Shown: positions 1-64,000 of the stretch, piece by piece
Layout of the letters: the number at the start of each line of letters is the position of its first letter
How positions within the stretch are numbered: the first letter of the stretch is position 1
From: Curtobacterium sp. Leaf183
GTDB taxonomy: Bacteria; Actinomycetota; Actinomycetes; Actinomycetales; Microbacteriaceae
Length of the DNA stretch: 64,000 nucleotides
Assembly: GCF_001424385.1 (NCBI RefSeq)
Contig: NZ_LMPO01000007.1
Span: 21,449 to 85,448 of the forward strand
Reading direction: 5' to 3'
Position numbers and translations under genes: made by a program
The notes under the pieces: generated by a model
What the model saw: the letters and a program-made list of their open reading frames with translations, nothing else
What the model was told of the DNA's origin: nothing
Database searches by the model: none

Positions 1-702
1 CGCGTCCGCCCGCGACCGCTCGCGGACGGCGTCGATGTGCGTCCGCATCGCGGCGACCGCCGTCTGGGGATCGACCCCCAGCGCGTCCACGATCGCCTGG
101 TGCTCGTGCACGGCACGGTCGGTGTCGTCGTCGCCGCCCTCGACGATCTGCCGCATCCGGTGCACCCGCGTCGTGATGACCTCGGACATCTCCTGCAGGA
201 ACGGGTTGCGTGCGGCGTCGAACACGACCTGGTGGAACTGCCAGTCGCTCCGGAAGAACCGGGCCATCAGCTCCTCGGGCGCGGCCTGCACCCCCACGGC
301 CGCGATCTCCCGGACCACCGCCGCCTGTTGCCCGAGTGCCGCCTCGAGTCGCGCACGCAGCGCGCCGACGTCACCCCGGGCCGCGAGGTCGACCGCGCCG
401 CTCTCGATGATGAGCCGGGCGTCGAACAGCGCCTCGAGCTGGTCGCCGGCGAGCGGCGGAGCCACGCGGTACCCCTTGTTCGCCTCGCGCACCACCAGGC
501 CGGTCCGCTCGAGCTGCACCAGCGCCTCGCGCACCGGGGTGGGCGAGACGCCGAGCGTCCGGGCGAGCCCGTCGATCGACAGGCGCATGCCCGGCTCGAC
601 GTCGTGCCCCATCAGCACGTCGAGCACCCGGTCGTACACGCGGTCGCGCAGCCCGCGCTGCGTGATGCGTCCCGTCGGGAAGCCGGGCACGGTGGTGGTC
701 AC
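1..702 (-). CDS. GntR-family (FCD/FadR-type) transcriptional regulator, C-terminus cut by window edge
   Basis: Reading leftward from a GTG at 702, the frame is open to the window edge (234 codons). The N-terminal part, about residues 15-85, is a GntR winged helix with the typical helix SPTPVREALVQLERTGLV. An all-helical FCD ligand domain follows, with the DARLIIESGAVDLAA start and the metal/ligand-associated WQFHQVVFDAARNPFL segment. Members repress or activate nearby catabolic genes in response to small carboxylates; the ligand here cannot be told. The GTG is chosen because a TAGGAT -10 box ends 7 nt before it and the winged helix begins soon after. It lies just downstream of the S9 peptidase gene in the same direction (27 nt gap) but probably has its own promoter. 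The stop codon is outside the window. Confidence 0.9.
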   Translation of the reverse strand, partial: MTTTVPGFPTGRITQRGLRDRVYDRVLDVLMGHDVEPGMRLSIDGLARTLGVSPTPVREALVQLERTGLVVREANKGYRVAPPLAGDQLEALFDARLIIESGAVDLAARGDVGALRARLEAALGQQAAVVREIAAVGVQAAPEELMARFFRSDWQFHQVVFDAARNPFLQEMSEVITTRVHRMRQIVEGGDDDTDRAVHEHQAIVDALGVDPQTAVAAMRTHIDAVRERSRADA

Positions 703-709
703 GTCCTCG

Positions 710-715
710 ATCCTA
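710..715 (-). promoter_or_regulatory. -10 box TAGGAT, predicted leaderless start of the GntR regulator
   Basis: TAGGAT on the minus strand ends 7 nt before the GTG at 702. Transcription starting 6-7 nt after a -10 box would begin at the start codon. A GAGGAC next to the GTG could also act as a weak ribosome site, so leaderless initiation is an inference. Confidence 0.45.
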
Positions 716-729
716 GGGAACGCCGGGTC

Positions 730-2667
730 TCACCCGAGACGGGAGGCCAGGAACGACACCATCGTCCGGACGAGTTCCGCACGCGACGTCGCCCGGCGGT
801 ACTCGTGCCCCTCGCCCGCGAGCTCGAGGTACTCGACGTCGTGCGCCCGGTCGCGCAGTGCGGCGACGAGCTGGTGCGCCTCGCCGATCGGCACGTTGGT
901 GTCGAGCTCACCGTGCACGACGAGCAGCGGCGCCGTCACGTCGTCGACCGCGCGCATCGGCGACAGCGACGCGAGCAGCTCGTGGTCGTGCACCGGGTGA
1001 CCGTACTTCGTCGCCGCGGCGCCGGCGATCCACGGTTCGGTGTCGCGGTAGAACGTCGCGAAGTCGCTCATGCCGCACACCGCGACCCCGGCCGCGAAGA
1101 CGTCCGGGGTGAACGCCAACGAGGCGTTGGTCGCGTAGCCGCCGTACGAGCGGCCCTCGACCGCGACGCGCGACCGGTCTGCCCAGCCCGACGACACGAG
1201 CCACCGGGCGCAGTCGACGACGTCGGCCAGCGCGTCCCACCGCAGGGCCAGGTCGTCCGCGTGCACGAACGCGGCGCCGTACCCGGAGGAACCCCGGATG
1301 TTCGGTGCGAAGACGGTGATGCCCGCCGCGGCGAGCGCCTGGTGCTGCGGCGAGAACGTCGGCCGTTCCTGCGACTCCGGCCCGCCGTGCAGGTGGACCA
1401 TCGCTGCGCGACGGCGTGGAGGCTCGGCCCGGCCCTCGTCGCCGGCCGCGGGTGACGCGGTGGCCGGCTCGACCGCCGGGTAGAGCCATCCGGTCAGCTC
1501 CAGTCCGTCGCGTGCGGCGAAGCGCTGCAACACGGGTTCGACGAGCGGGGTGTCCGGCAGTGCCGGGGCGTCGGTGACGCGGCTCCAGGTCAGGGCGTTC
1601 GTGTCGAGACGCCACAGACCGCGGGGGCTGGTCGGTCCCTCGACGGCGAGGATGACGCTGCGGCCGTCGCGGCTGAGCACCGGGTCGGTGACGACCGCAC
1701 CGGGCAGGTCCGGCACCGGGGTGCGCGAGGCGTCGTGCGTGTTGACGAGCTCGAGCTCGCTGCGCCCGTCGACGTTCCACCCGAGCAGCAGCGTGCGGCC
1801 GGCGTCGTCGGCGTCGAGGAACTCGAGCTCGGCGTCGTCACGTCCGACGATGCGTCGGGACCGTCCGCGCCACCCGTGCGGGCCGACGGGCTGTGCGACG
1901 AGCTGGCGGCGCGGAGCACCGGCCTCGGTGGCGACGTACGCCACGAGCGGGCTGGTCTCGCTCGCCGGGGACGGCCGCAGGAACGCGATCTCGGCGGATC
2001 CGGACGGCGGGTCGGTCAGCAGCGGGTGGCTCTCGTCGGTCAACCGGTCGACGGCGACGACGAACTCCTGCCCGCGCTGCCCGTCGCGCAGCACCACCAG
2101 GCGTTCCTCGACCGACAGGTCGAGCACGTGGATGAGCTCGCCGACCGCCAGGTCGTCGCGGTCGCCGGACACCGGGTCCACCAGGTACGCGCGGGCGGGC
2201 TGCTCGGGCTCGGTCGACGGCAGGGTGATCACGACGCGGTGCCCGCTGCGGCTCCACGGTCCGAGTTCGGCGTGCTGATACCGCGACCCGGCGATCTGCG
2301 CCGCGTCGGAACCGTCGGGACGGACCACCCAGACCTGCTGCTTCACGCCGCCGTCAGTCGCGATCGCCACGGCGAGCCACTCGCCGTCCGAGGACCACGA
2401 CACCCGGATGACCGGGTCGTCGGACAGTCCGATGCGGGTCGGCTCGGGGGGTGGGCCGTCCACCACGACGTCCTGCACGAACACCTCTGGGGTGCCGAAC
2501 CGGTCGCTCACGAAGGCGACACGGCGCGCGTTGCGCGTCATCGTCGGGCCCCACGACCCCCAGGCGGCCGTGAGCCGCTCGCCCAGGTCGGCCGCGGCCT
2601 CGGTCCTGACCGCCCCGACGACCGTCACCCGCGTGGCGACGTCGGTGGGGCCTCCCGCCCGGTTCAC
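730..2667 (-). CDS. S9-family serine peptidase (prolyl oligopeptidase / acylaminoacyl-peptidase type)
   Basis: The N-terminal two thirds read as a WD/DPP-like beta-propeller (repeats such as VSWSSDGEWLAVAI and PVLSRDGRSVILAV). The C-terminal third is an alpha/beta-hydrolase domain with HLHGGPE for the oxyanion region, a catalytic serine in GRSYGGY (about residue 507), an aspartate in HGELDTNVP and a histidine in GEGHEYR. S9 enzymes cleave short peptides because the propeller limits access. The frame is open further up to an ATG at 2691, but the GTG at 2667 overlaps the upstream amidotransferase stop as GTGA, typical of translational coupling, and is preferred. No signal peptide is seen, so it is likely cytoplasmic. 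As third gene of the ligase-amidotransferase unit it may hydrolyse the product of that pathway; this is inference from context. Confidence 0.85.
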   Translation of the reverse strand: MNRAGGPTDVATRVTVVGAVRTEAAADLGERLTAAWGSWGPTMTRNARRVAFVSDRFGTPEVFVQDVVVDGPPPEPTRIGLSDDPVIRVSWSSDGEWLAVAIATDGGVKQQVWVVRPDGSDAAQIAGSRYQHAELGPWSRSGHRVVITLPSTEPEQPARAYLVDPVSGDRDDLAVGELIHVLDLSVEERLVVLRDGQRGQEFVVAVDRLTDESHPLLTDPPSGSAEIAFLRPSPASETSPLVAYVATEAGAPRRQLVAQPVGPHGWRGRSRRIVGRDDAELEFLDADDAGRTLLLGWNVDGRSELELVNTHDASRTPVPDLPGAVVTDPVLSRDGRSVILAVEGPTSPRGLWRLDTNALTWSRVTDAPALPDTPLVEPVLQRFAARDGLELTGWLYPAVEPATASPAAGDEGRAEPPRRRAAMVHLHGGPESQERPTFSPQHQALAAAGITVFAPNIRGSSGYGAAFVHADDLALRWDALADVVDCARWLVSSGWADRSRVAVEGRSYGGYATNASLAFTPDVFAAGVAVCGMSDFATFYRDTEPWIAGAAATKYGHPVHDHELLASLSPMRAVDDVTAPLLVVHGELDTNVPIGEAHQLVAALRDRAHDVEYLELAGEGHEYRRATSRAELVRTMVSFLASRLG

Positions 2668-4463
2668 CGCACCCCCTGGTGCTGCAGCCACATCTCGATC
2701 AGGCCGAGCTGCCAGAGTGCGTTCGCGCCGATCTCGGTCCTGGTGGTGTTCGGGTCGCGGAGCATCCGCTCCACCGTGGCCGGGTCGAACAGACCGCGCT
2801 CGCGCGCCTCTGGTGCGTGCAGCGCGACGCGGACGCGCTCGAGGTAGGGGCCCTCGAGCTGCCGGATCGCCGGTACGGGGAACGAGCCCTTGGTGCGGTC
2901 GATGACCGCGTCGGGGACGATGCCGCGCGACGCCCGCTTCAGCACGCCCTTGCCGCCGTCGGCGAGCTTGAGCGCCGTCGGGACCGCACCGGCCAGCTCG
3001 ACGAACTCGTGGTCGAGGAACGGCACGCGGGCCTCGAGCCCCCAGGCCATGGTCATGTTGTCGACGCGCTTGACCGGGTCGTCGACGAGCATGATGGTCG
3101 TGTCGCTGCGGAGTGCGGCGTCCACGCTGTCGTCGGCACCCGGGCGGGCGAACTCCCGGTCGACGAACGCCGACGGAGTGTCGTCGTCGCTGCGCCAGCG
3201 CTCCCCGAGCAGTCCCTGCAGAGCCGGCCAGCGGCGGTCCATGAACACCGAGCGGTACGCCTCGGCGGCCTGGTCCCGCGGGACGTCGGCCAGGGGCGGG
3301 TACCAGCTGTAGCCGGCCAGGACCTCGTCGGCACCCTGCCCGGACTGCACGACCTTGACGTGCTGCGAGACCTCTTGTGACAGCAGCCAGAACGCGACGC
3401 AGTCGTGGCTGACCATGGGCTCGCTCATCGCCGCCACCGCGCCGTCGATGCCGTCGAGCAGCCGCGACGACGGGATGCGGATGCGGTGGTGGTCGGTGCC
3501 GAAGTGCCGGGCGACCAGGTCCGAGTACTCGAACTCGTCGCCGGACTCACCGCCGGCCGACTCGAAGCCGATGCTGAACGTGGCGAGGTCGCGCTGACCG
3601 GCCTCGGCGAGCAGGGCGACCACGAGCGAGGAGTCGATGCCGCCGGAGAGCAGCACGCCCACGGGGACGTCGGCGACCATGCGCCGTCCGACCGCGGTGC
3701 GGAGGGACTCGACCACGGCGTGCTGCCAGTCCTGGTCCGACCAGTCGGCCTTGGCCGGGTCACGCTCGAACCGGGGTTCCCAGTACACGGTGTCCGTGGT
3801 CGTGCCGTCGGGCTCGACCACCCGGACGGTCGCGGGCGGGAGCTTGCCGACACCGGACAGGATCGTGCGCGGAGCCGGGACGATCGAGTGGAAGGTCATG
3901 TACGACGCGAAGGCGACCGGGTCGATCGACGTGTCGACGTCATGGCTGCCGCCGCCGCTGCCCGCCAGGACCGCGGGCAGGGAGCTCGCGAACCGGAGCC
4001 CGCCGGGCACAGGAGCGACGTAGAGCGGCTTGATGCCCAGGCGGTCCCGCGCCAGGACGAGCCGCCCGCTGGCGTGCTCCCAGATCGCGATCGCGAACAT
4101 CCCGACCAGGTGCTCGACGAACGCGGTGCCCCACTCGGCGTACGCGGCGACGATGACCTCGGTGTCCGACGTCGAGTCGAAGGTGTGGCCCTTGCCGTGC
4201 AGCTCGTCGCGGAGCTGCCGGTAGTTGTAGACCATGCCGTTGTAGGCGATCGTGAGACCCAGCCGCGCCACGACCATCGGCTGCGCCCCGGCGGTGGACA
4301 GGTCGACGATCGACAGACGTCGGTGGCCGAGCGCGACGGGGCCGCGGGCCCACAGGCCGTCGCCGTCGGGGCCCCGGTGCACCATGCAGCCCGTCATCCG
4401 GGCGACCGCGCCCACGTCGGGTGCGGTGCCGTCGAAGCGGATCTCGCCCGCGAGCCCGCACAT
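2664..4463 (-). CDS. Asparagine-synthetase-type glutamine amidotransferase (N-acetylglutaminylglutamine-amidotransferase-like)
   Basis: About 599 residues. After the initiator Met comes Cys2 (MCGLAGEIRFDG), the nucleophile of the class II glutaminase domain, which runs to about residue 210. The synthetase half has the PP-loop LLSGGIDSS at 272-279. The frame is open 10 codons further upstream, but only the ATG at 4463 exposes Cys2 after Met removal; it overlaps the upstream stop as TGATG. The enzyme takes ammonia from glutamine and amidates a carboxylate activated as an acyl adenylate. The N-terminal segment IRFDGTAPDV and the overall sequence recall, from memory, the TIGR03104 amidotransferases of the N-acetylglutaminylglutamine amide osmolyte pathway more than ordinary AsnB. 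The neighbours, a peptide-type ligase upstream and a peptidase downstream, fit an amidated small-peptide product. Plain asparagine synthetase remains possible. Confidence 0.87.
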   Translation of the reverse strand: MCGLAGEIRFDGTAPDVGAVARMTGCMVHRGPDGDGLWARGPVALGHRRLSIVDLSTAGAQPMVVARLGLTIAYNGMVYNYRQLRDELHGKGHTFDSTSDTEVIVAAYAEWGTAFVEHLVGMFAIAIWEHASGRLVLARDRLGIKPLYVAPVPGGLRFASSLPAVLAGSGGGSHDVDTSIDPVAFASYMTFHSIVPAPRTILSGVGKLPPATVRVVEPDGTTTDTVYWEPRFERDPAKADWSDQDWQHAVVESLRTAVGRRMVADVPVGVLLSGGIDSSLVVALLAEAGQRDLATFSIGFESAGGESGDEFEYSDLVARHFGTDHHRIRIPSSRLLDGIDGAVAAMSEPMVSHDCVAFWLLSQEVSQHVKVVQSGQGADEVLAGYSWYPPLADVPRDQAAEAYRSVFMDRRWPALQGLLGERWRSDDDTPSAFVDREFARPGADDSVDAALRSDTTIMLVDDPVKRVDNMTMAWGLEARVPFLDHEFVELAGAVPTALKLADGGKGVLKRASRGIVPDAVIDRTKGSFPVPAIRQLEGPYLERVRVALHAPEARERGLFDPATVERMLRDPNTTRTEIGANALWQLGLIEMWLQHQGVR

Positions 4464-7012
4464 CAGCGCGCTGCTTCCGCGTCGATGATCCACGTGTCCT
4501 TGGCGCCGCCGCCCCGCGAGGAGTTGACGACCATGCTGCCCTCGGGGGCGACGCGGGTCAGGGCGACGTCGGCCAGGTGGACGTCGTCCGGGCCGGTCCC
4601 GGTGACGTACACGAACGCCCGGAGGTCGACGTGCCGCGGGTCGAGGCCGGAGGGGCCGATGGTGGGGTGCGACGACAGCTGCACGACCTCTTGCCCCACC
4701 CAGCCCGCGGGGTCGGCGGCGATCGCGCGTCGGCGTTCCGCGACCTCGGGGGCACTCGCGCTCGGACCGATCATCACGTCGCGGCCGCCCTCGCCGTCGA
4801 CGGGCTTCGTGACGAGCTCGCCGACGCGGTCGAGCACGGACAGCCGCTCGACCTCGATGCCGGTGCGGTACGTCGGCACGGACTCGAGCAGGGGCTTCTG
4901 CTCGAGGTAGTACCAGATCAGGTCCGGCACCCAGACGTACATCGCCTTGTCGTCGACCAGCGCGTTGCCCGGCGCGTTGGCGAGGTGCACCGTGCCCGCC
5001 TGCGCCGCGTCGAGGATCCGCGCGCCGAGGTCCGGGGTCGCGTCGGTCCGCAGCGCGCTGACGTCGCGGTCGATCCGCAGGTAGAGCGCGTGCAGGACCT
5101 CGCCCGACGGGGCATGGACCACCTGCCCGTCGCGGACGTCGAGGTCGGACTCGGACACCAGCCGCATGCCGGCGCCGTCAGCCAGGCGACGGTGTTCGTA
5201 CCAGGCACCGGCGCCCGGGCCGTCCGACACCAGGGCCACGACCGGGTCCGGGTGGCCGGTGACGGCGGACGCGTTCGCGCAGAGGGTGTCACGCAGCAGA
5301 CCGAGGACGGTGTGCGGGTCGCGCAACCGGTCGGGGCGGGGGGCGTCCGGCACCACGTCGTCCATCATCTCGCGCAGGGCGAGTCCGTACGCGACACCGG
5401 AGGGCGAGCGAACGTTGTCCTCGAGCACGCGCCACCCGCCGAACTCGTTCCGGATCAGGTCGAAGCCGATCACCGACGCCCGGACGGCATCGGCGGGGAG
5501 CCGAGCCGCATCCGGGTCCCAGCCGTTCGCCCCGACGAAGTCGTCCTGGTGCATCGCACCGTCCGTGACGATCCGTCTGGCGCCGTACGCGTCACGCAGG
5601 AAGAGCTCGATGGCCCGTGCCCGCTGGGCGAGACCGGCCTCGAGCTGGGCCCACTCGTAGGCACTGATCGTGCGCGGCACCAGGTCGCACCCGAAGACCT
5701 GCACGCCGCCGTCGACGACGAACCCGACCTCGTGCTCGCGGGTCCAGACGTCCCGCGCGGCGCAGTGCTCGATCGTGGTGTCGGCGTCCCAGCCGCGGAA
5801 GAACGCGGCGAGGTCGCGGAAGGCGGGGCGCGGGCGGGCACCGGGTCCGACCGCTTCGTCGCCCGCGCGCACCCGGTAGGACGGGATCGCGACCACGGGG
5901 TGTTCCTCGTGGCCGGAGGGCGTCCCCGCGGTGTCGGCGATGACCTGGGCGACGACGTCGTCCAGGCTGCCGCGCTCGGCGTACGCGGTGCGTTGCCGGT
6001 CGGTGGAGGTGCCCCGCGCGAGCGTGTCCTCGACCAGGTCGGCCACCGTGGCCCAGTCGCCGAGTTCCTCGAGCTCGGGACGCAGGCGGGAGACGAGCTG
6101 TCGGACCGCGATCTCTGCCGGCAGGCGCTCCGGGTGCTGCCCGAGCCCGAGCAGTTCGCCGCTCAGACCACTGCGGGCGGCCTGCCACATCGCCGCCCGG
6201 TGCAGCGGTTCGCTGCGCGGGTGCCACTCGCCGCCCGACTCGACCGCGAGCTCGGCCTTGCGGACCGCGGCGCGGAAGAGCCCCGCGATCAGGACGGCGT
6301 CGTCGACCACGGGGGTGGCGTCGCAGACCCGGAGCTCGAGCGTCGGCGCGTGGGACGAGGGCCGGACGTCGAAGTACGCCATCTTCTTGTCGGCGATCAC
6401 GCCCGACGCGATGAGGTCGTCGAGCACCTTGTCGTACTCCGCCGCACTCGACACCCGACCGAAGCTGCCGGCGGACGGCCACCGCTGCCAGATGATGCTG
6501 CGGAACGAGGAGTACCCGGTGTCCTGCCCGTTCCAGAACGGACTCGACGCGCTCAGGGCCAGCAGCGCGGGCAGCGTCGGTGCCACGCGCTGGGCGATCT
6601 GCACCGCCAGGTCGCGGTCGCTCACCCCGACGTGCACCTGCAGCCCGCAGATGAGCTGTTCGTCGACGAGCATCCGGTACTGCTCCTGCATCCGGCCGAA
6701 GCGACCGCCCGACGTCAGCTCGAAGTCGGCGTACTCGGACCGGGGCGCCGTGCCGGCCGCGGCGATCGTCACCCCCGCGGGTTCGATCGCGGCGGCGAGC
6801 TCCTGGCGCAGGTCGACGATCACGCGCCGGAGGTCGTCGAGGGTCGTCACGACCGGGGTGTTCGTCTCGATGGTGGTCCGCTGCAGCTCGGCGCCGAAGC
6901 GGTCGGCGGGCAGCTTGGGCAGAAGGCGCGGGGCCTTCGCGGAAAGTCGGCCGGACTCGAGGTCGATGAGGTGCAGTTCTTCCTCGGCGCCGAGCGTCAG
7001 CTCTGCACTCAT
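4463..7012 (-). CDS. Fused carboxylate-amine ligase (GCS2/YbdK-like) and circularly permuted type 2 ATP-grasp
   Basis: 849 residues with two ligase modules. Residues 1 to about 370 are a glutamate-cysteine-ligase type 2 domain: LGAEEELHLIDLESGRL start, the GLQVHVGVSD metal strand, and APTLELRVCDATP. Residues about 410-845 are a circularly permuted ATP-grasp: ISAYEWAQLEAGL, VIGFDLIRNEFGGWRVLEDN, the LVTKPVDGEGGRDVMIG loop, and a C-terminal VNSSRGGGAKDTW. Both families join an amino group to an ATP-activated carboxylate, so the protein could make two successive amide bonds. It is the first gene of an overlapping unit with an amidotransferase and an S9 peptidase. Substrates cannot be read from the sequence. 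The start ATG sits 6 nt after a TAGGTT -10 box and has no Shine-Dalgarno sequence, so a leaderless mRNA is likely. Confidence 0.88.
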   Translation of the reverse strand: MSAELTLGAEEELHLIDLESGRLSAKAPRLLPKLPADRFGAELQRTTIETNTPVVTTLDDLRRVIVDLRQELAAAIEPAGVTIAAAGTAPRSEYADFELTSGGRFGRMQEQYRMLVDEQLICGLQVHVGVSDRDLAVQIAQRVAPTLPALLALSASSPFWNGQDTGYSSFRSIIWQRWPSAGSFGRVSSAAEYDKVLDDLIASGVIADKKMAYFDVRPSSHAPTLELRVCDATPVVDDAVLIAGLFRAAVRKAELAVESGGEWHPRSEPLHRAAMWQAARSGLSGELLGLGQHPERLPAEIAVRQLVSRLRPELEELGDWATVADLVEDTLARGTSTDRQRTAYAERGSLDDVVAQVIADTAGTPSGHEEHPVVAIPSYRVRAGDEAVGPGARPRPAFRDLAAFFRGWDADTTIEHCAARDVWTREHEVGFVVDGGVQVFGCDLVPRTISAYEWAQLEAGLAQRARAIELFLRDAYGARRIVTDGAMHQDDFVGANGWDPDAARLPADAVRASVIGFDLIRNEFGGWRVLEDNVRSPSGVAYGLALREMMDDVVPDAPRPDRLRDPHTVLGLLRDTLCANASAVTGHPDPVVALVSDGPGAGAWYEHRRLADGAGMRLVSESDLDVRDGQVVHAPSGEVLHALYLRIDRDVSALRTDATPDLGARILDAAQAGTVHLANAPGNALVDDKAMYVWVPDLIWYYLEQKPLLESVPTYRTGIEVERLSVLDRVGELVTKPVDGEGGRDVMIGPSASAPEVAERRRAIAADPAGWVGQEVVQLSSHPTIGPSGLDPRHVDLRAFVYVTGTGPDDVHLADVALTRVAPEGSMVVNSSRGGGAKDTWIIDAEAAR

Positions 7013-7018
7013 GTGGAG

Positions 7019-7024
7019 AACCTA
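7019..7024 (-). promoter_or_regulatory. -10 box TAGGTT for the ligase-amidotransferase-peptidase operon
   Basis: Minus-strand TAGGTT is followed by six bases (CTCCAC) and the ATG at 7012. No purine-rich ribosome site lies between them. It shares an 87-base divergent region with the hydrolase gene starting at 7100. Confidence 0.5.
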
Positions 7025-7087
7025 CCGGCGACGGGTGTCGCGCGCACGGGGGTACAGCAGGCTGTGAACAACCCCGTGGCTCGTCCG

Positions 7088-7093
7088 TAGAAA
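7088..7093 (+). promoter_or_regulatory. Weak -10 box TAGAAA before the hydrolase-dehydrogenase operon
   Basis: TAGAAA is followed by six bases (CGAAGG) and the ATG at 7100. The GAAGG touches the ATG and is too close to act as a ribosome site, so the spacing fits a leaderless start. The box lacks the usual final T. Confidence 0.35.
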
Positions 7094-7099
7094 CGAAGG

Positions 7100-8446
7100 A
7101 TGACGGCGACCGCATTCTGCCTGCACGCCCTCGGGTCGAGTTCCGAGGAGTTCGCGACCCTCCGTGCGCGTCTCGCCGGGACCCTCGACCTGATCGGCGT
7201 CGACCTGCCCGGCTTCGGGCGGTCCTCCGCCGTGACCGGCACGACCGTCGAGGAGATGGTCGAGCGCGTCGAGCGTGCCATCGGCCGGAGCGGCGCCACC
7301 GAGTGGGTGCTCGTCGGGCACTCGATGGGCGGCAAGGTCGCCTCGGTCGTGGCGTCACGGACCATCGACGGCTCGAACGGCCTGTTCGGCCTGCGCGCCG
7401 TGGTGCTGCTCGCCGCCTCGCCGCTGTCGCCCGAGCCGATGGACGACGAGCGGCGACAGACCATGCTCGGCTGGGCGTCCGACGGCGAGATCGGCCCGGA
7501 CGAGGCCGACACCTTCGTGTCCGCGAACACCGACGAGCAGCTGCCGCCGGAGCCCCACGCCATGGCCGTGCACGACGTGCAGCGCGCCGCCCCCGAGGCC
7601 TGGACCGCCTGGCTCGTCCGCGGCAGCCGCGAGGACTGGTCCGACCGCTTCCCCCCGAACCCGGTGCCGGCGCTCGTCCTGGCCGGCGCGGCCGACGGCG
7701 ACCTCGGACCCGACGCGCAGCGCACCCTGAACCTGCCGCACTGGCCGAACGGCGAGTTCGGCGTCGTCGAGGGCGCCGCCCACCTGCTGCCGTGGGAGCG
7801 CCCGGACGACGTCGCCGACCGCATCCGGGACTTCTGGGACCGCCGAGTCGCTCCAGGACCCCTCGTGCCCGCCGCCACCGTGCGCGTCATCGCCTCACCG
7901 CGCGTCAGTGCGCGGACCCGGGGCATCCTGGCGGTCCGGTCGCTGCCGGACGACCCCGGCGCATCCCCGCAGGTCCTCACCGACCGCCAGCTGACCACCC
8001 TCCGTGCGGTCGCCCGGGTCGTCGTGCCGCAGGACGACCGTCCGGTGGACCTGGCGCTCCGCGTCGACGCGCAGCTCGCCGACGGCCTCGGCGACGGCTG
8101 GCGTCCGGACGGGCTGCCCGTCGACGTGGACGCCTACCGCGCCGGACTCGACGCACTCGCGCCCGAGGCCGACCGGGGCGACGACCACCTGGCGACCGTG
8201 CTCGACGCGGTGTCCGAGGGCGAGCACACTCCGGCCGCCGGTCCCTTCGACGCGGAGCAGCTCCGCGCCTGGGCCGAGGACGCCAGCGTGGACCTCGCAA
8301 AGCAGTGGGTCGCGCACCCCGCGACCATGGCCGAGATCGACTACGACGGCTTCGCCAACGGTGGCGACGGCGTCCGCAAGCAGGGCTTCCTGCTCCTCGG
8401 AGCGGGACAGCGAGAAGCATGGGAACCGGCGGGAGCCGCACGATGA
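7100..8446 (+). CDS. Alpha/beta hydrolase fused to a gluconate 2-dehydrogenase subunit 3-like domain
   Basis: 448 residues. Residues 1 to about 255 form an alpha/beta hydrolase: CLHALGSSSEEFATL, nucleophile serine in VLVGHSMGGKVAS, acid region PALVLAGAADGDLG and histidine in VEGAAHLLPWE. After a linker, residues about 295-440 resemble the gluconate 2-dehydrogenase subunit 3 family: LTDRQLTTLRAVARVVVPQD followed by a helical body ending in KQGFLLLGAG. That family is the small partner of GMC-type flavin dehydrogenases, and a GMC oxidoreductase gene starts inside this stop codon (ATGA overlap), which supports the assignment. Neither part has a Tat signal, unlike the secreted gluconate dehydrogenases. 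The hydrolase may release or lactonase-process the substrate or product of the dehydrogenase; this is inference. The fusion is unusual. Confidence 0.8.
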   Translation: MTATAFCLHALGSSSEEFATLRARLAGTLDLIGVDLPGFGRSSAVTGTTVEEMVERVERAIGRSGATEWVLVGHSMGGKVASVVASRTIDGSNGLFGLRAVVLLAASPLSPEPMDDERRQTMLGWASDGEIGPDEADTFVSANTDEQLPPEPHAMAVHDVQRAAPEAWTAWLVRGSREDWSDRFPPNPVPALVLAGAADGDLGPDAQRTLNLPHWPNGEFGVVEGAAHLLPWERPDDVADRIRDFWDRRVAPGPLVPAATVRVIASPRVSARTRGILAVRSLPDDPGASPQVLTDRQLTTLRAVARVVVPQDDRPVDLALRVDAQLADGLGDGWRPDGLPVDVDAYRAGLDALAPEADRGDDHLATVLDAVSEGEHTPAAGPFDAEQLRAWAEDASVDLAKQWVAHPATMAEIDYDGFANGGDGVRKQGFLLLGAGQREAWEPAGAAR

Positions 8447-10032
8447 ACCTGAACGACCAGCGCCGGTATGCCGAGGACGAGATCGTCGACGTGGTGGTCG
8501 TCGGCACGGGTGCGGGTGGCGCACCGCTGCTCGCGACCCTGGCACGACGCGGCCTGCGGGTCGTCGCCCTCGAGGCCGGTCCGAACACGGAGCCCGGGGA
8601 CCACACGCCCGACGAGGTCGAGGCCCCCGGTGACATCAACTGGATGGACGAGCGCATCAGCGGTGGCAGCGCCCCGACCGCGTTCGGCCCGAACAACAGC
8701 GGCACCGGCGTGGGTGGGTCGACGCTGCACTGGGGTGCGTTCACCCCGCGCCCGAACGAGCACGACATCCGGCTGCGCACCGACTCGGGCAAGGGCGAGG
8801 ACTGGCCGATCGAGCACGCCGAGCTGGTCCGCTGGATCGAGCAGGCCGAGCACGACGTCGGCGTCGCCGGACCCGCGCACTACCCGTGGGACCCCGCTCG
8901 TCGCTACCGCATGGGCCCGGCGGCGCGGAACGCCTCGTCGGACATGATGATGCGCGGCACCGCGGCCCTCGGGATCACGGCCACTGATGCCCCCGTGGGA
9001 CTCACCACCGAGGACCGCATGCAGGAGCACCACGGCCTGCGCCAGGCGTGCGTGGCGTGCGGCTCGTGCCACCAGGGCTGCCGGAACGGCGCGAAGGTGT
9101 CCATGGACACCACGTACCTGCCCGCTGCGGTCGCGTTCGGCGCGGAGATCCGTGCCGAGTCGTTCGTGCACGGCATCGAGCTCGACGCCCGTGGGCAGGT
9201 CGAGGCGGTCGTCTACCGCCAGGGTGGCCGTGACCACCGCCAGCGCACCCGCTCCCTCGTACTGGCCGCCGGCGGGATCGAGACCCCCCGGCTGCTGCTG
9301 CACACCGGACTCGCCAACAGCAGCGGTCAGGTCGGCCGGAACTTCACGGCCCACGGCGCGACCCAGGTGTGGGCGACGTTCGACGAGTCGATGCGCTCGT
9401 ACCGCGGCTACCCGTCGTCGATCATCACCGAGGACTTCATCCGTCCCGAGGGCGTCGACTTCGCTGGCGGCTACCTGATCCAGAGCCTGGGCGTGCAGCC
9501 GCTGACCCTCGCGACCTCGCTCGTGCGCGGCGGTGGCCTCCGTGGCGCCGCCCTCGTCCGGGCGATGCGCGACTACCCGCGGATGGCCGGCGTCGGCATC
9601 AACGCCGAGTGCCTGCCGTACGACGACAACCGGCTGGTCCTGACCGACGAGCTCGACGCGAACGGGATGCCCGTCGCCCGGGTCACGTTCTCGCCCGGTG
9701 ACAACGAGGCCGCGGTCGCGGAGCACGCCATCGCGACGATGACCGCGATCGTCGAGGCCGCCGGCGGCAAGGACGTGCGCGTGCTCGACCGCACCGCGCA
9801 CACCGTGGGCACCGCGCGGATGGGCACCGATCCCGAGCGCTCGGTCGTCGACGCGGTCGGCCGCTCGTGGGACGTGCCGAACATGTGGATCGTCGACAAC
9901 TCGGTCTTCCCGAGTTCGCTCATCGCCAACCCGGCGCTGACGATCATGGCGCTGTCGCTCCGCACCGCCGACCGCATGCTGGCCGACGACGTCGCGGCCG
10001 ACCGCGACCAGGCGGCGCGCGTCGCCGTCTGA
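8443..10032 (+). CDS. GMC-family FAD-dependent oxidoreductase
   Basis: 529 residues. The FAD Rossmann motif GTGAGGAPLLATLARRGL lies at 21-38 and is followed by an acidic strand end (ALEAGP). A cysteine group CVACGSCHQGC near residues 203-213 is shared with membrane or periplasmic GMC dehydrogenases. The C-terminal GMC domain includes HTVGTARMGTDPERSVVD and IVDNSVFPSS with IANPALTIMAL. GMC dehydrogenases oxidise alcohols, sugars or sugar acids, using FAD as first acceptor. The start ATG overlaps the upstream stop (ATGA) and the frame is open far upstream only as a shadow. Its partner is the subunit-3-like domain fused to the upstream hydrolase; no cytochrome subunit gene is present nearby. The substrate is unknown. 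Confidence 0.88.
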   Translation: MNLNDQRRYAEDEIVDVVVVGTGAGGAPLLATLARRGLRVVALEAGPNTEPGDHTPDEVEAPGDINWMDERISGGSAPTAFGPNNSGTGVGGSTLHWGAFTPRPNEHDIRLRTDSGKGEDWPIEHAELVRWIEQAEHDVGVAGPAHYPWDPARRYRMGPAARNASSDMMMRGTAALGITATDAPVGLTTEDRMQEHHGLRQACVACGSCHQGCRNGAKVSMDTTYLPAAVAFGAEIRAESFVHGIELDARGQVEAVVYRQGGRDHRQRTRSLVLAAGGIETPRLLLHTGLANSSGQVGRNFTAHGATQVWATFDESMRSYRGYPSSIITEDFIRPEGVDFAGGYLIQSLGVQPLTLATSLVRGGGLRGAALVRAMRDYPRMAGVGINAECLPYDDNRLVLTDELDANGMPVARVTFSPGDNEAAVAEHAIATMTAIVEAAGGKDVRVLDRTAHTVGTARMGTDPERSVVDAVGRSWDVPNMWIVDNSVFPSSLIANPALTIMALSLRTADRMLADDVAADRDQAARVAV

Positions 10033-10102
10033 CGCGACCGACCGACTACTGGAGTACACCCGCACCGTGCGAGTTCGCCGCCCGGTGCGACGTCGACCGC
10101 CC

Positions 10103-10126
10103 GGTGCGAGGCATCAACCTCGCACC
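10103..10126. terminator. Hairpin between convergent GMC oxidoreductase and potC
   Basis: GGTGCGAGG, six-base loop, CCTCGCACC: a perfect 9-bp stem in the 140-base convergent gap. There is no U-tract, so it is a possible bidirectional terminator. The flanks repeat the GGTGCGA motif several times. Confidence 0.5.
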
Positions 10127-10172
10127 AGCCGGACAACCGCGCACCACCCGGCGGCGCAACGGCGCCGGGGCG

Positions 10173-11042
10173 TCACCCCCGCGTGCGCGCCAACCGACGG
10201 TTCAGCGCGCCGTTCAGCAGCGCGACGAGCAGTCCCACCGCGAACACCAGCGTCCCGAAGCAGAGCACCTGCGGCGGCATCCCGGCCTTCGCGGCGCCGT
10301 ACACGAACAGGGGGAAGGTCACCGCGGGCCCCGCGACGAACGACGTGATCACGTAGTCGTCGATCGACATCGCGAGCGCCAACAGTCCCGCGGCGAGCAT
10401 GCCCGGCGCCAGCAGCGGGAGCGTCACGAGCCGGAAGGCCTGGAACGGTGTCGCACCGAGGTCACCGGCGGCCTCCTCGAGTGCCCGGGAGGTCCCCGCG
10501 ATCCGCGCCCGCAGCACCACGACGACGTACGCCACGTCGAACGCCACGTGTGTCAGCAGCACCGTCAGGAACCCGGTCCCGAGCCCGATCGACAGGAAGA
10601 ACGACAGCGACGCGGACCCGACGACGATCGACGGCGCCGCGATGTCGGCGAACACGACGCTGTTCACGACGCCGCGGCCCGGGAACCGGTACCGCTCGAG
10701 GGCCAGCGCGAGCGGCAGCCCGATCGCGACGGACACGATCGCGGCCAGGAACGCGACGACCACGGACGTCACGAAGGCCTGCCCGAGCCCGGACACGTTC
10801 ACCAGGTTGGCGTACCAGTAGGTCGTGAAGCCGTTCCACGCGAACGACAGGCGGTTCGTGGGGGCGTCGTTGAACGAGTACACGACCATGTAGACGATCG
10901 GCACGAGGGTGATCGCGATGACGACCCAGTACACGATCGCCAGCCACGGCCCGCGGCGGTTCACGCCGTTGCGGTGCACGACCGGCGCGGAGACCGGCGA
11001 TGCCGGTCCTGTGGACGAACGGGGTGGGGCGACGGCGGTCAT
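10173..11042 (-). CDS. potC: Polyamine ABC transporter permease PotC
   Basis: 289 residues with about six membrane segments (first near 36-57, WLAIVYWVVIAITLVPIVYM). It carries the inner-membrane-permease EAA loop EEAAGDLGATPFQAFRLVTLPLL near residue 190, the contact site for the ATPase. The FNDAP segment after the first helix is typical of PotC-class spermidine/putrescine permeases. It is the last gene of the leftward operon; its ATG overlaps the potB stop (ATGA). Substrate class is inferred from the potD and polyamine catabolic neighbours. Confidence 0.9.
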   Translation of the reverse strand: MTAVAPPRSSTGPASPVSAPVVHRNGVNRRGPWLAIVYWVVIAITLVPIVYMVVYSFNDAPTNRLSFAWNGFTTYWYANLVNVSGLGQAFVTSVVVAFLAAIVSVAIGLPLALALERYRFPGRGVVNSVVFADIAAPSIVVGSASLSFFLSIGLGTGFLTVLLTHVAFDVAYVVVVLRARIAGTSRALEEAAGDLGATPFQAFRLVTLPLLAPGMLAAGLLALAMSIDDYVITSFVAGPAVTFPLFVYGAAKAGMPPQVLCFGTLVFAVGLLVALLNGALNRRLARTRG

Positions 11043-11962
11043 ACGAGGTCCTCGAGGTCGTCGGTGCCGGAGACCCGGGCGTAGATGAACAGGATGATGC
11101 CGAGCACGACCATGAGCACGGTCGACAGGGCCGCGGCGACGTTGTACTGCTGGTTGCCGGAGTAGGCGTCCTGGATCGCCTGCCCGATCGTGTACGTGTT
11201 CGTGCCCCCGAGCAGCGCCGAGTTGACCGGGTCGCCGACGCAGTCGATGAACACGAGCAGCACCCCGGCGAAGATGCCGGAGCGGGACAGCGGCAGCGTG
11301 GTGTGCCAGAACGCACGGACCTTACCGGCGTACAGGTCGTTCGCCGCCTCGCCGAGTCGTGGGTCGATCCGCTCGAGCGCGGCGTAGATCGGCAGCACCA
11401 TGAACGCCAGGTCGTTGTACGCGTCCCCGAAGACGACCGCCCCGCCGGTGCCGAGGATGTGGAAGTCCTTGCCGGCCAGCCCGATCCCCTGCAGGACGGT
11501 GACGACGGGCCCCTGCGACGCCAGCACGAACGCCCACATGTCGGTGCGGATGACGAACGACACCAGGAAGCTGATGAACACGAGCATGAGCAGCGGGTTC
11601 TTCCACCGCGGCGACACCCGGAACGCCACGAAGTACGCCACCGGGTACCCGACGATGATCGTCACGACGGTGGCGGCCAGGCCGTACCAGAGCGAGCGCA
11701 GCAGGAACGTCAGGTACGGCACCTGCGGGTCGACGAACAGCGACGAGTAGATCCCGAAGTTCCACGTGAACGTGTACCCGTCGTCCGGGTTGCCCGACAT
11801 CAGCGAGACGATCAGCCCGGACACCAGCGGGATCACGAAGAACACGCAGAGGTACGCGGTGCCGACCAGCGCGAGCAGGAACGGCGTGCTGCGACGACGT
11901 CCCCGGCGTACCGGCGCGGTGCCGGCGGGCCCGAGCCCCGGGGCCACCCCGACGGCGCTCAC
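11039..11962 (-). CDS. potB: Polyamine ABC transporter permease PotB
   Basis: About 307 residues, six predicted membrane helices (first LLALVGTAYLCVFFVIPLVSG). The EAA loop reads LGEAANDLYAGKVRAFWHTTLPLS. An ATG at 11995 lies in frame inside potD, but the GTG at 11962 overlaps the potD stop as GTGA and gives a normal N-terminus, so it is chosen. It pairs with PotC to form the channel. Gene order potA-potD-potB-potC differs from the classical potABCD order but is common in actinobacterial polyamine loci. Confidence 0.88.
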   Translation of the reverse strand: MSAVGVAPGLGPAGTAPVRRGRRRSTPFLLALVGTAYLCVFFVIPLVSGLIVSLMSGNPDDGYTFTWNFGIYSSLFVDPQVPYLTFLLRSLWYGLAATVVTIIVGYPVAYFVAFRVSPRWKNPLLMLVFISFLVSFVIRTDMWAFVLASQGPVVTVLQGIGLAGKDFHILGTGGAVVFGDAYNDLAFMVLPIYAALERIDPRLGEAANDLYAGKVRAFWHTTLPLSRSGIFAGVLLVFIDCVGDPVNSALLGGTNTYTIGQAIQDAYSGNQQYNVAAALSTVLMVVLGIILFIYARVSGTDDLEDLV

Positions 11963-13167
11963 GACTGCACCACCGCGTTGAAGATGCCGTTCCACTCCGA
12001 GTACTCGTCGTAGTTGGCGAACACGCGGAACTCGTGCGACTTCTCCAGCACCGACGCATCCGGGAACACGAGCGGACTGTCGGCCACGGTGGGGTCCTTG
12101 AGCTCATCGCGCACGTAGTCCTCGGCGCCGGGCACCGGGCACACGTAGTTGACGTAGTCCTCGACGATCCCGGCGATCCGCGGCGTGTAGTAGTAGTCCA
12201 TCCAGGTCAACGCCGACAGCGGGTTGGCGGCCTGCTTCGGGATGAGCATGTTGTCGTGCCACATCATCTGGCCCTCGTCCGGCGTGACGAACTCCAGGTC
12301 CGGGAACCCGGACTGCTGCGCCTGGAACACGTCACCCGACCACGCCTGGGTGATCCACGTGTCGCCGTTCTCCAACCGGTTGACGTAGCTCTGGTCGTAG
12401 AAGCCGGCGACACTCGGCCGCAGCTTCCGCAGCCAGTCCTGCGCCTTCCGCCAGTCCGACGGCGTCGAGGTCTCCGGAGCGATGCCGAGCGCCAGCAGCG
12501 CGAGCGAACCGAGCTCGGTGTTGTCGCTCATCAGCCCGATGCGGCCACGGAACGCGGGGTCGAGCAGGTCCTGGAACGAGGTGATCTTCCGCCCGGTGTA
12601 CTTCGGGTTGTACGCCAGGCCCGTGAACCCGGTCTGCCACACCACGGAGTGCTTGTTGCCCGGGTCGTAGTTCGGGTCCTGCACCGAGTCCGACGCGTAC
12701 TTGGCGAAGTTCGGCATCCGCGACCGGTCGAGCTGGCACACGAAGCCGTTCTTGATCATCTCGGTGAGCTCGTACCCGTTCGTCATGACGACCAGGTCGT
12801 AGCCGGTCGACCCCTTCGCCCGGAGGATCGGGGAGACGGTGGCGTAGAACGTCGCGTTGTCCTGGATCACCGCCTGGTAGTCCACGGCGATGCCCGTCTC
12901 CTGCTCGAACAGCCGCAGGGACTCGGACTTGCCGTGGTCGGAGTCGATGTACAGCGGCCAGTTCGCGAAGTTCAGGTCCTTGGTCTCCTTCGCGTCCCGC
13001 CAGAAGGCCGTCCAGTCGACGGGGTCGCCCTGCGACCCGGCCGAGCCCTTGATGCTGCACCCGGTCAGCAGGGCGGCGAGCGCCGCGGCACCGCCACCGG
13101 CGAGCAGCCCCCGGCGGCTGACGCGGGCGGAGGTCAGGCCGCGCAGCAGGTCGGGTCCGGCGCTCAT
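11959..13167 (-). CDS. potD: Polyamine-binding lipoprotein PotD
   Basis: 402 residues. The N-terminus has a twin arginine at 18-19 (VSRRGLLAGGG), a hydrophobic run and a lipobox LLTGC with Cys37, so it is exported, possibly by Tat, and lipid-anchored outside the membrane. The mature part is a class of spermidine/putrescine periplasmic binding protein: NFANWPLYID, FEQETGIAVDYQAVIQDN, YDLVVMTNGYELTEMI and WITQAWSGDVFQAQ. It captures polyamines and delivers them to PotBC. The ATG at 13167 overlaps the potA stop (ATGA). In-frame sequence further upstream belongs to potA's shadow. Confidence 0.92.
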   Translation of the reverse strand: MSAGPDLLRGLTSARVSRRGLLAGGGAAALAALLTGCSIKGSAGSQGDPVDWTAFWRDAKETKDLNFANWPLYIDSDHGKSESLRLFEQETGIAVDYQAVIQDNATFYATVSPILRAKGSTGYDLVVMTNGYELTEMIKNGFVCQLDRSRMPNFAKYASDSVQDPNYDPGNKHSVVWQTGFTGLAYNPKYTGRKITSFQDLLDPAFRGRIGLMSDNTELGSLALLALGIAPETSTPSDWRKAQDWLRKLRPSVAGFYDQSYVNRLENGDTWITQAWSGDVFQAQQSGFPDLEFVTPDEGQMMWHDNMLIPKQAANPLSALTWMDYYYTPRIAGIVEDYVNYVCPVPGAEDYVRDELKDPTVADSPLVFPDASVLEKSHEFRVFANYDEYSEWNGIFNAVVQS

Positions 13168-14354
13168 GCGACCGCACCTGCGGTTGCGGGCTGGCCGGAC
13201 GGGAGGCCCGGTGCGGGCTGGGTGGTGACGGTCGCGTCGGACGTGTGCGGAGCCTCCAGACCGAAGCCGTGGTCGACGCCCCAGGTGAGCCACACCTCGG
13301 TGCCGGTCGCGACCCGCGGGCCGCCCTTCGAGTTCTGGGCGAACACCGACACCCGGCCGGCTCCGGGGACGTCGACCAGGTACTGCGTGCTGACGCCGGA
13401 GAACGAGACGTCGACGACGCGTCCGGGTCCGAGGATGTTGCGGCCGGGTTCGCGCGCGGGTTCGGCGGTGCGGATCTTGAGCTTCTCGGGGCGGACCCCG
13501 ACGACCACGCGGCCCGTGGTGGTGACCGCGCGGTCGGTGGGCACGGCCAACGTGCCGGCCGCGGTCCGGACGACCAGCAGCGGGCCGTCGGTGCCCTGCA
13601 CGTCGCCCTCGAGCAGGTTCGACTGCCCCAGGAAGTTGGCGACGAACGCGGTGCGCGGGAGTTCGTAGAGGTCCTCGGGGCTGCCCATCTGCTCGATCCG
13701 ACCGCCGTTCATCACGGCGACGGTGTCGGCCATCGTCATCGCCTCCTCCTGGTCGTGGGTGACGTGCAGGAACGTCAGCCCGACCTCGGCCTGGATGGTC
13801 TTGAGCTCGAGCTGCATCTGGTGCCGGAGCTTCAGGTCGAGGGCGCCGAGCGGTTCGTCGAGCAGCAGCAGCGCCGGCCGGTTGACGATGGCGCGGGCCA
13901 GGGCGACGCGCTGCTGCATGCCGCCGGACAGCTGCGCGGGCCGCTTCGACGCCGACGCCTCGAGCTCGACCAGCCGCAGCGCCTCGCGCGCCTTCGTCAT
14001 CGGGTCCGGGATGCGGCGGCGCTTCAGGCCGAACGCGACGTTGTCGAGCACGCTCATGTGCGGGAAGAGCGCGTAGTTCTGGAACACGGTGTTGACCGGC
14101 CGCTGGTACGGCTTGGTCTCGGTGACGTCCTCGCCGCCCAGCAGGATGCTGCCGCTCGTGGGTTCCTCGAGCCCGGCGACCAGTCGGAGCGTGGTGGTCT
14201 TGCCGCAGCCCGACGGACCGAGCAGGGCGAAGAACGACCCCGCCGGGACCGTCAGGTCCAGGGCGTCGACCGCGGTGTGCCCGGGGAACGACTTGGTGAT
14301 CTGCTCGAGCCGGAGATCGGCTCCCGATTCGGCGAACGTGCCGGTCACTGCCAT
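13164..14354 (-). CDS. potA: Polyamine ABC transporter ATP-binding protein PotA
   Basis: 396 residues. Walker A GPSGCGKTT near 46-54, Q-loop in NTVFQNYALFPHMSV, signature LSGGMQQRVALARAI, Walker B LLLLDEPLGALD, H-loop FLHVTHDQEEAM. A C-terminal TOBE-type domain (about 290-390, GVRPEKLKI) is the usual regulatory extension of this subfamily. The ATG at 14354 is set by a strong AGGAGG ribosome site 6 nt upstream and by the family N-terminus (LRLEQITKSFPG). It powers uptake through PotBC. It follows the aldehyde dehydrogenase gene after 29 nt in the same operon. Confidence 0.93.
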   Translation of the reverse strand: MAVTGTFAESGADLRLEQITKSFPGHTAVDALDLTVPAGSFFALLGPSGCGKTTTLRLVAGLEEPTSGSILLGGEDVTETKPYQRPVNTVFQNYALFPHMSVLDNVAFGLKRRRIPDPMTKAREALRLVELEASASKRPAQLSGGMQQRVALARAIVNRPALLLLDEPLGALDLKLRHQMQLELKTIQAEVGLTFLHVTHDQEEAMTMADTVAVMNGGRIEQMGSPEDLYELPRTAFVANFLGQSNLLEGDVQGTDGPLLVVRTAAGTLAVPTDRAVTTTGRVVVGVRPEKLKIRTAEPAREPGRNILGPGRVVDVSFSGVSTQYLVDVPGAGRVSVFAQNSKGGPRVATGTEVWLTWGVDHGFGLEAPHTSDATVTTQPAPGLPSGQPATAGAVA

Positions 14355-14383
14355 GGTGCCTCCTGCTGCAGGGTGGATCGGGC

Positions 14384-15832
14384 TCAGCCGATGTGGGACA
14401 TGACGTGCTTGATGCGGGTGTAGTCGTCGAACCCGTACTGGGACAGGTCCTTGCCGTAGCCGGAGTGGCCGAAGCCCCCGTGCGGCATCTCGGCGACGAT
14501 CGGGATGTGCGTGTTGATCCAGACGCAGCCGAAGTCCAGGTCGCGGGCGAAGCGCATGGCCCGGGCGTGGTCGGTCGTCCAGACCGAGCTCGCCAGGCCG
14601 TACTCCACACCGTTCGCGGCACGCAGGGCGTCCTCCTCGGTGCGGAAGCGCTGCACGGTCTGCACCGGCCCGAACACCTCCTGCTGCACGATCCGGTCGT
14701 CCTGGTGCAGGCCGGACACGATCGTGGCCTGGTGGTGGAAGCCGCGGTCGCCGATCCGGTGCCCGCCGAGCTCGATCGTCGCGTGGTCGGGCAGCGTGTC
14801 GATGAACGAGCGCACCTGGGCGAGCTGCCCGGCGTTGTTGACCGGGCCGAAGAACGGGGCGTCGACGTCGGGGCCGCACTGCGCGTTGCCCCGGGCCTCG
14901 GCGACCAGGGCGGCGACGAACTCGTCGTGGATGCCCTCCTGCACGAGCAGCCGGGTCGCCGCGGTGCAGTCCTGGCCGGCGTTGAAGAACCCGGCCGCGA
15001 CGATGCCCGCGACCGCGGCCGGGATGTCGGCGTCGTCGAAGACGATCACGGGCGCCTTGCCGCCGAGCTCGAGGTGGGTGCGCTTGAGGTCGTTCGCGGC
15101 GGCCCGTGCGACCTCCATGCCCGCGCGGACGGACCCGGTGATCGAGACGAGCTGCGGGGTCGGGTGGTCGATCATCGCGGCGCCCGTGGTGCGGTCCCCG
15201 ACGACGACGTTGAGCACGCCCGGCGGCAGGAACTCGGCGGCGACCTCGGCGAGCAGCAGCGTCGACAGGGGTGTCGTGTCGCTCGGCTTCAGCACCGTGG
15301 TGTTGCCCGCGGCGATGGCCGGCGCGATCTTCCACACCGCCATGTTGAGCGGGTAGTTCCACGGGGTGACCTGCGCGACGACGCCGATCGGTTCGCGACG
15401 GACGAAGGACGTGTGGTCGGCCAGGTACTCGCCGGCGCTCCGGCCCTCGAGGTTGCGGGCGGCCCCGGCGAAGAACCGGAGCTGGTCGACCGACAGCAGG
15501 ATCTCGTCCTGCACCAGGGTGGCGCGGGGCTTGCCGGTGTCCAGGGACTCCAGGTCGGCGAACTCCTCCGCCCGGTCCTCCATCGCGTCGGCGATCCGGA
15601 ACAGCGCGAGCTGCCGTTCGCCCGGGGTCGTCCGGCGCCACCGTGCGGATGCAGCCGCTGCCGACGTGAACGCGTCGTCCACGTCGGCAGCGGTGGACAC
15701 CGGGGAGACGCCGTAGACCTGCTCGTCGGTCGGGTCGACGAGGTCCATGACGGCGTCCCCACGGGGCTCGACGAACGCGCCCCCGACGAAGTTCCGCACA
15801 GGGTGGGTGACGGTGCTCGTGGTGTCCGGCAT
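14384..15832 (-). CDS. Aldehyde dehydrogenase, probably gamma-aminobutyraldehyde dehydrogenase
   Basis: About 482 residues, NAD(P)-dependent ALDH fold. Motifs: VTPWNYPLNMAVWKIAPA, cofactor loop SITGSVRAG, general-base glutamate in LELGGKAP, catalytic cysteine in NAGQDCTAATR, and the C-terminal HGGFGHSGYGKDLS. This last motif and overall sequence match the PatD/Prr aminobutyraldehyde class better than succinate-semialdehyde enzymes. It would oxidise 4-aminobutanal from putrescine to GABA. It heads the leftward operon with the Pot transporter and is divergent from the Lrp-type regulator and the putrescine aminotransferase, which supports the role. The ATG at 15832 is preferred; earlier in-frame starts lie inside the operator region. 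Confidence 0.88.
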   Translation of the reverse strand: MPDTTSTVTHPVRNFVGGAFVEPRGDAVMDLVDPTDEQVYGVSPVSTAADVDDAFTSAAAASARWRRTTPGERQLALFRIADAMEDRAEEFADLESLDTGKPRATLVQDEILLSVDQLRFFAGAARNLEGRSAGEYLADHTSFVRREPIGVVAQVTPWNYPLNMAVWKIAPAIAAGNTTVLKPSDTTPLSTLLLAEVAAEFLPPGVLNVVVGDRTTGAAMIDHPTPQLVSITGSVRAGMEVARAAANDLKRTHLELGGKAPVIVFDDADIPAAVAGIVAAGFFNAGQDCTAATRLLVQEGIHDEFVAALVAEARGNAQCGPDVDAPFFGPVNNAGQLAQVRSFIDTLPDHATIELGGHRIGDRGFHHQATIVSGLHQDDRIVQQEVFGPVQTVQRFRTEEDALRAANGVEYGLASSVWTTDHARAMRFARDLDFGCVWINTHIPIVAEMPHGGFGHSGYGKDLSQYGFDDYTRIKHVMSHIG

Positions 15833-15875
15833 GGCCGTGATACTGACACGGAAAACGGCGGTTCGGAAGTCTTGT

Positions 15876-15913
15876 CGCAACGGAAATCGTTGTGAAACAC
15901 GTTGTTCACAACG
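15876..15913. promoter_or_regulatory. Candidate Lrp-type operator between the divergent polyamine operons
   Basis: A perfect inverted repeat CGTTGTGAA / TTCACAACG occupies 15888-15896 and 15905-15913 with an 8-base spacer. A further half-site, CGCAACG, lies at 15876-15882. The array sits in the 113-base divergent region between the dehydrogenase-Pot operon and the Lrp/AsnC gene. Lrp-family dimers bind such dyads, often in arrays, so autoregulation plus divergent control is the likely function. Confidence 0.6.
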
Positions 15914-15945
15914 GAATCCCTTGCATTGACGAGGAAGGCGCTGCC

Positions 15946-16428
15946 ATGCTGTCGGGCATGGCGGCAGCACCACGACGTCCGGGTCCGATCGACGACATCT
16001 CCAAGCGCATCATCGAGCAGCTCCAGGCTGACGGCCGCCGTCCGTACGGGGAGATCGGCAAGGCGGTCGGTCTCAGCGAGGCGGCGGTCCGGCAGCGCGT
16101 GCAGAAGCTGACCGAGACCGGCGTCATGCAGATCGTCGCGGTCACCGACCCGATGCAGCTCGGCTTCCACCGGCAGGCGATGATCGGCATCCGCGTCAAC
16201 GGTGACACCCGCAAGGTCGCCGACGCACTCGAACAGCTGGCGGCCGTCGACTACCTCGTGATGACCGCCGGCAGCTTCGACCTGATGGTCGAGGTCGTCT
16301 GCGAGGACGACGACGACCTGATCGAACTGCTCAACGGCACGATCCGGGCCATCCCGGGCGTGACCGGCACCGAGACCTTCGTCTACCTGCAACTCCGCAA
16401 ACAGCTCTACGACTGGGGAACGCGATGA
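15946..16428 (+). CDS. Lrp/AsnC-family transcriptional regulator
   Basis: About 160 residues. An N-terminal AsnC-type helix-turn-helix (IDDISKRIIEQLQADGRR, GLSEAAVRQRVQKLTETG) is followed by an alpha/beta RAM ligand domain (YLVMTAGSFDLMVEVVCEDD, IPGVTGTETFVYLQL). The ATG at 15946 follows GAGGAAGG at a good distance. A second in-frame ATG at 15958 sits 7 nt after a CATGCT box and could be a leaderless start, so the first four residues are uncertain. Its stop overlaps the aminotransferase ATG (ATGA). By position it controls putrescine uptake and degradation on both sides, probably sensing an amine or amino acid and binding the dyad at 15876-15913. Confidence 0.9.
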   Translation: MLSGMAAAPRRPGPIDDISKRIIEQLQADGRRPYGEIGKAVGLSEAAVRQRVQKLTETGVMQIVAVTDPMQLGFHRQAMIGIRVNGDTRKVADALEQLAAVDYLVMTAGSFDLMVEVVCEDDDDLIELLNGTIRAIPGVTGTETFVYLQLRKQLYDWGTR

Positions 16429-17855
16429 CCATCACCGACCGACCGACCCGCCTGGGCTCGTACGACCCGTTCGCGCCCGTCGACGACGCCGCCCTGCAGC
16501 AGAAGTCCCGTGACCACCTGTGGATGCACTTCGCCCGCCACGGGGCAAACCAGGCCGGCGCCGACGTGCCGATCATGGTGCGCGGCGAGGGACACCACGT
16601 GTACGACAGCCACGGCAAGGGCTACATCGACGGCCTGTCCGGCCTGTTCGTCGTCGCCGCCGGCCACGGGCGGAAGCGTCTGGCCGAGATGGCGGCGAAG
16701 CAGGCCGAGACACTGTCGTTCTTCCCGATCTGGTCGTACGCGCACCCCGCGGCGATCGAGCTCGCCGACCGCCTGGCCGACCTGGCGCCGGGCGACCTCA
16801 ACAAGGTGTTCTTCTCGACCGGCGGCGGTGAGGCCGTCGAGACCGCGTTCAAGCTCGCGAAGCACTACTGGAAGCTCCGCGGCAAGCCGATGAAGCACAA
16901 GGTGGTCTCCCGCGCGGTCGCGTACCACGGCACCCCGCAGGGAGCCCTCGCGATCACGGGCATCCCCGCGATGAAGCAGATGTTCGAGCCGCTGACCCCC
17001 GGCGGGCTGCGCGTGCCGAACACGAACTACTACCGCGCCGACGAGATGGGCTTCGCGGGGCAGTCCGAAGAGGAGTTCGGCGTCTGGGCCGCCGAGCGCA
17101 TCCGCGAGATGATCGAGTTCGAGGGCCCCGACACCGTCGCCGCCGTGTTCCTCGAACCGGTGCAGAACTCCGGCGGCTGCTTCACCCCGCCGCCCGGGTA
17201 CTTCCAGCGCGTGCGCGAGATCTGCGACGAGTACGACGTGCTGCTGGTCTCCGACGAGGTCATCTGCGCGTTCGGCCGCATCGGCACGATGTTCGCCTGT
17301 GACACGTACGGCTTCGTGCCGGACATGATCACGTGCGCCAAGGCGATGACCTCGGGGTACTCCCCGATCGGCGCGACGATCATCAGCGACAAGCTGTTCG
17401 AGCCGTTCTCCACGGGCGACACGACCTTCTACCACGGCTACACGTTCGGCGGGCACCCGGTGTCGGCCGCGGTCGCGATGGAGAACCTCGACATCTTCGA
17501 GGAAGAGGGCCTGCTCGCCAACGTCCAGCAGAACGCCCCGCTGTTCAAGGCCGAGCTCGACACGCTGCGCGACCTGCCCATCGTCGGTGACGTGCGCGGT
17601 GCGGGGTACTTCTACGGCATCGAGCTCGTCAAGGACAAGGCCACCAAGACGACCTTCGACGCCGACGAGTCCGAGCGGCTGCTGCGCGGGTTCCTGTCGA
17701 AGGCGCTGTTCGACGCCGGGCTGTACTGCCGCGCGGACGACCGGGGCGACCCCGTCGTGCAGCTCGCGCCGCCACTCACGATCGGGCAGCCGGAGTTCCG
17801 CGAGATCACCTCGATCCTGCGGAGCGTGCTGTCCGAGGCCGCGTCGAAGATCTGA
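16425..17855 (+). CDS. Class III aminotransferase, probably putrescine/diamine aminotransferase
   Basis: 476 residues of the PLP fold-type I omega-aminotransferase family. It shows STGGGEAVETAFKLAKHYW, the AYHGTPQGALAI segment, FLEPVQNSGGC, LLVSDEVICAFGR and the PLP lysine, about residue 306, in ITCAKAMTSGYSPIG. The closest remembered relatives are SpuC-like putrescine-pyruvate aminotransferases. It would convert putrescine to 4-aminobutanal for the divergent dehydrogenase. It is translationally coupled to the regulator upstream and followed after 2 nt by the oxidase gene. A beta-alanine or other diamine substrate is not excluded. Confidence 0.85.
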   Translation: MTITDRPTRLGSYDPFAPVDDAALQQKSRDHLWMHFARHGANQAGADVPIMVRGEGHHVYDSHGKGYIDGLSGLFVVAAGHGRKRLAEMAAKQAETLSFFPIWSYAHPAAIELADRLADLAPGDLNKVFFSTGGGEAVETAFKLAKHYWKLRGKPMKHKVVSRAVAYHGTPQGALAITGIPAMKQMFEPLTPGGLRVPNTNYYRADEMGFAGQSEEEFGVWAAERIREMIEFEGPDTVAAVFLEPVQNSGGCFTPPPGYFQRVREICDEYDVLLVSDEVICAFGRIGTMFACDTYGFVPDMITCAKAMTSGYSPIGATIISDKLFEPFSTGDTTFYHGYTFGGHPVSAAVAMENLDIFEEEGLLANVQQNAPLFKAELDTLRDLPIVGDVRGAGYFYGIELVKDKATKTTFDADESERLLRGFLSKALFDAGLYCRADDRGDPVVQLAPPLTIGQPEFREITSILRSVLSEAASKI

Positions 17856-17857
17856 CC

Positions 17858-19222
17858 GTGACGGGCTACCGGGGCGTCTCGTTCTGGCTGGACCAGCTCG
17901 TGGCCACCGGCCGCGACGACCTGACGCCCCGGCCACCCCTCGACGGCGACCGCACGGCGGACGTCTGCATCGTCGGCGGTGGACTCACCGGTCTCTGGAC
18001 CGCGTGGTACCTGCTGCAGGGTGATCCGGGCCTCCAGATCGTCGTCGTGGAACGCGAGATCGCGGGCTTCGGGGCGTCCGGTCGGAACGGTGGATGGTGC
18101 TCGGCGCTCTTCCCGCGGTCGGCCGCGTCCATCGCCGAGCACGACGGCCTGCAGGCCGCACTCGCGATGCGCCAGGCGATGCGCGACACCGTCGACGAGG
18201 TCGGGCGTGCGTCGACCGAGGCCGGCATCGACTGCGACTACGTCAAGGGCGGCACCGTGCTGTACGCGCGGTCCGCCGTGCAGGACCGCTCGGCCCGGGA
18301 CGAGGTCACCTCGTCGGGTGCGTTCGGCGACGACATGGTGCACCGGCCGGCAGCGGCCGGTGACGCCGCAGGCACCGTCGGCGTGGCCTGGACCCCGGAC
18401 TGCGCGCGGGTGCAGCCCGCCGCGTTGGTGCGCGGACTGGCGGCCGCCCTGGAGGCTCGTGGTGTCGTGATCGCGGAGCACACGCCCGCCACGTCCTGGG
18501 CCGCAGGGCGGGTGGTCACCACCCGCGGGACCGTGTCGGCCGGCGCGGTCGTCGTCGCGACCGAGGGGTACGGCGCGCAGATCGCGCAGACCCGCCGTCG
18601 GATCCTGCCGCTCTACTCGCTGATGATCGCGACCGCACCGCTGCCGACCGCCGCGTGGGACCGGATCGGGCTCGAGCACGGGCAGACGTTCTCGGACTAC
18701 CGGCACCTGCTGGTCTACGGGCAGCGCACCGCCGACGACCGCCTGGCGTTCGGCGGCCGGGGTGCCCGGTACCACTGGGGATCGGCCATCCGGCCCGGGT
18801 ACGACCGGGTGCCGCGGGTGTTCTCGCACCTGCGATCCGCCCTGGTCGACCTGTTCCCGGCGGTGGCCGACGCACCCGTCACCCACACCTGGGGCGGACC
18901 GCTCGGGGTGCCGCGCGACTGGTGCGCCTCGGTGACGTGGGACGGCGCCGTCGGCACGGCCGGCGGCTACGTCGGCGACGGTCTCTCGACGACGAACCTG
19001 GCGGGGCGGACGCTCGCCGACCTGGTGCGCGGGGTCCGCTCGGACCTGACCGCGCTGCCGTGGGTCGGGCACCGCTCCCCCGACTGGGAGCGCGAGCCGC
19101 TGCGGTTCCTCGGGGCGAACGCCGGACTCGTCGCGACGGACCTGGCCGACCGCGAGGAAGCACTGACCGGGCGGGCGAGCATCGCCGCGCGGCTGATGGC
19201 ACCGCTGACGGGAGGGCACTGA
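17858..19222 (+). CDS. FAD-dependent amine/amino-acid oxidase (DAO family, PuuB-like)
   Basis: 454 residues from a GTG start two bases after the aminotransferase stop. N-terminal dinucleotide motif VCIVGGGLTGLWTAWYL near 31-47, then GFGASGRNGGWCSALFP, a sequence hallmark of PuuB/OrdL gamma-glutamylputrescine oxidases. C-terminal TWGGPLGVPRD and GYVGDGLSTTNLAGRTLADL complete the DAO fold. It probably oxidises a polyamine derivative using oxygen. No glutamate-putrescine ligase (PuuA) gene is in this window, so the exact substrate is open. Confidence 0.82.
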   Translation: MTGYRGVSFWLDQLVATGRDDLTPRPPLDGDRTADVCIVGGGLTGLWTAWYLLQGDPGLQIVVVEREIAGFGASGRNGGWCSALFPRSAASIAEHDGLQAALAMRQAMRDTVDEVGRASTEAGIDCDYVKGGTVLYARSAVQDRSARDEVTSSGAFGDDMVHRPAAAGDAAGTVGVAWTPDCARVQPAALVRGLAAALEARGVVIAEHTPATSWAAGRVVTTRGTVSAGAVVVATEGYGAQIAQTRRRILPLYSLMIATAPLPTAAWDRIGLEHGQTFSDYRHLLVYGQRTADDRLAFGGRGARYHWGSAIRPGYDRVPRVFSHLRSALVDLFPAVADAPVTHTWGGPLGVPRDWCASVTWDGAVGTAGGYVGDGLSTTNLAGRTLADLVRGVRSDLTALPWVGHRSPDWEREPLRFLGANAGLVATDLADREEALTGRASIAARLMAPLTGGH

Positions 19223-20553
19223 TGGGCGTGGACGTGATCGTCGTCGGGGCGGGTGTGGCCGGACTCGCCGCCGCGCGAGCCCTGGTCCTGGCCGGGCAGG
19301 ACGTCGTCGTGCTCGAGGCGCGGGACCGCATCGGCGGGCGCACCTGGACGGACACCGCGCTCGGCGTGCCCGTCGACCTCGGGGCATCGTGGATCCACGG
19401 CGTCGACGGCAACCCGCTCTGGGCGCTGGCACCGGCGTTCGGCATCGACACGGTCGAGTTCACGGTGGGCAGCTTCCAGTTCGACGGGCGGCCGATCGCG
19501 TGGCACGACCCGACCGGCGCGGCCCTGCAGGACCCTGCCGTGTCGTCGTTCGTCGACGACCTGCACACCGTCGACCGGCTGCTCGACGGCGCGGTCGCAG
19601 CGGCTGCCCCGGGCGTCTCGTACGCCGAGGTGGTCGCCGCGGTGCTGTCGTCGCTCGGGTGGTCGGGCGATCGAGCACTGCGAGTGTCCGAGTACCTGGC
19701 GCACCGCTCCGAGGATCTGTGCGGCGCACCCGTCACCGACCTCGACGCCCACGGGCTCGAGGAGGAGCACGTGCCCGGTGACGAGGTCGTGTTCCCCCGC
19801 GGGTACGGGCAGTACGCGGCGGCGCTGGCCGACGGGCTGGACGTGCGGACCGGTGCCGTCGTGACCGAGGTCGCGCAGAACGACGAGCGCGTCCGGGTGA
19901 CGACCGCCGACGGTGCCGTGTTCAGCGCCGCGTCGGCCGTGGTGACGGTGCCGCTCGGCGTGCTGCAGGCGGGCGACGTCGTCTTCGACCCGCCGCTGCC
20001 CGACCCCGTCGCCGGTGCGATGGGCCGGCTCGGGTTCGGCGTCTACGACAAGGTGTTCCTGCGCTTCCCGACGCGGTTCTGGGGCTCGGACTGGGTGATC
20101 CGGCAGCAGGGGCCCGCCGGCGTGGACTGGCACTCCTGGTACGACATGTCCCGCGTGACCGGGGAGCCCGTGCTCGCCGCGCTGGTCGGTGGTGCTGGTG
20201 CCCGTCGGCTCGAGCGGCTGACCGACGACGAGATCGTCACGGAGGGGCTGGCAGGACTCCGGCACATGTTCGGCGGAGCGGTGCCTGCACCCCAGGCAGT
20301 GCGGATCACCCGGTGGGCGGCGGACCCGTTCGCGCGGGGGTCGTACTCGTATCTGCACGTGGGGGCGTCGACCGACGACCACGACCTGCTCGGGACAGCG
20401 GTCGGCCGCGTGCAGCTGGCGGGCGAGGCCACGTGGGGCGACGACCCCGCGACGGTGCACGGGGCGCTGCTGTCCGGGTTACGGGCTGCCGGGCGGGTAC
20501 TCGGGCGGCCGGTGTCGGCGGCGGCGTTGGCCGGGGCCGTGCCGGCGGCCTGA
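19222..20553 (+). CDS. Flavin amine oxidase (monoamine/polyamine oxidase family)
   Basis: 443 residues. FAD motif VIVVGAGVAGLAAARALVLAG at the N-terminus, then EARDRIGGRTWTD and LGASWIHGVDGNPL, the classical amine-oxidase start. The C-terminal ARGSYSYLHVG and VQLAGEATWGDDPATVHGAL segments match the polyamine-oxidase/LSD1-like branch. No signal peptide. The ATG overlaps the upstream stop (TGATG), making a four-gene operon from the Lrp regulator. It likely deaminates or cleaves polyamines such as spermidine, feeding the pathway. This is a second enzyme of the class in the window beside the putrescine oxidase at 29.9 kb. Confidence 0.87.
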   Translation: MGVDVIVVGAGVAGLAAARALVLAGQDVVVLEARDRIGGRTWTDTALGVPVDLGASWIHGVDGNPLWALAPAFGIDTVEFTVGSFQFDGRPIAWHDPTGAALQDPAVSSFVDDLHTVDRLLDGAVAAAAPGVSYAEVVAAVLSSLGWSGDRALRVSEYLAHRSEDLCGAPVTDLDAHGLEEEHVPGDEVVFPRGYGQYAAALADGLDVRTGAVVTEVAQNDERVRVTTADGAVFSAASAVVTVPLGVLQAGDVVFDPPLPDPVAGAMGRLGFGVYDKVFLRFPTRFWGSDWVIRQQGPAGVDWHSWYDMSRVTGEPVLAALVGGAGARRLERLTDDEIVTEGLAGLRHMFGGAVPAPQAVRITRWAADPFARGSYSYLHVGASTDDHDLLGTAVGRVQLAGEATWGDDPATVHGALLSGLRAAGRVLGRPVSAAALAGAVPAA

Positions 20554-20658
20554 CGTGGCGTCGGAGTTGTCGGGTCGTCGGGGTCGCGCGGTGCGGTGCT
20601 GCGCGTCGTGCGCTGCCTGTTCGCCTGCTGCTAGCGTGCAGCAACGGTGGGGGGAACC

Positions 20659-21165
20659 ATGCAGACGTCTCGGATCGCGATCACCGCGGGCATCGCGGGG
20701 GCGCTGGCGATGCTGGCGGCCGGGTGCACCGCGGCAGACGAGCCCGCCCCGTCCCGGTCGGCCGCCGGCACCGTGGCACCGTCCGGCGTCGCGGCCACGC
20801 CCGACCCGGGTCGGTACCTCGCGATCCTGGACCGCCCGTTCTCACCCGACGACGCCCTGCCGGACGACGCGGTCGACCCTCCCGACACGATGGTCGCCAA
20901 CAGCCAGCGGCTGGCGGTGACCCGGGACGGGACGACCTACTGGATCGCGGCCGATGCGGGTGGCGGGGCCTGCCTGATCGCGTACGACCCGGATCCGGCC
21001 AGCGTGGACAACTGGACCACGTGCGGCGGTGTCGTGCACCCGGAGTCGGTCATCGTGAACATGACCGGCGACGAGGGACGCCGGACGGCGCTCGTGTCCG
21101 ACGGCTTCGCCGGCGAGGGCGACGGGGTGCTGCACCCGATCGCGCAGAACGTGTGGGTGAGCTGA
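20659..21165 (+). CDS. Small secreted lipoprotein of unknown function
   Basis: 168 residues. A lipoprotein signal (hydrophobic stretch to LAAGC, Cys23) is followed by a Ser/Pro/Ala-rich linker and a compact domain of about 110 residues with two cysteines (GACLIAYDP, TTCGGVVHPE), which may form a disulphide. I do not recognise the domain. The ATG at 20659 follows a GGGGGG ribosome site; a GTG at 20647 is less likely. A TAGCGT -10 box lies at 20632-20637. It is monocistronic and faces the SDR gene across a hairpin. Confidence 0.75.
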   Translation: MQTSRIAITAGIAGALAMLAAGCTAADEPAPSRSAAGTVAPSGVAATPDPGRYLAILDRPFSPDDALPDDAVDPPDTMVANSQRLAVTRDGTTYWIAADAGGGACLIAYDPDPASVDNWTTCGGVVHPESVIVNMTGDEGRRTALVSDGFAGEGDGVLHPIAQNVWVS

Positions 21166-21202
21166 GACGCGACCCGGCTCGTTCGGCCGCGAGCCTGCCG
21201 GT

Positions 21203-21235
21203 TCCGGGGAGGACACGTCCAGCGTCGTCCCCGGA
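21203..21235. terminator. Hairpin between convergent lipoprotein and SDR genes
   Basis: TCCGGGGAGGAC and GTCGTCCCCGGA pair over 12 bp with one mismatch around a 9-base loop. It lies in the 79-base convergent gap and could serve both genes. Confidence 0.55.
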
Positions 21236-21244
21236 CGCGGTCGG

Positions 21245-22063
21245 TCAGGCGCCGTGGGCCTCCTCCGCGACGGGCTGCCACTCGCGCCAGGTGGCCAGAC
21301 GCGACTCGTAGTCCTTCTCGGCGATGCCGAGCGGCGCCTTGCCGAAGAAGACGCGCAGCGGGGGCTGCTCGGCGTCGACGACCTTGAGGATCGCCGACCG
21401 GGTCGCCTCGGGCTTGCCCGGGTCGGCGGCCGACGGACGCTTCGAGGCCGCCTCGCGCACGTCCGCGTACGCCGGGTTCTCGTCGCTGTGCTTCGACGAC
21501 GGGCCCGACCAGTCGGTCGAGAACCCGCCGGGCTCGATCAGCGTGACGTTGATGCCGAAGCCCGCGACCTCCTGCGAGAGCGACTGCGACAGGCCCTCGA
21601 GCGCCCACTTCGACGCGTGGTACGCGCCGACGGTCGGGAAGGCGCTGATGCCGCCGATGCTCGACACCTGGATGACGTGGCCGGAGCCCTGCTCGCGCAT
21701 GATCGGCAGGGCCGCCTGGGTGACCCAGAGCGCACCGAACAGGTTCGTCTCGAGCTGGCTGCGGACCTCGTCCTCGGTGAGCTCCTCGACCATGCCGAAG
21801 TGGCCGAAGCCGGCGTTGTTGATGACGACGTCGAGCGAGCCGAAGTGATCCGCCGCCTGCTCGACCGCGGCGAAGTCGGCCGAGCGGTCGGTGACGTCGA
21901 GCTGGATGGCGAGGAACGTGTCCGGGTACTGGTCGACGAGCGGCTGTACGTCGTCGGTGTTGCGGGCCGTGCCGGCGACCGAGTCGCCGCGCTCGAGTGC
22001 GGCTTCCGCCCACTCGCGGCCGAAGCCCTTGGATGCGCCGGTGATGAACCAGGTCTTGCTCAT
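21245..22063 (-). CDS. Short-chain dehydrogenase/reductase
   Basis: 272 residues, classical SDR. NAD(P) motif TGASKGFG near 8-15, NNAGFGHFG, catalytic serine in VSSIGGISAF and YHASK (Tyr/Lys pair), then EPGGFSTDW. An arginine after the first beta strand (TARN) suggests NADP preference. The ATG at 22063 has AGGAGG upstream. Monocistronic; the substrate is not deducible. Confidence 0.88.
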   Translation of the reverse strand: MSKTWFITGASKGFGREWAEAALERGDSVAGTARNTDDVQPLVDQYPDTFLAIQLDVTDRSADFAAVEQAADHFGSLDVVINNAGFGHFGMVEELTEDEVRSQLETNLFGALWVTQAALPIMREQGSGHVIQVSSIGGISAFPTVGAYHASKWALEGLSQSLSQEVAGFGINVTLIEPGGFSTDWSGPSSKHSDENPAYADVREAASKRPSAADPGKPEATRSAILKVVDAEQPPLRVFFGKAPLGIAEKDYESRLATWREWQPVAEEAHGA

Positions 22064-22176
22064 GTGTCCTCCTGTGGTCTGACACCGCCAGGCAACGCCA
22101 GCTCGGCTGGACGGACCTGGACGTCCGGGTGACACCGCGCGCCTTCCGGCCCACCCCCCGGTTGACGACGACCTCG

Positions 22177-22182
22177 TAGCCT
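22177..22182 (+). promoter_or_regulatory. -10 box TAGCCT, predicted leaderless start of the TPR gene
   Basis: TAGCCT is followed by GGGGCG and then the ATG at 22189. No separate ribosome site fits. Confidence 0.45.
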
Positions 22183-22188
22183 GGGGCG

Positions 22189-22674
22189 ATGGACACCGAC
22201 GACTGGGAACGCGCCGTCGCGGCGCTGTGGGCAGACGAGACCGTCGACGACGAGCAGCGGATCGACCGGATGCGGGTGCTCGCCGACGCCGCCCCGCACC
22301 TCGCGCTCGGTGCGTTCGAGCTCGGCGGCGCGTGTGACTCGGGTGGACACGAGGCCGAGGCCGACACCCACTACACGGCCGCCACGGCAGCGGGTCTGGA
22401 CGCCGTGGACCCGACACGCGCCGCGCAGATGGTCGTGCAGCACGCATCGACCCTGCGGAACCTCGGTCGTCTCGACGAGGCGATCGCCATGCTCGAGCAC
22501 GCTCCGACCCACCCGGCGACGGGGGCTGCCCCGAGGGTCTTCCTGGCGCTCGCCCTGCACAGCGCGGGCCGTCACGACGAGGCACTCCGTGTCGCGATCG
22601 AAGCCGTCGAACCCACCCTGCCGCGCTACCACCGGTCCGTCCGCGCATACGCCGCAGCGCTCACCGATGACTGA
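22189..22674 (+). CDS. Small tetratricopeptide-repeat-like protein
   Basis: 161 residues, helical throughout. Alternating helix pairs (HLALGAFELGGACDSGGHEAE, AAQMVVQHASTLRNLGRLDEA, VFLALALHSAGRHDEALRVA) match three to four TPR units, so it is probably a protein-interaction scaffold. No catalytic motif, signal or membrane segment. It overlaps the following P-loop kinase gene by 8 nt, which implies coupled expression and perhaps a joint role. Confidence 0.72.
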   Translation: MDTDDWERAVAALWADETVDDEQRIDRMRVLADAAPHLALGAFELGGACDSGGHEAEADTHYTAATAAGLDAVDPTRAAQMVVQHASTLRNLGRLDEAIAMLEHAPTHPATGAAPRVFLALALHSAGRHDEALRVAIEAVEPTLPRYHRSVRAYAAALTDD

Positions 22675-23221
22675 CGACGGTTCGTCAGCAGCGCTCTTCC
22701 TCAACGGCTCGTACGGGGTCGGGAAGACCTCGGTCCTCGACCACGTCGGGAACCTCCTCGCCGCCGCGGGTCGGCCGTTCAGCCTGATGGACGTGGACTG
22801 GTTCCACCGGTCGTGGCCCGTCGCGGCGGACGACCCGAACAACACGGCCGTCGAGGCGCAGAACATCGCGGCGGTCTGGGCGAACTACCGTCGCGCAGGT
22901 CCACGGCAGCTCGTGATGAGCGGCGTCATCGCCGACCCGAAGGACATGCGTCGGTACGCAGACGCGACGGGGATGCGCATCCGCTCGGTCCGGCTGGTCG
23001 CCAGCGCGCAGACCCTGGAGGCCCGTCTGCGACTCCGGTACGACAGCTCGCGTGCCGCGGAACTCCGGTGGCACCTGGAACGGTGCGTCGGGCTGCAGGA
23101 ACGGCAGGCCCGTGCGGACCTGGACGAACTGGTGGTCGCCACCGACGACCTGACGGCCGCCGAGGTGGCGCGGCGGGTCCTCGACCACGTCATCCCTGGG
23201 GCGCTGCGAACTCCAGGTTGA
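22667..23221 (+). CDS. P-loop NTPase, small-molecule kinase-like, function unknown
   Basis: 184 residues. Walker A GSYGVGKTS at 14-22, an acidic strand DVDWFHRSW that resembles the substrate-binding DxD of nucleoside or shikimate-type kinases, and a lid-like Arg-rich segment (TLEARLRLRYDSSRAAELRW). The fold suggests phosphorylation of a small metabolite. The ATG lies inside the TPR gene's end. The 3' end overlaps the convergent glyoxalase-fold gene by 32 bases. I cannot name a substrate. Confidence 0.7.
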   Translation: MTDDGSSAALFLNGSYGVGKTSVLDHVGNLLAAAGRPFSLMDVDWFHRSWPVAADDPNNTAVEAQNIAAVWANYRRAGPRQLVMSGVIADPKDMRRYADATGMRIRSVRLVASAQTLEARLRLRYDSSRAAELRWHLERCVGLQERQARADLDELVVATDDLTAAEVARRVLDHVIPGALRTPG

Positions 23222-23630
23222 CGTCGTCGGGGTCCTGCACGGACAGGATGACGAGCCCGAACGGCGGCAGGTCGGTGACCCCGCCGTGCGCGATGCCGGC
23301 CGCGTCCAGGCGCTCGACGGCCGCGTGCAGGTCGTCCACGGAGCCCACGCGGAAGGAGACGTGGTCCAGCCCGACGCGGTCCGGGTCGAACCGGTCGCCG
23401 ACGGGTGCCACCGGGCGGAGCCCGAGCGTCTGACCGCCGAACGTGAACGAGCACCCGCCGTAGGTGCGCCAGGGGTCGTCGTGGACGGTCGGGTCGTCGA
23501 TCTGGTCACTGAAGTCGCTGCCGGGCGCCATCCCGAACAGCTGCTCGTAGAAGGCCTTGCTGCGGCGGATGTCGGTCACGGTCAGTCGCACGTGGGCGAA
23601 GCCGAGCGGCGTGACGATGGGGTCGGTCAT
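23190..23630 (-). CDS. VOC-superfamily (glyoxalase/dioxygenase-fold) protein
   Basis: 146 residues. Two beta-alpha-beta-beta-beta modules: GFAHVRLTVTDIRRSKAFYEQL and GLDHVSFRVGSVDDLHAAVERL, ending in LSVQDPDDVNLEFAAP. His in the first module, the second-module His and the terminal Glu match the metal ligands of the superfamily, so a metal-dependent lyase, isomerase or dioxygenase is possible; many members are antibiotic-binding proteins instead. ATG at 23630 chosen because the domain begins at once after it. Confidence 0.83.
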   Translation of the reverse strand: MTDPIVTPLGFAHVRLTVTDIRRSKAFYEQLFGMAPGSDFSDQIDDPTVHDDPWRTYGGCSFTFGGQTLGLRPVAPVGDRFDPDRVGLDHVSFRVGSVDDLHAAVERLDAAGIAHGGVTDLPPFGLVILSVQDPDDVNLEFAAPQG

Positions 23631-23650
23631 CCCGACATCATCGTCCTCGG

Positions 23651-23656
23651 TACGGT
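23651..23656 (+). promoter_or_regulatory. -10 box TACGGT, predicted leaderless start of the APH-type kinase
   Basis: TACGGT, six bases (GAGCGC), ATG at 23663. No ribosome site is present. Confidence 0.5.
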
Positions 23657-23662
23657 GAGCGC

Positions 23663-24514
23663 ATGCAGTGGGGCAGCACCGGACTCGACGGCGCACAGGT
23701 CGACTTCGTCCGCCGGACGGTCCCCGGCGCGACCGTCACCGCGATCGAGTCCTGGGGGCTGCTCGACACGGTCGTGCTGCACGTCGAGGGCGCCGAGCAC
23801 GACGTGACGGTCAAGGCGTCCGGGCCGACCAACACTCACTTCCCACGGGAGCTGCTCGCACACCGCCGGTGGACCGCGGGGCTCGTCGCCTCCGGGGACA
23901 CCGGTGCGCTGCGCACCGCGGACGAGGACCTGCGTGTCCTGGTGCTCGACCGGGTCCCGGGCCACCTGGCACTCGGCACCGACGACGAGCACTCCCCCGA
24001 CGTCCACCGGCAGGCTGGGACGCTGCTCCGCCGTTTCCACGACCAGCACGCGGTCCGAGACGACGGCTTCCTGCGCGCCGAGACAGCGAAGGCCACCGCC
24101 GCGCTGTCGTCGCCGCACCGGATCCCCGCCGCGGTCGCGGACCGTGCTCGGCGCCTGCTCGAGCGCTCCGAACCCGGGCCCGCGACGGTCGTCCCGACCC
24201 ACGGGGACTGGCACCCCCGGAACTGGATCGTCGACCGGGGACAGCTGCGCGCGATCGACTTCGGCCGGTTCGCGCTGCGTCCCCCGGCCGCCGACCTGAC
24301 ACGACTGGCCGTCCTGCACTGGCAGCACGAGCCCGAGCTCGAGCGGGCGTTCCTCGACGGCTACGGGGACGACCCCCGCGAGCCCGACGCCTGGCGCTGG
24401 CTGCAGCTGCGCGAAGCGGTGGGCACGGCGGTCTGGGCCTTCACGGTCGGCGACGAGCGCTTCGAGCGACAGGGCCACAGCATGCTCGCGGACGCCCTCA
24501 GCGCCTTCGACTGA
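23663..24514 (+). CDS. Aminoglycoside-phosphotransferase-family kinase (APH/choline-kinase fold)
   Basis: 283 residues. The catalytic loop THGDWHPRNWIVD with the Brenner-type HGD..N pattern is followed by metal aspartate IDFGRFALRPPAADL. The N-terminal lobe has VTVKASGPTNTH, a probable ATP-binding lysine. Such enzymes phosphorylate hydroxyl groups of aminoglycosides, sugars, choline or homoserine. No resistance claim can be made from family membership alone. Monocistronic. Confidence 0.83.
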   Translation: MQWGSTGLDGAQVDFVRRTVPGATVTAIESWGLLDTVVLHVEGAEHDVTVKASGPTNTHFPRELLAHRRWTAGLVASGDTGALRTADEDLRVLVLDRVPGHLALGTDDEHSPDVHRQAGTLLRRFHDQHAVRDDGFLRAETAKATAALSSPHRIPAAVADRARRLLERSEPGPATVVPTHGDWHPRNWIVDRGQLRAIDFGRFALRPPAADLTRLAVLHWQHEPELERAFLDGYGDDPREPDAWRWLQLREAVGTAVWAFTVGDERFERQGHSMLADALSAFD

Positions 24515-24572
24515 CCGCCCGCTGCCGTCGGTGATCGCCTGGTCGACACCGGCGACCTCCGGGCCTGCGGAC

Positions 24573-25679
24573 TCAGCGCCCGGGGGCCAGGCCCACCAGC
24601 GGCATCAGCCAGCTCAGCCCGGCAGCGAGCGCGGGGCCCGCGGTCGCCCAGTTGTGCCGGGCGCCCGGCAGGATCCACGTCGTCACGTGCATGCCGGCTG
24701 CCCGTGCCCGCTGCGCCTGCACCGGGGTGAACTGCCCGTAGACGTGGTCGTCGGCGCCGGCCGCGAAGAACGCGTTCGACGCCCGGTACGGTCCGTGCGC
24801 GGCGAGCAGTGCCGCCGGCTGCGCCGCCCGGTAGGCGGCCGCGTCCCCCGAGAAGCCCTCGGCGATCGTGGTCGCCACGGATCCCAGGGTCGGGCCGGCC
24901 TCGCCCGAGACGTCGATGAGGTTCCCGAACCGCGCCGGGTCACCCGCGCCGAGCTGGATCGCGCACGTACCGCCCTGCGAGAACCCGCCGATCGTCCACG
25001 CGCCGGCACCGGACTGCACGCGCAGGTGCGTCGTGACCCAGGCCGGGACGTCGTGCAGCAGGTAGGTCCGGCTGTTGCCGAGCGGACCGTCGACGCACAT
25101 CGGGTTGGCGGACTCCGGGCCGAGCTGATCCGGTACGACCACGATCGGCGCGAGTCCACGGTGCAGGGCGGCGAGCGCGTCCATCGTCTCCTCGATGTGC
25201 CCACCGGTCTGCAGGTCCTCCGGTCCGGCGCCGCGGGACTGCCCGGACAGCAGCACGACGACCGGCAGGTGGGGCGGGGCGGCGGTGAGCGCGGCCGGCG
25301 GCAGGTAGAGCAGGGCGTCGCGCGCGGTGAAGTGGGAGCGGGTCGCCGGGATCGTCACGTGCAGCAGACGACCGGCGGTCGGCATGCCCGCCGGTGGCGT
25401 CCAGGTGGACGCCAGGTCGGCGGTCGCCGGAGCGGTGGTCGTGCCCGGCGCCTCGGCGGCCGGGATGCCGGCGTCGGAGACGGCCGGCGTCGAGGGCGGG
25501 TTGCGCGGGCTCGACGTCGGCAGCGGCGTCGCCGTGGCCGTCGTCCCGGCATCCACGGGTGCCGCCGCCGACGAGGACCGGCCCCACCAGGTCGCCGCGA
25601 CGCCGACGTTCACCGCCGTCAGGACCGTCATGGCCACGACGACGGCAACGACGGCCTTGGAGCGAGTTGTGTGCTGCAT
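24573..25679 (-). CDS. Membrane-anchored or secreted alpha/beta-hydrolase esterase
   Basis: 368 residues. Residues 9-32 form one hydrophobic segment (AVVAVVVAMTVLTAVNVGVA), a signal anchor or signal peptide, then a Pro/Thr/Ala-rich spacer to about 85. The hydrolase domain has LPVVVLLSGQSRG, nucleophile serine in IGGFSQGGTCAIQLG, and a histidine near the end in PGARHNW. It resembles the putative esterase (Esterase D/mycolyltransferase-like) family of actinobacterial surface proteins. Substrate unknown. Confidence 0.8.
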   Translation of the reverse strand: MQHTTRSKAVVAVVVAMTVLTAVNVGVAATWWGRSSSAAAPVDAGTTATATPLPTSSPRNPPSTPAVSDAGIPAAEAPGTTTAPATADLASTWTPPAGMPTAGRLLHVTIPATRSHFTARDALLYLPPAALTAAPPHLPVVVLLSGQSRGAGPEDLQTGGHIEETMDALAALHRGLAPIVVVPDQLGPESANPMCVDGPLGNSRTYLLHDVPAWVTTHLRVQSGAGAWTIGGFSQGGTCAIQLGAGDPARFGNLIDVSGEAGPTLGSVATTIAEGFSGDAAAYRAAQPAALLAAHGPYRASNAFFAAGADDHVYGQFTPVQAQRARAAGMHVTTWILPGARHNWATAGPALAAGLSWLMPLVGLAPGR

Positions 25680-25859
25680 GGGAATGCCGAGCGTAGGGAG
25701 CAGCGCCGGGAGCAGGCCTCCGGAGCGGTGCGCCGGGCTGAAGGTCCTCCTCGCCGGGTCCCAGCTGGTGTCGAGCAGCCGGCGAGCGATCGCCCTGGAG
25801 TACAGCGCCCTCGTGCTTCGTGGACGTCATGGCTGGTCCGGTCGCGCGTGCCCCGCCGG

Positions 25860-25865
25860 TACAGT
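25860..25865 (+). promoter_or_regulatory. Probable -10 box TACAGT for the 25.9-kb aldehyde dehydrogenase gene
   Basis: TACAGT lies 57 bases before the ATG at 25923, which has a GAGGGA ribosome site. No clear -35 box is seen. The remaining gap from 25680 shows no gene. Confidence 0.35.
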
Positions 25866-25922
25866 TCCCCGACCGGCGTCACCGAGCACCTGACCGACGA
25901 CCACGTCCGACACGAGGGAACC

Positions 25923-27293
25923 ATGAGCGACACGATCTACGCCGTCACCGACCCCACCAGCGGCGAGGTGCTCCGCACCTTCCCGACGATCACCGACGCC
26001 GAGCTGTCGGACGCGATCAGCACCGCCGACCGCGCGCACGCCGAGGACACCAGCACGGTGGCCGACCGCGCGGCGCTGCTGCACCGTGTCGCCGAGCTCT
26101 ACCGCGAACGGCGTGCGGACCTGGCGGCGACGATCGTGCGCGAGATGGCGAAGCCGATCGAGCAGGCCCTGGGCGAGGTCGACTTCTGCGCGGACATCTA
26201 CGACCACCACGCCGACCACGCCGAGGAGTTCCTCGCCGACCAGCCCATCACCCTGGCATCCGGGTCGGTCGGCAGCGCGTTCATCCGGAAGGACTCGGTC
26301 GGCGTGCTGCTCGGGATCATGCCGTGGAACTTCCCCGCCTACCAGATCGCCCGGTTCGCCGGCCCGAACCTGCTCATCGGCAACACGGTCCTGCTGAAGC
26401 ACGCGCCGCAGTGTCCCGAGTCGGCCCTGGCGGTGGAACGCATCTTCCACGACGCCGGGTTCCCCGCGGGCGCCTACACGAACGTGTTCGCCTCGAACGA
26501 CCAGGTCGCGGACGTCATCGCCGATCCGCGCGTGCAGGGCGTCTCCCTCACCGGGTCCGCCCGCGCCGGTGCCGCCGTCGCCGAGATCGCCGGCCGCAAC
26601 CTGACGAAGGTCGTGCTCGAGCTCGGCGGGTCCGACCCGTTCATCCTGCTCTCGACCGACGACCTGGACGCCGTCGTCGCGTCCGCCGTCGCCACGCGGC
26701 TCGAGGGCAACGGGCAGGTCTGCAACGCCGCCAAGCGCTTCCTGGTGGCCGACCACCTGTACGACGACTTCCTGGCGAAGTTCACCACCGCCATGGCTGC
26801 CGTCACCCCGACCGACCCGTCCACGCCGGGTGCCGAGCTCGGCCCGCTGTCCTCGCCGGCCGCCGCCGACCGACTCCAGGAGCAGCTCGAGGCCGCGACC
26901 GCCCAGGGAGCGACCGTCGAGACCGGCGGCGAGCGCATCGGAAACGCGTTCACCCCGACCGTCCTGACCGGTGTCACAGCGGACAACGACGCCTACCGCG
27001 AGGAGTTCTTCGGACCCGTGGCAGCCGTGTACCGCGTCGCGGACGAGGACGACGCCGTCCGGCTCGCCAACGACACCCCGTACGGCCTGGGCTCCTACCT
27101 CTTCACCACCGACGCCGACCAGGCCCTCCGGGTCGCCGACCGCATCGAGGCCGGCATGGTCTACGTCAACATCGTCGGCGCGGACAGCCCCGAGCTGCCG
27201 TTCGGCGGGGTCAAGGGCAGCGGCTTCGGCCGTGAGCTCGGCGCCCTGGGGGCCGACGAGTTCGTCAACAAGAAGCTGATCCGGATCGGCTGA
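25923..27293 (+). CDS. NAD(P)-dependent aldehyde dehydrogenase, succinate-semialdehyde-dehydrogenase-like
   Basis: 456 residues. ALDH motifs MPWNFPAYQIARFAGPNL, VSLTGSARAGAAVAEIAG, ELGGSDPFI (general base) and EGNGQVCNAAKRFLV (catalytic cysteine) are intact. The short N-terminus and GGVKGSGFGRELG end match the GabD2-type clade. It probably oxidises succinate semialdehyde or a related aldehyde and may overlap with gabD at 31.2 kb. It stands alone between convergent or divergent neighbours and ends before a 50-bp perfect palindrome. Confidence 0.85.
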   Translation: MSDTIYAVTDPTSGEVLRTFPTITDAELSDAISTADRAHAEDTSTVADRAALLHRVAELYRERRADLAATIVREMAKPIEQALGEVDFCADIYDHHADHAEEFLADQPITLASGSVGSAFIRKDSVGVLLGIMPWNFPAYQIARFAGPNLLIGNTVLLKHAPQCPESALAVERIFHDAGFPAGAYTNVFASNDQVADVIADPRVQGVSLTGSARAGAAVAEIAGRNLTKVVLELGGSDPFILLSTDDLDAVVASAVATRLEGNGQVCNAAKRFLVADHLYDDFLAKFTTAMAAVTPTDPSTPGAELGPLSSPAAADRLQEQLEAATAQGATVETGGERIGNAFTPTVLTGVTADNDAYREEFFGPVAAVYRVADEDDAVRLANDTPYGLGSYLFTTDADQALRVADRIEAGMVYVNIVGADSPELPFGGVKGSGFGRELGALGADEFVNKKLIRIG

Positions 27294-27307
27294 CGGACCG
27301 CAGCACA

Positions 27308-27357
27308 TGACGGACAGGAGGCCCGGTGCCAGCTGGCACCGGGCCTCCTGTCCGTCA
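27308..27357. repeat. 50-bp perfect intergenic palindrome, copy 1 of a dispersed family
   Basis: Arms of 25 bases (27308-27332 and 27333-27357) are exact reverse complements, core GGCCCGGTGCCAG / CTGGCACCGGGCC. It lies between the aldehyde dehydrogenase stop and the convergent small acidic gene, where a transcript would form a very strong hairpin. Near-identical or decayed copies occur at 29823, 35959, 37634, 47227 and 50893. Confidence 0.9.
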
Positions 27358-27362
27358 CCTCG

Positions 27363-27521
27363 TCACTGCGGGTCCGCGGGCTCCCCGCCGGAGTCCGGGT
27401 CGCTGTCCTGCGCCGGGTCCTCGGTGGCGTTCCCCGTCGAGGACCCGTCCGGCAGGTCGTCGGTGTACTGCTGCTCGTCGTCGGTGGGCTGGCTGGATCC
27501 GTCAGGTGTCGTGTCGCTCAT
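27363..27521 (-). CDS. Small acidic, probably disordered protein
   Basis: 52 residues beginning MSDTTPDGSSQPTDDEQQ and rich in Asp, Ser, Pro, Gly and Glu, with no hydrophobic core. It is predicted unstructured; no family is recognised. The ATG at 27521 is supported by a TACCGT -10 box ending 7 nt upstream and the absence of better starts. It may be a stress-related or hydrophilin-like protein, but that is a guess. Confidence 0.5.
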   Translation of the reverse strand: MSDTTPDGSSQPTDDEQQYTDDLPDGSSTGNATEDPAQDSDPDSGGEPADPQ

Positions 27522-27528
27522 GTCGCGC

Positions 27529-27534
27529 ACGGTA
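27529..27534 (-). promoter_or_regulatory. -10 box TACCGT before the small acidic gene
   Basis: Minus-strand TACCGT, seven bases, ATG at 27521. This spacing supports both the reality of the small gene and a leaderless message. Confidence 0.4.
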
Positions 27535-27689
27535 CGCGCGCGCCCTGCCTCGTCCGCCCAGGGCCGATGCGGGACTGCGGTGACACCAGAGGACACCGTC
27601 CGAGCCAGCGAGGGCGCGGATGCACGCGCTCCGACTGGCCGCCGTGCACGACCTCTCCGCCGCGATGACGGGAGGGGCCAGGTCGTGGG

Positions 27690-27716
27690 TCAGGTGGTCA
27701 GGTGGTCAGGTGGTCA
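27690..27716. repeat. 8-bp tandem repeat at a gene end
   Basis: TCAGGTGG-type units recur just over three times. On the minus strand they place TGA stops in all three frames, the first of which ends the secreted-protein gene at 27706. Confidence 0.8.
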
Positions 27717-29196
27717 GCGACCGTCGCAGGACGCCGCTCACGTTGCCGGTGCGGTCCACGACCCACACCATCACCGAGTACTGACGGCCTGCCGGCAGTC
27801 CGGCGATCGTCGCGGAACCAGCGGCGCTGCTCGCCGCCACCGCCGAGCCCGAGGTCGGCGTCGCACCAGTCTCGTCACCGGGCACGAGTCGCACGATCGT
27901 CGTCGCGGCGTCCCCCGAAGACGACTTCCCCCAGGTGACCTTCGGCGTCCCCGTGGTCGAGACGCTCACCGGGCTGGCACCGCGCGGCGCGGTGACGTCG
28001 GTCCGGGACCGCCAGAGCAGCTCACCGGACACCGGACCGGGGCGGGTGTCGTTGCCGCAGGCGACGGAGAACCGCACGCGAGCACGGTCGACCGACCCGT
28101 CGGGAGCGAGGGCGAGGTCGGAGATCGTGGCGGTCCCCTGGGTGCCGTTGCAGTCCCGACTGGCTCGGCTGATGTCGAGCAAGAGCGGCGCCCCGTCCTC
28201 ATGGTCGCCCACGCGGAAGGTCCCGTCGTGGAGCACCGACGAGTCCAACGGCGCGAGTTCGAGTCTGCTGAAGGCCGTCGTCGTCGAGTAGACCTGCTGT
28301 GACGAGAACACCGCGGTGCCGGGACCGTTCGACCCCTGGAACATCGCGAGCGGCCCGTCGGCGTCCACACGCGTGCGGTTCAGGGCGATCCAGTTGTCGC
28401 CACTCACCGTGAGCCTGCTCGTCCCGACCGGCGACGTCCCGGCGAGCGAGGCGCTCACCGTCGTCCCCCCGACGGGGATCCCGAGGCTGGCGACACGGGG
28501 ACCGCCGACCCGCGGCGAGAACCCGACACGCACGGTGCAGGTCGCACCGGCGACGAGGGTCGTCCCGCTGCAGGTGTCGTCCGCGAGCGCGAAGTCACCT
28601 GCGTGCATCCCACCGAGGACGGCGCGACCGAGGCGCTGCGGTGTCCCCGACGCGTTGTGGAGGGCCTGGGTCGCCCAGATGCGGGTGCTGCCGACGGCGG
28701 TCTGCGGCCAGGTGAGGTCCGTGCTCGAGAAGCGGACGGCCTGCTCCGGCTCGCCCATCCTGACCTGCCCGAACGACGCGTTCGCGGGGCTGTAGCCCGC
28801 GGAGAGGAACGTGATGTCGAAGCGCGTGAGGGTGCCGGACGCGTCGAACGCGACGTCGCGGACCTCCCAGCGGCTGGCGTGTTCGACGGTGACCGTGCCG
28901 ACGGAGAGGTCGGCGCTGTCGGTGCGCTCGAAGGCGATCTCCCTCGACCAGTCCGCGTTCGCCGGGTCACGGAAGCGGAGCTCGATGCGCTTCCGGTTCG
29001 CGGTGACGAGGTCGATGTCCCCGTCTCCGTAGAGCTGGGGCTGCTGGAACCGGTCCGGCGCAGTCGTGTTCGCGATCATCCCGATGATCGGCGGGTGGTC
29101 GTCGGCTGCGACCGCGGGTTGCGCGGCGAGCGTCGAGCCGAGCACACCCAACACGAGGCCGACAGCGATGAACGGTGTGCGTGCCGACTGCGGCAT
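27706..29196 (-). CDS. Secreted beta-rich protein with choice-of-anchor-D/ASH-like and fibronectin-III-like regions
   Basis: 496 residues. A Sec signal peptide (ARTPFIAVGLVLGVLG to AVA, cleavage near 30) shows export. Residues about 150-250 contain the FAL..DTCSGTTLVAGATCTVRVGFSP pattern typical of choice-of-anchor D or ASH-type beta domains. The C-terminal 90 residues (VSVSTTGTPKVTWG to SVMVWVVDRTGNVSG) resemble a fibronectin III module. No LPXTG or membrane anchor is present, so it may be free or loosely wall-bound. The frame is open well upstream, but the ATG at 29196 has AGGAGG and starts the signal peptide. Function unknown. Confidence 0.78.
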   Translation of the reverse strand: MPQSARTPFIAVGLVLGVLGSTLAAQPAVAADDHPPIIGMIANTTAPDRFQQPQLYGDGDIDLVTANRKRIELRFRDPANADWSREIAFERTDSADLSVGTVTVEHASRWEVRDVAFDASGTLTRFDITFLSAGYSPANASFGQVRMGEPEQAVRFSSTDLTWPQTAVGSTRIWATQALHNASGTPQRLGRAVLGGMHAGDFALADDTCSGTTLVAGATCTVRVGFSPRVGGPRVASLGIPVGGTTVSASLAGTSPVGTSRLTVSGDNWIALNRTRVDADGPLAMFQGSNGPGTAVFSSQQVYSTTTAFSRLELAPLDSSVLHDGTFRVGDHEDGAPLLLDISRASRDCNGTQGTATISDLALAPDGSVDRARVRFSVACGNDTRPGPVSGELLWRSRTDVTAPRGASPVSVSTTGTPKVTWGKSSSGDAATTIVRLVPGDETGATPTSGSAVAASSAAGSATIAGLPAGRQYSVMVWVVDRTGNVSGVLRRSLTT

Positions 29197-29286
29197 TGGT
29201 CCTCCTGGTGGGGCCCGAGTAGCCCTCATGTCGATCATGTCGTGTTCGGTCGACGCTGTCCGGGAGCGGACTGGCAGACTGCCGGG

Positions 29287-29817
29287 ATGGCTCCGATCAC
29301 CGTCCGCCCGATCCACGCCGACGAGTGGGAGCGCGTCCGCGAACTCCGCCTCCGCGCCGTGCAGGACCCGGTCGCCGCGATGGCGTTCGTCGACTCCGTC
29401 GAGCACACGACAGCCCTGCCGGACATGTTCTGGCGGGACCGCGCCGCCGGCGGCTCGGACGATGCCGGCGATGCGGCAACGGCTCGGCAGTTCATCGCCG
29501 AGGACGGGTCTGGCACATGGATCGGCACCGCCACGGGACTCCGCGAGCGTGCGGGCGACGACGACTTCGAAGGTCGTCCCGTCCACGTCGACGGCTGTGC
29601 CGTCGTCGGCGTCTACGTCGCGCCGGAGCACCGCGGACACGGGGTCGTCGGTGCCCTCGTCGACGCGATCGGCGCATGGGCGGCCGCGCCGGTGCGACTC
29701 ACCGTCCATGCCCGCAACGCGCGAGCGATCCGCGGCTACGAGAAGGCCGGCTTCACGGTCGTCGGCGACGAGTTCCCCGGGACCCTCGGACCGACGCTCG
29801 ACATGCGGCGGTCCTGA
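29287..29817 (+). CDS. GNAT-family N-acetyltransferase
   Basis: 176 residues. Motif A for acetyl-CoA is VVGVYVAPEHRGHGVVGALVDAI, followed by VHARNARAIRGYEKAGFTVVGDE, the usual GNAT ending. The N-terminus ITVRPIHADEWERVRELRLRA is also typical. Target unknown. A CAGACT sequence ends 6 nt before the ATG, in the same layout as other starts here but with a weak -10. Confidence 0.87.
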   Translation: MAPITVRPIHADEWERVRELRLRAVQDPVAAMAFVDSVEHTTALPDMFWRDRAAGGSDDAGDAATARQFIAEDGSGTWIGTATGLRERAGDDDFEGRPVHVDGCAVVGVYVAPEHRGHGVVGALVDAIGAWAAAPVRLTVHARNARAIRGYEKAGFTVVGDEFPGTLGPTLDMRRS

Positions 29818-29822
29818 CCGCC

Positions 29823-29872
29823 TGACGGACGGGAGGCCCGGTGCCAGTTGGCACCGGGCCTCCCGTCCGCCA
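29823..29872. repeat. 50-bp near-perfect palindrome, copy 2
   Basis: Arms 29823-29847 and 29848-29872 pair with two mismatches. The sequence is nearly the same as the 27308 copy. It fills the convergent gap between the GNAT gene and the putrescine oxidase gene and probably terminates both. Confidence 0.9.
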
Positions 29873-29880
29873 CGGGGTGA

Positions 29881-31251
29881 CTACCGGACGGTGGCCGGCT
29901 GCGGCAGGACGGCCACGATCTCGGCCGCCGCCTGGCGGCCCATCCGGACCGCACCGTCGACGTGCTGGTAGCCGGCGCCGGCCAGGTCGCTCGACGCGAA
30001 GCGGATCGGCCCCACGGCCGCGCGCTGGTCGGCACCGTAGCGGACCAGGCCGCCCAGGTCGAAGCTCGCCGCGTACGCGCCGCGGGTCCACTCCTCGGTG
30101 CCCCAGTCGCTCTCGTGGTAGACGACGGGGTCGGCCGCCCGGGGTCCGTAGTAGTCGACGAGCGAGGCGAGGATCCGTGCCTTGCGCTCCTCCGCGGGCA
30201 GCGCGAGGACGGCGTCGGCATGCACGTCGGACACGAAGCCCACGATGGCGCCCTGCGCCGAACCGTGCGTCGTGTTGTCGTACGCCTCGTGCACGAGCTC
30301 GTAGGGGCTGAACGCCGTGCCGGACAGGCCGGCATCGCGCCAGAACGGCCGGTCGTACACCGCCTGCACCTTGATCACGAACCCCATCGACAGGTGCTGG
30401 TGGAGCTGGTGCTGGCGGCGGGGCAGCGGCGGCTCGAACGTGATCCGGCTGTAGAGCGGCGGCGGGACCGCCAACAGGGCCTGCTGCGCGTGCACCTCGA
30501 CGCCGCCGTCGGCGAGCGCGACGACACCGTCGTCGGTCCAGCGGAGCGTCCGGACGGGCGCGTTCAGGTGCACGGCGTCGCCGAGCTGCGCGGCCAGCCG
30601 TTCGGAGACCTGCTGCATGCCGCCGACGACGCGCTTGTCGAGGATGAAGTCGGCGTCGACCAGGTTCGAGAAGCTGCCGGCAGACGCGGCCATCAGCAGC
30701 GCCTGCAATGCGGAGAACGCGTGCGCGGGCTTGGTCAGCATCGCGCCGGCGATGAACAGCGCGACGTTCTCCGTCGCGACGCGGTCGTCGCTCAGACCGT
30801 GCAGCCAATCGCGGAAGGAGACCTCGTCGAGTCGCTCGGCGTCCGGCGCTGCCCAGGGCTCGGCCGGGTCGACGGTGGCGACGAACACGTCGACGACCGC
30901 CACGAGCCGCTCGACCTCGTTCGCGGTGGCCTCGGGCAGCGGGAAGACGTCGCCGGTGTACTCCGTCCGGTTGCCGTCGGCGTCGACGTACACGCTCGAC
31001 CCCTCGCGGTACCGGTCGACCGTGTCGAGGCCGAGCTCCTCGAGGGTCTCGAGCAGCGCGGTCTGGTCGGGCGAGACCCACTGGCCGCCGATCTCGAGCG
31101 TGACGCCCTCGATGTCGTCCGTCCACGTGCGGCCGCCGACGCGGTCGCGGGCCTCGAGCACCGTGACCGTGCGGCCCTGGGCACGCAGGCGGGTGGCGGC
31201 GACGAGCCCGGTCACGCCGGCCCCGATGACGACGACGTCGCTCTCGGTCAT
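29881..31251 (-). CDS. puo: Putrescine oxidase (flavin amine oxidase)
   Basis: 456 residues. FAD motif VVVIGAGVTGLVAATRLRAQG, EARDRVGGRTWTD and LEIGGQWVSPDQTALLE at the N-terminus; C-terminal SSDLAGAGYQHVDGAVRMG contacts the flavin. The overall sequence is close, from memory, to the putrescine oxidases of Rhodococcus and Kocuria. It converts putrescine and oxygen to 4-aminobutanal (which cyclises to pyrroline), ammonia and peroxide. The ATG overlaps the gabD stop (ATGA), so it is the third gene of gabT-gabD-puo. The placement next to GABA catabolism agrees with putrescine as substrate. Confidence 0.88.
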   Translation of the reverse strand: MTESDVVVIGAGVTGLVAATRLRAQGRTVTVLEARDRVGGRTWTDDIEGVTLEIGGQWVSPDQTALLETLEELGLDTVDRYREGSSVYVDADGNRTEYTGDVFPLPEATANEVERLVAVVDVFVATVDPAEPWAAPDAERLDEVSFRDWLHGLSDDRVATENVALFIAGAMLTKPAHAFSALQALLMAASAGSFSNLVDADFILDKRVVGGMQQVSERLAAQLGDAVHLNAPVRTLRWTDDGVVALADGGVEVHAQQALLAVPPPLYSRITFEPPLPRRQHQLHQHLSMGFVIKVQAVYDRPFWRDAGLSGTAFSPYELVHEAYDNTTHGSAQGAIVGFVSDVHADAVLALPAEERKARILASLVDYYGPRAADPVVYHESDWGTEEWTRGAYAASFDLGGLVRYGADQRAAVGPIRFASSDLAGAGYQHVDGAVRMGRQAAAEIVAVLPQPATVR

Positions 31252-32765
31252 CGCTGTGCTCCCTGTCCGGTCGTGGTGCCCTGGGCGGTGCGCTGCCGGA
31301 ACGGGTCCGGCGTCAGGGTGTACATCGTCTCGAGGTACTCGTGGATGCCCTCGGCGCCGCCCTCGCGACCGGTGCCGGACTGCTTCACGCCACCGAAGGG
31401 TGCCGAGGCGTTCGACACGACCCCGGTGTTCAGGCCGAGCATGCCGGTCTCGAGCCGCTCCATCAGCCGATGCCCACGGGCCGGGTCCTCGGTGAAGGCG
31501 TACGCCACGAGACCGTACTCGGTGTCGTTGGCCGCGCGGACGGCCTGGTCCTCGGTGGCGAAGGTGCTGATCGCCAGGACCGGGCCGAAGATCTCGTCGC
31601 GCAGGATCTCGCTGCCCGGCTGCACGTCCGTCAGCACGGTCGGCGCGAAGAACGTGCCGGGTCCGTCGAGCGCCGTTCCACCGGTGCGGACGACGGCGCC
31701 ACGGGCCACGGCGTCGGTGACGAGCCGCTCGGCCTTGGCGACCGCGCGGGTGTCGATCAGCGGACCGATCGCGACGCCGTCCTCGGTGCCGCGGCCGACG
31801 CGCATCGCCTGCACGCGCTCGGTGACCCGGCGGGCGAACTCCTCGGCGACGTCCTCGTGCACGATGAACCGGTTCGCCGCGGTGCAGGCCTGCCCGGTGT
31901 TCCGGAACTTCGCCGCGAGGGCACCGGTCACGGCCTCGTCCAGGTCGGCGTCGGCGAAGACCAGGAACGGTGCGTTGCCGCCGAGTTCCATGCTCGTACG
32001 CAGGACGTTCGCGGAGGCCTGCGCCATGAGCGTCCGACCGACGGGGGTCGACCCCGTGAACGACAGCTTCCGGAGTCGCGGGTCGGCGATCACCGGCTCG
32101 GACACCGCACGCGCGTCACTCGTCGGCACGACGTTCACGACACCGTCCGGCACACCGACTTCGCGCAGCAGGTCCACGAACAGCAGGGTGGTGAGCGGCG
32201 TGAGTTCGGCGGGCTTGACGACCACCGTGCAGCCGGCGGCCAGCGCGGGCGCGATCTTGCGCGTCGCCATCGCGAGGGGGAAGTTCCACGGGGTGATCAG
32301 GTACGCGGGCCCGACGGGCTTGTGCGAGACGGTCGCCCGACCGGTGCCCTCGGGGTTGGTGCCGTACGAACCGCCGATCCGGACCGCCTCTTCCGAGAAC
32401 CAGCGCAGGAACTCGCCGCCGTAGGTGACCTCGCCGTCCGCCTCGGCCAGGGGCTTGCCCATCTCCAGGGTCATCAGGAGCGCGAAGTCCGCACGGCGCT
32501 CCTGCAGCAGGTCGAAGGCGGCGCGCAGCAGTTCCCCGCGCTTCCGGGGTGGCGTGGCGGCCCAGTCGGCTCGGGCGCGGTCGGCTGCGGCGAGCGCACG
32601 GAGCCCGTCGTCGGCCGTCGCGCTCGCCACGTCGGCCAGCACCGCTCCGGTCGACGGGTCGTGGACGGCGAAGGTGGCTCCGTCCGACGACGGCTGCCAC
32701 GAGCCGTCGATGAACAGCCCGGTGGGCACGCGGGACAGCAGGTCCTGTTCAGTGCTGGCGCTCAT
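31248..32765 (-). CDS. gabD: Succinate-semialdehyde dehydrogenase GabD
   Basis: 505 residues. ITPWNFPLAMATRKIAPALAA, LSFTGSTPVGRTLM, general-base region MELGGNAPFLVF, catalytic cysteine in NTGQACTAANRF and the C-terminal GGVKQSGTGREGG are all of the GabD class. It oxidises succinate semialdehyde, the GabT product, to succinate for the TCA cycle. ATG overlaps the gabT stop (ATGA). Full length. Confidence 0.93.
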   Translation of the reverse strand: MSASTEQDLLSRVPTGLFIDGSWQPSSDGATFAVHDPSTGAVLADVASATADDGLRALAAADRARADWAATPPRKRGELLRAAFDLLQERRADFALLMTLEMGKPLAEADGEVTYGGEFLRWFSEEAVRIGGSYGTNPEGTGRATVSHKPVGPAYLITPWNFPLAMATRKIAPALAAGCTVVVKPAELTPLTTLLFVDLLREVGVPDGVVNVVPTSDARAVSEPVIADPRLRKLSFTGSTPVGRTLMAQASANVLRTSMELGGNAPFLVFADADLDEAVTGALAAKFRNTGQACTAANRFIVHEDVAEEFARRVTERVQAMRVGRGTEDGVAIGPLIDTRAVAKAERLVTDAVARGAVVRTGGTALDGPGTFFAPTVLTDVQPGSEILRDEIFGPVLAISTFATEDQAVRAANDTEYGLVAYAFTEDPARGHRLMERLETGMLGLNTGVVSNASAPFGGVKQSGTGREGGAEGIHEYLETMYTLTPDPFRQRTAQGTTTGQGAQR

Positions 32766-34117
32766 GCCTGTGCCAGCCCTTCGAGCACGACGCCGAGGCC
32801 CTCGGTCAGCAGGGCGTCGTCGATCGCGAGCGGCGGCAGGAAGCGCAGGACGTTGCCGTAGGTGCCGGCGGTCAGCGCGATGACGCCGTGCTCGAAGGCG
32901 TACCGCACCACCCGCCCGGTCAGCCCGGGGTCCGGGTCACCGGTGACGGGGTCCACCAGCTCCATCGCGATCATCGCCCCCCGGCCACGCACGTCGCCGA
33001 TCCGCGGGTCGTCCGCCTGCGCCGCACGGAGCGTGTCGAGGAGGATCCGCTCGATCCGGCGTGCGCGCTCGACCAGGTCGTCGTGTTCGAACGCGTCGAT
33101 CGCGGCGAGGGCTGCCGCGCACGCGATCGGGTTGCCGCCGTAGGTCCCGCCGATGCCGCCGACCTGCGGGGAGTCCATGATCTCGGCGCGACCGGTGACG
33201 GCGGACAGCGGCAGTCCGCCGGCGATGCCCTTGGCGGTGGTGACGACGTCCGGCACGACGCCCTCGTGGTCGCTGGCGAACATGGCCCCCGTCCGTGCGA
33301 AGCCGGTCTGGATCTCGTCGGCGATGAAGACCACGTCGTTCGCTCGGGCCCACGCGGCGATGGCCGGCAGGAACCCCTCGGCCGGGACGACGAAGCCGCC
33401 CTCGCCCTGGATGGGCTCGATCAGCACCGCGGCGGTGTTCTCGGCCCCGACCTGCTTCTCGATCTGGGTGATCGCGCGCTTCGCCGCTTCGGCGCCGGAC
33501 AGGCCGTCACGGTACGGGTAGGACATCGGCACGCGGTAGACCTCGGGTGCGAACGGGCCGAAGCCGCTCTTGTACGGCTGGTTCTTCGCCGTGAGTGCCA
33601 GCGTCAGGTTCGTGCGTCCGTGGTACGCGTGGTCGAACACCACGACGGCCTGCCGCCCGGTGTGGCTCCTGGCGATCTTCACCGCGTTCTCGACGGCCTC
33701 GGCGCCGGAGTTGAACAGCGCCGTGCGCTTGTCGTGGTCGCCCGGGGTCAGCCGGTTGAGCGCCTCGGCCACCTCGACGTACCCGTCGTAGGCGGCGATC
33801 GTGAAGCAGGTGTGGGTGAACGCCGCCGCCTGCGCGGTGACGGCAGCGACGACGCCGGGGTGGGCGTTCCCGACCGTGGTGACGGCGATGCCCGAGCCCA
33901 GGTCGATGAGCGAGTTGCCGTCGGCGTCGACGACGACCCCGCCGCCCGCGGCCACCACGGCGATCGGCACCGCGACACCGACCCCCGTTGGCACGGCGGC
34001 GGCCTTGCGTGCGAGCAGCTCCGTGGACCGCGGTCCGGGGACCGTGGTCACGAGGCGGCGCTCCTGCGCCAGGCCCGGTCCGCCGGTGGTGGTGGGGTGG
34101 ACGGCTGTGGTCGACAT
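32762..34117 (-). CDS. gabT: 4-aminobutyrate aminotransferase GabT
   Basis: 451 residues, PLP omega-aminotransferase. NSGAEAVENAVKIARSHTG (cofactor phosphate site), VFDHAYHGRTNLTLAL, IEPIQGEGGFVVP, FIADEIQTGFARTG and the PLP lysine at about 296 in VTTAKGIAGGLPLSAVTG are all present. It moves the amino group of GABA to 2-oxoglutarate. The ATG at 34117 is 6 nt after a TAGCAT -10 box and lacks a ribosome site. It heads gabT-gabD-puo, divergent from the PucR-type regulator. Confidence 0.94.
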   Translation of the reverse strand: MSTTAVHPTTTGGPGLAQERRLVTTVPGPRSTELLARKAAAVPTGVGVAVPIAVVAAGGGVVVDADGNSLIDLGSGIAVTTVGNAHPGVVAAVTAQAAAFTHTCFTIAAYDGYVEVAEALNRLTPGDHDKRTALFNSGAEAVENAVKIARSHTGRQAVVVFDHAYHGRTNLTLALTAKNQPYKSGFGPFAPEVYRVPMSYPYRDGLSGAEAAKRAITQIEKQVGAENTAAVLIEPIQGEGGFVVPAEGFLPAIAAWARANDVVFIADEIQTGFARTGAMFASDHEGVVPDVVTTAKGIAGGLPLSAVTGRAEIMDSPQVGGIGGTYGGNPIACAAALAAIDAFEHDDLVERARRIERILLDTLRAAQADDPRIGDVRGRGAMIAMELVDPVTGDPDPGLTGRVVRYAFEHGVIALTAGTYGNVLRFLPPLAIDDALLTEGLGVVLEGLAQA

Positions 34118-34123
34118 CCGGCG

Positions 34124-34129
34124 ATGCTA
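34124..34129 (-). promoter_or_regulatory. -10 box TAGCAT for gabT-gabD-puo
   Basis: Minus-strand TAGCAT, CGCCGG, ATG at 34117: leaderless layout. Confidence 0.5.
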
Positions 34130-34168
34130 CGAGCCGGAGAGGGCACACCCCACCGTCCACCGTGGCCA

Positions 34169-34182
34169 CCCACCGCCGTGGG
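34169..34182. promoter_or_regulatory. Candidate operator between gabT and the PucR-type regulator
   Basis: CCCACCGCCGTGGG (5-bp arms, 4-base centre) lies within a run of CCACCG/CGGTGG-like half-sites in the 92-base divergent region, upstream of both -10 boxes. It is a plausible binding site for the PucR-type regulator. Low sequence complexity makes this uncertain. Confidence 0.35.
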
Positions 34183-34197
34183 TTTCGCCGTGGTGGA

Positions 34198-34203
34198 TAC
34201 AGT
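34198..34203 (+). promoter_or_regulatory. -10 box TACAGT for the PucR-type regulator
   Basis: TACAGT, TGCGCC, ATG at 34210: leaderless layout, mirror of the gabT start. Confidence 0.5.
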
Positions 34204-34209
34204 TGCGCC

Positions 34210-35754
34210 ATGCCCGCGACGCTGCGATCCCTGCTCGCCCGCCGAGACCTCGGCCTCCGGCTGCTGACCGACGTCCGGGACACCACCGCCGCCCGGTCGT
34301 CGGACGTGCCGATCGCCTGGCTGCACAGCTCCGACCTGCCCGACCCCACGCCCTTCCTCGCCGCGGGCCAGGCGCTCCTGACGACGGGGACACAGTTCGG
34401 CCCGGACGCCGAGGTGCCGCCCGGCATCGCCGACGACTACGTCCGCCGGCTGACGGCCCACGGCGTCGTGGCACTCGGCTTCGGCACCGAGGTCGTCCGC
34501 GCCGGGACGCCGGATGCCCTCGTCGATGCCTGCCGGACCCACGGGCTCCCGCTGTTCGAGGTGCCGTACGCGACCTCGTTCATCCAGGTCGCGCAGGCGA
34601 ACGCCGAGTCCGTGGCGAAGGACGCGAACGCCCGCGACGCGTGGGCCCTCGCCGCGCAGCGCGCGATCTCGTTCGCCGCCATGCGGCCGGACGGCCTCGG
34701 CGCGACGCTGGCCGAGCTCTCGCGACAGCTCGACTGCTGGGTCGGGCTGCTCGACGTCTCCGGGCGCATCGACCGTGCCTTCCCGCCCGACGGCATCGCC
34801 GCGGTCGAGCGCACCCAGCTGCAGGAGGAGGGCGCCCGGCTCCTGCGCGGCGGACAGCGCGCGAGCCTCCCGGTGAGCACCGCCACAGGGGGTTTCACAC
34901 TGCAGACGCTCGGGTCGGGCGGACACCTGGACGGCGTCCTCGCCATCGCGACCGGCACGCTCGACCACGCCGGACGCGAGGTCGTCACCGCCGTCATCGC
35001 GCTCGCGGGTCTGGCGCTGCAGCAGAACCGCGAGCTCGGACGTGCACGCGGACTGCTGCGCACCGGGCTCCTGACGATGCTGTCGTCCGGCAACCACGAC
35101 GTGGTCGAGACGACCTCGCGCGAGCTCTGGGGGCCGCTCCCCGCCGCACCGGTCCGCGTCGCCGCCGTCCACGTGGACGACGAGGACCGCGACGCCGTGG
35201 TCGACCTCCTCGAACTCTGGGTGCAGGACCGCCCCGGGCAGCTCTTCTTCGCGGTCGATGACGCCCTGTTCCTGTGCATCGGCGCGGACGACGACGGCGT
35301 GGACACCGTCCGTCGACTGACCGAGCGGTACGACCTGCACGTCGGGCTGTCCGACGGGGCCGCCTACGGGTCCTTCGGGCGAGCCCGCGCCGAGGCCGTC
35401 CGCGCGCTCGACCGCTCGCGCGAGGGTCGCCCCGGCATCGTGGAGTTCGGGGACCTGGCGCGCGACGGCGTCCTGGCGCACCTCGCCCACACCGACGCGT
35501 CCGACATCGCCCGCGCGTTCCTCGCCCCGCTGACCGACCACGACGCCGCTGCCGGCTCCGACCTGACCCGGACCGTCCGCACCTGGCTCGAGCAGGACTG
35601 CGAGTACGACCGCGCAGCGCAGGTCCTCGGCGTGCACCGGCACACCGCCCGGGCACGGGTCGCGCACGCGGGTCGGCTGCTCGACCGTGACCTCGGCCTG
35701 TTCGCCACCCGCGCCGACGTCTGGGCCGCCTTCGTCGCCCTGTCCGCCGACTGA
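34210..35754 (+). CDS. PucR/CdaR-family transcriptional regulator, probable regulator of GABA catabolism
   Basis: 514 residues. N-terminal purine-catabolism-regulator domain (about 1-120; VPIAWLHSSDLPDPTPFLAAG, GVVALGFGTEV), a central GAF-like/GGDEF-like region, and a C-terminal PucR helix-turn-helix (LEQDCEYDRAAQVLGVHRHTARAR). Proteins of this type activate GABA or purine catabolic operons in actinobacteria. Being divergent from gabT across 92 bases, control of gabT-gabD-puo is the simplest reading. The start ATG is fixed by the -10 box 6 nt upstream and the domain start; upstream in-frame sequence is antisense to gabT. Confidence 0.87.
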   Translation: MPATLRSLLARRDLGLRLLTDVRDTTAARSSDVPIAWLHSSDLPDPTPFLAAGQALLTTGTQFGPDAEVPPGIADDYVRRLTAHGVVALGFGTEVVRAGTPDALVDACRTHGLPLFEVPYATSFIQVAQANAESVAKDANARDAWALAAQRAISFAAMRPDGLGATLAELSRQLDCWVGLLDVSGRIDRAFPPDGIAAVERTQLQEEGARLLRGGQRASLPVSTATGGFTLQTLGSGGHLDGVLAIATGTLDHAGREVVTAVIALAGLALQQNRELGRARGLLRTGLLTMLSSGNHDVVETTSRELWGPLPAAPVRVAAVHVDDEDRDAVVDLLELWVQDRPGQLFFAVDDALFLCIGADDDGVDTVRRLTERYDLHVGLSDGAAYGSFGRARAEAVRALDRSREGRPGIVEFGDLARDGVLAHLAHTDASDIARAFLAPLTDHDAAAGSDLTRTVRTWLEQDCEYDRAAQVLGVHRHTARARVAHAGRLLDRDLGLFATRADVWAAFVALSAD

Positions 35755-35953
35755 GAGCCCCTGTCTCGGCTGTTCCCGTGTGCACCCCGCCGTCGCCTGT
35801 CTCCCGGGGAACGTCCCGCGCAGATCGACGCCGCCGCGAACGGCTCCGTCCTGGTCGGCCACCCGGTCGCGCGCGGAGCGCGACGACCTCGTCGTCCGCA
35901 CGGTCGCCGGAGCCGTCGGTCTGCGGATGGAGCGACTCGCGTCGGATGCGTGA
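35755..35953 (+). other. Gene-free stretch with a possible decayed reading frame
   Basis: No intact gene fits this interval. Two frames give protein-like fragments in sequence, QIDAAANGSVLVGHPVARGA near 35821 and RDDLVVRTVAGAVGLRMERL near 35880, as if a gene end had suffered a frameshift. It could equally be chance in GC-rich DNA. Confidence 0.2.
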
Positions 35954-35958
35954 CCAGC

Positions 35959-36010
35959 AGACGGACCGGAGGCGCGGATCACCGCCGCCACGGGCCTCCC
36001 GTCCGCCGTC
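35959..36010. repeat. Decayed palindromic repeat, copy 3
   Basis: AGACGGACCGGAGGC and GCCTCCCGTCCGCCGTC arms match the outer parts of the 27308 and 29823 palindromes, but the centre is altered. It lies downstream of the toxin gene stop, facing the regulator gene. Confidence 0.65.
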
Positions 36011-36353
36011 AGACGCCGAGGACGAGTCGCACCCCCGCCTCGACCTGTCCGAGCAGGTAGGCGGGGAGCATGCCGACCGGGTGCGGGTCGAGGAACTCCC
36101 GACTCACGGGTCCGACCTGTGTGACGTTCGCCACCGAGTCACGGTCCAAACCGGACGAGCCCGGGGGCACCAGCACGTTGCCGGGGAACTGCTCGAGCGC
36201 GGTGTTCGAGGTGAGCGGAACCGTGAGGACTGTCTGGATCGATGACGCCGTCAGCCAGTCGGCCTGCAGGACCACGCACGGACGCACCTTCGCGGGCTCG
36301 GAGCCGCGAGGGGAACCGAAGTCGGCCCACACCACGTCGCCTCGTTCGATCAC
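36009..36353 (-). CDS. MazF/PemK-family toxin (predicted endoribonuclease)
   Basis: 114 residues. IERGDVVWADFGSPRGSEP and KVRPCVVLQADWLT are the signature N-terminal strands of the MazF fold; SSIQTVLTVPLTSN and VTQVGPVSREFL follow. MazF proteins cut mRNA at short sequences. The gene follows and overlaps the antitoxin gene by 4 bases (ATGA), the normal order for such pairs. Length is usual for an active member. Confidence 0.9.
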   Translation of the reverse strand: MIERGDVVWADFGSPRGSEPAKVRPCVVLQADWLTASSIQTVLTVPLTSNTALEQFPGNVLVPPGSSGLDRDSVANVTQVGPVSREFLDPHPVGMLPAYLLGQVEAGVRLVLGV

Positions 36354-36589
36354 CAGGTCGTCCCTCCGGACCGGAGCCGCTCGTTCTCCCGCACGAACAG
36401 GTCGTCGTCACCTCCGGCCTTCGTGAGCGCAGCGTCGGCGAGTGCCGTGAGCTCGGACGTCCCCTCGAGCTGGTCTGCGAACCGAGTGGCCGCGGTGCGG
36501 TAGAACTCCGAACGGTTCATGCCATGGGCACGCGCCACGCGTTCGAATCGTTCGAAGTCGGCGTCCGGAACCGAGATGGCCTTCTTCAT
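36350..36589 (-). CDS. Antitoxin of the MazF-like toxin (ribbon-helix-helix type)
   Basis: 79 residues. The N-terminus MKKAISVPDADFERFERVAR with HGMNRSEFYRTAATRF is a ribbon-helix-helix DNA-binding domain; the charged C-terminus (DDDLFVRENERLRSGG) would wrap the toxin. It should neutralise the toxin and repress the operon. The TATACT -10 box ends 6 nt before the ATG and overlaps a near-palindrome (GTATAACCGGTATCAC on the plus strand, 36598-36613), a likely autoregulatory site. Confidence 0.87.
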   Translation of the reverse strand: MKKAISVPDADFERFERVARAHGMNRSEFYRTAATRFADQLEGTSELTALADAALTKAGGDDDLFVRENERLRSGGTTW

Positions 36590-36595
36590 GGGGTG

Positions 36596-36601
36596 AGTAT
36601 A
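36596..36601 (-). promoter_or_regulatory. -10 box TATACT with overlapping operator, toxin-antitoxin operon
   Basis: The best -10 match in the window: TATACT, CACCCC, ATG at 36589. The near-palindrome ATAACCGGTAT just upstream would place the antitoxin on the promoter. Confidence 0.55.
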
Positions 36602-36608
36602 ACCGGTA

Positions 36609-37592
36609 TCACCGCCCTAGTGAGGCCGGGATCTCGAGCTCGCCGTGCTCGACGAGCCAGCGGACCGCCGACTCCACCGTCTCGCCGGCCGTGTACCGCG
36701 GCTGGTACCCGAGCAGACGTCGCGCCTTGTCGATGCTGAACACCTGACTGCGGGACAGGTGGTCCCAGCTCGCGCCGGCCGCGTCCTGGTCGGTGGTCTC
36801 GCGGAACCGGTCCCACGGGACGGACTCGAGCCGGGCCTCCTGGCCGAACCACGACGCGGCGAGCGCCGCGTACCCGCGCACGTTCAGGGCGTCGGACGCG
36901 ACCACCGTGAAGTCCTCGCCGGATGCGGCATCGCGGTGCTCGATCGCGCGTTCGAACGCCTGGGCGACGTCGTCGGCGTGCACGTGGGCCATGGTCTCGG
37001 TGCCGATGCCCGGGATCGCCAGGGTCTCGCCGGTCGCCAGGGTGCGCCACACCGACGGGTCGAGGTTGCCGACCGGGCCGATCGGCGCCCATCCGGGGCC
37101 GCTGATGTGCCCGGGGTGGAGCGAGGTCGTGACGACACCACCATCGGCAGTTTCCTTCTTGAGCATCCGGGCGATCCGGTCCTTCTCGACGCCGTAGGTC
37201 CCGACCGGGGGCGTGGCGTTCTCCTCGGTGACCGGGAGCACCTGGCTCGGCCCGGCACGCCAGATCGAACCGCAGTGCAGCAGGTGCACGTCGGATCCGC
37301 GCAGCCGTTCGACCAGGGCCGTGGCCGACTCGAGCGTGAAGCACACCAGGTCGACGACCACGTCGGGGCGGAGTCCGACGACGCGGTCTGGGAAGGTGCC
37401 GTCGCGGTCCTCCTGCTCGCGGTCGGCGACGACCTGCTCGACCTGGTCCCACTCCGGGGACTCCGCGTACGCGCGGCGCTGTCCGCGGCTGATGTTCACG
37501 ACGTGGTGACCGGCGCGGACGAGCCGAGGGACCAGGAACGTGCCGATGTGTCCGCTGCCGCCGATGACGACGATGCGCTTGCTGCTGCTCAT
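36609..37592 (-). CDS. NAD-dependent epimerase/dehydratase family protein (extended SDR)
   Basis: 327 residues. N-terminal GGSGHIGTFLVPRLVRAGH is the extended-SDR cofactor loop; CGSIWRAG and the YGVEKDRI active-site Tyr/Lys pair follow, and HADDVAQAFERAIEH is typical of the sugar-epimerase-like branch. Substrate not deducible. The ATG at 37592 starts the Rossmann strand and sits 7 nt after a TACGCT -10 box, so it may be leaderless. Confidence 0.86.
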   Translation of the reverse strand: MSSSKRIVVIGGSGHIGTFLVPRLVRAGHHVVNISRGQRRAYAESPEWDQVEQVVADREQEDRDGTFPDRVVGLRPDVVVDLVCFTLESATALVERLRGSDVHLLHCGSIWRAGPSQVLPVTEENATPPVGTYGVEKDRIARMLKKETADGGVVTTSLHPGHISGPGWAPIGPVGNLDPSVWRTLATGETLAIPGIGTETMAHVHADDVAQAFERAIEHRDAASGEDFTVVASDALNVRGYAALAASWFGQEARLESVPWDRFRETTDQDAAGASWDHLSRSQVFSIDKARRLLGYQPRYTAGETVESAVRWLVEHGELEIPASLGR

Positions 37593-37599
37593 GCGGGCG

Positions 37600-37605
37600 A
37601 GCGTA
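37600..37605 (-). promoter_or_regulatory. -10 box TACGCT for the epimerase-like gene
   Basis: Minus-strand TACGCT, seven bases, ATG at 37592. Confidence 0.45.
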
Positions 37606-37633
37606 GGCGCGTGTGCATGTGCCGGGGCCACCC

Positions 37634-37684
37634 CGGACGGACGGGAGGCTCGGTGCCGGCCTGCCAGGGGCCCGGCTGTCCGCC
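37634..37684. repeat. Decayed palindromic repeat, copy 4
   Basis: GGACGGACGGGAGGCTCGGTGC on the left and GGGGCCCGGCTGTCCGCC on the right match the dispersed palindrome imperfectly (left text quoted in part). It directly abuts the 43-bp tandem repeat. Confidence 0.6.
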
Positions 37685-37793
37685 TCGGCGACGGGACGGT
37701 GCCGCGATCGCGGCCCGGCGGTCCGGCTCGGCGACGGGACGGTGCCGCGATCGCGGCCCGGCGAGCCGCCGCGGCGACGCGACGGTGCCGCGG
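37684..37793. repeat. 43-bp tandem repeat, about 2.5 copies
   Basis: CGGCGACGGGACGGTGCCGC recurs at 37686 and 37729 with an exact 43-base period, and as a diverged third copy at 37772. The unit contains the palindrome CCGCGATCGCGG. It lies between the epimerase gene and tRNA-Leu and encodes nothing plausible. Confidence 0.85.
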
Positions 37794-37801
37794 TGGAACG
37801 A

Positions 37802-37835
37802 CGAAGGCCCCTGATCTCTCGATCAGGGGCCTTCG
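37802..37835 (-). terminator. Rho-independent-type hairpin after tRNA-Leu
   Basis: CGAAGGCCCCTGATC pairs perfectly with GATCAGGGGCCTTCG around a 4-base loop (15-bp stem). It lies 17 bases past the tRNA 3' end on the minus strand. Confidence 0.8.
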
Positions 37836-37852
37836 ACTTCTTCTGTTCTGCC

Positions 37853-37939
37853 TGGTGCGCGAGGGGGGACTTGAACCCCCACGCCGTTTCCAGCACACGG
37901 ACCTGAACCGTGCGCGTCTACCAATTCCGCCACTCGCGC
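37853..37939 (-). tRNA. tRNA-Leu (anticodon CAG)
   Basis: 87 bases including an encoded CCA. The acceptor GCGCGAG pairs with CTCGCGC, a long variable arm is present as expected for Leu, the T loop reads GGTTCAAGTCC, and the anticodon loop is TTCAGGT between ACGG and CCGT, giving CAG. Confidence 0.95.
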
Positions 37940-38026
37940 CAGCCCGAGAACACTACCACGCACAGAATGCGCCAGCTGCCACCGACTACCATGCAGAGGT
38001 CATCGACCCGAGAACGTGGGAGACCC

Positions 38027-38707
38027 ATGGGACTGCTGGACAGCTTCGAGCGGGGGCTGGAGCGCGCCGTCAACGGCACGTTCGCCAAGACCTTCCGCTC
38101 CGGCGTGCAGCCGGTGGAGATCTCGAGCGCGCTGCGGCGTGAGCTCGACACCAAGGCAGCGGTGGTCTCGCGCGACCGCATCCTGGTGCCGAACGAGTTC
38201 ACCGTGCGCCTGGCGCCGCCGGACTGCTCGCGGATGAACGACGTCGGTCGGCCGCTGATCGACGAGCTCACGCAGATGGTCCAGCAGCACGCGGTGGCGC
38301 AGAACTACTCCTTCTCGGGCCCGGTCACGATCCGCCTGCAACAGGACGGCACGCTGTCGACGGGGATCCTGCAGATCGACTCCACCACCGTGCAGCGCGA
38401 CGTCGCGTGGGTCGCCGTGCTCGACATCGGGTCCCAGCGGCACCGTCTGCAGCGCGGGCGCACCGTGATCGGCCGCGGCACCGACGCCGACATCACCGTC
38501 GCCGACACCGGCACGAGCCGCAAGCACGTCGAGGTCCTGTGGGACGGCAAGCACGCCCAGGCCAACGACCTCGGCTCCACGAACGGCTCGAAGCTGAACG
38601 GCGAGCGGTTCGACCAGTCGATCGTCGAGCCGGACTCAACCATCGAGATCGGTCGTACCCGTATGGTGTTCCGGGTGATCCCGGAGAACGACGGAGGTGC
38701 GCGATGA
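38027..38707 (+). CDS. fhaA: FHA-domain protein FhaA (DUF3662-FHA)
   Basis: 226 residues. N-terminal DUF3662 domain (MGLLDSFERGLERAVNGTFA, VQPVEISSALRREL) and a C-terminal FHA domain (about 150-215) with GRGTDADITV, SRKHVEV and GSTNGS phosphothreonine-binding loops. In mycobacteria FhaA is a substrate and reader of PknA/PknB and acts at the cell wall, binding phosphorylated MviN. It begins the fhaA-fhaB-pstP-rodA-pbpA-pknA-pknB run. GGGAG precedes the ATG and TACCAT at about 37987 may be the -10 box. An ATG at 37910-frame start upstream lies in the tRNA and is rejected. Confidence 0.93.
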   Translation: MGLLDSFERGLERAVNGTFAKTFRSGVQPVEISSALRRELDTKAAVVSRDRILVPNEFTVRLAPPDCSRMNDVGRPLIDELTQMVQQHAVAQNYSFSGPVTIRLQQDGTLSTGILQIDSTTVQRDVAWVAVLDIGSQRHRLQRGRTVIGRGTDADITVADTGTSRKHVEVLWDGKHAQANDLGSTNGSKLNGERFDQSIVEPDSTIEIGRTRMVFRVIPENDGGAR

Positions 38708-39261
38708 CCACAGGGCTGACACTGCTCGTCCTGCGCTTCGCGTTCCTCGCGGTGCTCTGGCTGTTCGTCTTCGTGATCGTCTTCGCCCTGCGCAGCGACC
38801 TCTTCGGGCAGCGGGTGCGCACGATCCCCACCGATCCCAAGGGCGCGCCGTCCGGCCCGACGACCCCGACCATCCCCGCGGGAGGTGCCGCACCGGGTGG
38901 TGGTGCCGGGGCGTTCACCGAGCTCATCGAGCAGGGGCGCTCGTCCGGCTCGCAGCTGACCGCCACCGACGTCGCCACGCGGCTCGTCATCACCGAGGGT
39001 GCGCGTGAGGGCATGGAGATGCCGCTCGGTCGCGGCCCCATCACGGTCGGACGCTCCAGCGAGAGCAACGTCGTGATCCGCGACGACTACACGTCCACGA
39101 ACCACGCACGACTCGAACTGCAGCCGTCCGGGTGGGTGGTCATCGACCTCGAGTCGACGAACGGCACGTTCGTCGACGGGCAGAAGGTGACGGCCCCCGT
39201 GACCGTCGCGGAGCGGACGCCGATCACGATCGGGACGACGACGTTCGAGCTGCGGCGGTAG
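38704..39261 (+). CDS. fhaB: FHA-domain membrane protein FhaB (FipA)
   Basis: 185 residues. One N-terminal membrane helix (about 5-29, LLVLRFAFLAVLWLFVFVIV), a Pro/Gly-rich linker, then an FHA domain from about 92 to 182 with GRSSESNVVI, TNHARLEL and ESTNGTF. It binds phosphothreonine on kinase or division proteins; in mycobacteria it links PknA signalling to FtsZ/FtsQ. ATG overlaps the fhaA stop (ATGA). Confidence 0.93.
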   Translation: MTTGLTLLVLRFAFLAVLWLFVFVIVFALRSDLFGQRVRTIPTDPKGAPSGPTTPTIPAGGAAPGGGAGAFTELIEQGRSSGSQLTATDVATRLVITEGAREGMEMPLGRGPITVGRSSESNVVIRDDYTSTNHARLELQPSGWVVIDLESTNGTFVDGQKVTAPVTVAERTPITIGTTTFELRR

Positions 39262-39267
39262 GCCCGG

Positions 39268-40632
39268 ATGACCGCTCGCACGCTGAGCGCCGCTGTGTCC
39301 CACGTCGGGCGCATCCGCGCGAACAACCAGGACTCCGGCTACGCGGGGGCCCACCTCTTCGCGGTGGCGGACGGCATGGGCGGGCACGCCGGCGGCGACG
39401 TCGCGTCGGCCATCGCGATCCGGCGCATCCGCGAGGTCGACCGCGAGTTCCCCTCCGCCCACGACGCCGAGTTCGCGCTGCAGTCCGCGCTCATCGCCGC
39501 GAACCAGCTGATCACCGAGACGGTGTTCGAGCACCAGGAACTCACGGGGATGGGCACCACCGTCAGCGCGATGATCCGCGTCGGCGACCAGATCGCGATC
39601 GCGCACATCGGCGACTCGCGCATCTACCGCTTCCGTGACGGCGAGCTCCAGCAGATCACGTCCGACCACACGTTCGTGCAGCGCCTGGTCGACAGCGGCC
39701 GCATCACACCGGAAGAAGCCGCGGTGCACCCGCGTCGGTCGGTCCTGATGCGCGTGCTCGGCGACGTCGACGCGGCCCCCGAGGTCGACACCGCGATCAT
39801 GGACATCCGCCCGGGCGACCGGTGGCTGCTCTGCTCCGACGGGCTGTCGTCCTACCTGGCCGAGGAGCGGATCCGGCACGCCCTGGCGTCGACGATGGAC
39901 GCCAACCAGGTCACGCAGCGGCTCGTCAAGGAGACCCTCGACCACGGGGCTCCGGACAACGTCACCGTCGTGGCGATGGACGTCACCGACGCCGTCCCGA
40001 CCGAGGACGACGACGACGCGGCCACCACGGTCGGCTCCGCCGCGGCGCCGCTGACCTTCGAGGCGTCGACCGGCCGCAAGCCGATCCGCCTGCCCACGAT
40101 CCTGCTGCACCCGCTCAAGGTCACGACCGCCCCTGAGGACTCGCACTTCGAGCCCGAGAGCGACCAGTACTTCGCCGAGCTCATCGCCGAGGACCGCCGC
40201 CGCCGAGTGCGCCGGCGCATCACGTGGACCGTCGCGCTCGTGCTCGCCGTCGCCGCACTGGTCGGTGCCGTGTTCCTCGGCTGGAGGATCGTGCAGGACC
40301 ACTACTACGTCGGCTCCGACCGCGGCCAGGTCGCGATCTACAAGGGCGTACAGCAGCAGATCGGCCCGGTCGCCCTGTCCGACGTGTACGAGGACTCCGG
40401 CATCGAGGTCGCCGACCTGCCCGAGTACACCAGGGAGAACGTGCGCTCCACCATCAACGCGCAGTCGCTCGACGACGCGCGCGACATCGTCGGCCGGCTC
40501 CGCACCGCGGCGCGGACCGGGCAGGACCAGAGTGGCACGGGTGGATCCGGCGGGTCGTCGTCCTCGCCGTCCCCGAGCTCGTCGCGGTCCCCGTCGCCCT
40601 CGCCGTCCGCCACGTCCGGGGCAGCCAAGTGA
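39268..40632 (+). CDS. pstP: Serine/threonine phosphatase PstP (PP2C family)
   Basis: 454 residues. PP2C metal motifs: NNQDSG, FAVADGMGGHAGGD, GDSRIYRF, MRVLGD, LLCSDGLSSYL and NVTVVAMD, spanning residues 5-240. One membrane helix near 315-337 (ITWTVALVLAVAALVGAVF) and an extracytoplasmic tail ending in a Ser/Pro-rich stretch. It dephosphorylates PknA, PknB and their substrates. Starts 6 nt after fhaB; its stop overlaps rodA as GTGA. Confidence 0.94.
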   Translation: MTARTLSAAVSHVGRIRANNQDSGYAGAHLFAVADGMGGHAGGDVASAIAIRRIREVDREFPSAHDAEFALQSALIAANQLITETVFEHQELTGMGTTVSAMIRVGDQIAIAHIGDSRIYRFRDGELQQITSDHTFVQRLVDSGRITPEEAAVHPRRSVLMRVLGDVDAAPEVDTAIMDIRPGDRWLLCSDGLSSYLAEERIRHALASTMDANQVTQRLVKETLDHGAPDNVTVVAMDVTDAVPTEDDDDAATTVGSAAAPLTFEASTGRKPIRLPTILLHPLKVTTAPEDSHFEPESDQYFAELIAEDRRRRVRRRITWTVALVLAVAALVGAVFLGWRIVQDHYYVGSDRGQVAIYKGVQQQIGPVALSDVYEDSGIEVADLPEYTRENVRSTINAQSLDDARDIVGRLRTAARTGQDQSGTGGSGGSSSSPSPSSSRSPSPSPSATSGAAK

Positions 40633-42077
40633 CCGCGACGACCTCGCCGTCGCTGACCCAGGCGATCACGATCAAGCTCCGCGAACCCGCACGGGCGCGG
40701 AACCTCGAACTCGTGCTGCTCGTCATCGCGTGCGGCATCTGCGCCGGCGCGATGGTCCTCGTCGAGCTCGGCACCAAGGGGCGTCTGTTCGACACGTCGG
40801 TGCTCTGGGCCGGGTCCACCATCCTCGGCCTGGCGCTCGTCATGCACATCGTGCTGCGCGTGGTCGCGAAGAACGCCGACCCGTTCATCCTCCCCGTGGC
40901 GCTCGTGCTCAACGGGATCGGGATCGCCGAGATCTACCGCATCGACGTGCACAACGCCCTGACCGGCTGGGACGCGATCGGCGTGAAGCAGATCGTCTGG
41001 ACCCTGCTGGCCATGGTGTTCGCGATCCTGACGGTCGTCCTCGTGAAGAACCACCGGTTCCTGCAGCGGTACCGGTACATCTTCATGTTCCTGACCATCG
41101 TGCTGCTGCTCCTGCCCATGCTGCCCGGCATCGGGCTGAACGTCGGCGGTGCCCGCGTCTGGATCCGACTCGGCCCGTTCTCGTTCCAGCCCGGCGAACT
41201 CGCCAAGATCACGATGGCGCTGTTCTTCGCCGGCTACCTGGTGACGGCGCGCGACAGCCTGTCGATCGTCGGCCGGAAGTTCCTCGGCATGACGTTCCCG
41301 CGTGGGCGCGACCTCGGCCCGATCCTCATCGTGTGGGGCGTCGCGATGAGCGTGCTCGTGTTCCAGCGCGACCTCGGCACGGCGCTGCTGTACTTCGGGC
41401 TGTTCCTCGTGATGATCTACGTCGCGACCGGTCGCCTCAGCTGGGTGCTCATCGGTCTGGCGCTGTTCGTCGGCGGTGCCCTCGCGGCGGCGAGCGTGCT
41501 CGAGTACGTCCAGGGGCGGTTCGAGCAGTGGCTCAACCCCTTCGCCAACTCGGTGTACTACGCCGACACCCAGGCCAGCTACCAGCTGGTGAACGGCCTG
41601 TTCGGGTTCGCGAACGGCGGCATCACGGGCACCGGCCTCGGCCAGGGTCGGCCCTACATCACCCCCGTCGCCAACGCGGACTACATCATCGCGTCCCTCG
41701 GTGAGGAGCTCGGGCTCATCGGGGTCTTCGCCATCCTCGCGCTGTTCATCGTGCTGGTCTCCCGCGGCATCCGCGTGGGCTTCATGGCGCAGGACGACTT
41801 CGGCAAGCTGCTCGGCATCGGCTTCGGCTTCACGATCGCACTGCAGGTCTTCGTCGTCGTCGGCGGCATCACCCGGATCATCCCGGTCACCGGTCTGACG
41901 ACACCGTTCATGGCCGCCGGTGGTTCGTCCCTGGTGGCGAACTGGATCATCGCGGCGATGCTGCTGCGGCTGACCGACTCCATCCCCGCAGAACAGCGTG
42001 TCCTGTCCGAGCGCGGTGGCCCGAGCGCCGCCGACCGGAAGGCCGCGCGCGGGCGGACCAGGAAGGAGCGTCGATGA
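40629..42077 (+). CDS. rodA: SEDS-family peptidoglycan glycosyltransferase RodA/FtsW
   Basis: 482 residues from a GTG overlapping the pstP stop. About 11-12 membrane helices. SEDS hallmarks: GGARVWIRLGPFSFQPGELAK, FQRDLGTALLYFGLF, DYIIASLGEELGLIG (catalytic Asp/Glu region) and VGGITRIIPVTGLTTPFMAAG with SSLVANW. It polymerises lipid II and acts with the class B PBP encoded next. The basic C-terminal tail (RKAARGRTRKERR) is cytoplasmic. Confidence 0.94.
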   Translation: MTATTSPSLTQAITIKLREPARARNLELVLLVIACGICAGAMVLVELGTKGRLFDTSVLWAGSTILGLALVMHIVLRVVAKNADPFILPVALVLNGIGIAEIYRIDVHNALTGWDAIGVKQIVWTLLAMVFAILTVVLVKNHRFLQRYRYIFMFLTIVLLLLPMLPGIGLNVGGARVWIRLGPFSFQPGELAKITMALFFAGYLVTARDSLSIVGRKFLGMTFPRGRDLGPILIVWGVAMSVLVFQRDLGTALLYFGLFLVMIYVATGRLSWVLIGLALFVGGALAAASVLEYVQGRFEQWLNPFANSVYYADTQASYQLVNGLFGFANGGITGTGLGQGRPYITPVANADYIIASLGEELGLIGVFAILALFIVLVSRGIRVGFMAQDDFGKLLGIGFGFTIALQVFVVVGGITRIIPVTGLTTPFMAAGGSSLVANWIIAAMLLRLTDSIPAEQRVLSERGGPSAADRKAARGRTRKERR

Positions 42078-43528
42078 AACGGCAGCTCCGCGGCGTCTCC
42101 ACCGTCGTCGTGCTCATGTTCGTCGCACTCTTCGTGTCGACGACCTCGATCCAGTTCTTCGCGGCCGACTCCCTGCGCGCCGACTCGCGCAACTCGCGCA
42201 CGATCCTCGACAGCTACTCGAACAAACGCGGCGCCATCCTGGTGAACGGCACGCCGATCGCCGAGTCCACCGCCGTCGACGACCAGTACAAGTACCAGCG
42301 CAAGTACGCCAACGGCGCCCTGTACTCGGCGGTGACGGGGTACTTCACGATCGGCCAGGGCAACACGGGGATCGAGAGCGCCGAGAACACCGTGCTGTCC
42401 GGCAACTCCGACGACTCGTTCTTCCAGAACCTCAACTCGATCCTCACCGGACAGGACGTGCAGGGCGACAACGTCAACCTGACCATCGACCCGGACGTGC
42501 AACAGGCCGCGTACGACGCCCTCGGGTCGAACACGGGTGCCGTCGTCGCGATCCAGCCCAAGACGGGCAAGATCCTGGCGATGGTGTCCAAGCCGGACTA
42601 CGACCCGAACTCCCTGACGTCGCACGACACCGGGAACGTCAAGGCGCAGTACGACGCCCTCCTGAACCAGACGCCGACCCCGCTGCAGAACCGCGCCATC
42701 GGCGGAGACCTCTACACGCCGGGATCGGTCTTCAAGCTCGTCGTGGCGTCGGCGGCACTCGAGGGCGGCAAGTACGACCTCGACTCCGAGTTCCCGAACC
42801 CCTCGCGCCTGCAGCTGCCCGGCACGAGCACCTACATCAACAACGCCGAGGGCGGCTCGTGTGGCGGCGGGGACACCGTCAAGCTGCGCACCGCCATCCA
42901 GTACTCGTGCAACATCCCGTTCGCCGAGCTCGGGCAGAAGCTCGGGTACAGCACGATCAAGGCGATGGCGGACAAGTACGGGTTCGGCGACGCCATCGAC
43001 GTCCCGATGAAGGCCACGGCCAGCCAGTACCCGGACGTCGACTCGACCGCCCAGCTCATGCTGAGCTCGTTCGGCCAGGCGAGCGTCCGTGTCTCGCCGC
43101 TGCAGATGGCGATGGTCTCGGCGGGCATCGCGAACGGCGGGTCGGTCATGCAGCCGTCGCTCATCGACTCGATCACCACGAGCGACCTGAAGACCGTCGA
43201 GTCCTTCACCCCGAAGCAGTACAGCGACCCCCTGTCCTCGTCCGAGTCATCCGACCTGACCGAGGCGATGCAGAGCGTCGTGAGCGCGGGGACCGGAACC
43301 AATGCGAAGATCGACGGGGTCGACGTCGCCGGCAAGACCGGGACCGCCGAGGGCGGCACGGGCGACCCCTACACGCTGTGGTTCACCGGGTTCGCGCCCG
43401 CGAAGGACCCGGAGGTCGCTGTGGCGGTCGTCGTGGGCAACGGTGGCGGACTCGGACAGTCCGGCGTCGGCAACTCGGTCGCGGCCCCGATCGCGAAGAA
43501 CGTCATGGAGGCGGTGCTGAACAAATGA
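42074..43528 (+). CDS. pbpA: Class B penicillin-binding protein PbpA
   Basis: 484 residues. N-terminal anchor helix (about 9-29), a dimerisation-type region, and a transpeptidase domain with SVFK at 218-221, SCN at 278-280 and KTGTA at 421-425, the full active-site set. It crosslinks peptidoglycan and pairs with the RodA-type polymerase. In mycobacteria PbpA is phosphorylated by PknB. The ATG overlaps the rodA stop (ATGA). Confidence 0.94.
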   Translation: MKRQLRGVSTVVVLMFVALFVSTTSIQFFAADSLRADSRNSRTILDSYSNKRGAILVNGTPIAESTAVDDQYKYQRKYANGALYSAVTGYFTIGQGNTGIESAENTVLSGNSDDSFFQNLNSILTGQDVQGDNVNLTIDPDVQQAAYDALGSNTGAVVAIQPKTGKILAMVSKPDYDPNSLTSHDTGNVKAQYDALLNQTPTPLQNRAIGGDLYTPGSVFKLVVASAALEGGKYDLDSEFPNPSRLQLPGTSTYINNAEGGSCGGGDTVKLRTAIQYSCNIPFAELGQKLGYSTIKAMADKYGFGDAIDVPMKATASQYPDVDSTAQLMLSSFGQASVRVSPLQMAMVSAGIANGGSVMQPSLIDSITTSDLKTVESFTPKQYSDPLSSSESSDLTEAMQSVVSAGTGTNAKIDGVDVAGKTGTAEGGTGDPYTLWFTGFAPAKDPEVAVAVVVGNGGGLGQSGVGNSVAAPIAKNVMEAVLNK

Positions 43529-45258
43529 GACCCACCAGCGGACTCACCTTCGGTGGGCGGTACCAACTCTCGTCCCGCGTCGCCATCGGCGGCATGGGCG
43601 AGGTCTGGCAGGCGACCGACCTGGTCATCGGCCGGACCGTCGCACTCAAGATCCTCAAGGACGAGTACCTCGGCGACCCCGGGTTCCTCGAGCGCTTCCG
43701 CGCCGAGGCCCGGCACGCCGCGCTCGTCAACCACGAGGGCATCGCCAACGTCTTCGACTACGGCGAAGAGGACGGCAGCGCCTACCTCGTGATGGAGCTC
43801 GTGCCCGGCGAGGCGCTCTCGACCATGATCGAGCGCGAGCACACGCTGCCCGTCGACAAGGTCCTCGACATCGTCGCGCAGACCGCGAACGCGCTGCAGG
43901 CCGCCCACGCCGTCGGCCTGGTCCACCGCGACATCAAGCCGGGCAACCTGCTGATCACGCCGGACGGCCGCGTCAAGATCACCGACTTCGGCATCGCGCG
44001 CATCGCCGACCAGGTCCCGCTCACCGCGACCGGCCAGGTCATGGGCACCGTGCAGTACCTCTCGCCGGAGCAGGCGAGCGGTCACCCGGCGTCCCCGTCG
44101 ACGGACGTCTACTCGCTCGGCATCGTCGCGTACGAGTGCCTGGCCGGACGCCGTCCCTTCACGGGCGAGTCGCAGGTCGCGATCGCGATGGCGCACATCA
44201 ACGAGCAGCCCCCGGCGCTGCCGGGCGACATCCCCGAGCCGGTCGCGGCCCTGGTGATGTCCTGCATCGCGAAGAAGCCCGCCGACCGACCCGCCACCGC
44301 GGCGAACCTGGCCCGCGCGGCGCAGGCGCTCCGGCGTGGCGACGTCGCAGCGGCCACGGTCGCGGTCCCCGCCCTCGGCGGGGCCGGCACCGTAGCGTTC
44401 AACCCGCCCCAGGGCAACGACGCGGCCACGGCCCTGCTCGGCACCCAGGCAGGCAGTGCCGTCGGCGGCGGACCCCGCACGCCGACCTCCGCGGCCACCG
44501 CCGAGGACGACGAACCGAAGAAGAAGCGCGCCTGGATCTGGTGGGTGGTCGCCGCCGGGGTCCTCGTGGTCGCCGGTGCCGTCATCGCCGCCTTCGCCTT
44601 CGCGAACGGCGACGCAGACCCGGCTCCGAGCGCCTCGACGAGCTCGACGCCGCCACCGCCGAGCAAGACGCCGAGCCAGACACCCACACCCGAGCGCGTC
44701 GTGCTGAACCAGAGCGACTACCTCGGACGCAACACCTCCGAAGTCCAGGCCGCCCTGCGTGCCCTCGGCCTCGAGTCGACGGTGGAGGACGGCGACACCG
44801 CACCGTCCGCCGACGCGGCGAACACCGTGCAGTCGCTCACCCCGACCGGGAGCGTCGCCCCGGGGACCGTCATCACGATCCGCGAGTACACGGCACCGCC
44901 GACGGTCAACAAGCCGAACACCCCGAGTGCGGGCACGGTCTCGTCGAGCGGCGCGGTGACCTTCAGCTGGTCGGCCGCGACCTGCCCGACCGGGTACACG
45001 GTCAGCAAGTACTCGTGGACCGTCACCGGCGGCAAGGACAGCTCGGGCGCCACGTCGGGCGACACGACGTCCACCGCCGTGAACATCCAGGCCGACGCCG
45101 CGGGTTCCGAGGTGTCGTTCACGTACACCGTCACGTGCGGGTCCCTGGCGGCGTCCGAGGCGTCCGACGCAGCCACGGCGACGTGGACCGTGCAGCAGCC
45201 CTCCGACGACCCGACGAGCAACCCGACCCAGACGGGCGGCCCGCAGGACGGCAACTGA
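43525..45258 (+). CDS. pknA: Serine/threonine protein kinase PknA-like with extracellular PASTA-like and FN3-like domains
   Basis: 577 residues. Kinase domain about 10-270: GGMGEVW P-loop, Lys42 in VALKIL, catalytic HRDIKPGN at 134-141, DFG at 154-156, SPEQ at 180-183. A membrane helix spans about 336-358, after KKKR. Outside, a Ser/Thr/Pro linker leads to one PASTA-like domain (about 392-455, NQSDYLGRNTSEVQAALRAL) and a beta-sandwich resembling fibronectin III (about 459-556) with two cysteines. Mycobacterial PknA lacks these sensors, so this architecture is notable. The ATG overlaps the pbpA stop. Confidence 0.9.
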   Translation: MRPTSGLTFGGRYQLSSRVAIGGMGEVWQATDLVIGRTVALKILKDEYLGDPGFLERFRAEARHAALVNHEGIANVFDYGEEDGSAYLVMELVPGEALSTMIEREHTLPVDKVLDIVAQTANALQAAHAVGLVHRDIKPGNLLITPDGRVKITDFGIARIADQVPLTATGQVMGTVQYLSPEQASGHPASPSTDVYSLGIVAYECLAGRRPFTGESQVAIAMAHINEQPPALPGDIPEPVAALVMSCIAKKPADRPATAANLARAAQALRRGDVAAATVAVPALGGAGTVAFNPPQGNDAATALLGTQAGSAVGGGPRTPTSAATAEDDEPKKKRAWIWWVVAAGVLVVAGAVIAAFAFANGDADPAPSASTSSTPPPPSKTPSQTPTPERVVLNQSDYLGRNTSEVQAALRALGLESTVEDGDTAPSADAANTVQSLTPTGSVAPGTVITIREYTAPPTVNKPNTPSAGTVSSSGAVTFSWSAATCPTGYTVSKYSWTVTGGKDSSGATSGDTTSTAVNIQADAAGSEVSFTYTVTCGSLAASEASDAATATWTVQQPSDDPTSNPTQTGGPQDGN

Positions 45259-45268
45259 GCACCGCGGG

Positions 45269-45306
45269 GCCGTCCACACCGTTCCGGTAACGGTTGGGGT
45301 GGACGG
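45269..45306. terminator. Imperfect hairpin between pknA and pknB
   Basis: CCGTCCACACCGTT and AACGGTTGGGGTGGACGG pair with one bulged stretch in the 117-base gap. It may end or attenuate the long upstream transcript before the separate pknB promoter. Confidence 0.5.
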
Positions 45307-45341
45307 CCTCGCCGCCAGCGTCTCACCAGGGAGCCCTGTCG

Positions 45342-45347
45342 TACACT
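45342..45347 (+). promoter_or_regulatory. -10 box TACACT of the pknB promoter
   Basis: TACACT is 28 bases before the GTG at 45376, which has GGAGGAG (45366-45372) as ribosome site. So pknB is expected to have a short leader, unlike many genes here. Confidence 0.5.
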
Positions 45348-45375
45348 TGCCCCCGACGGACATTCGGAGGAGTAC

Positions 45376-47187
45376 GTGCCAGAAGGTGTGACCGCGGGGA
45401 TCACGCTCCTCGCCAACCGGTACGAGATCGGTGACGTCATCGGTCGTGGCGGGATGGCTACCGTGCACGTCGGGCAGGACACGCGCCTCGGCCGCCGCGT
45501 CGCCGTCAAGCTCCTCAAGCCGAGCCTGGCCAACGACCCCGCGTTCCGCACCCGCTTCCGTCAGGAAGCCCAGGCAGCGGCCCGCATGGCGCACCCGACC
45601 ATCGTCCGCGTCTACGACGCCGGCGAAGAGACCGTGACCGAGACCTCCGGTGCCGAGGTCCAGGTCCCGTACATCGTGATGGAGTTCGTCGAGGGCCGCC
45701 CCCTCAGCGACGTCATCGGCGACGGCCCGGTCGAGTCCGACGAAGCCGTCCGCATCACCAGCGGCATCCTGACCGCGCTCGAGTACTCGCACCGCGCGGG
45801 TGTCGTGCACCGCGACATCAAGCCCGCCAACGTCATGGTCACGCAGACCGGCCAGGTCAAGGTGATGGACTTCGGCATCGCCCGGGCCATCACCGACACC
45901 TCCGCCACGGTCGCGCAGACCACGTCGATCCTCGGTACCGCGTCGTACTTCTCGCCGGAGCAGGCCCGCGGCGAGACCGTCGACGCGCGCACCGACCTCT
46001 ACTCGACAGGCATCGTCCTGTTCGAGCTGCTCACCGGTCGCCCGCCGTTCCTCGGCGACTCGCCCGTTGCGGTCGCGTACCAGCACGTCAGTGAGCAGCC
46101 CGTCCCACCCTCGACGATCACGCCGTCGGTGTCGCCGGCGATCGACGCGGTCACGCTGCACGCCCTGGTCAAGGACCGGACCCGTCGCTTCCAGAACGCA
46201 GCCGAGTTCCGACGCGACCTCGAACAAGCCGGAGCCGGACAGGTCCCCGCCTCCACCCGGAAGCTGCAGCAGCAGCGCGCGAACGACGCCTCGACGATGC
46301 TCTTCGGCGTGAACCCCCGGACGACCTCCAACCCGGAAGTCGCCTTCCGAGAACTCGACGACACCCAGGAGCACCGCCCCCAGCGCACGCAGAACCGCCC
46401 CCCGGTCGCGTGGATCTGGGTCGGCATCCTGCTGACGATCGCCGTGATCGCGGGTGTGGTCTTCTGGGTCGCGAACCTGCAGCCCGGACAGGCCCCGGTG
46501 TCGTCCTCGGTCAGTGTGCCGAACGTCGTGGGAGCCGCCTGGTCCTCCGCAGAGAAGGTGTTCGACCAGAAGGACCTGGTGCCGGTCCGCGTCGACGAGA
46601 ACTCCGACGACGTCGACAAGGGCACGGTGATCCGCACCGAACCCGGGTCCGGCACGAACGTCGCCCGCAAACAGAACGTCCGCGTGGTCGTCTCACTGGG
46701 GCCGGAGCAGGTGAACGTGCCCGACGTGGCCAACCAGGCCCAGGACGCCGCCCAGAACGCGCTCAAGGCCGCCGGCTTCGAGGTCGGGGCGATCAACACC
46801 GACTACTCGCCGTCCGTGCCCGAGGGCACCGTGCTCAGCACTGACCCGGCCGCCAACACTTCGCTGACCAAGGGCACGGTCGTGAACCTGCGCGTCTCGA
46901 ACGGCATGGTCCAGCTGCCGGACGTCTCGCAGCAGCCGATCGCGACGGCGAACCAGACGCTCGCCAACCTGGGGCTCACGGTCCGCCAGCAGGCGTCGTA
47001 CACCTGCATCGGTGGTCTTGTGGTCCAGCAGGACCAGCCAGCCGGTGACATCGCCCAGGGCAGCACCGTCGTGCTGACCTACTGCGCCGCGTCAGCCCGA
47101 CCCACCTCACCCCCGACGCAGGCGCCCGCCCAGGGCGGCGGCGACAACGGCGGCACCGGTGGCGACGGCGGCGACGACGGCAACTGA
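45376..47187 (+). CDS. pknB: Serine/threonine protein kinase PknB with PASTA repeats
   Basis: 603 residues from GTG. Kinase domain about 15-285: GRGGMATV, Lys45 in VAVKLL, HRDIKPAN at 145-152, DFG at 165-167 and an activation loop with several Thr (DTSATVAQTTSILGTAS). Membrane helix about 344-367. Three extracellular PASTA repeats (about 378-445, 447-513 and 514-580; e.g. VPNVVGAAWSSAEKVF, VPDVANQAQDAAQNAL, LPDVSQQPIATANQTL) bind muropeptides or lipid II and activate the kinase. The C-terminal tail is Gly/Asp-rich. It is the essential growth regulator of the cluster. Confidence 0.95.
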   Translation: MPEGVTAGITLLANRYEIGDVIGRGGMATVHVGQDTRLGRRVAVKLLKPSLANDPAFRTRFRQEAQAAARMAHPTIVRVYDAGEETVTETSGAEVQVPYIVMEFVEGRPLSDVIGDGPVESDEAVRITSGILTALEYSHRAGVVHRDIKPANVMVTQTGQVKVMDFGIARAITDTSATVAQTTSILGTASYFSPEQARGETVDARTDLYSTGIVLFELLTGRPPFLGDSPVAVAYQHVSEQPVPPSTITPSVSPAIDAVTLHALVKDRTRRFQNAAEFRRDLEQAGAGQVPASTRKLQQQRANDASTMLFGVNPRTTSNPEVAFRELDDTQEHRPQRTQNRPPVAWIWVGILLTIAVIAGVVFWVANLQPGQAPVSSSVSVPNVVGAAWSSAEKVFDQKDLVPVRVDENSDDVDKGTVIRTEPGSGTNVARKQNVRVVVSLGPEQVNVPDVANQAQDAAQNALKAAGFEVGAINTDYSPSVPEGTVLSTDPAANTSLTKGTVVNLRVSNGMVQLPDVSQQPIATANQTLANLGLTVRQQASYTCIGGLVVQQDQPAGDIAQGSTVVLTYCAASARPTSPPTQAPAQGGGDNGGTGGDGGDDGN

Positions 47188-47226
47188 CCCACCGATCGGT
47201 GCGGCGCCGTGGAACCGGCATCCGCC

Positions 47227-47270
47227 GACCAGGAGGCCCGCGGCCGAACGCCACGGGCCGCCTGTCCGAC
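47227..47270. repeat. Decayed palindromic repeat, copy 5
   Basis: GACCAGGAGGCCCGCGGC and GGGCCGCCTGTCCGAC arms resemble the dispersed palindrome with a changed loop. It sits in the convergent gap between pknB and trpG and may terminate both. Confidence 0.6.
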
Positions 47271-47306
47271 GGGCGGTCACGTCACCGCCAGCGCCGGTTC
47301 GGTCCG

Positions 47307-47951
47307 TCAGTCGCGGCGCGTGGCGATGAGCGGGCCGAGGCCCGCCGCACGCTCGGCGGCACCGGACAAGCCGGCGGTCTCGAGCCAGTTGCCCACCATC
47401 CGGTAGCCGCCTTCGGTCAGGACGGACTCGGGGTGGAACTGCACGCCGTAGACCGGGGCGTCCTGGTGCTGAACGCCCATGATGACGCCGCCCTCGGTCC
47501 GGGCCGTCACCGTGAGTTCGTCCGGCACCGTGCCGTCGACGATCGCCAGCGAGTGGTACCGCGTCGCGGTGAAGGGGTGCGGGACACCCGTGAACAGCGC
47601 ACTGTCGTCGTGGTCGACCTGCGAGGTCTTGCCGTGCATGAGCTCTTCGGCATGCGTGACGGTCGCGCCGAGGGCCTCGGCGATGGCCTGGTGGCCGAGG
47701 CACACGCCCAGCAGTGGCTTGTCGACGTCGATGGCCGCGCGCACGGTCGCGATCGACACTCCGGCGTCAGCGGGGGTTCCGGGGCCGGGCGACAGCAGCA
47801 CCCCGTCGTACTCGGCGATCCGGTCGGCGATCTCCGACGCGGGGAAGGCGTCGTTGCGGACGACGTCCGTCTCGGCGCCGAGCTGCTGGACGTAGCCGTT
47901 GAGGGTGTACACGAAGCTGTCGTAGTTGTCGACGACGAGGATCCTGGTCAT
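47307..47951 (-). CDS. trpG: Glutamine amidotransferase TrpG/PabA
   Basis: 214 residues. Class I amidotransferase: VVDNYDSFVYTL start, oxyanion segment LLSPGPGTP, nucleophile Cys84 in GVCLGHQAIAEALG, and the catalytic pair in YGVQFHPESVLTEGG. It supplies ammonia for anthranilate or 4-amino-4-deoxychorismate synthesis, often for both. No chorismate-binding partner gene is nearby. Its place beside pknB is conserved in actinobacteria. The ATG at 47951 is chosen by the MTRILVVDNYDS family start. Confidence 0.93.
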   Translation of the reverse strand: MTRILVVDNYDSFVYTLNGYVQQLGAETDVVRNDAFPASEIADRIAEYDGVLLSPGPGTPADAGVSIATVRAAIDVDKPLLGVCLGHQAIAEALGATVTHAEELMHGKTSQVDHDDSALFTGVPHPFTATRYHSLAIVDGTVPDELTVTARTEGGVIMGVQHQDAPVYGVQFHPESVLTEGGYRMVGNWLETAGLSGAAERAAGLGPLIATRRD

Positions 47952-48020
47952 GGTCGGTTCACCGTACTCGTGGGGGTCGTGCGGAGGCTCTGTGGGGCCC
48001 GTCCACACACGTGTTCACGG

Positions 48021-48026
48021 TAGGAT
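48021..48026 (+). promoter_or_regulatory. -10 box TAGGAT for crgA
   Basis: TAGGAT, seven bases (ACCGGCC), ATG at 48034. No ribosome site, so the crgA message is probably leaderless. Confidence 0.5.
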
Positions 48027-48033
48027 ACCGGCC

Positions 48034-48288
48034 ATGGCCAAGGACAAGGACCGCACCAAGCCCGCCCGGAGGACCCGAGCCGACTCGGTCGACACGGCGG
48101 GCGACCAGCCCAACCCCGTGTGGTTCAAGCCGGTCATGTTCGGCTTCATGCTGATCGGGCTCGCCTGGGTCATCGTGTTCTACATCTCCCAGGGCACGCT
48201 GCCGGTGCCCACGCTCAACTCGTGGAACATCCTGATCGGCTTCGGGATCATGTTCGTCGGCTTCCTGATGACCACGCGCTGGCGCTGA
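48034..48288 (+). CDS. crgA: Cell division protein CrgA
   Basis: 84 residues. A charged N-terminus (MAKDKDRTKPARRTRADS) and two membrane helices, PVMFGFMLIGLAWVIVFYI and WNILIGFGIMFVGFLMTTRW, joined by a short outer loop with LPVPTLNSW. This is the compact CrgA architecture; the protein recruits PBPs and FtsQ/FtsI to the divisome. Its position between trpG and the rhomboid/ppiA genes matches actinobacterial synteny. Confidence 0.95.
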   Translation: MAKDKDRTKPARRTRADSVDTAGDQPNPVWFKPVMFGFMLIGLAWVIVFYISQGTLPVPTLNSWNILIGFGIMFVGFLMTTRWR

Positions 48289-48307
48289 TCCCCGCCCGCA
48301 CCGTCGA

Positions 48308-48345
48308 ACGACGCCCGCTGCCCCCCTCGGTGCAGCGGGCGTCGT
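48308..48345 (+). terminator. Hairpin terminator after crgA
   Basis: ACGACGCCCGCTGC pairs perfectly with GCAGCGGGCGTCGT (14 bp, 10-base loop), 20 bases after the crgA stop, followed by CGTTCGT. Confidence 0.75.
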
Positions 48346-48389
48346 CGTTCGTGGGCAGGAACGACCAGCTCGCACTCGGCTACCGCGGG

Positions 48390-48506
48390 TTCTCCACAGC
48401 CGAGACCGTTCTCCACACTCTTGTCCACACCCCGGGTCCGGAGTTGTCCACAGCTGTTTCCACAATGGGGATAATCACACCCGTGTAACTCAGGGAGTTC
48501 TCCACA
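48390..48506 (+). promoter_or_regulatory. Cluster of six same-direction DnaA-box-like sites between crgA and the rhomboid gene
   Basis: TTCTCCACA at 48390, TTCTCCACA at 48409, TTGTCCACA at 48421, TTGTCCACA at 48444, GTTTCCACA at 48456 and TTCTCCACA at 48498, all on the plus strand. The two TTGTCCACA sites match the actinobacterial DnaA box and the rest differ by one or two bases. The array lies in a convergent gap framed by two terminators, so it is not a promoter. It could titrate DnaA or act as an auxiliary origin element. Confidence 0.7.
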
Positions 48507-48511
48507 GACGG

Positions 48512-48549
48512 CGAACGCCCCGTCACACCGGAGCGTGACGGGGCGTTCG
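48512..48549 (-). terminator. Hairpin terminator after the rhomboid gene
   Basis: CGAACGCCCCGTCAC pairs perfectly with GTGACGGGGCGTTCG (15 bp, 8-base loop), 11 bases past the rhomboid stop on the minus strand. Confidence 0.8.
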
Positions 48550-48559
48550 GGGATCAAGG

Positions 48560-49414
48560 TCAGCCGACAGCGATCGCGTACCCGACGTAGGTCAGGGCGA
48601 TGATCACGACGGCCTCGAGTGACAACAGCGTGATCTGCAGACGCCGCTTTCGGATGTTCCGGGTCTTGGCGAAGACGTACCCGGTCAGGAAGCCAACGGC
48701 GATGCCACCGACGTGTGCCTGCCACGAGATGTTCGTACCGGGCAGGAACCCGATGAGCAGGTTGAGTCCGATGATGACCAGCAGGGACACCGCGTTGCCG
48801 CCCAGGCTGCGCTGCAGCATGAAGAAGGCGGCGAACAGCCCGAAGATCGCACCGGAAGCACCGACGACCGACGAACCCGGTGCGATCAGCGTGACCGCCA
48901 TGGACCCGCCGAGACCGGCCAGGAAGTACAGCGCCAGGAACCGCCACGTCCCGAGCATGTTCTCGAGCATCCGGCCGAAGATGAACACCGCCCACATGTT
49001 GAAGGCGATGTGCAGGAAGCCGGAGTGCACGAACAACGACGTCACCATGCGCCACGGCTGGGTGGGCAGGTAGGCGGCGTTGAAGAAGAACAGCTGGGTG
49101 AAGAACCCGCGCGTGACCTGGTCGAGCAACCAGATCAGCACGGAGACGGCGACGATGACGACCGTCGCCTTCTGGTCGAGCATCGCGAACCGACGTCGCG
49201 CGACCGTGATGCCGTTCGGGGCTCCGGACGCGCGACGGTTCGCGGCGAACTGCATGCGCTGTTCACGCACGCACTCAGGGCAGTGCACCCCGACCGCCGC
49301 CGGTGTCTGGCATTCGGTGCAGATCGTCCGCCCGCACCGCTGGCACAGGATGAAGCTCTGTCGGTCCGGGTGCCGGTAGCAGTAGTTGGCCGGGTTGTAC
49401 GCCTGGTCGGTCAC
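48560..49414 (-). CDS. Rhomboid-family intramembrane serine protease with N-terminal zinc finger
   Basis: 284 residues. The N-terminus has a B-box-like zinc site (C12, H15, C24, C27, C32, C35, H44, C45, C48). A six- or seven-helix rhomboid core follows: HSGFLHIAFNMW (about 130-141), catalytic Ser187 in VGASGAIFG and His234 in QAHVGG. It cleaves membrane proteins within the bilayer; the substrate is unknown. It starts 5 nt after ppiA and is probably co-transcribed with it, an arrangement common in actinobacteria. Confidence 0.93.
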   Translation of the reverse strand: MTDQAYNPANYCYRHPDRQSFILCQRCGRTICTECQTPAAVGVHCPECVREQRMQFAANRRASGAPNGITVARRRFAMLDQKATVVIVAVSVLIWLLDQVTRGFFTQLFFFNAAYLPTQPWRMVTSLFVHSGFLHIAFNMWAVFIFGRMLENMLGTWRFLALYFLAGLGGSMAVTLIAPGSSVVGASGAIFGLFAAFFMLQRSLGGNAVSLLVIIGLNLLIGFLPGTNISWQAHVGGIAVGFLTGYVFAKTRNIRKRRLQITLLSLEAVVIIALTYVGYAIAVG

Positions 49415-49419
49415 AGGTG

Positions 49420-49959
49420 TCAGACGGACTCGACGTCGATGCTGTTGATCACGACGTCCTCGATCGGCTTGTCACGGCCGTCGGTCGGGACGCCCTCGAT
49501 CGCGTCGACGACCGCGCGCGACTCGTCGTCCGCGACCTCGCCGAAGATGGTGTGCTTGCCCTGCAGCCAGGGGGTCGCCACCGTGGTGATGAAGAACTGC
49601 GAGCCGTTCGTGCCGCGGCCGCCCTGGATGCCGGCGTTGGCCATGGCGAAGATGTACGGGTTCTGGAAGGTGAGCTCCGGGGAGATCTCGTCGTCGAACC
49701 GGTAGCCGGGGCCGCCGACACCCTGACCGAGCGGGTCGCCGCCCTGGATCATGAAGTCCTTGATGATGCGGTGGAAGACCACGCCGTCGTACAGCTTGTC
49801 GGTCGAGACCTTGCCCGTGCCCGGGTGGGTCCATTCCTGCTGCCCCGTCGCGAGGTCGACGAAGTTCTTGACGGTCTTGGGGGCGTGGTTGCCGAACAGG
49901 TTGACGCGGATGTCGCCCTTGTTCGTGTGGATCGTTGCGACAGCGGTGTGCAGAGACAT
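49420..49959 (-). CDS. ppiA: Cyclophilin-type peptidyl-prolyl isomerase
   Basis: 179 residues. FHRIIKDFMIQGGDPLGQG (catalytic arginine), GSQFFITTVATPWLQGKHTIFG (with the cyclophilin Trp) and AMANAGIQGGRGTNGSQFF are intact. It has no signal peptide, so it is cytoplasmic and speeds proline isomerisation in folding. The position near gyrA and crgA matches mycobacterial ppiA. A GAGAAT box ends 6 nt before the ATG. Confidence 0.95.
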   Translation of the reverse strand: MSLHTAVATIHTNKGDIRVNLFGNHAPKTVKNFVDLATGQQEWTHPGTGKVSTDKLYDGVVFHRIIKDFMIQGGDPLGQGVGGPGYRFDDEISPELTFQNPYIFAMANAGIQGGRGTNGSQFFITTVATPWLQGKHTIFGEVADDESRAVVDAIEGVPTDGRDKPIEDVVINSIDVESV

Positions 49960-49965
49960 GTTCCG

Positions 49966-49971
49966 ATTCTC
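49966..49971 (-). promoter_or_regulatory. -10 box GAGAAT before ppiA
   Basis: Minus-strand GAGAAT, six bases, ATG at 49959. It is five-sixths TATAAT-like at the A/T positions that matter most and has no ribosome site after it. Confidence 0.4.
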
Positions 49972-50075
49972 GCATGTGCGACCTGCGTACAGACGAGACG
50001 CACAGGCACGGCCCTGTGACCTGTCAGGCGACCTGGTGGCAGGATGGGTCCACGCCGTTCCGATGGAGGTACCAG

Positions 50076-50654
50076 ATGACGACGATCGAACTGTCGCGCA
50101 AGCGCCGGAAGCAGATCAAGAAGCTCAAGGGCAAGACCGCCTCGCTCCTCGGCGAGCAGCGCAAGGTGCTCGAGCACGCGAACGAGATCCTCGCCGACGC
50201 CCGGTCGCACGCCGCCGACGCCGCACGCAAGGACATCGCCCCCCGCGTCCAGCACGCGATCGACAACGGGGTCCGCCCGGCTGTCGCCACCGGTGTGCAC
50301 GCCGCCACCTCGGCCGCGCAGTCTGCGTCGCACCGGTTCCAGACCGAGGTCATCCCCGGCCTGGTCTCGACTGCGGGTTCGGTCATGAGCGTGGGCGACC
50401 TCGCCAAGGACCCCCGCGTCAAGAAGCTCGTGAAGAACGCGCAGAAGAAGAGCAAGAAGGCCCGCAAGACCGCGGCGAAGTACGTGCCGTCCGGTCACAA
50501 GAAGCAGGGCCTCGGCTTCGGTGGCGTCGCGCTGATCGTGGTCGGGGTGGTCGCCGTCGCCGGTGCCGCCTACGCCGCGTACCAGACGCTCCGCGCCGAC
50601 GACGACCTCTGGGTCGCCGACGACGCCGACTCGGCGGGCAAGTCCGCCGCCTGA
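50076..50654 (+). CDS. Small single-pass membrane protein with a basic coiled N-terminal region, function unknown
   Basis: 192 residues. Residues 1-60 are very basic and helical (LSRKRRKQIKKLKGKT), followed by an Ala-rich amphipathic helix to about 110, a Lys-rich stretch (KKLVKNAQKKSKKARKTAAK) and one membrane helix near 148-170 (GLGFGGVALIVVGVVAVAGA). The acidic C-terminus would lie outside. I do not recognise a named family. Its place between ppiA and the tRNA genes is where mycobacteria carry cwsA, a division helper; no sequence claim of homology is made. GGAGGT precedes the ATG. Confidence 0.78.
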   Translation: MTTIELSRKRRKQIKKLKGKTASLLGEQRKVLEHANEILADARSHAADAARKDIAPRVQHAIDNGVRPAVATGVHAATSAAQSASHRFQTEVIPGLVSTAGSVMSVGDLAKDPRVKKLVKNAQKKSKKARKTAAKYVPSGHKKQGLGFGGVALIVVGVVAVAGAAYAAYQTLRADDDLWVADDADSAGKSAA

Positions 50655-50668
50655 CCTCCCGGTTCGTT

Positions 50669-50700
50669 CGAAGGGCCCCGGCATCCGCCGGGGCCCTTCG
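50669..50700 (+). terminator. Strong hairpin terminator
   Basis: CGAAGGGCCCCGGC, ATCC, GCCGGGGCCCTTCG: a perfect 14-bp stem 15 bases after the membrane-protein stop, followed by TCGTC. Confidence 0.85.
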
Positions 50701-51093
50701 TCGTCCCGGGAGGCGGCGCGCACTCGACGGCCGCTCCACCCCGCGAGGTTCCAGAATCACGGAACCTCGACCGCCGTGACGGTCCAGTCCTCGCACCGCA
50801 GCGATTCACTCGCGGCGAGTCTTGTCACCTGGATCCGCCGTGTGGGCACCGGAACCGGGCCGAGCGGGCGCCACGAGCGCTGACGCACACCGTGGCGGAC
50901 GGGGAGGCCCGTGACGGCCTGGCACCGGTCCTCCCGTCCGACTGCCGGCGCGCCCACGCGGTGACTGGTCACAACGCACCGCGCACGCGAACCCAAGCGG
51001 TGCGTCCTGGCCGCTCGCGCGCACACAGCGACATCGCGCCGCAGGGGAAGCGGCGCGAACTGGCACGACGACCGAACGCGGCGAAGGGAGGCA
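50701..51093. other. Gene-free stretch with palindromic repeat copy 6 (50893-50941)
   Basis: No plausible gene in either strand; all open frames have frame-shadow composition. At 50893-50941, TGGCGGACGGGGAGGCCC and GGCACCGGTCCTCCCGTCCGA are a decayed copy of the dispersed palindrome. Nothing else was recognised. Confidence 0.7.
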
Positions 51094-51111
51094 CGAACGC
51101 AGCAGCGTTCG
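51094..51111 (-). terminator. Small hairpin after tRNA-Ala
   Basis: CGAACGC, AGCA, GCGTTCG: a 7-bp perfect stem 11 bases past the tRNA 3' end on the minus strand. It could end the tRNA-Ile/tRNA-Ala transcript. Confidence 0.5.
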
Positions 51112-51122
51112 ATCTGAGGGAG

Positions 51123-51195
51123 TGGAGCCTGGGAGAATCGAACTCCCGACATCCTGCTTGCAAAGCAGGCGCTCTACCAACTGAGCTAAGGCCCC
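51123..51195 (-). tRNA. tRNA-Ala (anticodon TGC)
   Basis: 73 bases. Acceptor GGGGCCT pairs with AGGCTCC (one G-T pair); D arm GCTCAGTTGGTAGAGC; anticodon stem CTGCT..AGCAG with loop TTTGCAA; T arm GGGAGTTCGATTCTCCC. CCA is not encoded. Confidence 0.96.
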
Positions 51196-51236
51196 GGGCG
51201 CCACCGACGATGTCGGCGACCGGATGAAGTTGTACG

Positions 51237-51313
51237 TGGTGGGGCTACAAGGACTTGAACCTTGGACCTCTTCGTTATCAGCGAAGCGCTCTAACCGCCT
51301 GAGCTATAGCCCC
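51237..51313 (-). tRNA. tRNA-Ile (anticodon GAT)
   Basis: 77 bases with encoded CCA. Acceptor GGGGCTA pairs with TAGCCCC; anticodon loop CTGATAA between CTTCG and CGAAG; T arm CAAGGTTCAAGTCCTTG. With tRNA-Ala it forms the usual ileT-alaT pair downstream of gyrA. Confidence 0.96.
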
Positions 51314-51389
51314 TCAGACCGGATGAAAGCCTAGCGCACGAAGTCGCGGGAGCGAAATCGAGCGGGTGACCTCATCCGGACCGGGTGTG

Positions 51390-51789
51390 TCAGTTGTTCG
51401 TGAAGCCCACGAGCAGGCCGCCCGTGATCCGCACACTGAGGTTGTACAGCACGCTCACGATGGCGCCGAGCACGGTGCCGACCACCACGTTGAGGATGCC
51501 CACGACGATGGAGAACCCGAGCACCTGGCCCAGCGAGAACTGGTCCATGATCGAGTAGTTGTTCTGCCCGGTGACGTCCTTGAGCAGGGCGTCGATCTGG
51601 GTGAACACGCCGGTCTGGTTGAGGATGACCCACACCAGCGCGGTCGCCACGACGATCACGATGCTGCCGGCCAGGGCGACGAGGAAGGACAGCTTCACCA
51701 TCGACCAGAAGTCGAGGTAGACCAGCCGCAGTCGCACTTGACGAGTGCCGACGGGTCGTTTCGCCTTCTTCTGGAGCTTCTCGGCGACA

Positions 51790-51797
<8 letters not shown>
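51390..51797 (-). CDS. DUF3566 membrane protein
   Basis: 135 residues with two membrane helices (about 35-59 and 92-117) and a conserved basic N-terminus ([20 protein letters not shown]). This DUF3566 family always lies downstream of gyrA in actinobacteria (Rv0007 in M. tuberculosis); its role is not established, though a division or envelope role is suspected. The ATG at 51797 lies inside the gyrA end (8-nt overlap), which sets the start. Confidence 0.9.
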
Positions 51798-54459
<2,662 letters not shown>

Positions 54460-54575
54460 GCGGCTCGGCTACCTTTCTGACGGCCGGGAGGCCGTGGTGA
54501 CGTTCATCGCGGTGGGCGCGACCACAGGTGGTCGGGACCAGGGCGCGCGGCGGACACCGCGCCTCCTGGGCGGGT

Positions 54576-57191
<2,616 letters not shown>

Positions 57192-57192
<1 letters not shown>

Positions 57193-58433
57193 CAGGCGTC
57201 GGCTTCCGTGGTCGCCGGGGCCGCGGCTCCCGACGTCGCCGGACTGGAGGCCGTGGCCGCGTCCGTCTCGTCGGTCACGATCGCGCCGGCCTCGATCCGC
57301 ACGGTGTGCGCCGCCAGCTGGACGGGCACGTCGCCGAACACCGCGGCCGTGATGAGCACCTGCTCGTAGTCCGCCACCGCGTTGCCGAGGCGTTCACGGC
57401 GCGACTCGTCGAGTTCCGCGAAGACGTCGTCGAGGATGATGATCGGGTCGCCGAGCGTCGACTCGGCGCGGAGGATCGAGGCGCTGGCGAGCTGGATCGC
57501 GAGTGCGAAGGACCAGGATTCCCCGTGGCTGGCGTACCCACGGGCAGGTAACCCGTTCAGGGTGAAGAGGACGTCGTCACGGTGGGGTCCAGCGAGGGTC
57601 AGTCCGCGGTCGAGTTCGTCACGACGACGACGCTCGAGCGCCGCGCGGAAGGCCTCGGCCGCCGCCGGCACGGTGACCGGTTCATCCGGTGTCCCCAACA
57701 CGGGGTCCGTCGCCGAAGCGTCCTCGGGATCGCCGCCACGGACGCTCAGCACCCCGGTGATCGAGGCCTCGTGCCGCTCGCCCGCGACGGTCGCGTAGGC
57801 CTCGGCGACGAACGGCGCGAGCCGTCGGGTCAGGTGGTCGCGCGCGGCGATGATCTCGGAGCCGAACGCGACGAGCCGCTCGTCCCAGACGTCGAGCGTG
57901 GCGAGCGATCCCGACTTGGCTCCGGTCGCCCGAGCCGACTTGAGCAGCGTGTTGCGCTGCCGCAGCGTCCGGTCGTAGTCGGCGATGACGCCCTGCATGC
58001 GCGGGGCGATCTGCACGAGGAGTTCGTCGAGCATCCGGCGCCGGCCCGACGGTTCACCCCGGACCAGCGCGAGGTCCTCCGGTGCGAACAGCACGCTCGT
58101 GCAGTACCGCGGCAGTTCGCGCGCCTTGATCGGCGCCCGGTTGATCTGTGCGCGGTTCGACCCCGTGCGGTTGATCTGCACCTCGGCCAGGATGCTGCGG
58201 TCCTCGTGTGCGAGTCGTGCGCGGACGATCGCGGCGTCGCAGCCCTGGCGGACCAGTGCGGCGTCGGTCGGGACACGGTGGGACCCGAGGGTGGAGAGGT
58301 AGGCGATGGACTCGACCAGGTTGGTCTTGCCCTGGCCGTTCCGCCCGACGAACAGGTTCGGCCCGCGTGCGAGGTCGACCTCCGCCTGCCGGTAGTTCCG
58401 GAAGTCGGTGAGCTGGAGGTGGTCGACGTGCAC
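57192..58433 (-). CDS. recF: DNA replication and repair protein RecF
   Basis: 413 residues from a GTG. SMC-like ATPase: LTDFRNYRQAEVDL start, Walker A GRNGQGKTN at 30-38, signature region near YASHGESWSFALAIQLASA and Walker B PIIILDDVFAELDESRR. It loads RecA at gaps with RecO/RecR. The tail from about 390 is Ala/Thr-rich and longer than usual. Confidence 0.95.
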
Positions 58434-58460
58434 GCGGGCCGGAGCGGAGTCCCGGAGGGA

Positions 58461-59345
58461 CTAGGCCTTCTTGACGGCGTGGCCGCCGAACTGGTTGCGC
58501 AGCGCCGCGACGGCCTTCATCGTCGGGGACTGGCTTCCCTGACGCGAGACGAAGCGCGCGAACATGGCCGCGGAGAGCGCGGGCATCGGGACCGCGAGCT
58601 CGATCGCCTCTTCGAGGGTCCAACGACCTTCGCCGGAGTCGTCCACGTAGCCCTCGAGCTCGTCGAGCTTCGGGTCCTCGTTGATCGCCAGGACGAGCAG
58701 GTCCAGCAGCCACGAGCGCACGACCGTGCCGCGCTGCCACCCGGCGAAGACCGCGGGGACGTCGTGGACGATGTCCTTGGCCTCGAGGAGCTCGTAGCCC
58801 TCGCCGTAGGCCTGCATGATCGCGTACTCGATGCCGTTGTGCACCATCTTGGCGTAGTGCCCGGCACCGACGCCGCCGGCGTGCGAGAAGCCCTCGCTGC
58901 GAGGACCCTCGGGACGGAGCGCGTCGAACACGGGCATCGCGAACTCGAGGTCCTTGACGTCGCCGCCCGCCATCATGCCGTAGCCGTTGTCCTTGCCCCA
59001 CACGCCGCCGGAGACGCCGACGTCCATGTAGCGGATGCCCTTGGCGTCGAGCTGCTTGGCGTGCTTCTCGTCGTCGAGCCACTTCGAGTTGCCGCCGTCG
59101 ATCACCAGGTCACCCGGCTCGAGCACCTCGGCCAGGTCGTTGATGACGTCGTCGGTGATCTTCCCGTGGGGGACCATGACCCAGACCAGGCGCGGGCCGG
59201 TGAGGGCCTTCGCCAGTGCCCCGAGGTCGGCGACGTCCGAGACGGCGGGGTTCGCGTCGTAGCCGACGACGTCGATCCCTGCGTTGCGCAGACGCGCACG
59301 CATGTTGTTGCCCATCTTCCCGAGGCCGACAAGACCGATCTGCAT
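58461..59345 (-). CDS. gnd: 6-phosphogluconate dehydrogenase, decarboxylating (short GndA type)
   Basis: 294 residues, the short form of the family. Cofactor loop GLVGLGKMGNNM, VIDGGNSKW, GVSGGVWGKDNGYGMM and the catalytic lysine in GHYAKMVHNGIEYAIMQA. It makes ribulose 5-phosphate and CO2 with reduction of NAD(P). Its location between dnaN and recF is a known actinobacterial arrangement. ATG with GAGGAAA ribosome site. Confidence 0.95.
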   Translation of the reverse strand: MQIGLVGLGKMGNNMRARLRNAGIDVVGYDANPAVSDVADLGALAKALTGPRLVWVMVPHGKITDDVINDLAEVLEPGDLVIDGGNSKWLDDEKHAKQLDAKGIRYMDVGVSGGVWGKDNGYGMMAGGDVKDLEFAMPVFDALRPEGPRSEGFSHAGGVGAGHYAKMVHNGIEYAIMQAYGEGYELLEAKDIVHDVPAVFAGWQRGTVVRSWLLDLLVLAINEDPKLDELEGYVDDSGEGRWTLEEAIELAVPMPALSAAMFARFVSRQGSQSPTMKAVAALRNQFGGHAVKKA

Positions 59346-59415
59346 GATTTCCTCTTCTGTTCGTCGTCGCGCTGTCGCTGCCCGTGGCGCGTCAGCGCAG
59401 TGTCCGTCTGTTGCG

Positions 59416-60573
59416 CTATCGCAGCAGGAGATTGGGCTGCAGCAGGTACCGGTATCCGTCCGTGGCCGGTTCCTCGCGCGAGGACTGGCCGGTGATGAGC
59501 ACCGGGCCCGGCTTGTTGGGGTTCTCCGTCTTGGTGAAGGAGATGCGGACGAACTCGGAGTGCACCGCGTTCAACCCGTCCAGGAGGAAGGCGGGCTTCA
59601 GCGAGACCACCGTTTCCTCACCGGTCAGCAACGCATCGATCGACTCTGATGCCTGCGCTTGTTCGGATCCGATCGCCTCGAGTGTGAGCCCGTCGACCGA
59701 GAAGGAGAACCGGAGCGCCGCTTCGCGCTCCAGGACGAGGGAGACCCGGCGGACCGCTTCGACCAGCTCGGCCGTGTTGATCACGGCGTGGTCCTGCACG
59801 GTCTCGGGGAAGAGCCGGCGGACCGGCGGGTAGTTGCCCTTGATGAGCAGGGACGTGACCGTCTTGTCGGCGGCCTGGAAGGCGATGAGTTCGCGCTCGG
59901 ACGAGCCGCTGATCGACACCGACACCGTGCTGGCCGACCCGAATGTGCGGCCGACTTCCTGCAGGGTGCGGGCGGGGACGAGCGCGTGCAGCGTCGTGGA
60001 CCCGGTGTCGCCGGCGGCGCGGCCGGAGTCCCACTGGATCGTCCGGACTGCGACGCGGTAGCGGTCGGTCGCGATGAGCGAGAGGTCGTGGTCGCTGACC
60101 TCGAGCTGAACGCCGGTGATGACCGGGGTGACGTCGTCGCGGCTGGCGGCGACGGCGACCTGGGACACGGCTTCGGAGAACGCGTCACCGGGGATCACAC
60201 CGGTCTGCTCGCCGATCTCCGGCAGGGTCGGGTACTCCTCGACCGGCATGCTCAGCAGCGTGAAGTGCGCCGAGCCGCAGGTCACGGTGATGCGTGACTC
60301 TTCCGTGGAGAACGACACGGGGGCGTTCGGCAGGCGGCTCGCGATGTCGTTCAACAGGCGGCCGGAGACCAGGACCGTGCCGGACTCGTCGATCTGCGCC
60401 GCGATCGAGGTCTGTGCCGAGACCTCGTAGTCGAACGACGAGAGCGTCAGACGATCACCCTCGGCGTGGATGAGCACACCCGACAGGATCGGGAGGGTCG
60501 TGCGCTGTGGGAGGAGCTTCACCGCGAATGAGACGGCTTCGGAGAAGACGTCCCGGTTGACCTCGAACTTCAC
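59416..60573 (-). CDS. dnaN: DNA polymerase III beta sliding clamp
   Basis: 385 residues in three similar clamp domains, beginning KFEVNRDVFSEAVSFAVKLL and ending YRYLLQPNLLLR. SMPVEEYPTLPEI and LIKGNYPPVRRLFPE are family hallmarks. The GTG at 60573 starts the family N-terminus; 46 codons of open frame upstream lie in the origin and are rejected. It tethers polymerase III and other clamp-binding enzymes. Confidence 0.97.
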   Translation of the reverse strand: MKFEVNRDVFSEAVSFAVKLLPQRTTLPILSGVLIHAEGDRLTLSSFDYEVSAQTSIAAQIDESGTVLVSGRLLNDIASRLPNAPVSFSTEESRITVTCGSAHFTLLSMPVEEYPTLPEIGEQTGVIPGDAFSEAVSQVAVAASRDDVTPVITGVQLEVSDHDLSLIATDRYRVAVRTIQWDSGRAAGDTGSTTLHALVPARTLQEVGRTFGSASTVSVSISGSSERELIAFQAADKTVTSLLIKGNYPPVRRLFPETVQDHAVINTAELVEAVRRVSLVLEREAALRFSFSVDGLTLEAIGSEQAQASESIDALLTGEETVVSLKPAFLLDGLNAVHSEFVRISFTKTENPNKPGPVLITGQSSREEPATDGYRYLLQPNLLLR

Positions 60574-61045
60574 AGCTGGGACCCCTGTCGTGTCGTCGGA
60601 CTGTCCGGCCGCCCCATTGTGGCACAGCGGAGCGGAGCCCGGATTTCTTGTCATCCCGCCGTCCACAAGGTTGGCCCAGTGATCCAGAGAGATGAAGAGA
60701 GACAAGACCATTAACGCCTGTGCACACTGTGGACAACTCTGGGGATGCCGGTCACCGACAGGGAACTACAAGCGTGTGACTTGTGGGCGGCCTGTGGGAC
60801 CCATCGGGATGAATCAATCTCATCTATCCACTTCCATCCCCAGATTCCACAGGTGACCCCTGCGCTGTGAACAACCCGGCGGCGTGTCCTCCACAGTTAT
60901 CCACAGGCTTTCCACACTGTGAGAAGTCCGGCTGATGGAACCGTCTCAGATGGTGGACGCGCGCCAGGACGAGCCGATCTCGTCGGCGTGGTCCGAGCCT
61001 CCAGGCCCTGAGAACCGATGTTCAGGCGGTCCCCGAGCGGCGCGC
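60574..61045. other. oriC: Replication origin (oriC) region between dnaN and dnaA
   Basis: A 472-base gene-free gap rich in DnaA boxes: perfect TTATCCACA at 60897-60905; TTGTCCACA on the minus strand at 60728-60736; and near matches CCGTCCACA (60659), CTATCCACT (60824), GATTCCACA (60843), TTGTTCACA on minus (60866-60874), TCCTCCACA (60887) and CTTTCCACA (60908). Around 60809-60835 is the least GC-rich stretch, a candidate unwinding site. The dnaA-dnaN location is the standard actinobacterial origin. The dnaN promoter must also lie here. Confidence 0.88.
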
Positions 61046-62500
61046 TCAGCGGTAGCGGCGGTCCTGCTTGATGCGGCTGGTGAGTTCCGTCACCTGGTTG
61101 TAGATCGAGCGGCGCTCCTTCATGAGCTCCGCGATCTTCTTGTTCGCGTACATCACCGTGGTGTGGTCGCGGTTGCCGAACAGCTGCCCGATCTTGGGCA
61201 GGGAGAGACTCGTGAGCTCGCGGCACAGGTACATCGCGATCTGGCGTGCGGTCGCGATCGCCTGCGACCGGGAGGACCCGTAGAGGTCGTCGACGGAGAG
61301 CTTGAAGTACTCCGCGGTGTGGTTGATGATGTCGGTCGGCGCGATGACGTTGTCCTCGTCGAGCGTGATCAGGTCCTTGAGGACCGTCTGCACGAGCGCC
61401 ATGTCGACCGCGGTCCGGTTCAGGCTCGCGAACGCGGTGACCCGGATGAGCGTGCCCTCGAGTTCGCGGATGTTGCTCGAGACCTTCGACGCCATGAACT
61501 CGAGGATGTCGTCGGGGACCTGTAGGTGGTCCGACTGCGCCTTCTTGCGGAGGATCGCGATGCGGGTCTCGAGGTCGGGAGCCTGGACGTCCGTGATCAG
61601 ACCCCACTCGAACCGACTGCGCATGCGGTCCTCGAAGCCCGTCAGGTGCTTCGGCGCCACGTCGGACGTGATGACGACCTGCTTGTTGTGGTCGTGCAGC
61701 GTGTTGAACGTGTGGAAGAAGGCTTCCTGCGTGGAGTCCTTGCCCTGCAGGAACTGGATGTCGTCGATGAGCAGGATGTCGATGTCGCGGTACCGCTGCT
61801 GGAACTGGTTCGCCCGGTTGTTCGCGATCGAGTTGATGAAGTCGTTCGTGAACTCCTCACTCGACACGTAGCGCACGCGGATGCCCGGGTACAGGCTCTC
61901 GGCGTAGTGGCCGATCGCGTGGAGCAGGTGGGTCTTGCCGAGTCCCGAGTCGCCGTAGATGAACAGCGGGTTGTAGGCCTTGGCCGGGGCTTCCGCGACG
62001 GCGACCGCTGCGGCGTGGGCGAAGCGGTTCGAGGCGCCGATGACGAAGTTGTCGAAGTTGTACTTCGGGTTGAGCCGGGACTCGGGTCGGCCGCTGGTCC
62101 CCGGTGCGTCGATCTGGCTCGGGACGAACGGGGCCTCGATGTACTGGCGGGGGGCCACGCTCTGCTCGACCGGCATCTGCGTCGGCTCGGCGTAGGCCGG
62201 CACCGAGGGGTCGACCCGGGGCTCGGAGGCCATGTCCGGGTTGACGGTGATCGCGAAGTTCGCCACGGAGTCGTCGCCGATGCGGGAGACGGCCTCGGTG
62301 ATGGGGACGCGGATGCGCTGCTCGAGCATGCCGCGGGTCAGGTCGTTCGGCACCTCGAGGTAGAGCGTGCCGGCGAGGACGCCCTTCGGTTCGACGAGGT
62401 TGAGGAAGCCGTGCAGCTGCGGCGTGATCCGGTCGTCCTGGGCGAGGAGTCCGAGGACCGACGACCAGAGGTCCTCGACAGGGTCGGCCGGCATCGTCAT
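61046..62500 (-). CDS. dnaA: Chromosomal replication initiator DnaA
   Basis: 484 residues. Domain I (about 1-90), a variable linker, AAA+ domain III with Walker A YGDSGLGKT near 182-190 and Walker B LLIDDIQFLQG, and the DNA-binding domain IV ending with GQLFGNRDHTTVMYANKK, the DnaA signature. It binds DnaA boxes and melts oriC. The ATG at 62500 or the one two codons later could be used. It is transcribed leftward, away from rpmH. Confidence 0.97.
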   Translation of the reverse strand: MTMPADPVEDLWSSVLGLLAQDDRITPQLHGFLNLVEPKGVLAGTLYLEVPNDLTRGMLEQRIRVPITEAVSRIGDDSVANFAITVNPDMASEPRVDPSVPAYAEPTQMPVEQSVAPRQYIEAPFVPSQIDAPGTSGRPESRLNPKYNFDNFVIGASNRFAHAAAVAVAEAPAKAYNPLFIYGDSGLGKTHLLHAIGHYAESLYPGIRVRYVSSEEFTNDFINSIANNRANQFQQRYRDIDILLIDDIQFLQGKDSTQEAFFHTFNTLHDHNKQVVITSDVAPKHLTGFEDRMRSRFEWGLITDVQAPDLETRIAILRKKAQSDHLQVPDDILEFMASKVSSNIRELEGTLIRVTAFASLNRTAVDMALVQTVLKDLITLDEDNVIAPTDIINHTAEYFKLSVDDLYGSSRSQAIATARQIAMYLCRELTSLSLPKIGQLFGNRDHTTVMYANKKIAELMKERRSIYNQVTELTSRIKQDRRYR

Positions 62501-62839
62501 GTCGCGCTCGTCTCCAGGTGTCGTGTCGTCGGGTACTCGTCGTGCTGCATCGAGCGCGCGGATCCGTGTGCGGACCGAGGCGACTTCGTCGACGCCGTCG
62601 TTCCGTCGGGCGGGATCACGGGCGTGACTTGCCCACAGGGTTGTCCACAGTCGCGGCCACGGCTGCCCGGGTCGATCCGGGAGTGGTGCTTCCGCGTCGT
62701 ACCGGGCCGCAAGGCGGTTCGATCACACCACTGTAAAGGACCGGAGCGGGTCCCACCGAACGGAAGTTGTCCCCAGTGTGGAGAACGCTCGCTCCCCGCT
62801 GTTCCCGGCGGATGCACGGCCTCGGACGTGCTCCGGGGT
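62501..62839. promoter_or_regulatory. dnaA-rpmH intergenic region with DnaA boxes
   Basis: No gene. It carries TTGCCCACA at 62629, TTGTCCACA at 62641, TTGTCCCCA at 62766 and TTCTCCACA on the minus strand at 62777-62785. These probably allow DnaA to repress its own promoter and may form a second part of the origin. Confidence 0.7.
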
Positions 62840-62869
62840 TTGACCTCGGCGCACTCGGTCACGTACCGT
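62840..62869 (+). promoter_or_regulatory. Promoter of rpmH (TTGACC - 18 - TACCGT)
   Basis: TTGACC at 62840-62845 and TACCGT at 62864-62869 are separated by 18 bases, the best two-box promoter in the window. Transcription would start near 62876, giving a leader of roughly 85 bases before rpmH. Confidence 0.7.
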
Positions 62870-62962
62870 TGTCCAGTTGACTGCGGCCCCTTGGTCGCGC
62901 CCACCTGCGTCAACCCACCCCATTCGTGACGGCCCGCCTCGAGCAGCCGTATGGAGAAGATC

Positions 62963-63100
62963 ATGAGCAAGCGCACCTTCCAGCCGAACAACCGTCGTCG
63001 CGCCAAGAAGCACGGCTTCCGTCTCCGCATGCGCACCCGCGCCGGCCGCAGCATCCTGGCCGCACGTCGCGCCAAGGGCCGTACCGAGCTCTCTGCGTGA
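62963..63100 (+). CDS. rpmH: Ribosomal protein bL34
   Basis: 45 residues: starts [20 protein letters not shown] and ends KGRTELSA, very rich in Arg and Lys. This is full-length bL34. GGAGAAGATC lies just before the ATG. It is followed by rnpA as in nearly all bacteria. Confidence 0.98.
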
Positions 63101-63213
63101 TCTGATCCTGCTGGATCCGCTCACCGCTGTTCCCGGCGCCGCGTCGGCTGGACCACTGTCCTGCCGCGCGGCGCTTCGGTGTGCCGTGCGCAGGAACCGA
63201 TCGTGGTGACCGC

Positions 63214-63564
63214 GTGATCGCGCGTGCGAACCGCATCGTCCGCGGCGACGACTACCGGATGACGGTCCGGCGTGGGCGTCGCAGCGCGACCGGCAACGTC
63301 GTGGTGTCCGTGGTCCGACGGTCCACGGATGCGTCGGGTCCGACGCGGTTCGGGTTCATCGTGGCGAAGACGGTCGGCAACGCCGTCACCCGCAACCTGG
63401 TCCGGCGGCGTCTCAAGGCCATCGCGCACGAGCTCCTGCAGACGCACCCCACGGGCTTCGACGTGGTGGTCCGCGCACTGCCAGCCGCTCCGCAGGCCAC
63501 ATGGCCTACCCTGCTCGAAGACGTCTCGCGATCGTTCGCGCGCGGTGTGGAGAAGGCAGCATGA
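63214..63564 (+). CDS. rnpA: Ribonuclease P protein component
   Basis: 116 residues. The family core FGFIVAKTVGNAVTRNLVRR with the RNR-type motif is present, after IARANRIVRGDDYRMTVRRG. It binds RNase P RNA for tRNA 5' maturation. GTG at 63214 chosen because IARANRIV is the usual actinobacterial start; an ATG-like start at 63181 would add 11 atypical residues. Its stop overlaps yidD (ATGA). Confidence 0.95.
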   Translation: MIARANRIVRGDDYRMTVRRGRRSATGNVVVSVVRRSTDASGPTRFGFIVAKTVGNAVTRNLVRRRLKAIAHELLQTHPTGFDVVVRALPAAPQATWPTLLEDVSRSFARGVEKAA

Positions 63565-63941
63565 ACCGGACGCTCCTGAAGCGTGTCCTGTGGACCGTGG
63601 CGTTGCTCCCGCGCAACGCCTGCGTCGTCGTGCTCCGGGCCTACCGTGCCGTCATCTCACCCCTGTACGGCAACGTCTGTCGGTACCATCCCTCGTGCTC
63701 GCGCTACGCGCTCGAAGCGATCCAGCAGTACGGCGTCGTACGCGGGACCGCCATGGGCGCATGGCGCATCGGCCGCTGCAACCCCTGGGCTGCCGGCGGC
63801 ATCGACGACGTCCCTGATCGTCGTCGGCCCTACCTCGTCAACCGGTTCGGGTTCGTCCTGGCTCCGGTGCCGCAGCAATCGCAGTCCCCGGTCAGCTCGG
63901 TCCGACCGATGCTGCTCCCCCAGCGCACTCGAAAGGCGTGA
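63561..63941 (+). CDS. yidD: Membrane protein insertion efficiency factor YidD
   Basis: 126 residues. Core of the family: RAYRAVISPLYGNVCRYHPSCSRYALEAI, with conserved cysteines, and GAWRIGRCNPWAAGG (quoted in part). It is a small membrane-associated helper of YidC. A hydrophobic N-terminal helix and a longer than usual C-terminal tail are present. It lies between rnpA and yidC as in most bacteria. Confidence 0.94.
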   Translation: MNRTLLKRVLWTVALLPRNACVVVLRAYRAVISPLYGNVCRYHPSCSRYALEAIQQYGVVRGTAMGAWRIGRCNPWAAGGIDDVPDRRRPYLVNRFGFVLAPVPQQSQSPVSSVRPMLLPQRTRKA

Positions 63942-63949
63942 CCGTCCTC

Positions 63950-64000
63950 ATGGACCTCATCGGAACGATCCTCTGGCCCCTCAAGTGGGTGGTCTCGGCC
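63950..64000 (+). CDS. yidC: Membrane protein insertase YidC, first 17 codons only
   Basis: ATG at 63950 opens MDLIGTILWPLKWVVSA, cut by the window edge. The start of a hydrophobic segment right after yidD matches actinobacterial YidC/Oxa1 proteins. The rest lies outside the window. Confidence 0.85.
   Translation, partial: MDLIGTILWPLKWVVSA

Follow-up and report, generated by a model that had tools for sequence, protein, structure and literature searches.

Introduction

Three overlapping genes of Curtobacterium sp. Leaf183 raise the question of what compound would be made by a two-domain peptide ligase, an asparagine-synthetase-like amidotransferase and a serine hydrolase encoded in one compact row. 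The genes lie in a stretch of 64,000 nucleotides of contig NZ_LMPO01000007.1, called here the window (GC 67–74%), in a host assembly of 3.58 Mb in 12 contigs. The original prediction saw in them a pathway parallel to that of the osmolyte N-acetylglutaminylglutamine amide (NAGGN), which would make a dipeptide-like compound, amidate its carboxylate and recycle it. The amidation reaction of NAGGN with its terminal glutamine is described in passages of PMC8070244, NAGGN clusters in Micromonospora are reported in parts of PMC11537254, and according to an excerpt of PMC5768760 two Frankia alni proteins assigned to NAGGN synthesis increase under PEG. The combination of a GCS2/permuted-ATP-grasp ligase with a TIGR03104 amidotransferase and an S9 hydrolase was not found in the literature searched, among the matches listed; an earlier mention may exist. 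Iyer et al. 2009 is said to deal with amidoligases and may mention the combination.

Gene layout and domain content

The longest open reading frames of the unit, all on the minus strand, span 4463–7012, 2664–4493 and 730–2691, with the ligase gene first, followed by the amidotransferase and then the S9 gene (Table 1). The ligase TGA overlaps the amidotransferase ATG in a TGATG junction, with Cys as the next codon (CTGATGTGCGGG), and the GTG start of the S9 gene lies within the amidotransferase TGA in a GTGA junction (GCGGTGAACC); the real starts are therefore placed at about 4463 (amidotransferase, Met-Cys) and 2667 (S9), slightly inside the longest frames. The overlaps described in the original prediction are thus borne out, as are the three protein assignments, namely a GCS2 ligase fused to a permuted ATP-grasp, an AsnB-type amidotransferase with Cys2 and SGGIDS, and an S9 peptidase.

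Table 1. Coordinates of the unit's features in the window and of DUF1028 genes in three other loci
Feature	Position	Strand	Evidence
Two-domain ligase, GCS2 plus circularly permuted type-2 ATP-grasp, 849 aa	4463..7012	minus	Open reading frames, Pfam, NCBIfam, motifs
GCS2 domain (glutamate-cysteine-ligase-type, gamma-glutamyl ligase), residues 7-282	6167..6994	minus	PF04107, 178 bits; NF010041, 348.6
Circularly permuted ATP-grasp domain, residues 446-822	4547..5677	minus	PF14403, 327.1 bits; Foldseek
TIGR03104 amidotransferase, catalytic Cys2	2664..4463	minus	905.6 bits against cut-off 570.1; junction; model pLDDT 87.5
Amidotransferase C-terminal loop RTEIGA, residues 585-590 of 609-aa ORF	2724..2741	minus	Post hoc lead
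S9-family serine hydrolase, GTG start	730..2667	minus	PF00326, 158.3 bits; motifs GRSYGG/GELDTN/GEGHEY
DUF1028 gene	L043:10831-11553
DUF1028 gene	L045:8171-8959
DUF1028 gene	L111:8861-9700

The ligase combines the Pfam domains GCS2 and CP_ATPgrasp_2 and passes both NF010041 (cut-off 332) and TIGR02050 (261 against a cut-off of 176.4), with no match to the NCBIfam model of Ngg, TIGR03103. Motifs of both halves, which we take to carry catalytic meaning, do not vary among the 20 fused ligases aligned (GxEEE, HV, RP and ELR; LEDN, DDK and KPxxGxGG). In Foldseek searches with a predicted model whose whole-ligase pTM is only 0.57, similarity to YbdK is seen for the GCS2 half, and the ATP-grasp half matches 3n6x (8.5e-27) as well as human and plant glutathione synthetases (1e-8 to 1e-10, at 10–13% identity). 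This succession of a gamma-glutamyl ligase and a glutathione-synthetase-like ligase suggests that two successive bonds are made. The second half might join an amine instead of a residue, since glutathionylspermidine synthetases appear further down the same fold list (2io9 at 1.7e-6) and 3n6x itself bears that putative name. The closely similar ligase of Curtobacterium sp. VKM Ac-2922 is 90% identical, and the two loci have flanking genes in common.

The amidotransferase consists of GATase_6 and Asn_synthase (305.3) domains, with SGGIDS at residue 283 of the 609-aa frame. It belongs by NCBIfam to TIGR03104, the N-acetylglutaminylglutamine amidotransferase family, and also exceeds the cut-off of TIGR01536 (420.8 against 267.1); a comparison of TIGR03104 with AsnB models, proposed beforehand as a check, marks it as something other than plain AsnB. 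Its predicted model aligns with TsnB9 (Z 36.6), AsnB (34.0) and beta-lactam synthetase (about 30). The S9 protein passes no NCBIfam cut-off and carries GRSYGG at 513, GELDTN at 594 and GEGHEY at 626 of a 653-aa frame; a role in recycling the product is consistent with its nearest solved relatives, which are amino-acyl peptidases (5l8s, 9.6e-38).

Distribution and co-inheritance

Matches over the TIGR03104 cut-off occur in 18/149 genomes of the phylum, 36/198 of the order, 106/394 of the class and 34/66 of the genus, the host's own included. None was found in 13 sampled same-family genomes of other genera, and the amidotransferase is present in named records of the same-family genera Subtercola, Glaciihabitans and Microbacterium. 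At E<=1e-80 the fused ligase is matched along its full length in five phylum genomes of 396, and 28 more are matched by one half only.

A scan of named records with the ligase, of which the best 80 of 588 matches were kept, yielded 19 fused ligases from Subtercola, Glaciihabitans, Microbacterium, Curtobacterium, Actinoplanes, Winogradskya, Pseudonocardia, Micromonospora, Mycobacterium, Sphaerisporangium, Actinoallomurus, Pseudonocardiales MAGs and one MAG labelled Nevskia. Every one of these 19 has the amidotransferase downstream (across gaps of 2.4 kb in L179 and 1.6 kb in L186), and 18 have the S9 gene, the one miss (L184) lying at a contig end. Among the same best 80, a stand-alone GCS2 gene accompanies amidotransferase and S9 in Microbispora, Nonomuraea (two) and Streptomyces (two, one with its S9 cut near a contig end), the GCS2 loci of a Nonomuraea (L189) and a Herbidospora (L190) have neither partner nearby, and the other kept loci are ATP-grasp genes without an amidotransferase. 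Since the arrangement recurs in many actinobacterial families, it lies far beyond chance.

Within the genus, the three-gene stretch is matched in 33 of the 34 TIGR03104-positive genomes, in 29 by a single alignment and in four by adjoining or contig-split pieces; in G705, which is 65% complete, the unit genes are broken into frame pieces. In the exception, G698, the ligase and a divergent orphan amidotransferase stand at separate places. An empty site is found in G724, where the matches to window positions 1–723 and 7048–10043 lie 55 bp apart, a configuration that original absence and precise loss would leave alike. The unit has also decayed in places, to the ligase alone in G737 and G738 and to an S9 fragment in G708, and the ligase stands away from any amidotransferase in three Curtobacterium genomes (G737, G738 and G698). 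For the most part the three genes are present or absent together, and the neighbourhood survey suggested at the outset found them conserved as a set both in the named records and in the genus.

Stray relatives were seen beside this pattern. The orphan fused ligases of G737 and G738 (L278, L279) are full-length in genomes without a TIGR03104 match, and an XdhC-like frame, identified by eye, lies just downstream in L278; the ligase of G698 (L277:5118-8652), with neither amidotransferase nor S9, is directly followed by a GNAT acetyltransferase gene. Curtobacterium genomes G750, G732 and G698 (L263, L264 and L265) encode a second amidotransferase, divergent and TIGR03104-like (768–783 bits), with none of the mapped ligases near it; the copy in L264 adjoins an Orn/Lys/Arg decarboxylase gene.

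Partners and phylogeny of the amidotransferase

The partners of TIGR03104 amidotransferases were surveyed in 83 loci, comprising 78 stretches and five plasmid loci, which were mapped with the window proteins and with Ngg and M42 of Azospirillum. The stretches came from overlapping sources (18/18 phylum, 26/40 order and 45/107 class places), and as the order and class loci were hand-chosen with a leaning to lower scores, the proportions of partners are not frequencies. The 84 amidotransferases were labelled as partnered with Ngg (41), fused ligase and S9 (17), GCS2 and S9 (12), fused ligase without S9 (3), ATP-grasp (2), GCS2 outside the clade described below (2), S9 without an adjacent ligase (2), a ligase remnant and S9 (1, L132) or none (4). 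M42 lies within the locus in 24 of the 41 Ngg rows, and S9 in two, as part of an adjoining unit in L155 and about 5 kb off in L119.

In a tree of the 84, a single clade nested among the Ngg-partnered sequences unites the 35 amidotransferases of fused, GCS2 or S9 type (node SH-aLRT 92, below the 95 mark, from a quick tree search), and that of the window falls in a set of eight, all with fused ligase and S9 (support 99). From this nesting, the cassette probably arose when an amidotransferase of NAGGN type acquired new partners. Of the 35 clade rows, 32 have S9 within the locus (it is absent in L126, L145 and L146), and no whole ligase stands beside the amidotransferase in three (L129, L131 and L132). 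The ATP-grasp half is missing from the GCS2 and S9 units, 12 of the 35 clade loci, and is thus not essential to every member. In a GCS2 tree that includes a misframed row (L261_own2) and long branches, the fused L183 groups with the stand-alone set of Nonomuraea and Microbispora (support 96), which is consistent with derivation of stand-alone GCS2 genes from fused ligases. Across 29 units, the pairwise identities of ligase, amidotransferase and hydrolase covary (Spearman 0.58–0.67), a pattern that fits common descent and is not separable from species history.

The exchange of partners is not confined to this clade, and L111 and L051 have GCS2 genes outside the 35 rows. In L043, L045 and L111, from two other lineages, the TIGR03104 amidotransferase adjoins a DUF1028 gene; Pfam labels DUF1028 as of unknown function, and we presume it to be a hydrolase, in which case M42 and S9 may have a third counterpart. 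The accompanying ligases are a permuted ATP-grasp (L043), a permuted ATP-grasp with a separate GCS2-like gene (L045) and a GCS2 (L111), the neighbouring single genes of L045 supporting the two-ligase logic of the fused protein. Ligase and presumed hydrolase have thus been replaced on more than one occasion beside an amidotransferase of the same family.

The clade and the Ngg-partnered rows share their synthetase core: 168 window positions, among them those of the P-loop, SGQGADE and DDPVKRVD, are near-invariant in at least 97% of the 35 clade rows and at least 95% of the 41 Ngg rows. The clearest group-specific positions, clade versus Ngg-partnered, lie near the C-terminus, at 544 (Arg versus Thr/Lys), 585 (Arg versus Leu) and 589 (Gly versus Arg/Lys), in a loop that reads LTPLRG-type in Ngg-partnered relatives. 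Residue 589 is Gly in 39/39 rows with other partners and non-Gly in 40/40 Ngg-partnered rows, a post hoc split with three independent pairs (p 0.25), so that it is a lead only as a mark of specificity. The count leaves aside L046, which has a gap, and five no-partner or orphan rows, with Gly in L110, L134 and L264 and another residue in L141 and L160. As the synthetase site is the same as in Ngg-partnered relatives, the terminal residue amidated is probably unchanged, glutamine as in NAGGN, while the N-terminal part of the substrate would have changed.

Neighbouring genes

No fourth widely recurrent family of at least 80 aa was found across 58 unit loci with a rough gene finder, which picked up 54 of the amidotransferases, 51 of the ligases and 42 of the S9 genes. 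An apparent fourth family in 17 loci was an antisense frame of the unit where inspected, and a GntR-like neighbour family is confined to one cluster of relatives. The flanking GntR/FCD gene (window 1–702), whose distance to the unit varies among Curtobacterium, is for that reason not counted as part of it, nor is the alpha/beta hydrolase gene (window 7100–8446), which flanks the unit in several Curtobacterium. Further out, beyond a GMC-oxidoreductase-like gene, polyamine-type ABC transporter genes (two permeases and a substrate-binding protein) were recognised by eye at window 10173–14622 on the minus strand. In one group of relatives a GNAT gene stands near the unit (L120:3528-4070 and L126:6431-6907), that of L126 occupying the expected position of S9.

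Proposed pathway and alternatives

The unit is most plausibly a self-contained cassette of three enzymes whose mode of action parallels that of the NAGGN trio, though its ligase and its hydrolase are different ones, a reading to which a probability of about one half is given. For its substrates, order of steps, product and role we infer the following scheme. The GCS2 domain would join the gamma-carboxylate of glutamate to an amino acid and the glutathione-synthetase-like permuted ATP-grasp domain would add a further residue; lineages without the latter would stop at the dipeptide or use another gene. The amidotransferase would then move the amide nitrogen of glutamine onto the terminal carboxylate to give a carboxamide, and the S9 hydrolase would degrade the product and so tune its level. 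The predicted product, of the type gamma-Glu-X(-Y)-NH2, would probably serve as a compatible solute or a stress metabolite.

Much of the same evidence bears on whether the unit could instead make NAGGN itself, the new ligase replacing Ngg and S9 replacing M42 in a non-orthologous manner. Such a replacement is unlikely, even though the amidotransferase passes the equivalog cut-off of TIGR03104 and shares its core site with Ngg-partnered relatives, and acetylation in trans is conceivable because GNAT genes are found in the vicinity of some units (L120, L126 and the relatives L145 and L146) and beside the orphan ligase L277. Against it, no acetyltransferase domain was detected by Pfam in any of the three unit proteins, the split at residue 589 follows the partner, with the weight of a post hoc lead, and three genomes carry both systems, with Ngg confirmed by TIGR03103 in each: G264, where they lie 1.3 kb apart (L155), G320 and G160, a draft of about 500 contigs whose ngg reads one internal stop. 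This coexistence strengthens the notion of a parallel pathway. Rather improbable is a redox or detoxification role for a glutathione-like gamma-glutamyl thiol amide in place of an osmolyte: in family and fold, the two halves of the ligase correspond to the two activities that build glutathione, but NAGGN, the product of the closest pathway relative, is an osmolyte and no recurrent thiol-linked neighbour was seen among the neighbours of at least 80 aa found by the rough gene finder in the 58 loci.

Readings that dissolve the unit fare worse. That it is a plain asparagine synthetase beside unrelated peptide enzymes is very unlikely: the amidotransferase does pass TIGR01536 and is the sole AsnB-like gene found in the genome, AsnA being outside the search and the remaining TIGR03104 matches covering the glutaminase part only, but its TIGR03104 score is twice as high. 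GatB is present (453.4 bits, cut-off 314.8) and no AsnRS exceeds the cut-off (best 120.5 against 342.6), so that formation of Asn-tRNA by transamidation fits, with GatA, GatC and the type of AspRS outside the test. An AsnB-like match is absent from 31 of the 66 genus genomes at E<=1e-20, at which 6 of 14 control genomes match, E. coli, B. subtilis and C. glutamicum among them; together with GatB this makes a need of the enzyme for asparagine unlikely. Asparagine can most likely be made on tRNA, and the amidotransferase gene is most likely accessory. The concern that the organism has no other asparagine synthetase and depends on this one therefore held in its former half, no other AsnB-like gene being found, and is unlikely in its latter, as GatB is present and about half of the genus lives without such a gene. 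Exceedingly improbable is membership of a ribosomal-peptide cluster of lasso type, with an AsnB-like cyclase and an S9 isopeptidase; the best NCBIfam match of the S9 gene is indeed NF033523, a lasso isopeptidase model, and among the matches of the amidotransferase is the lasso cyclase model NF033535, but both stay far below their cut-offs (58.3 against 400 and 207.4 against 525), and the rough gene finder gave no additional widely recurrent neighbour of at least 80 aa in the 58 loci.

The cassette reading has consequences for annotation, as the NCBI naming model labels the unit amidotransferase an NAGGN enzyme. If the unit makes another compound, the whole clade is misnamed, including Streptomyces and Nonomuraea records (L206, L217, L188 and L244), and an undescribed solute or stress metabolite could be sought simply by mass spectrometry. 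How acceptor specificity is set could also be asked directly, by way of an amidotransferase whose ligase and hydrolase partners have been swapped repeatedly. A broader view is possible but tentative: the unit may stand for an unrecognised, widespread actinobacterial class of gamma-glutamyl peptide amides, made by a glutathione-style double ligase with NAGGN-type capping, in which TIGR03104 would be a general module for amidating a terminal glutamine, repeatedly re-partnered with ligases (Ngg, GCS2, or GCS2 with a permuted ATP-grasp, fused or separate) and hydrolases (M42, S9 and DUF1028), with a single NAGGN naming model covering them all.

Comparison with known systems

The unit, with its observed gene identity, motif conservation, co-inheritance and phylogeny, is a real, conserved and modular cassette, best read as a relative of the NAGGN trio, which is annotated in Azospirillum as AsnO (TIGR03104), Ngg (TIGR03103) and an M42 peptidase. 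The two share the amidotransferase family, the logic of ligase, amidotransferase and hydrolase, and a compact gene row. They differ in the ligase, which in NAGGN synthesis is Ngg with GNAT and ATP-grasp parts and in the window GCS2 with a permuted ATP-grasp and without GNAT, in the hydrolase (M42 versus S9), and in the gene order, where the window has the ligase first. Ngg was found in 0/66 genus genomes, the host's own included, at E<=1e-20, in a search that scored at most 17 first-look candidates per genome (17 of 19 in the host) and matched TIGR03103 in 7/7 Ngg-labelled control genomes; tblastn with the Azospirillum M42, confined to the loci, gave none in L052 and 0/35 in the clade. Pfam, NCBIfam and tblastn thus agree with the original prediction that ligase and hydrolase are of other families. 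Two of the three proteins that define the NAGGN trio, Ngg and M42, were not found in these searches, so that the unit falls outside the trio, yet its way of working is probably similar.

The 'asnO-ngg' cluster of Casuarina Frankia, likened here by its published description only, as far as passages of PMC5563000 give it, has a high-identity AsnO and a 'Ngg' less than 15% identical to known Ngg, for which the NAGGN reading was kept; a dipeptidase gene stands between asnO and ngg, and the gene order differs from that of the window unit. The GCS2 'glutamate--cysteine ligase' subfamily (NF010041, YbdK-like) includes the N-terminal half of the window ligase by its cut-off, but in the window this GCS2 forms one protein with a second ligase and is coupled to an amidotransferase, and its substrate need not be cysteine. 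The consecutive synthesis of glutathione offers a possible likeness for the ligase as a whole, in which a permuted ATP-grasp of glutathione-synthetase-like fold comes after a gamma-glutamyl ligase; the likeness is one of low identity, and the window unit adds to it an amidotransferase and an S9 hydrolase.
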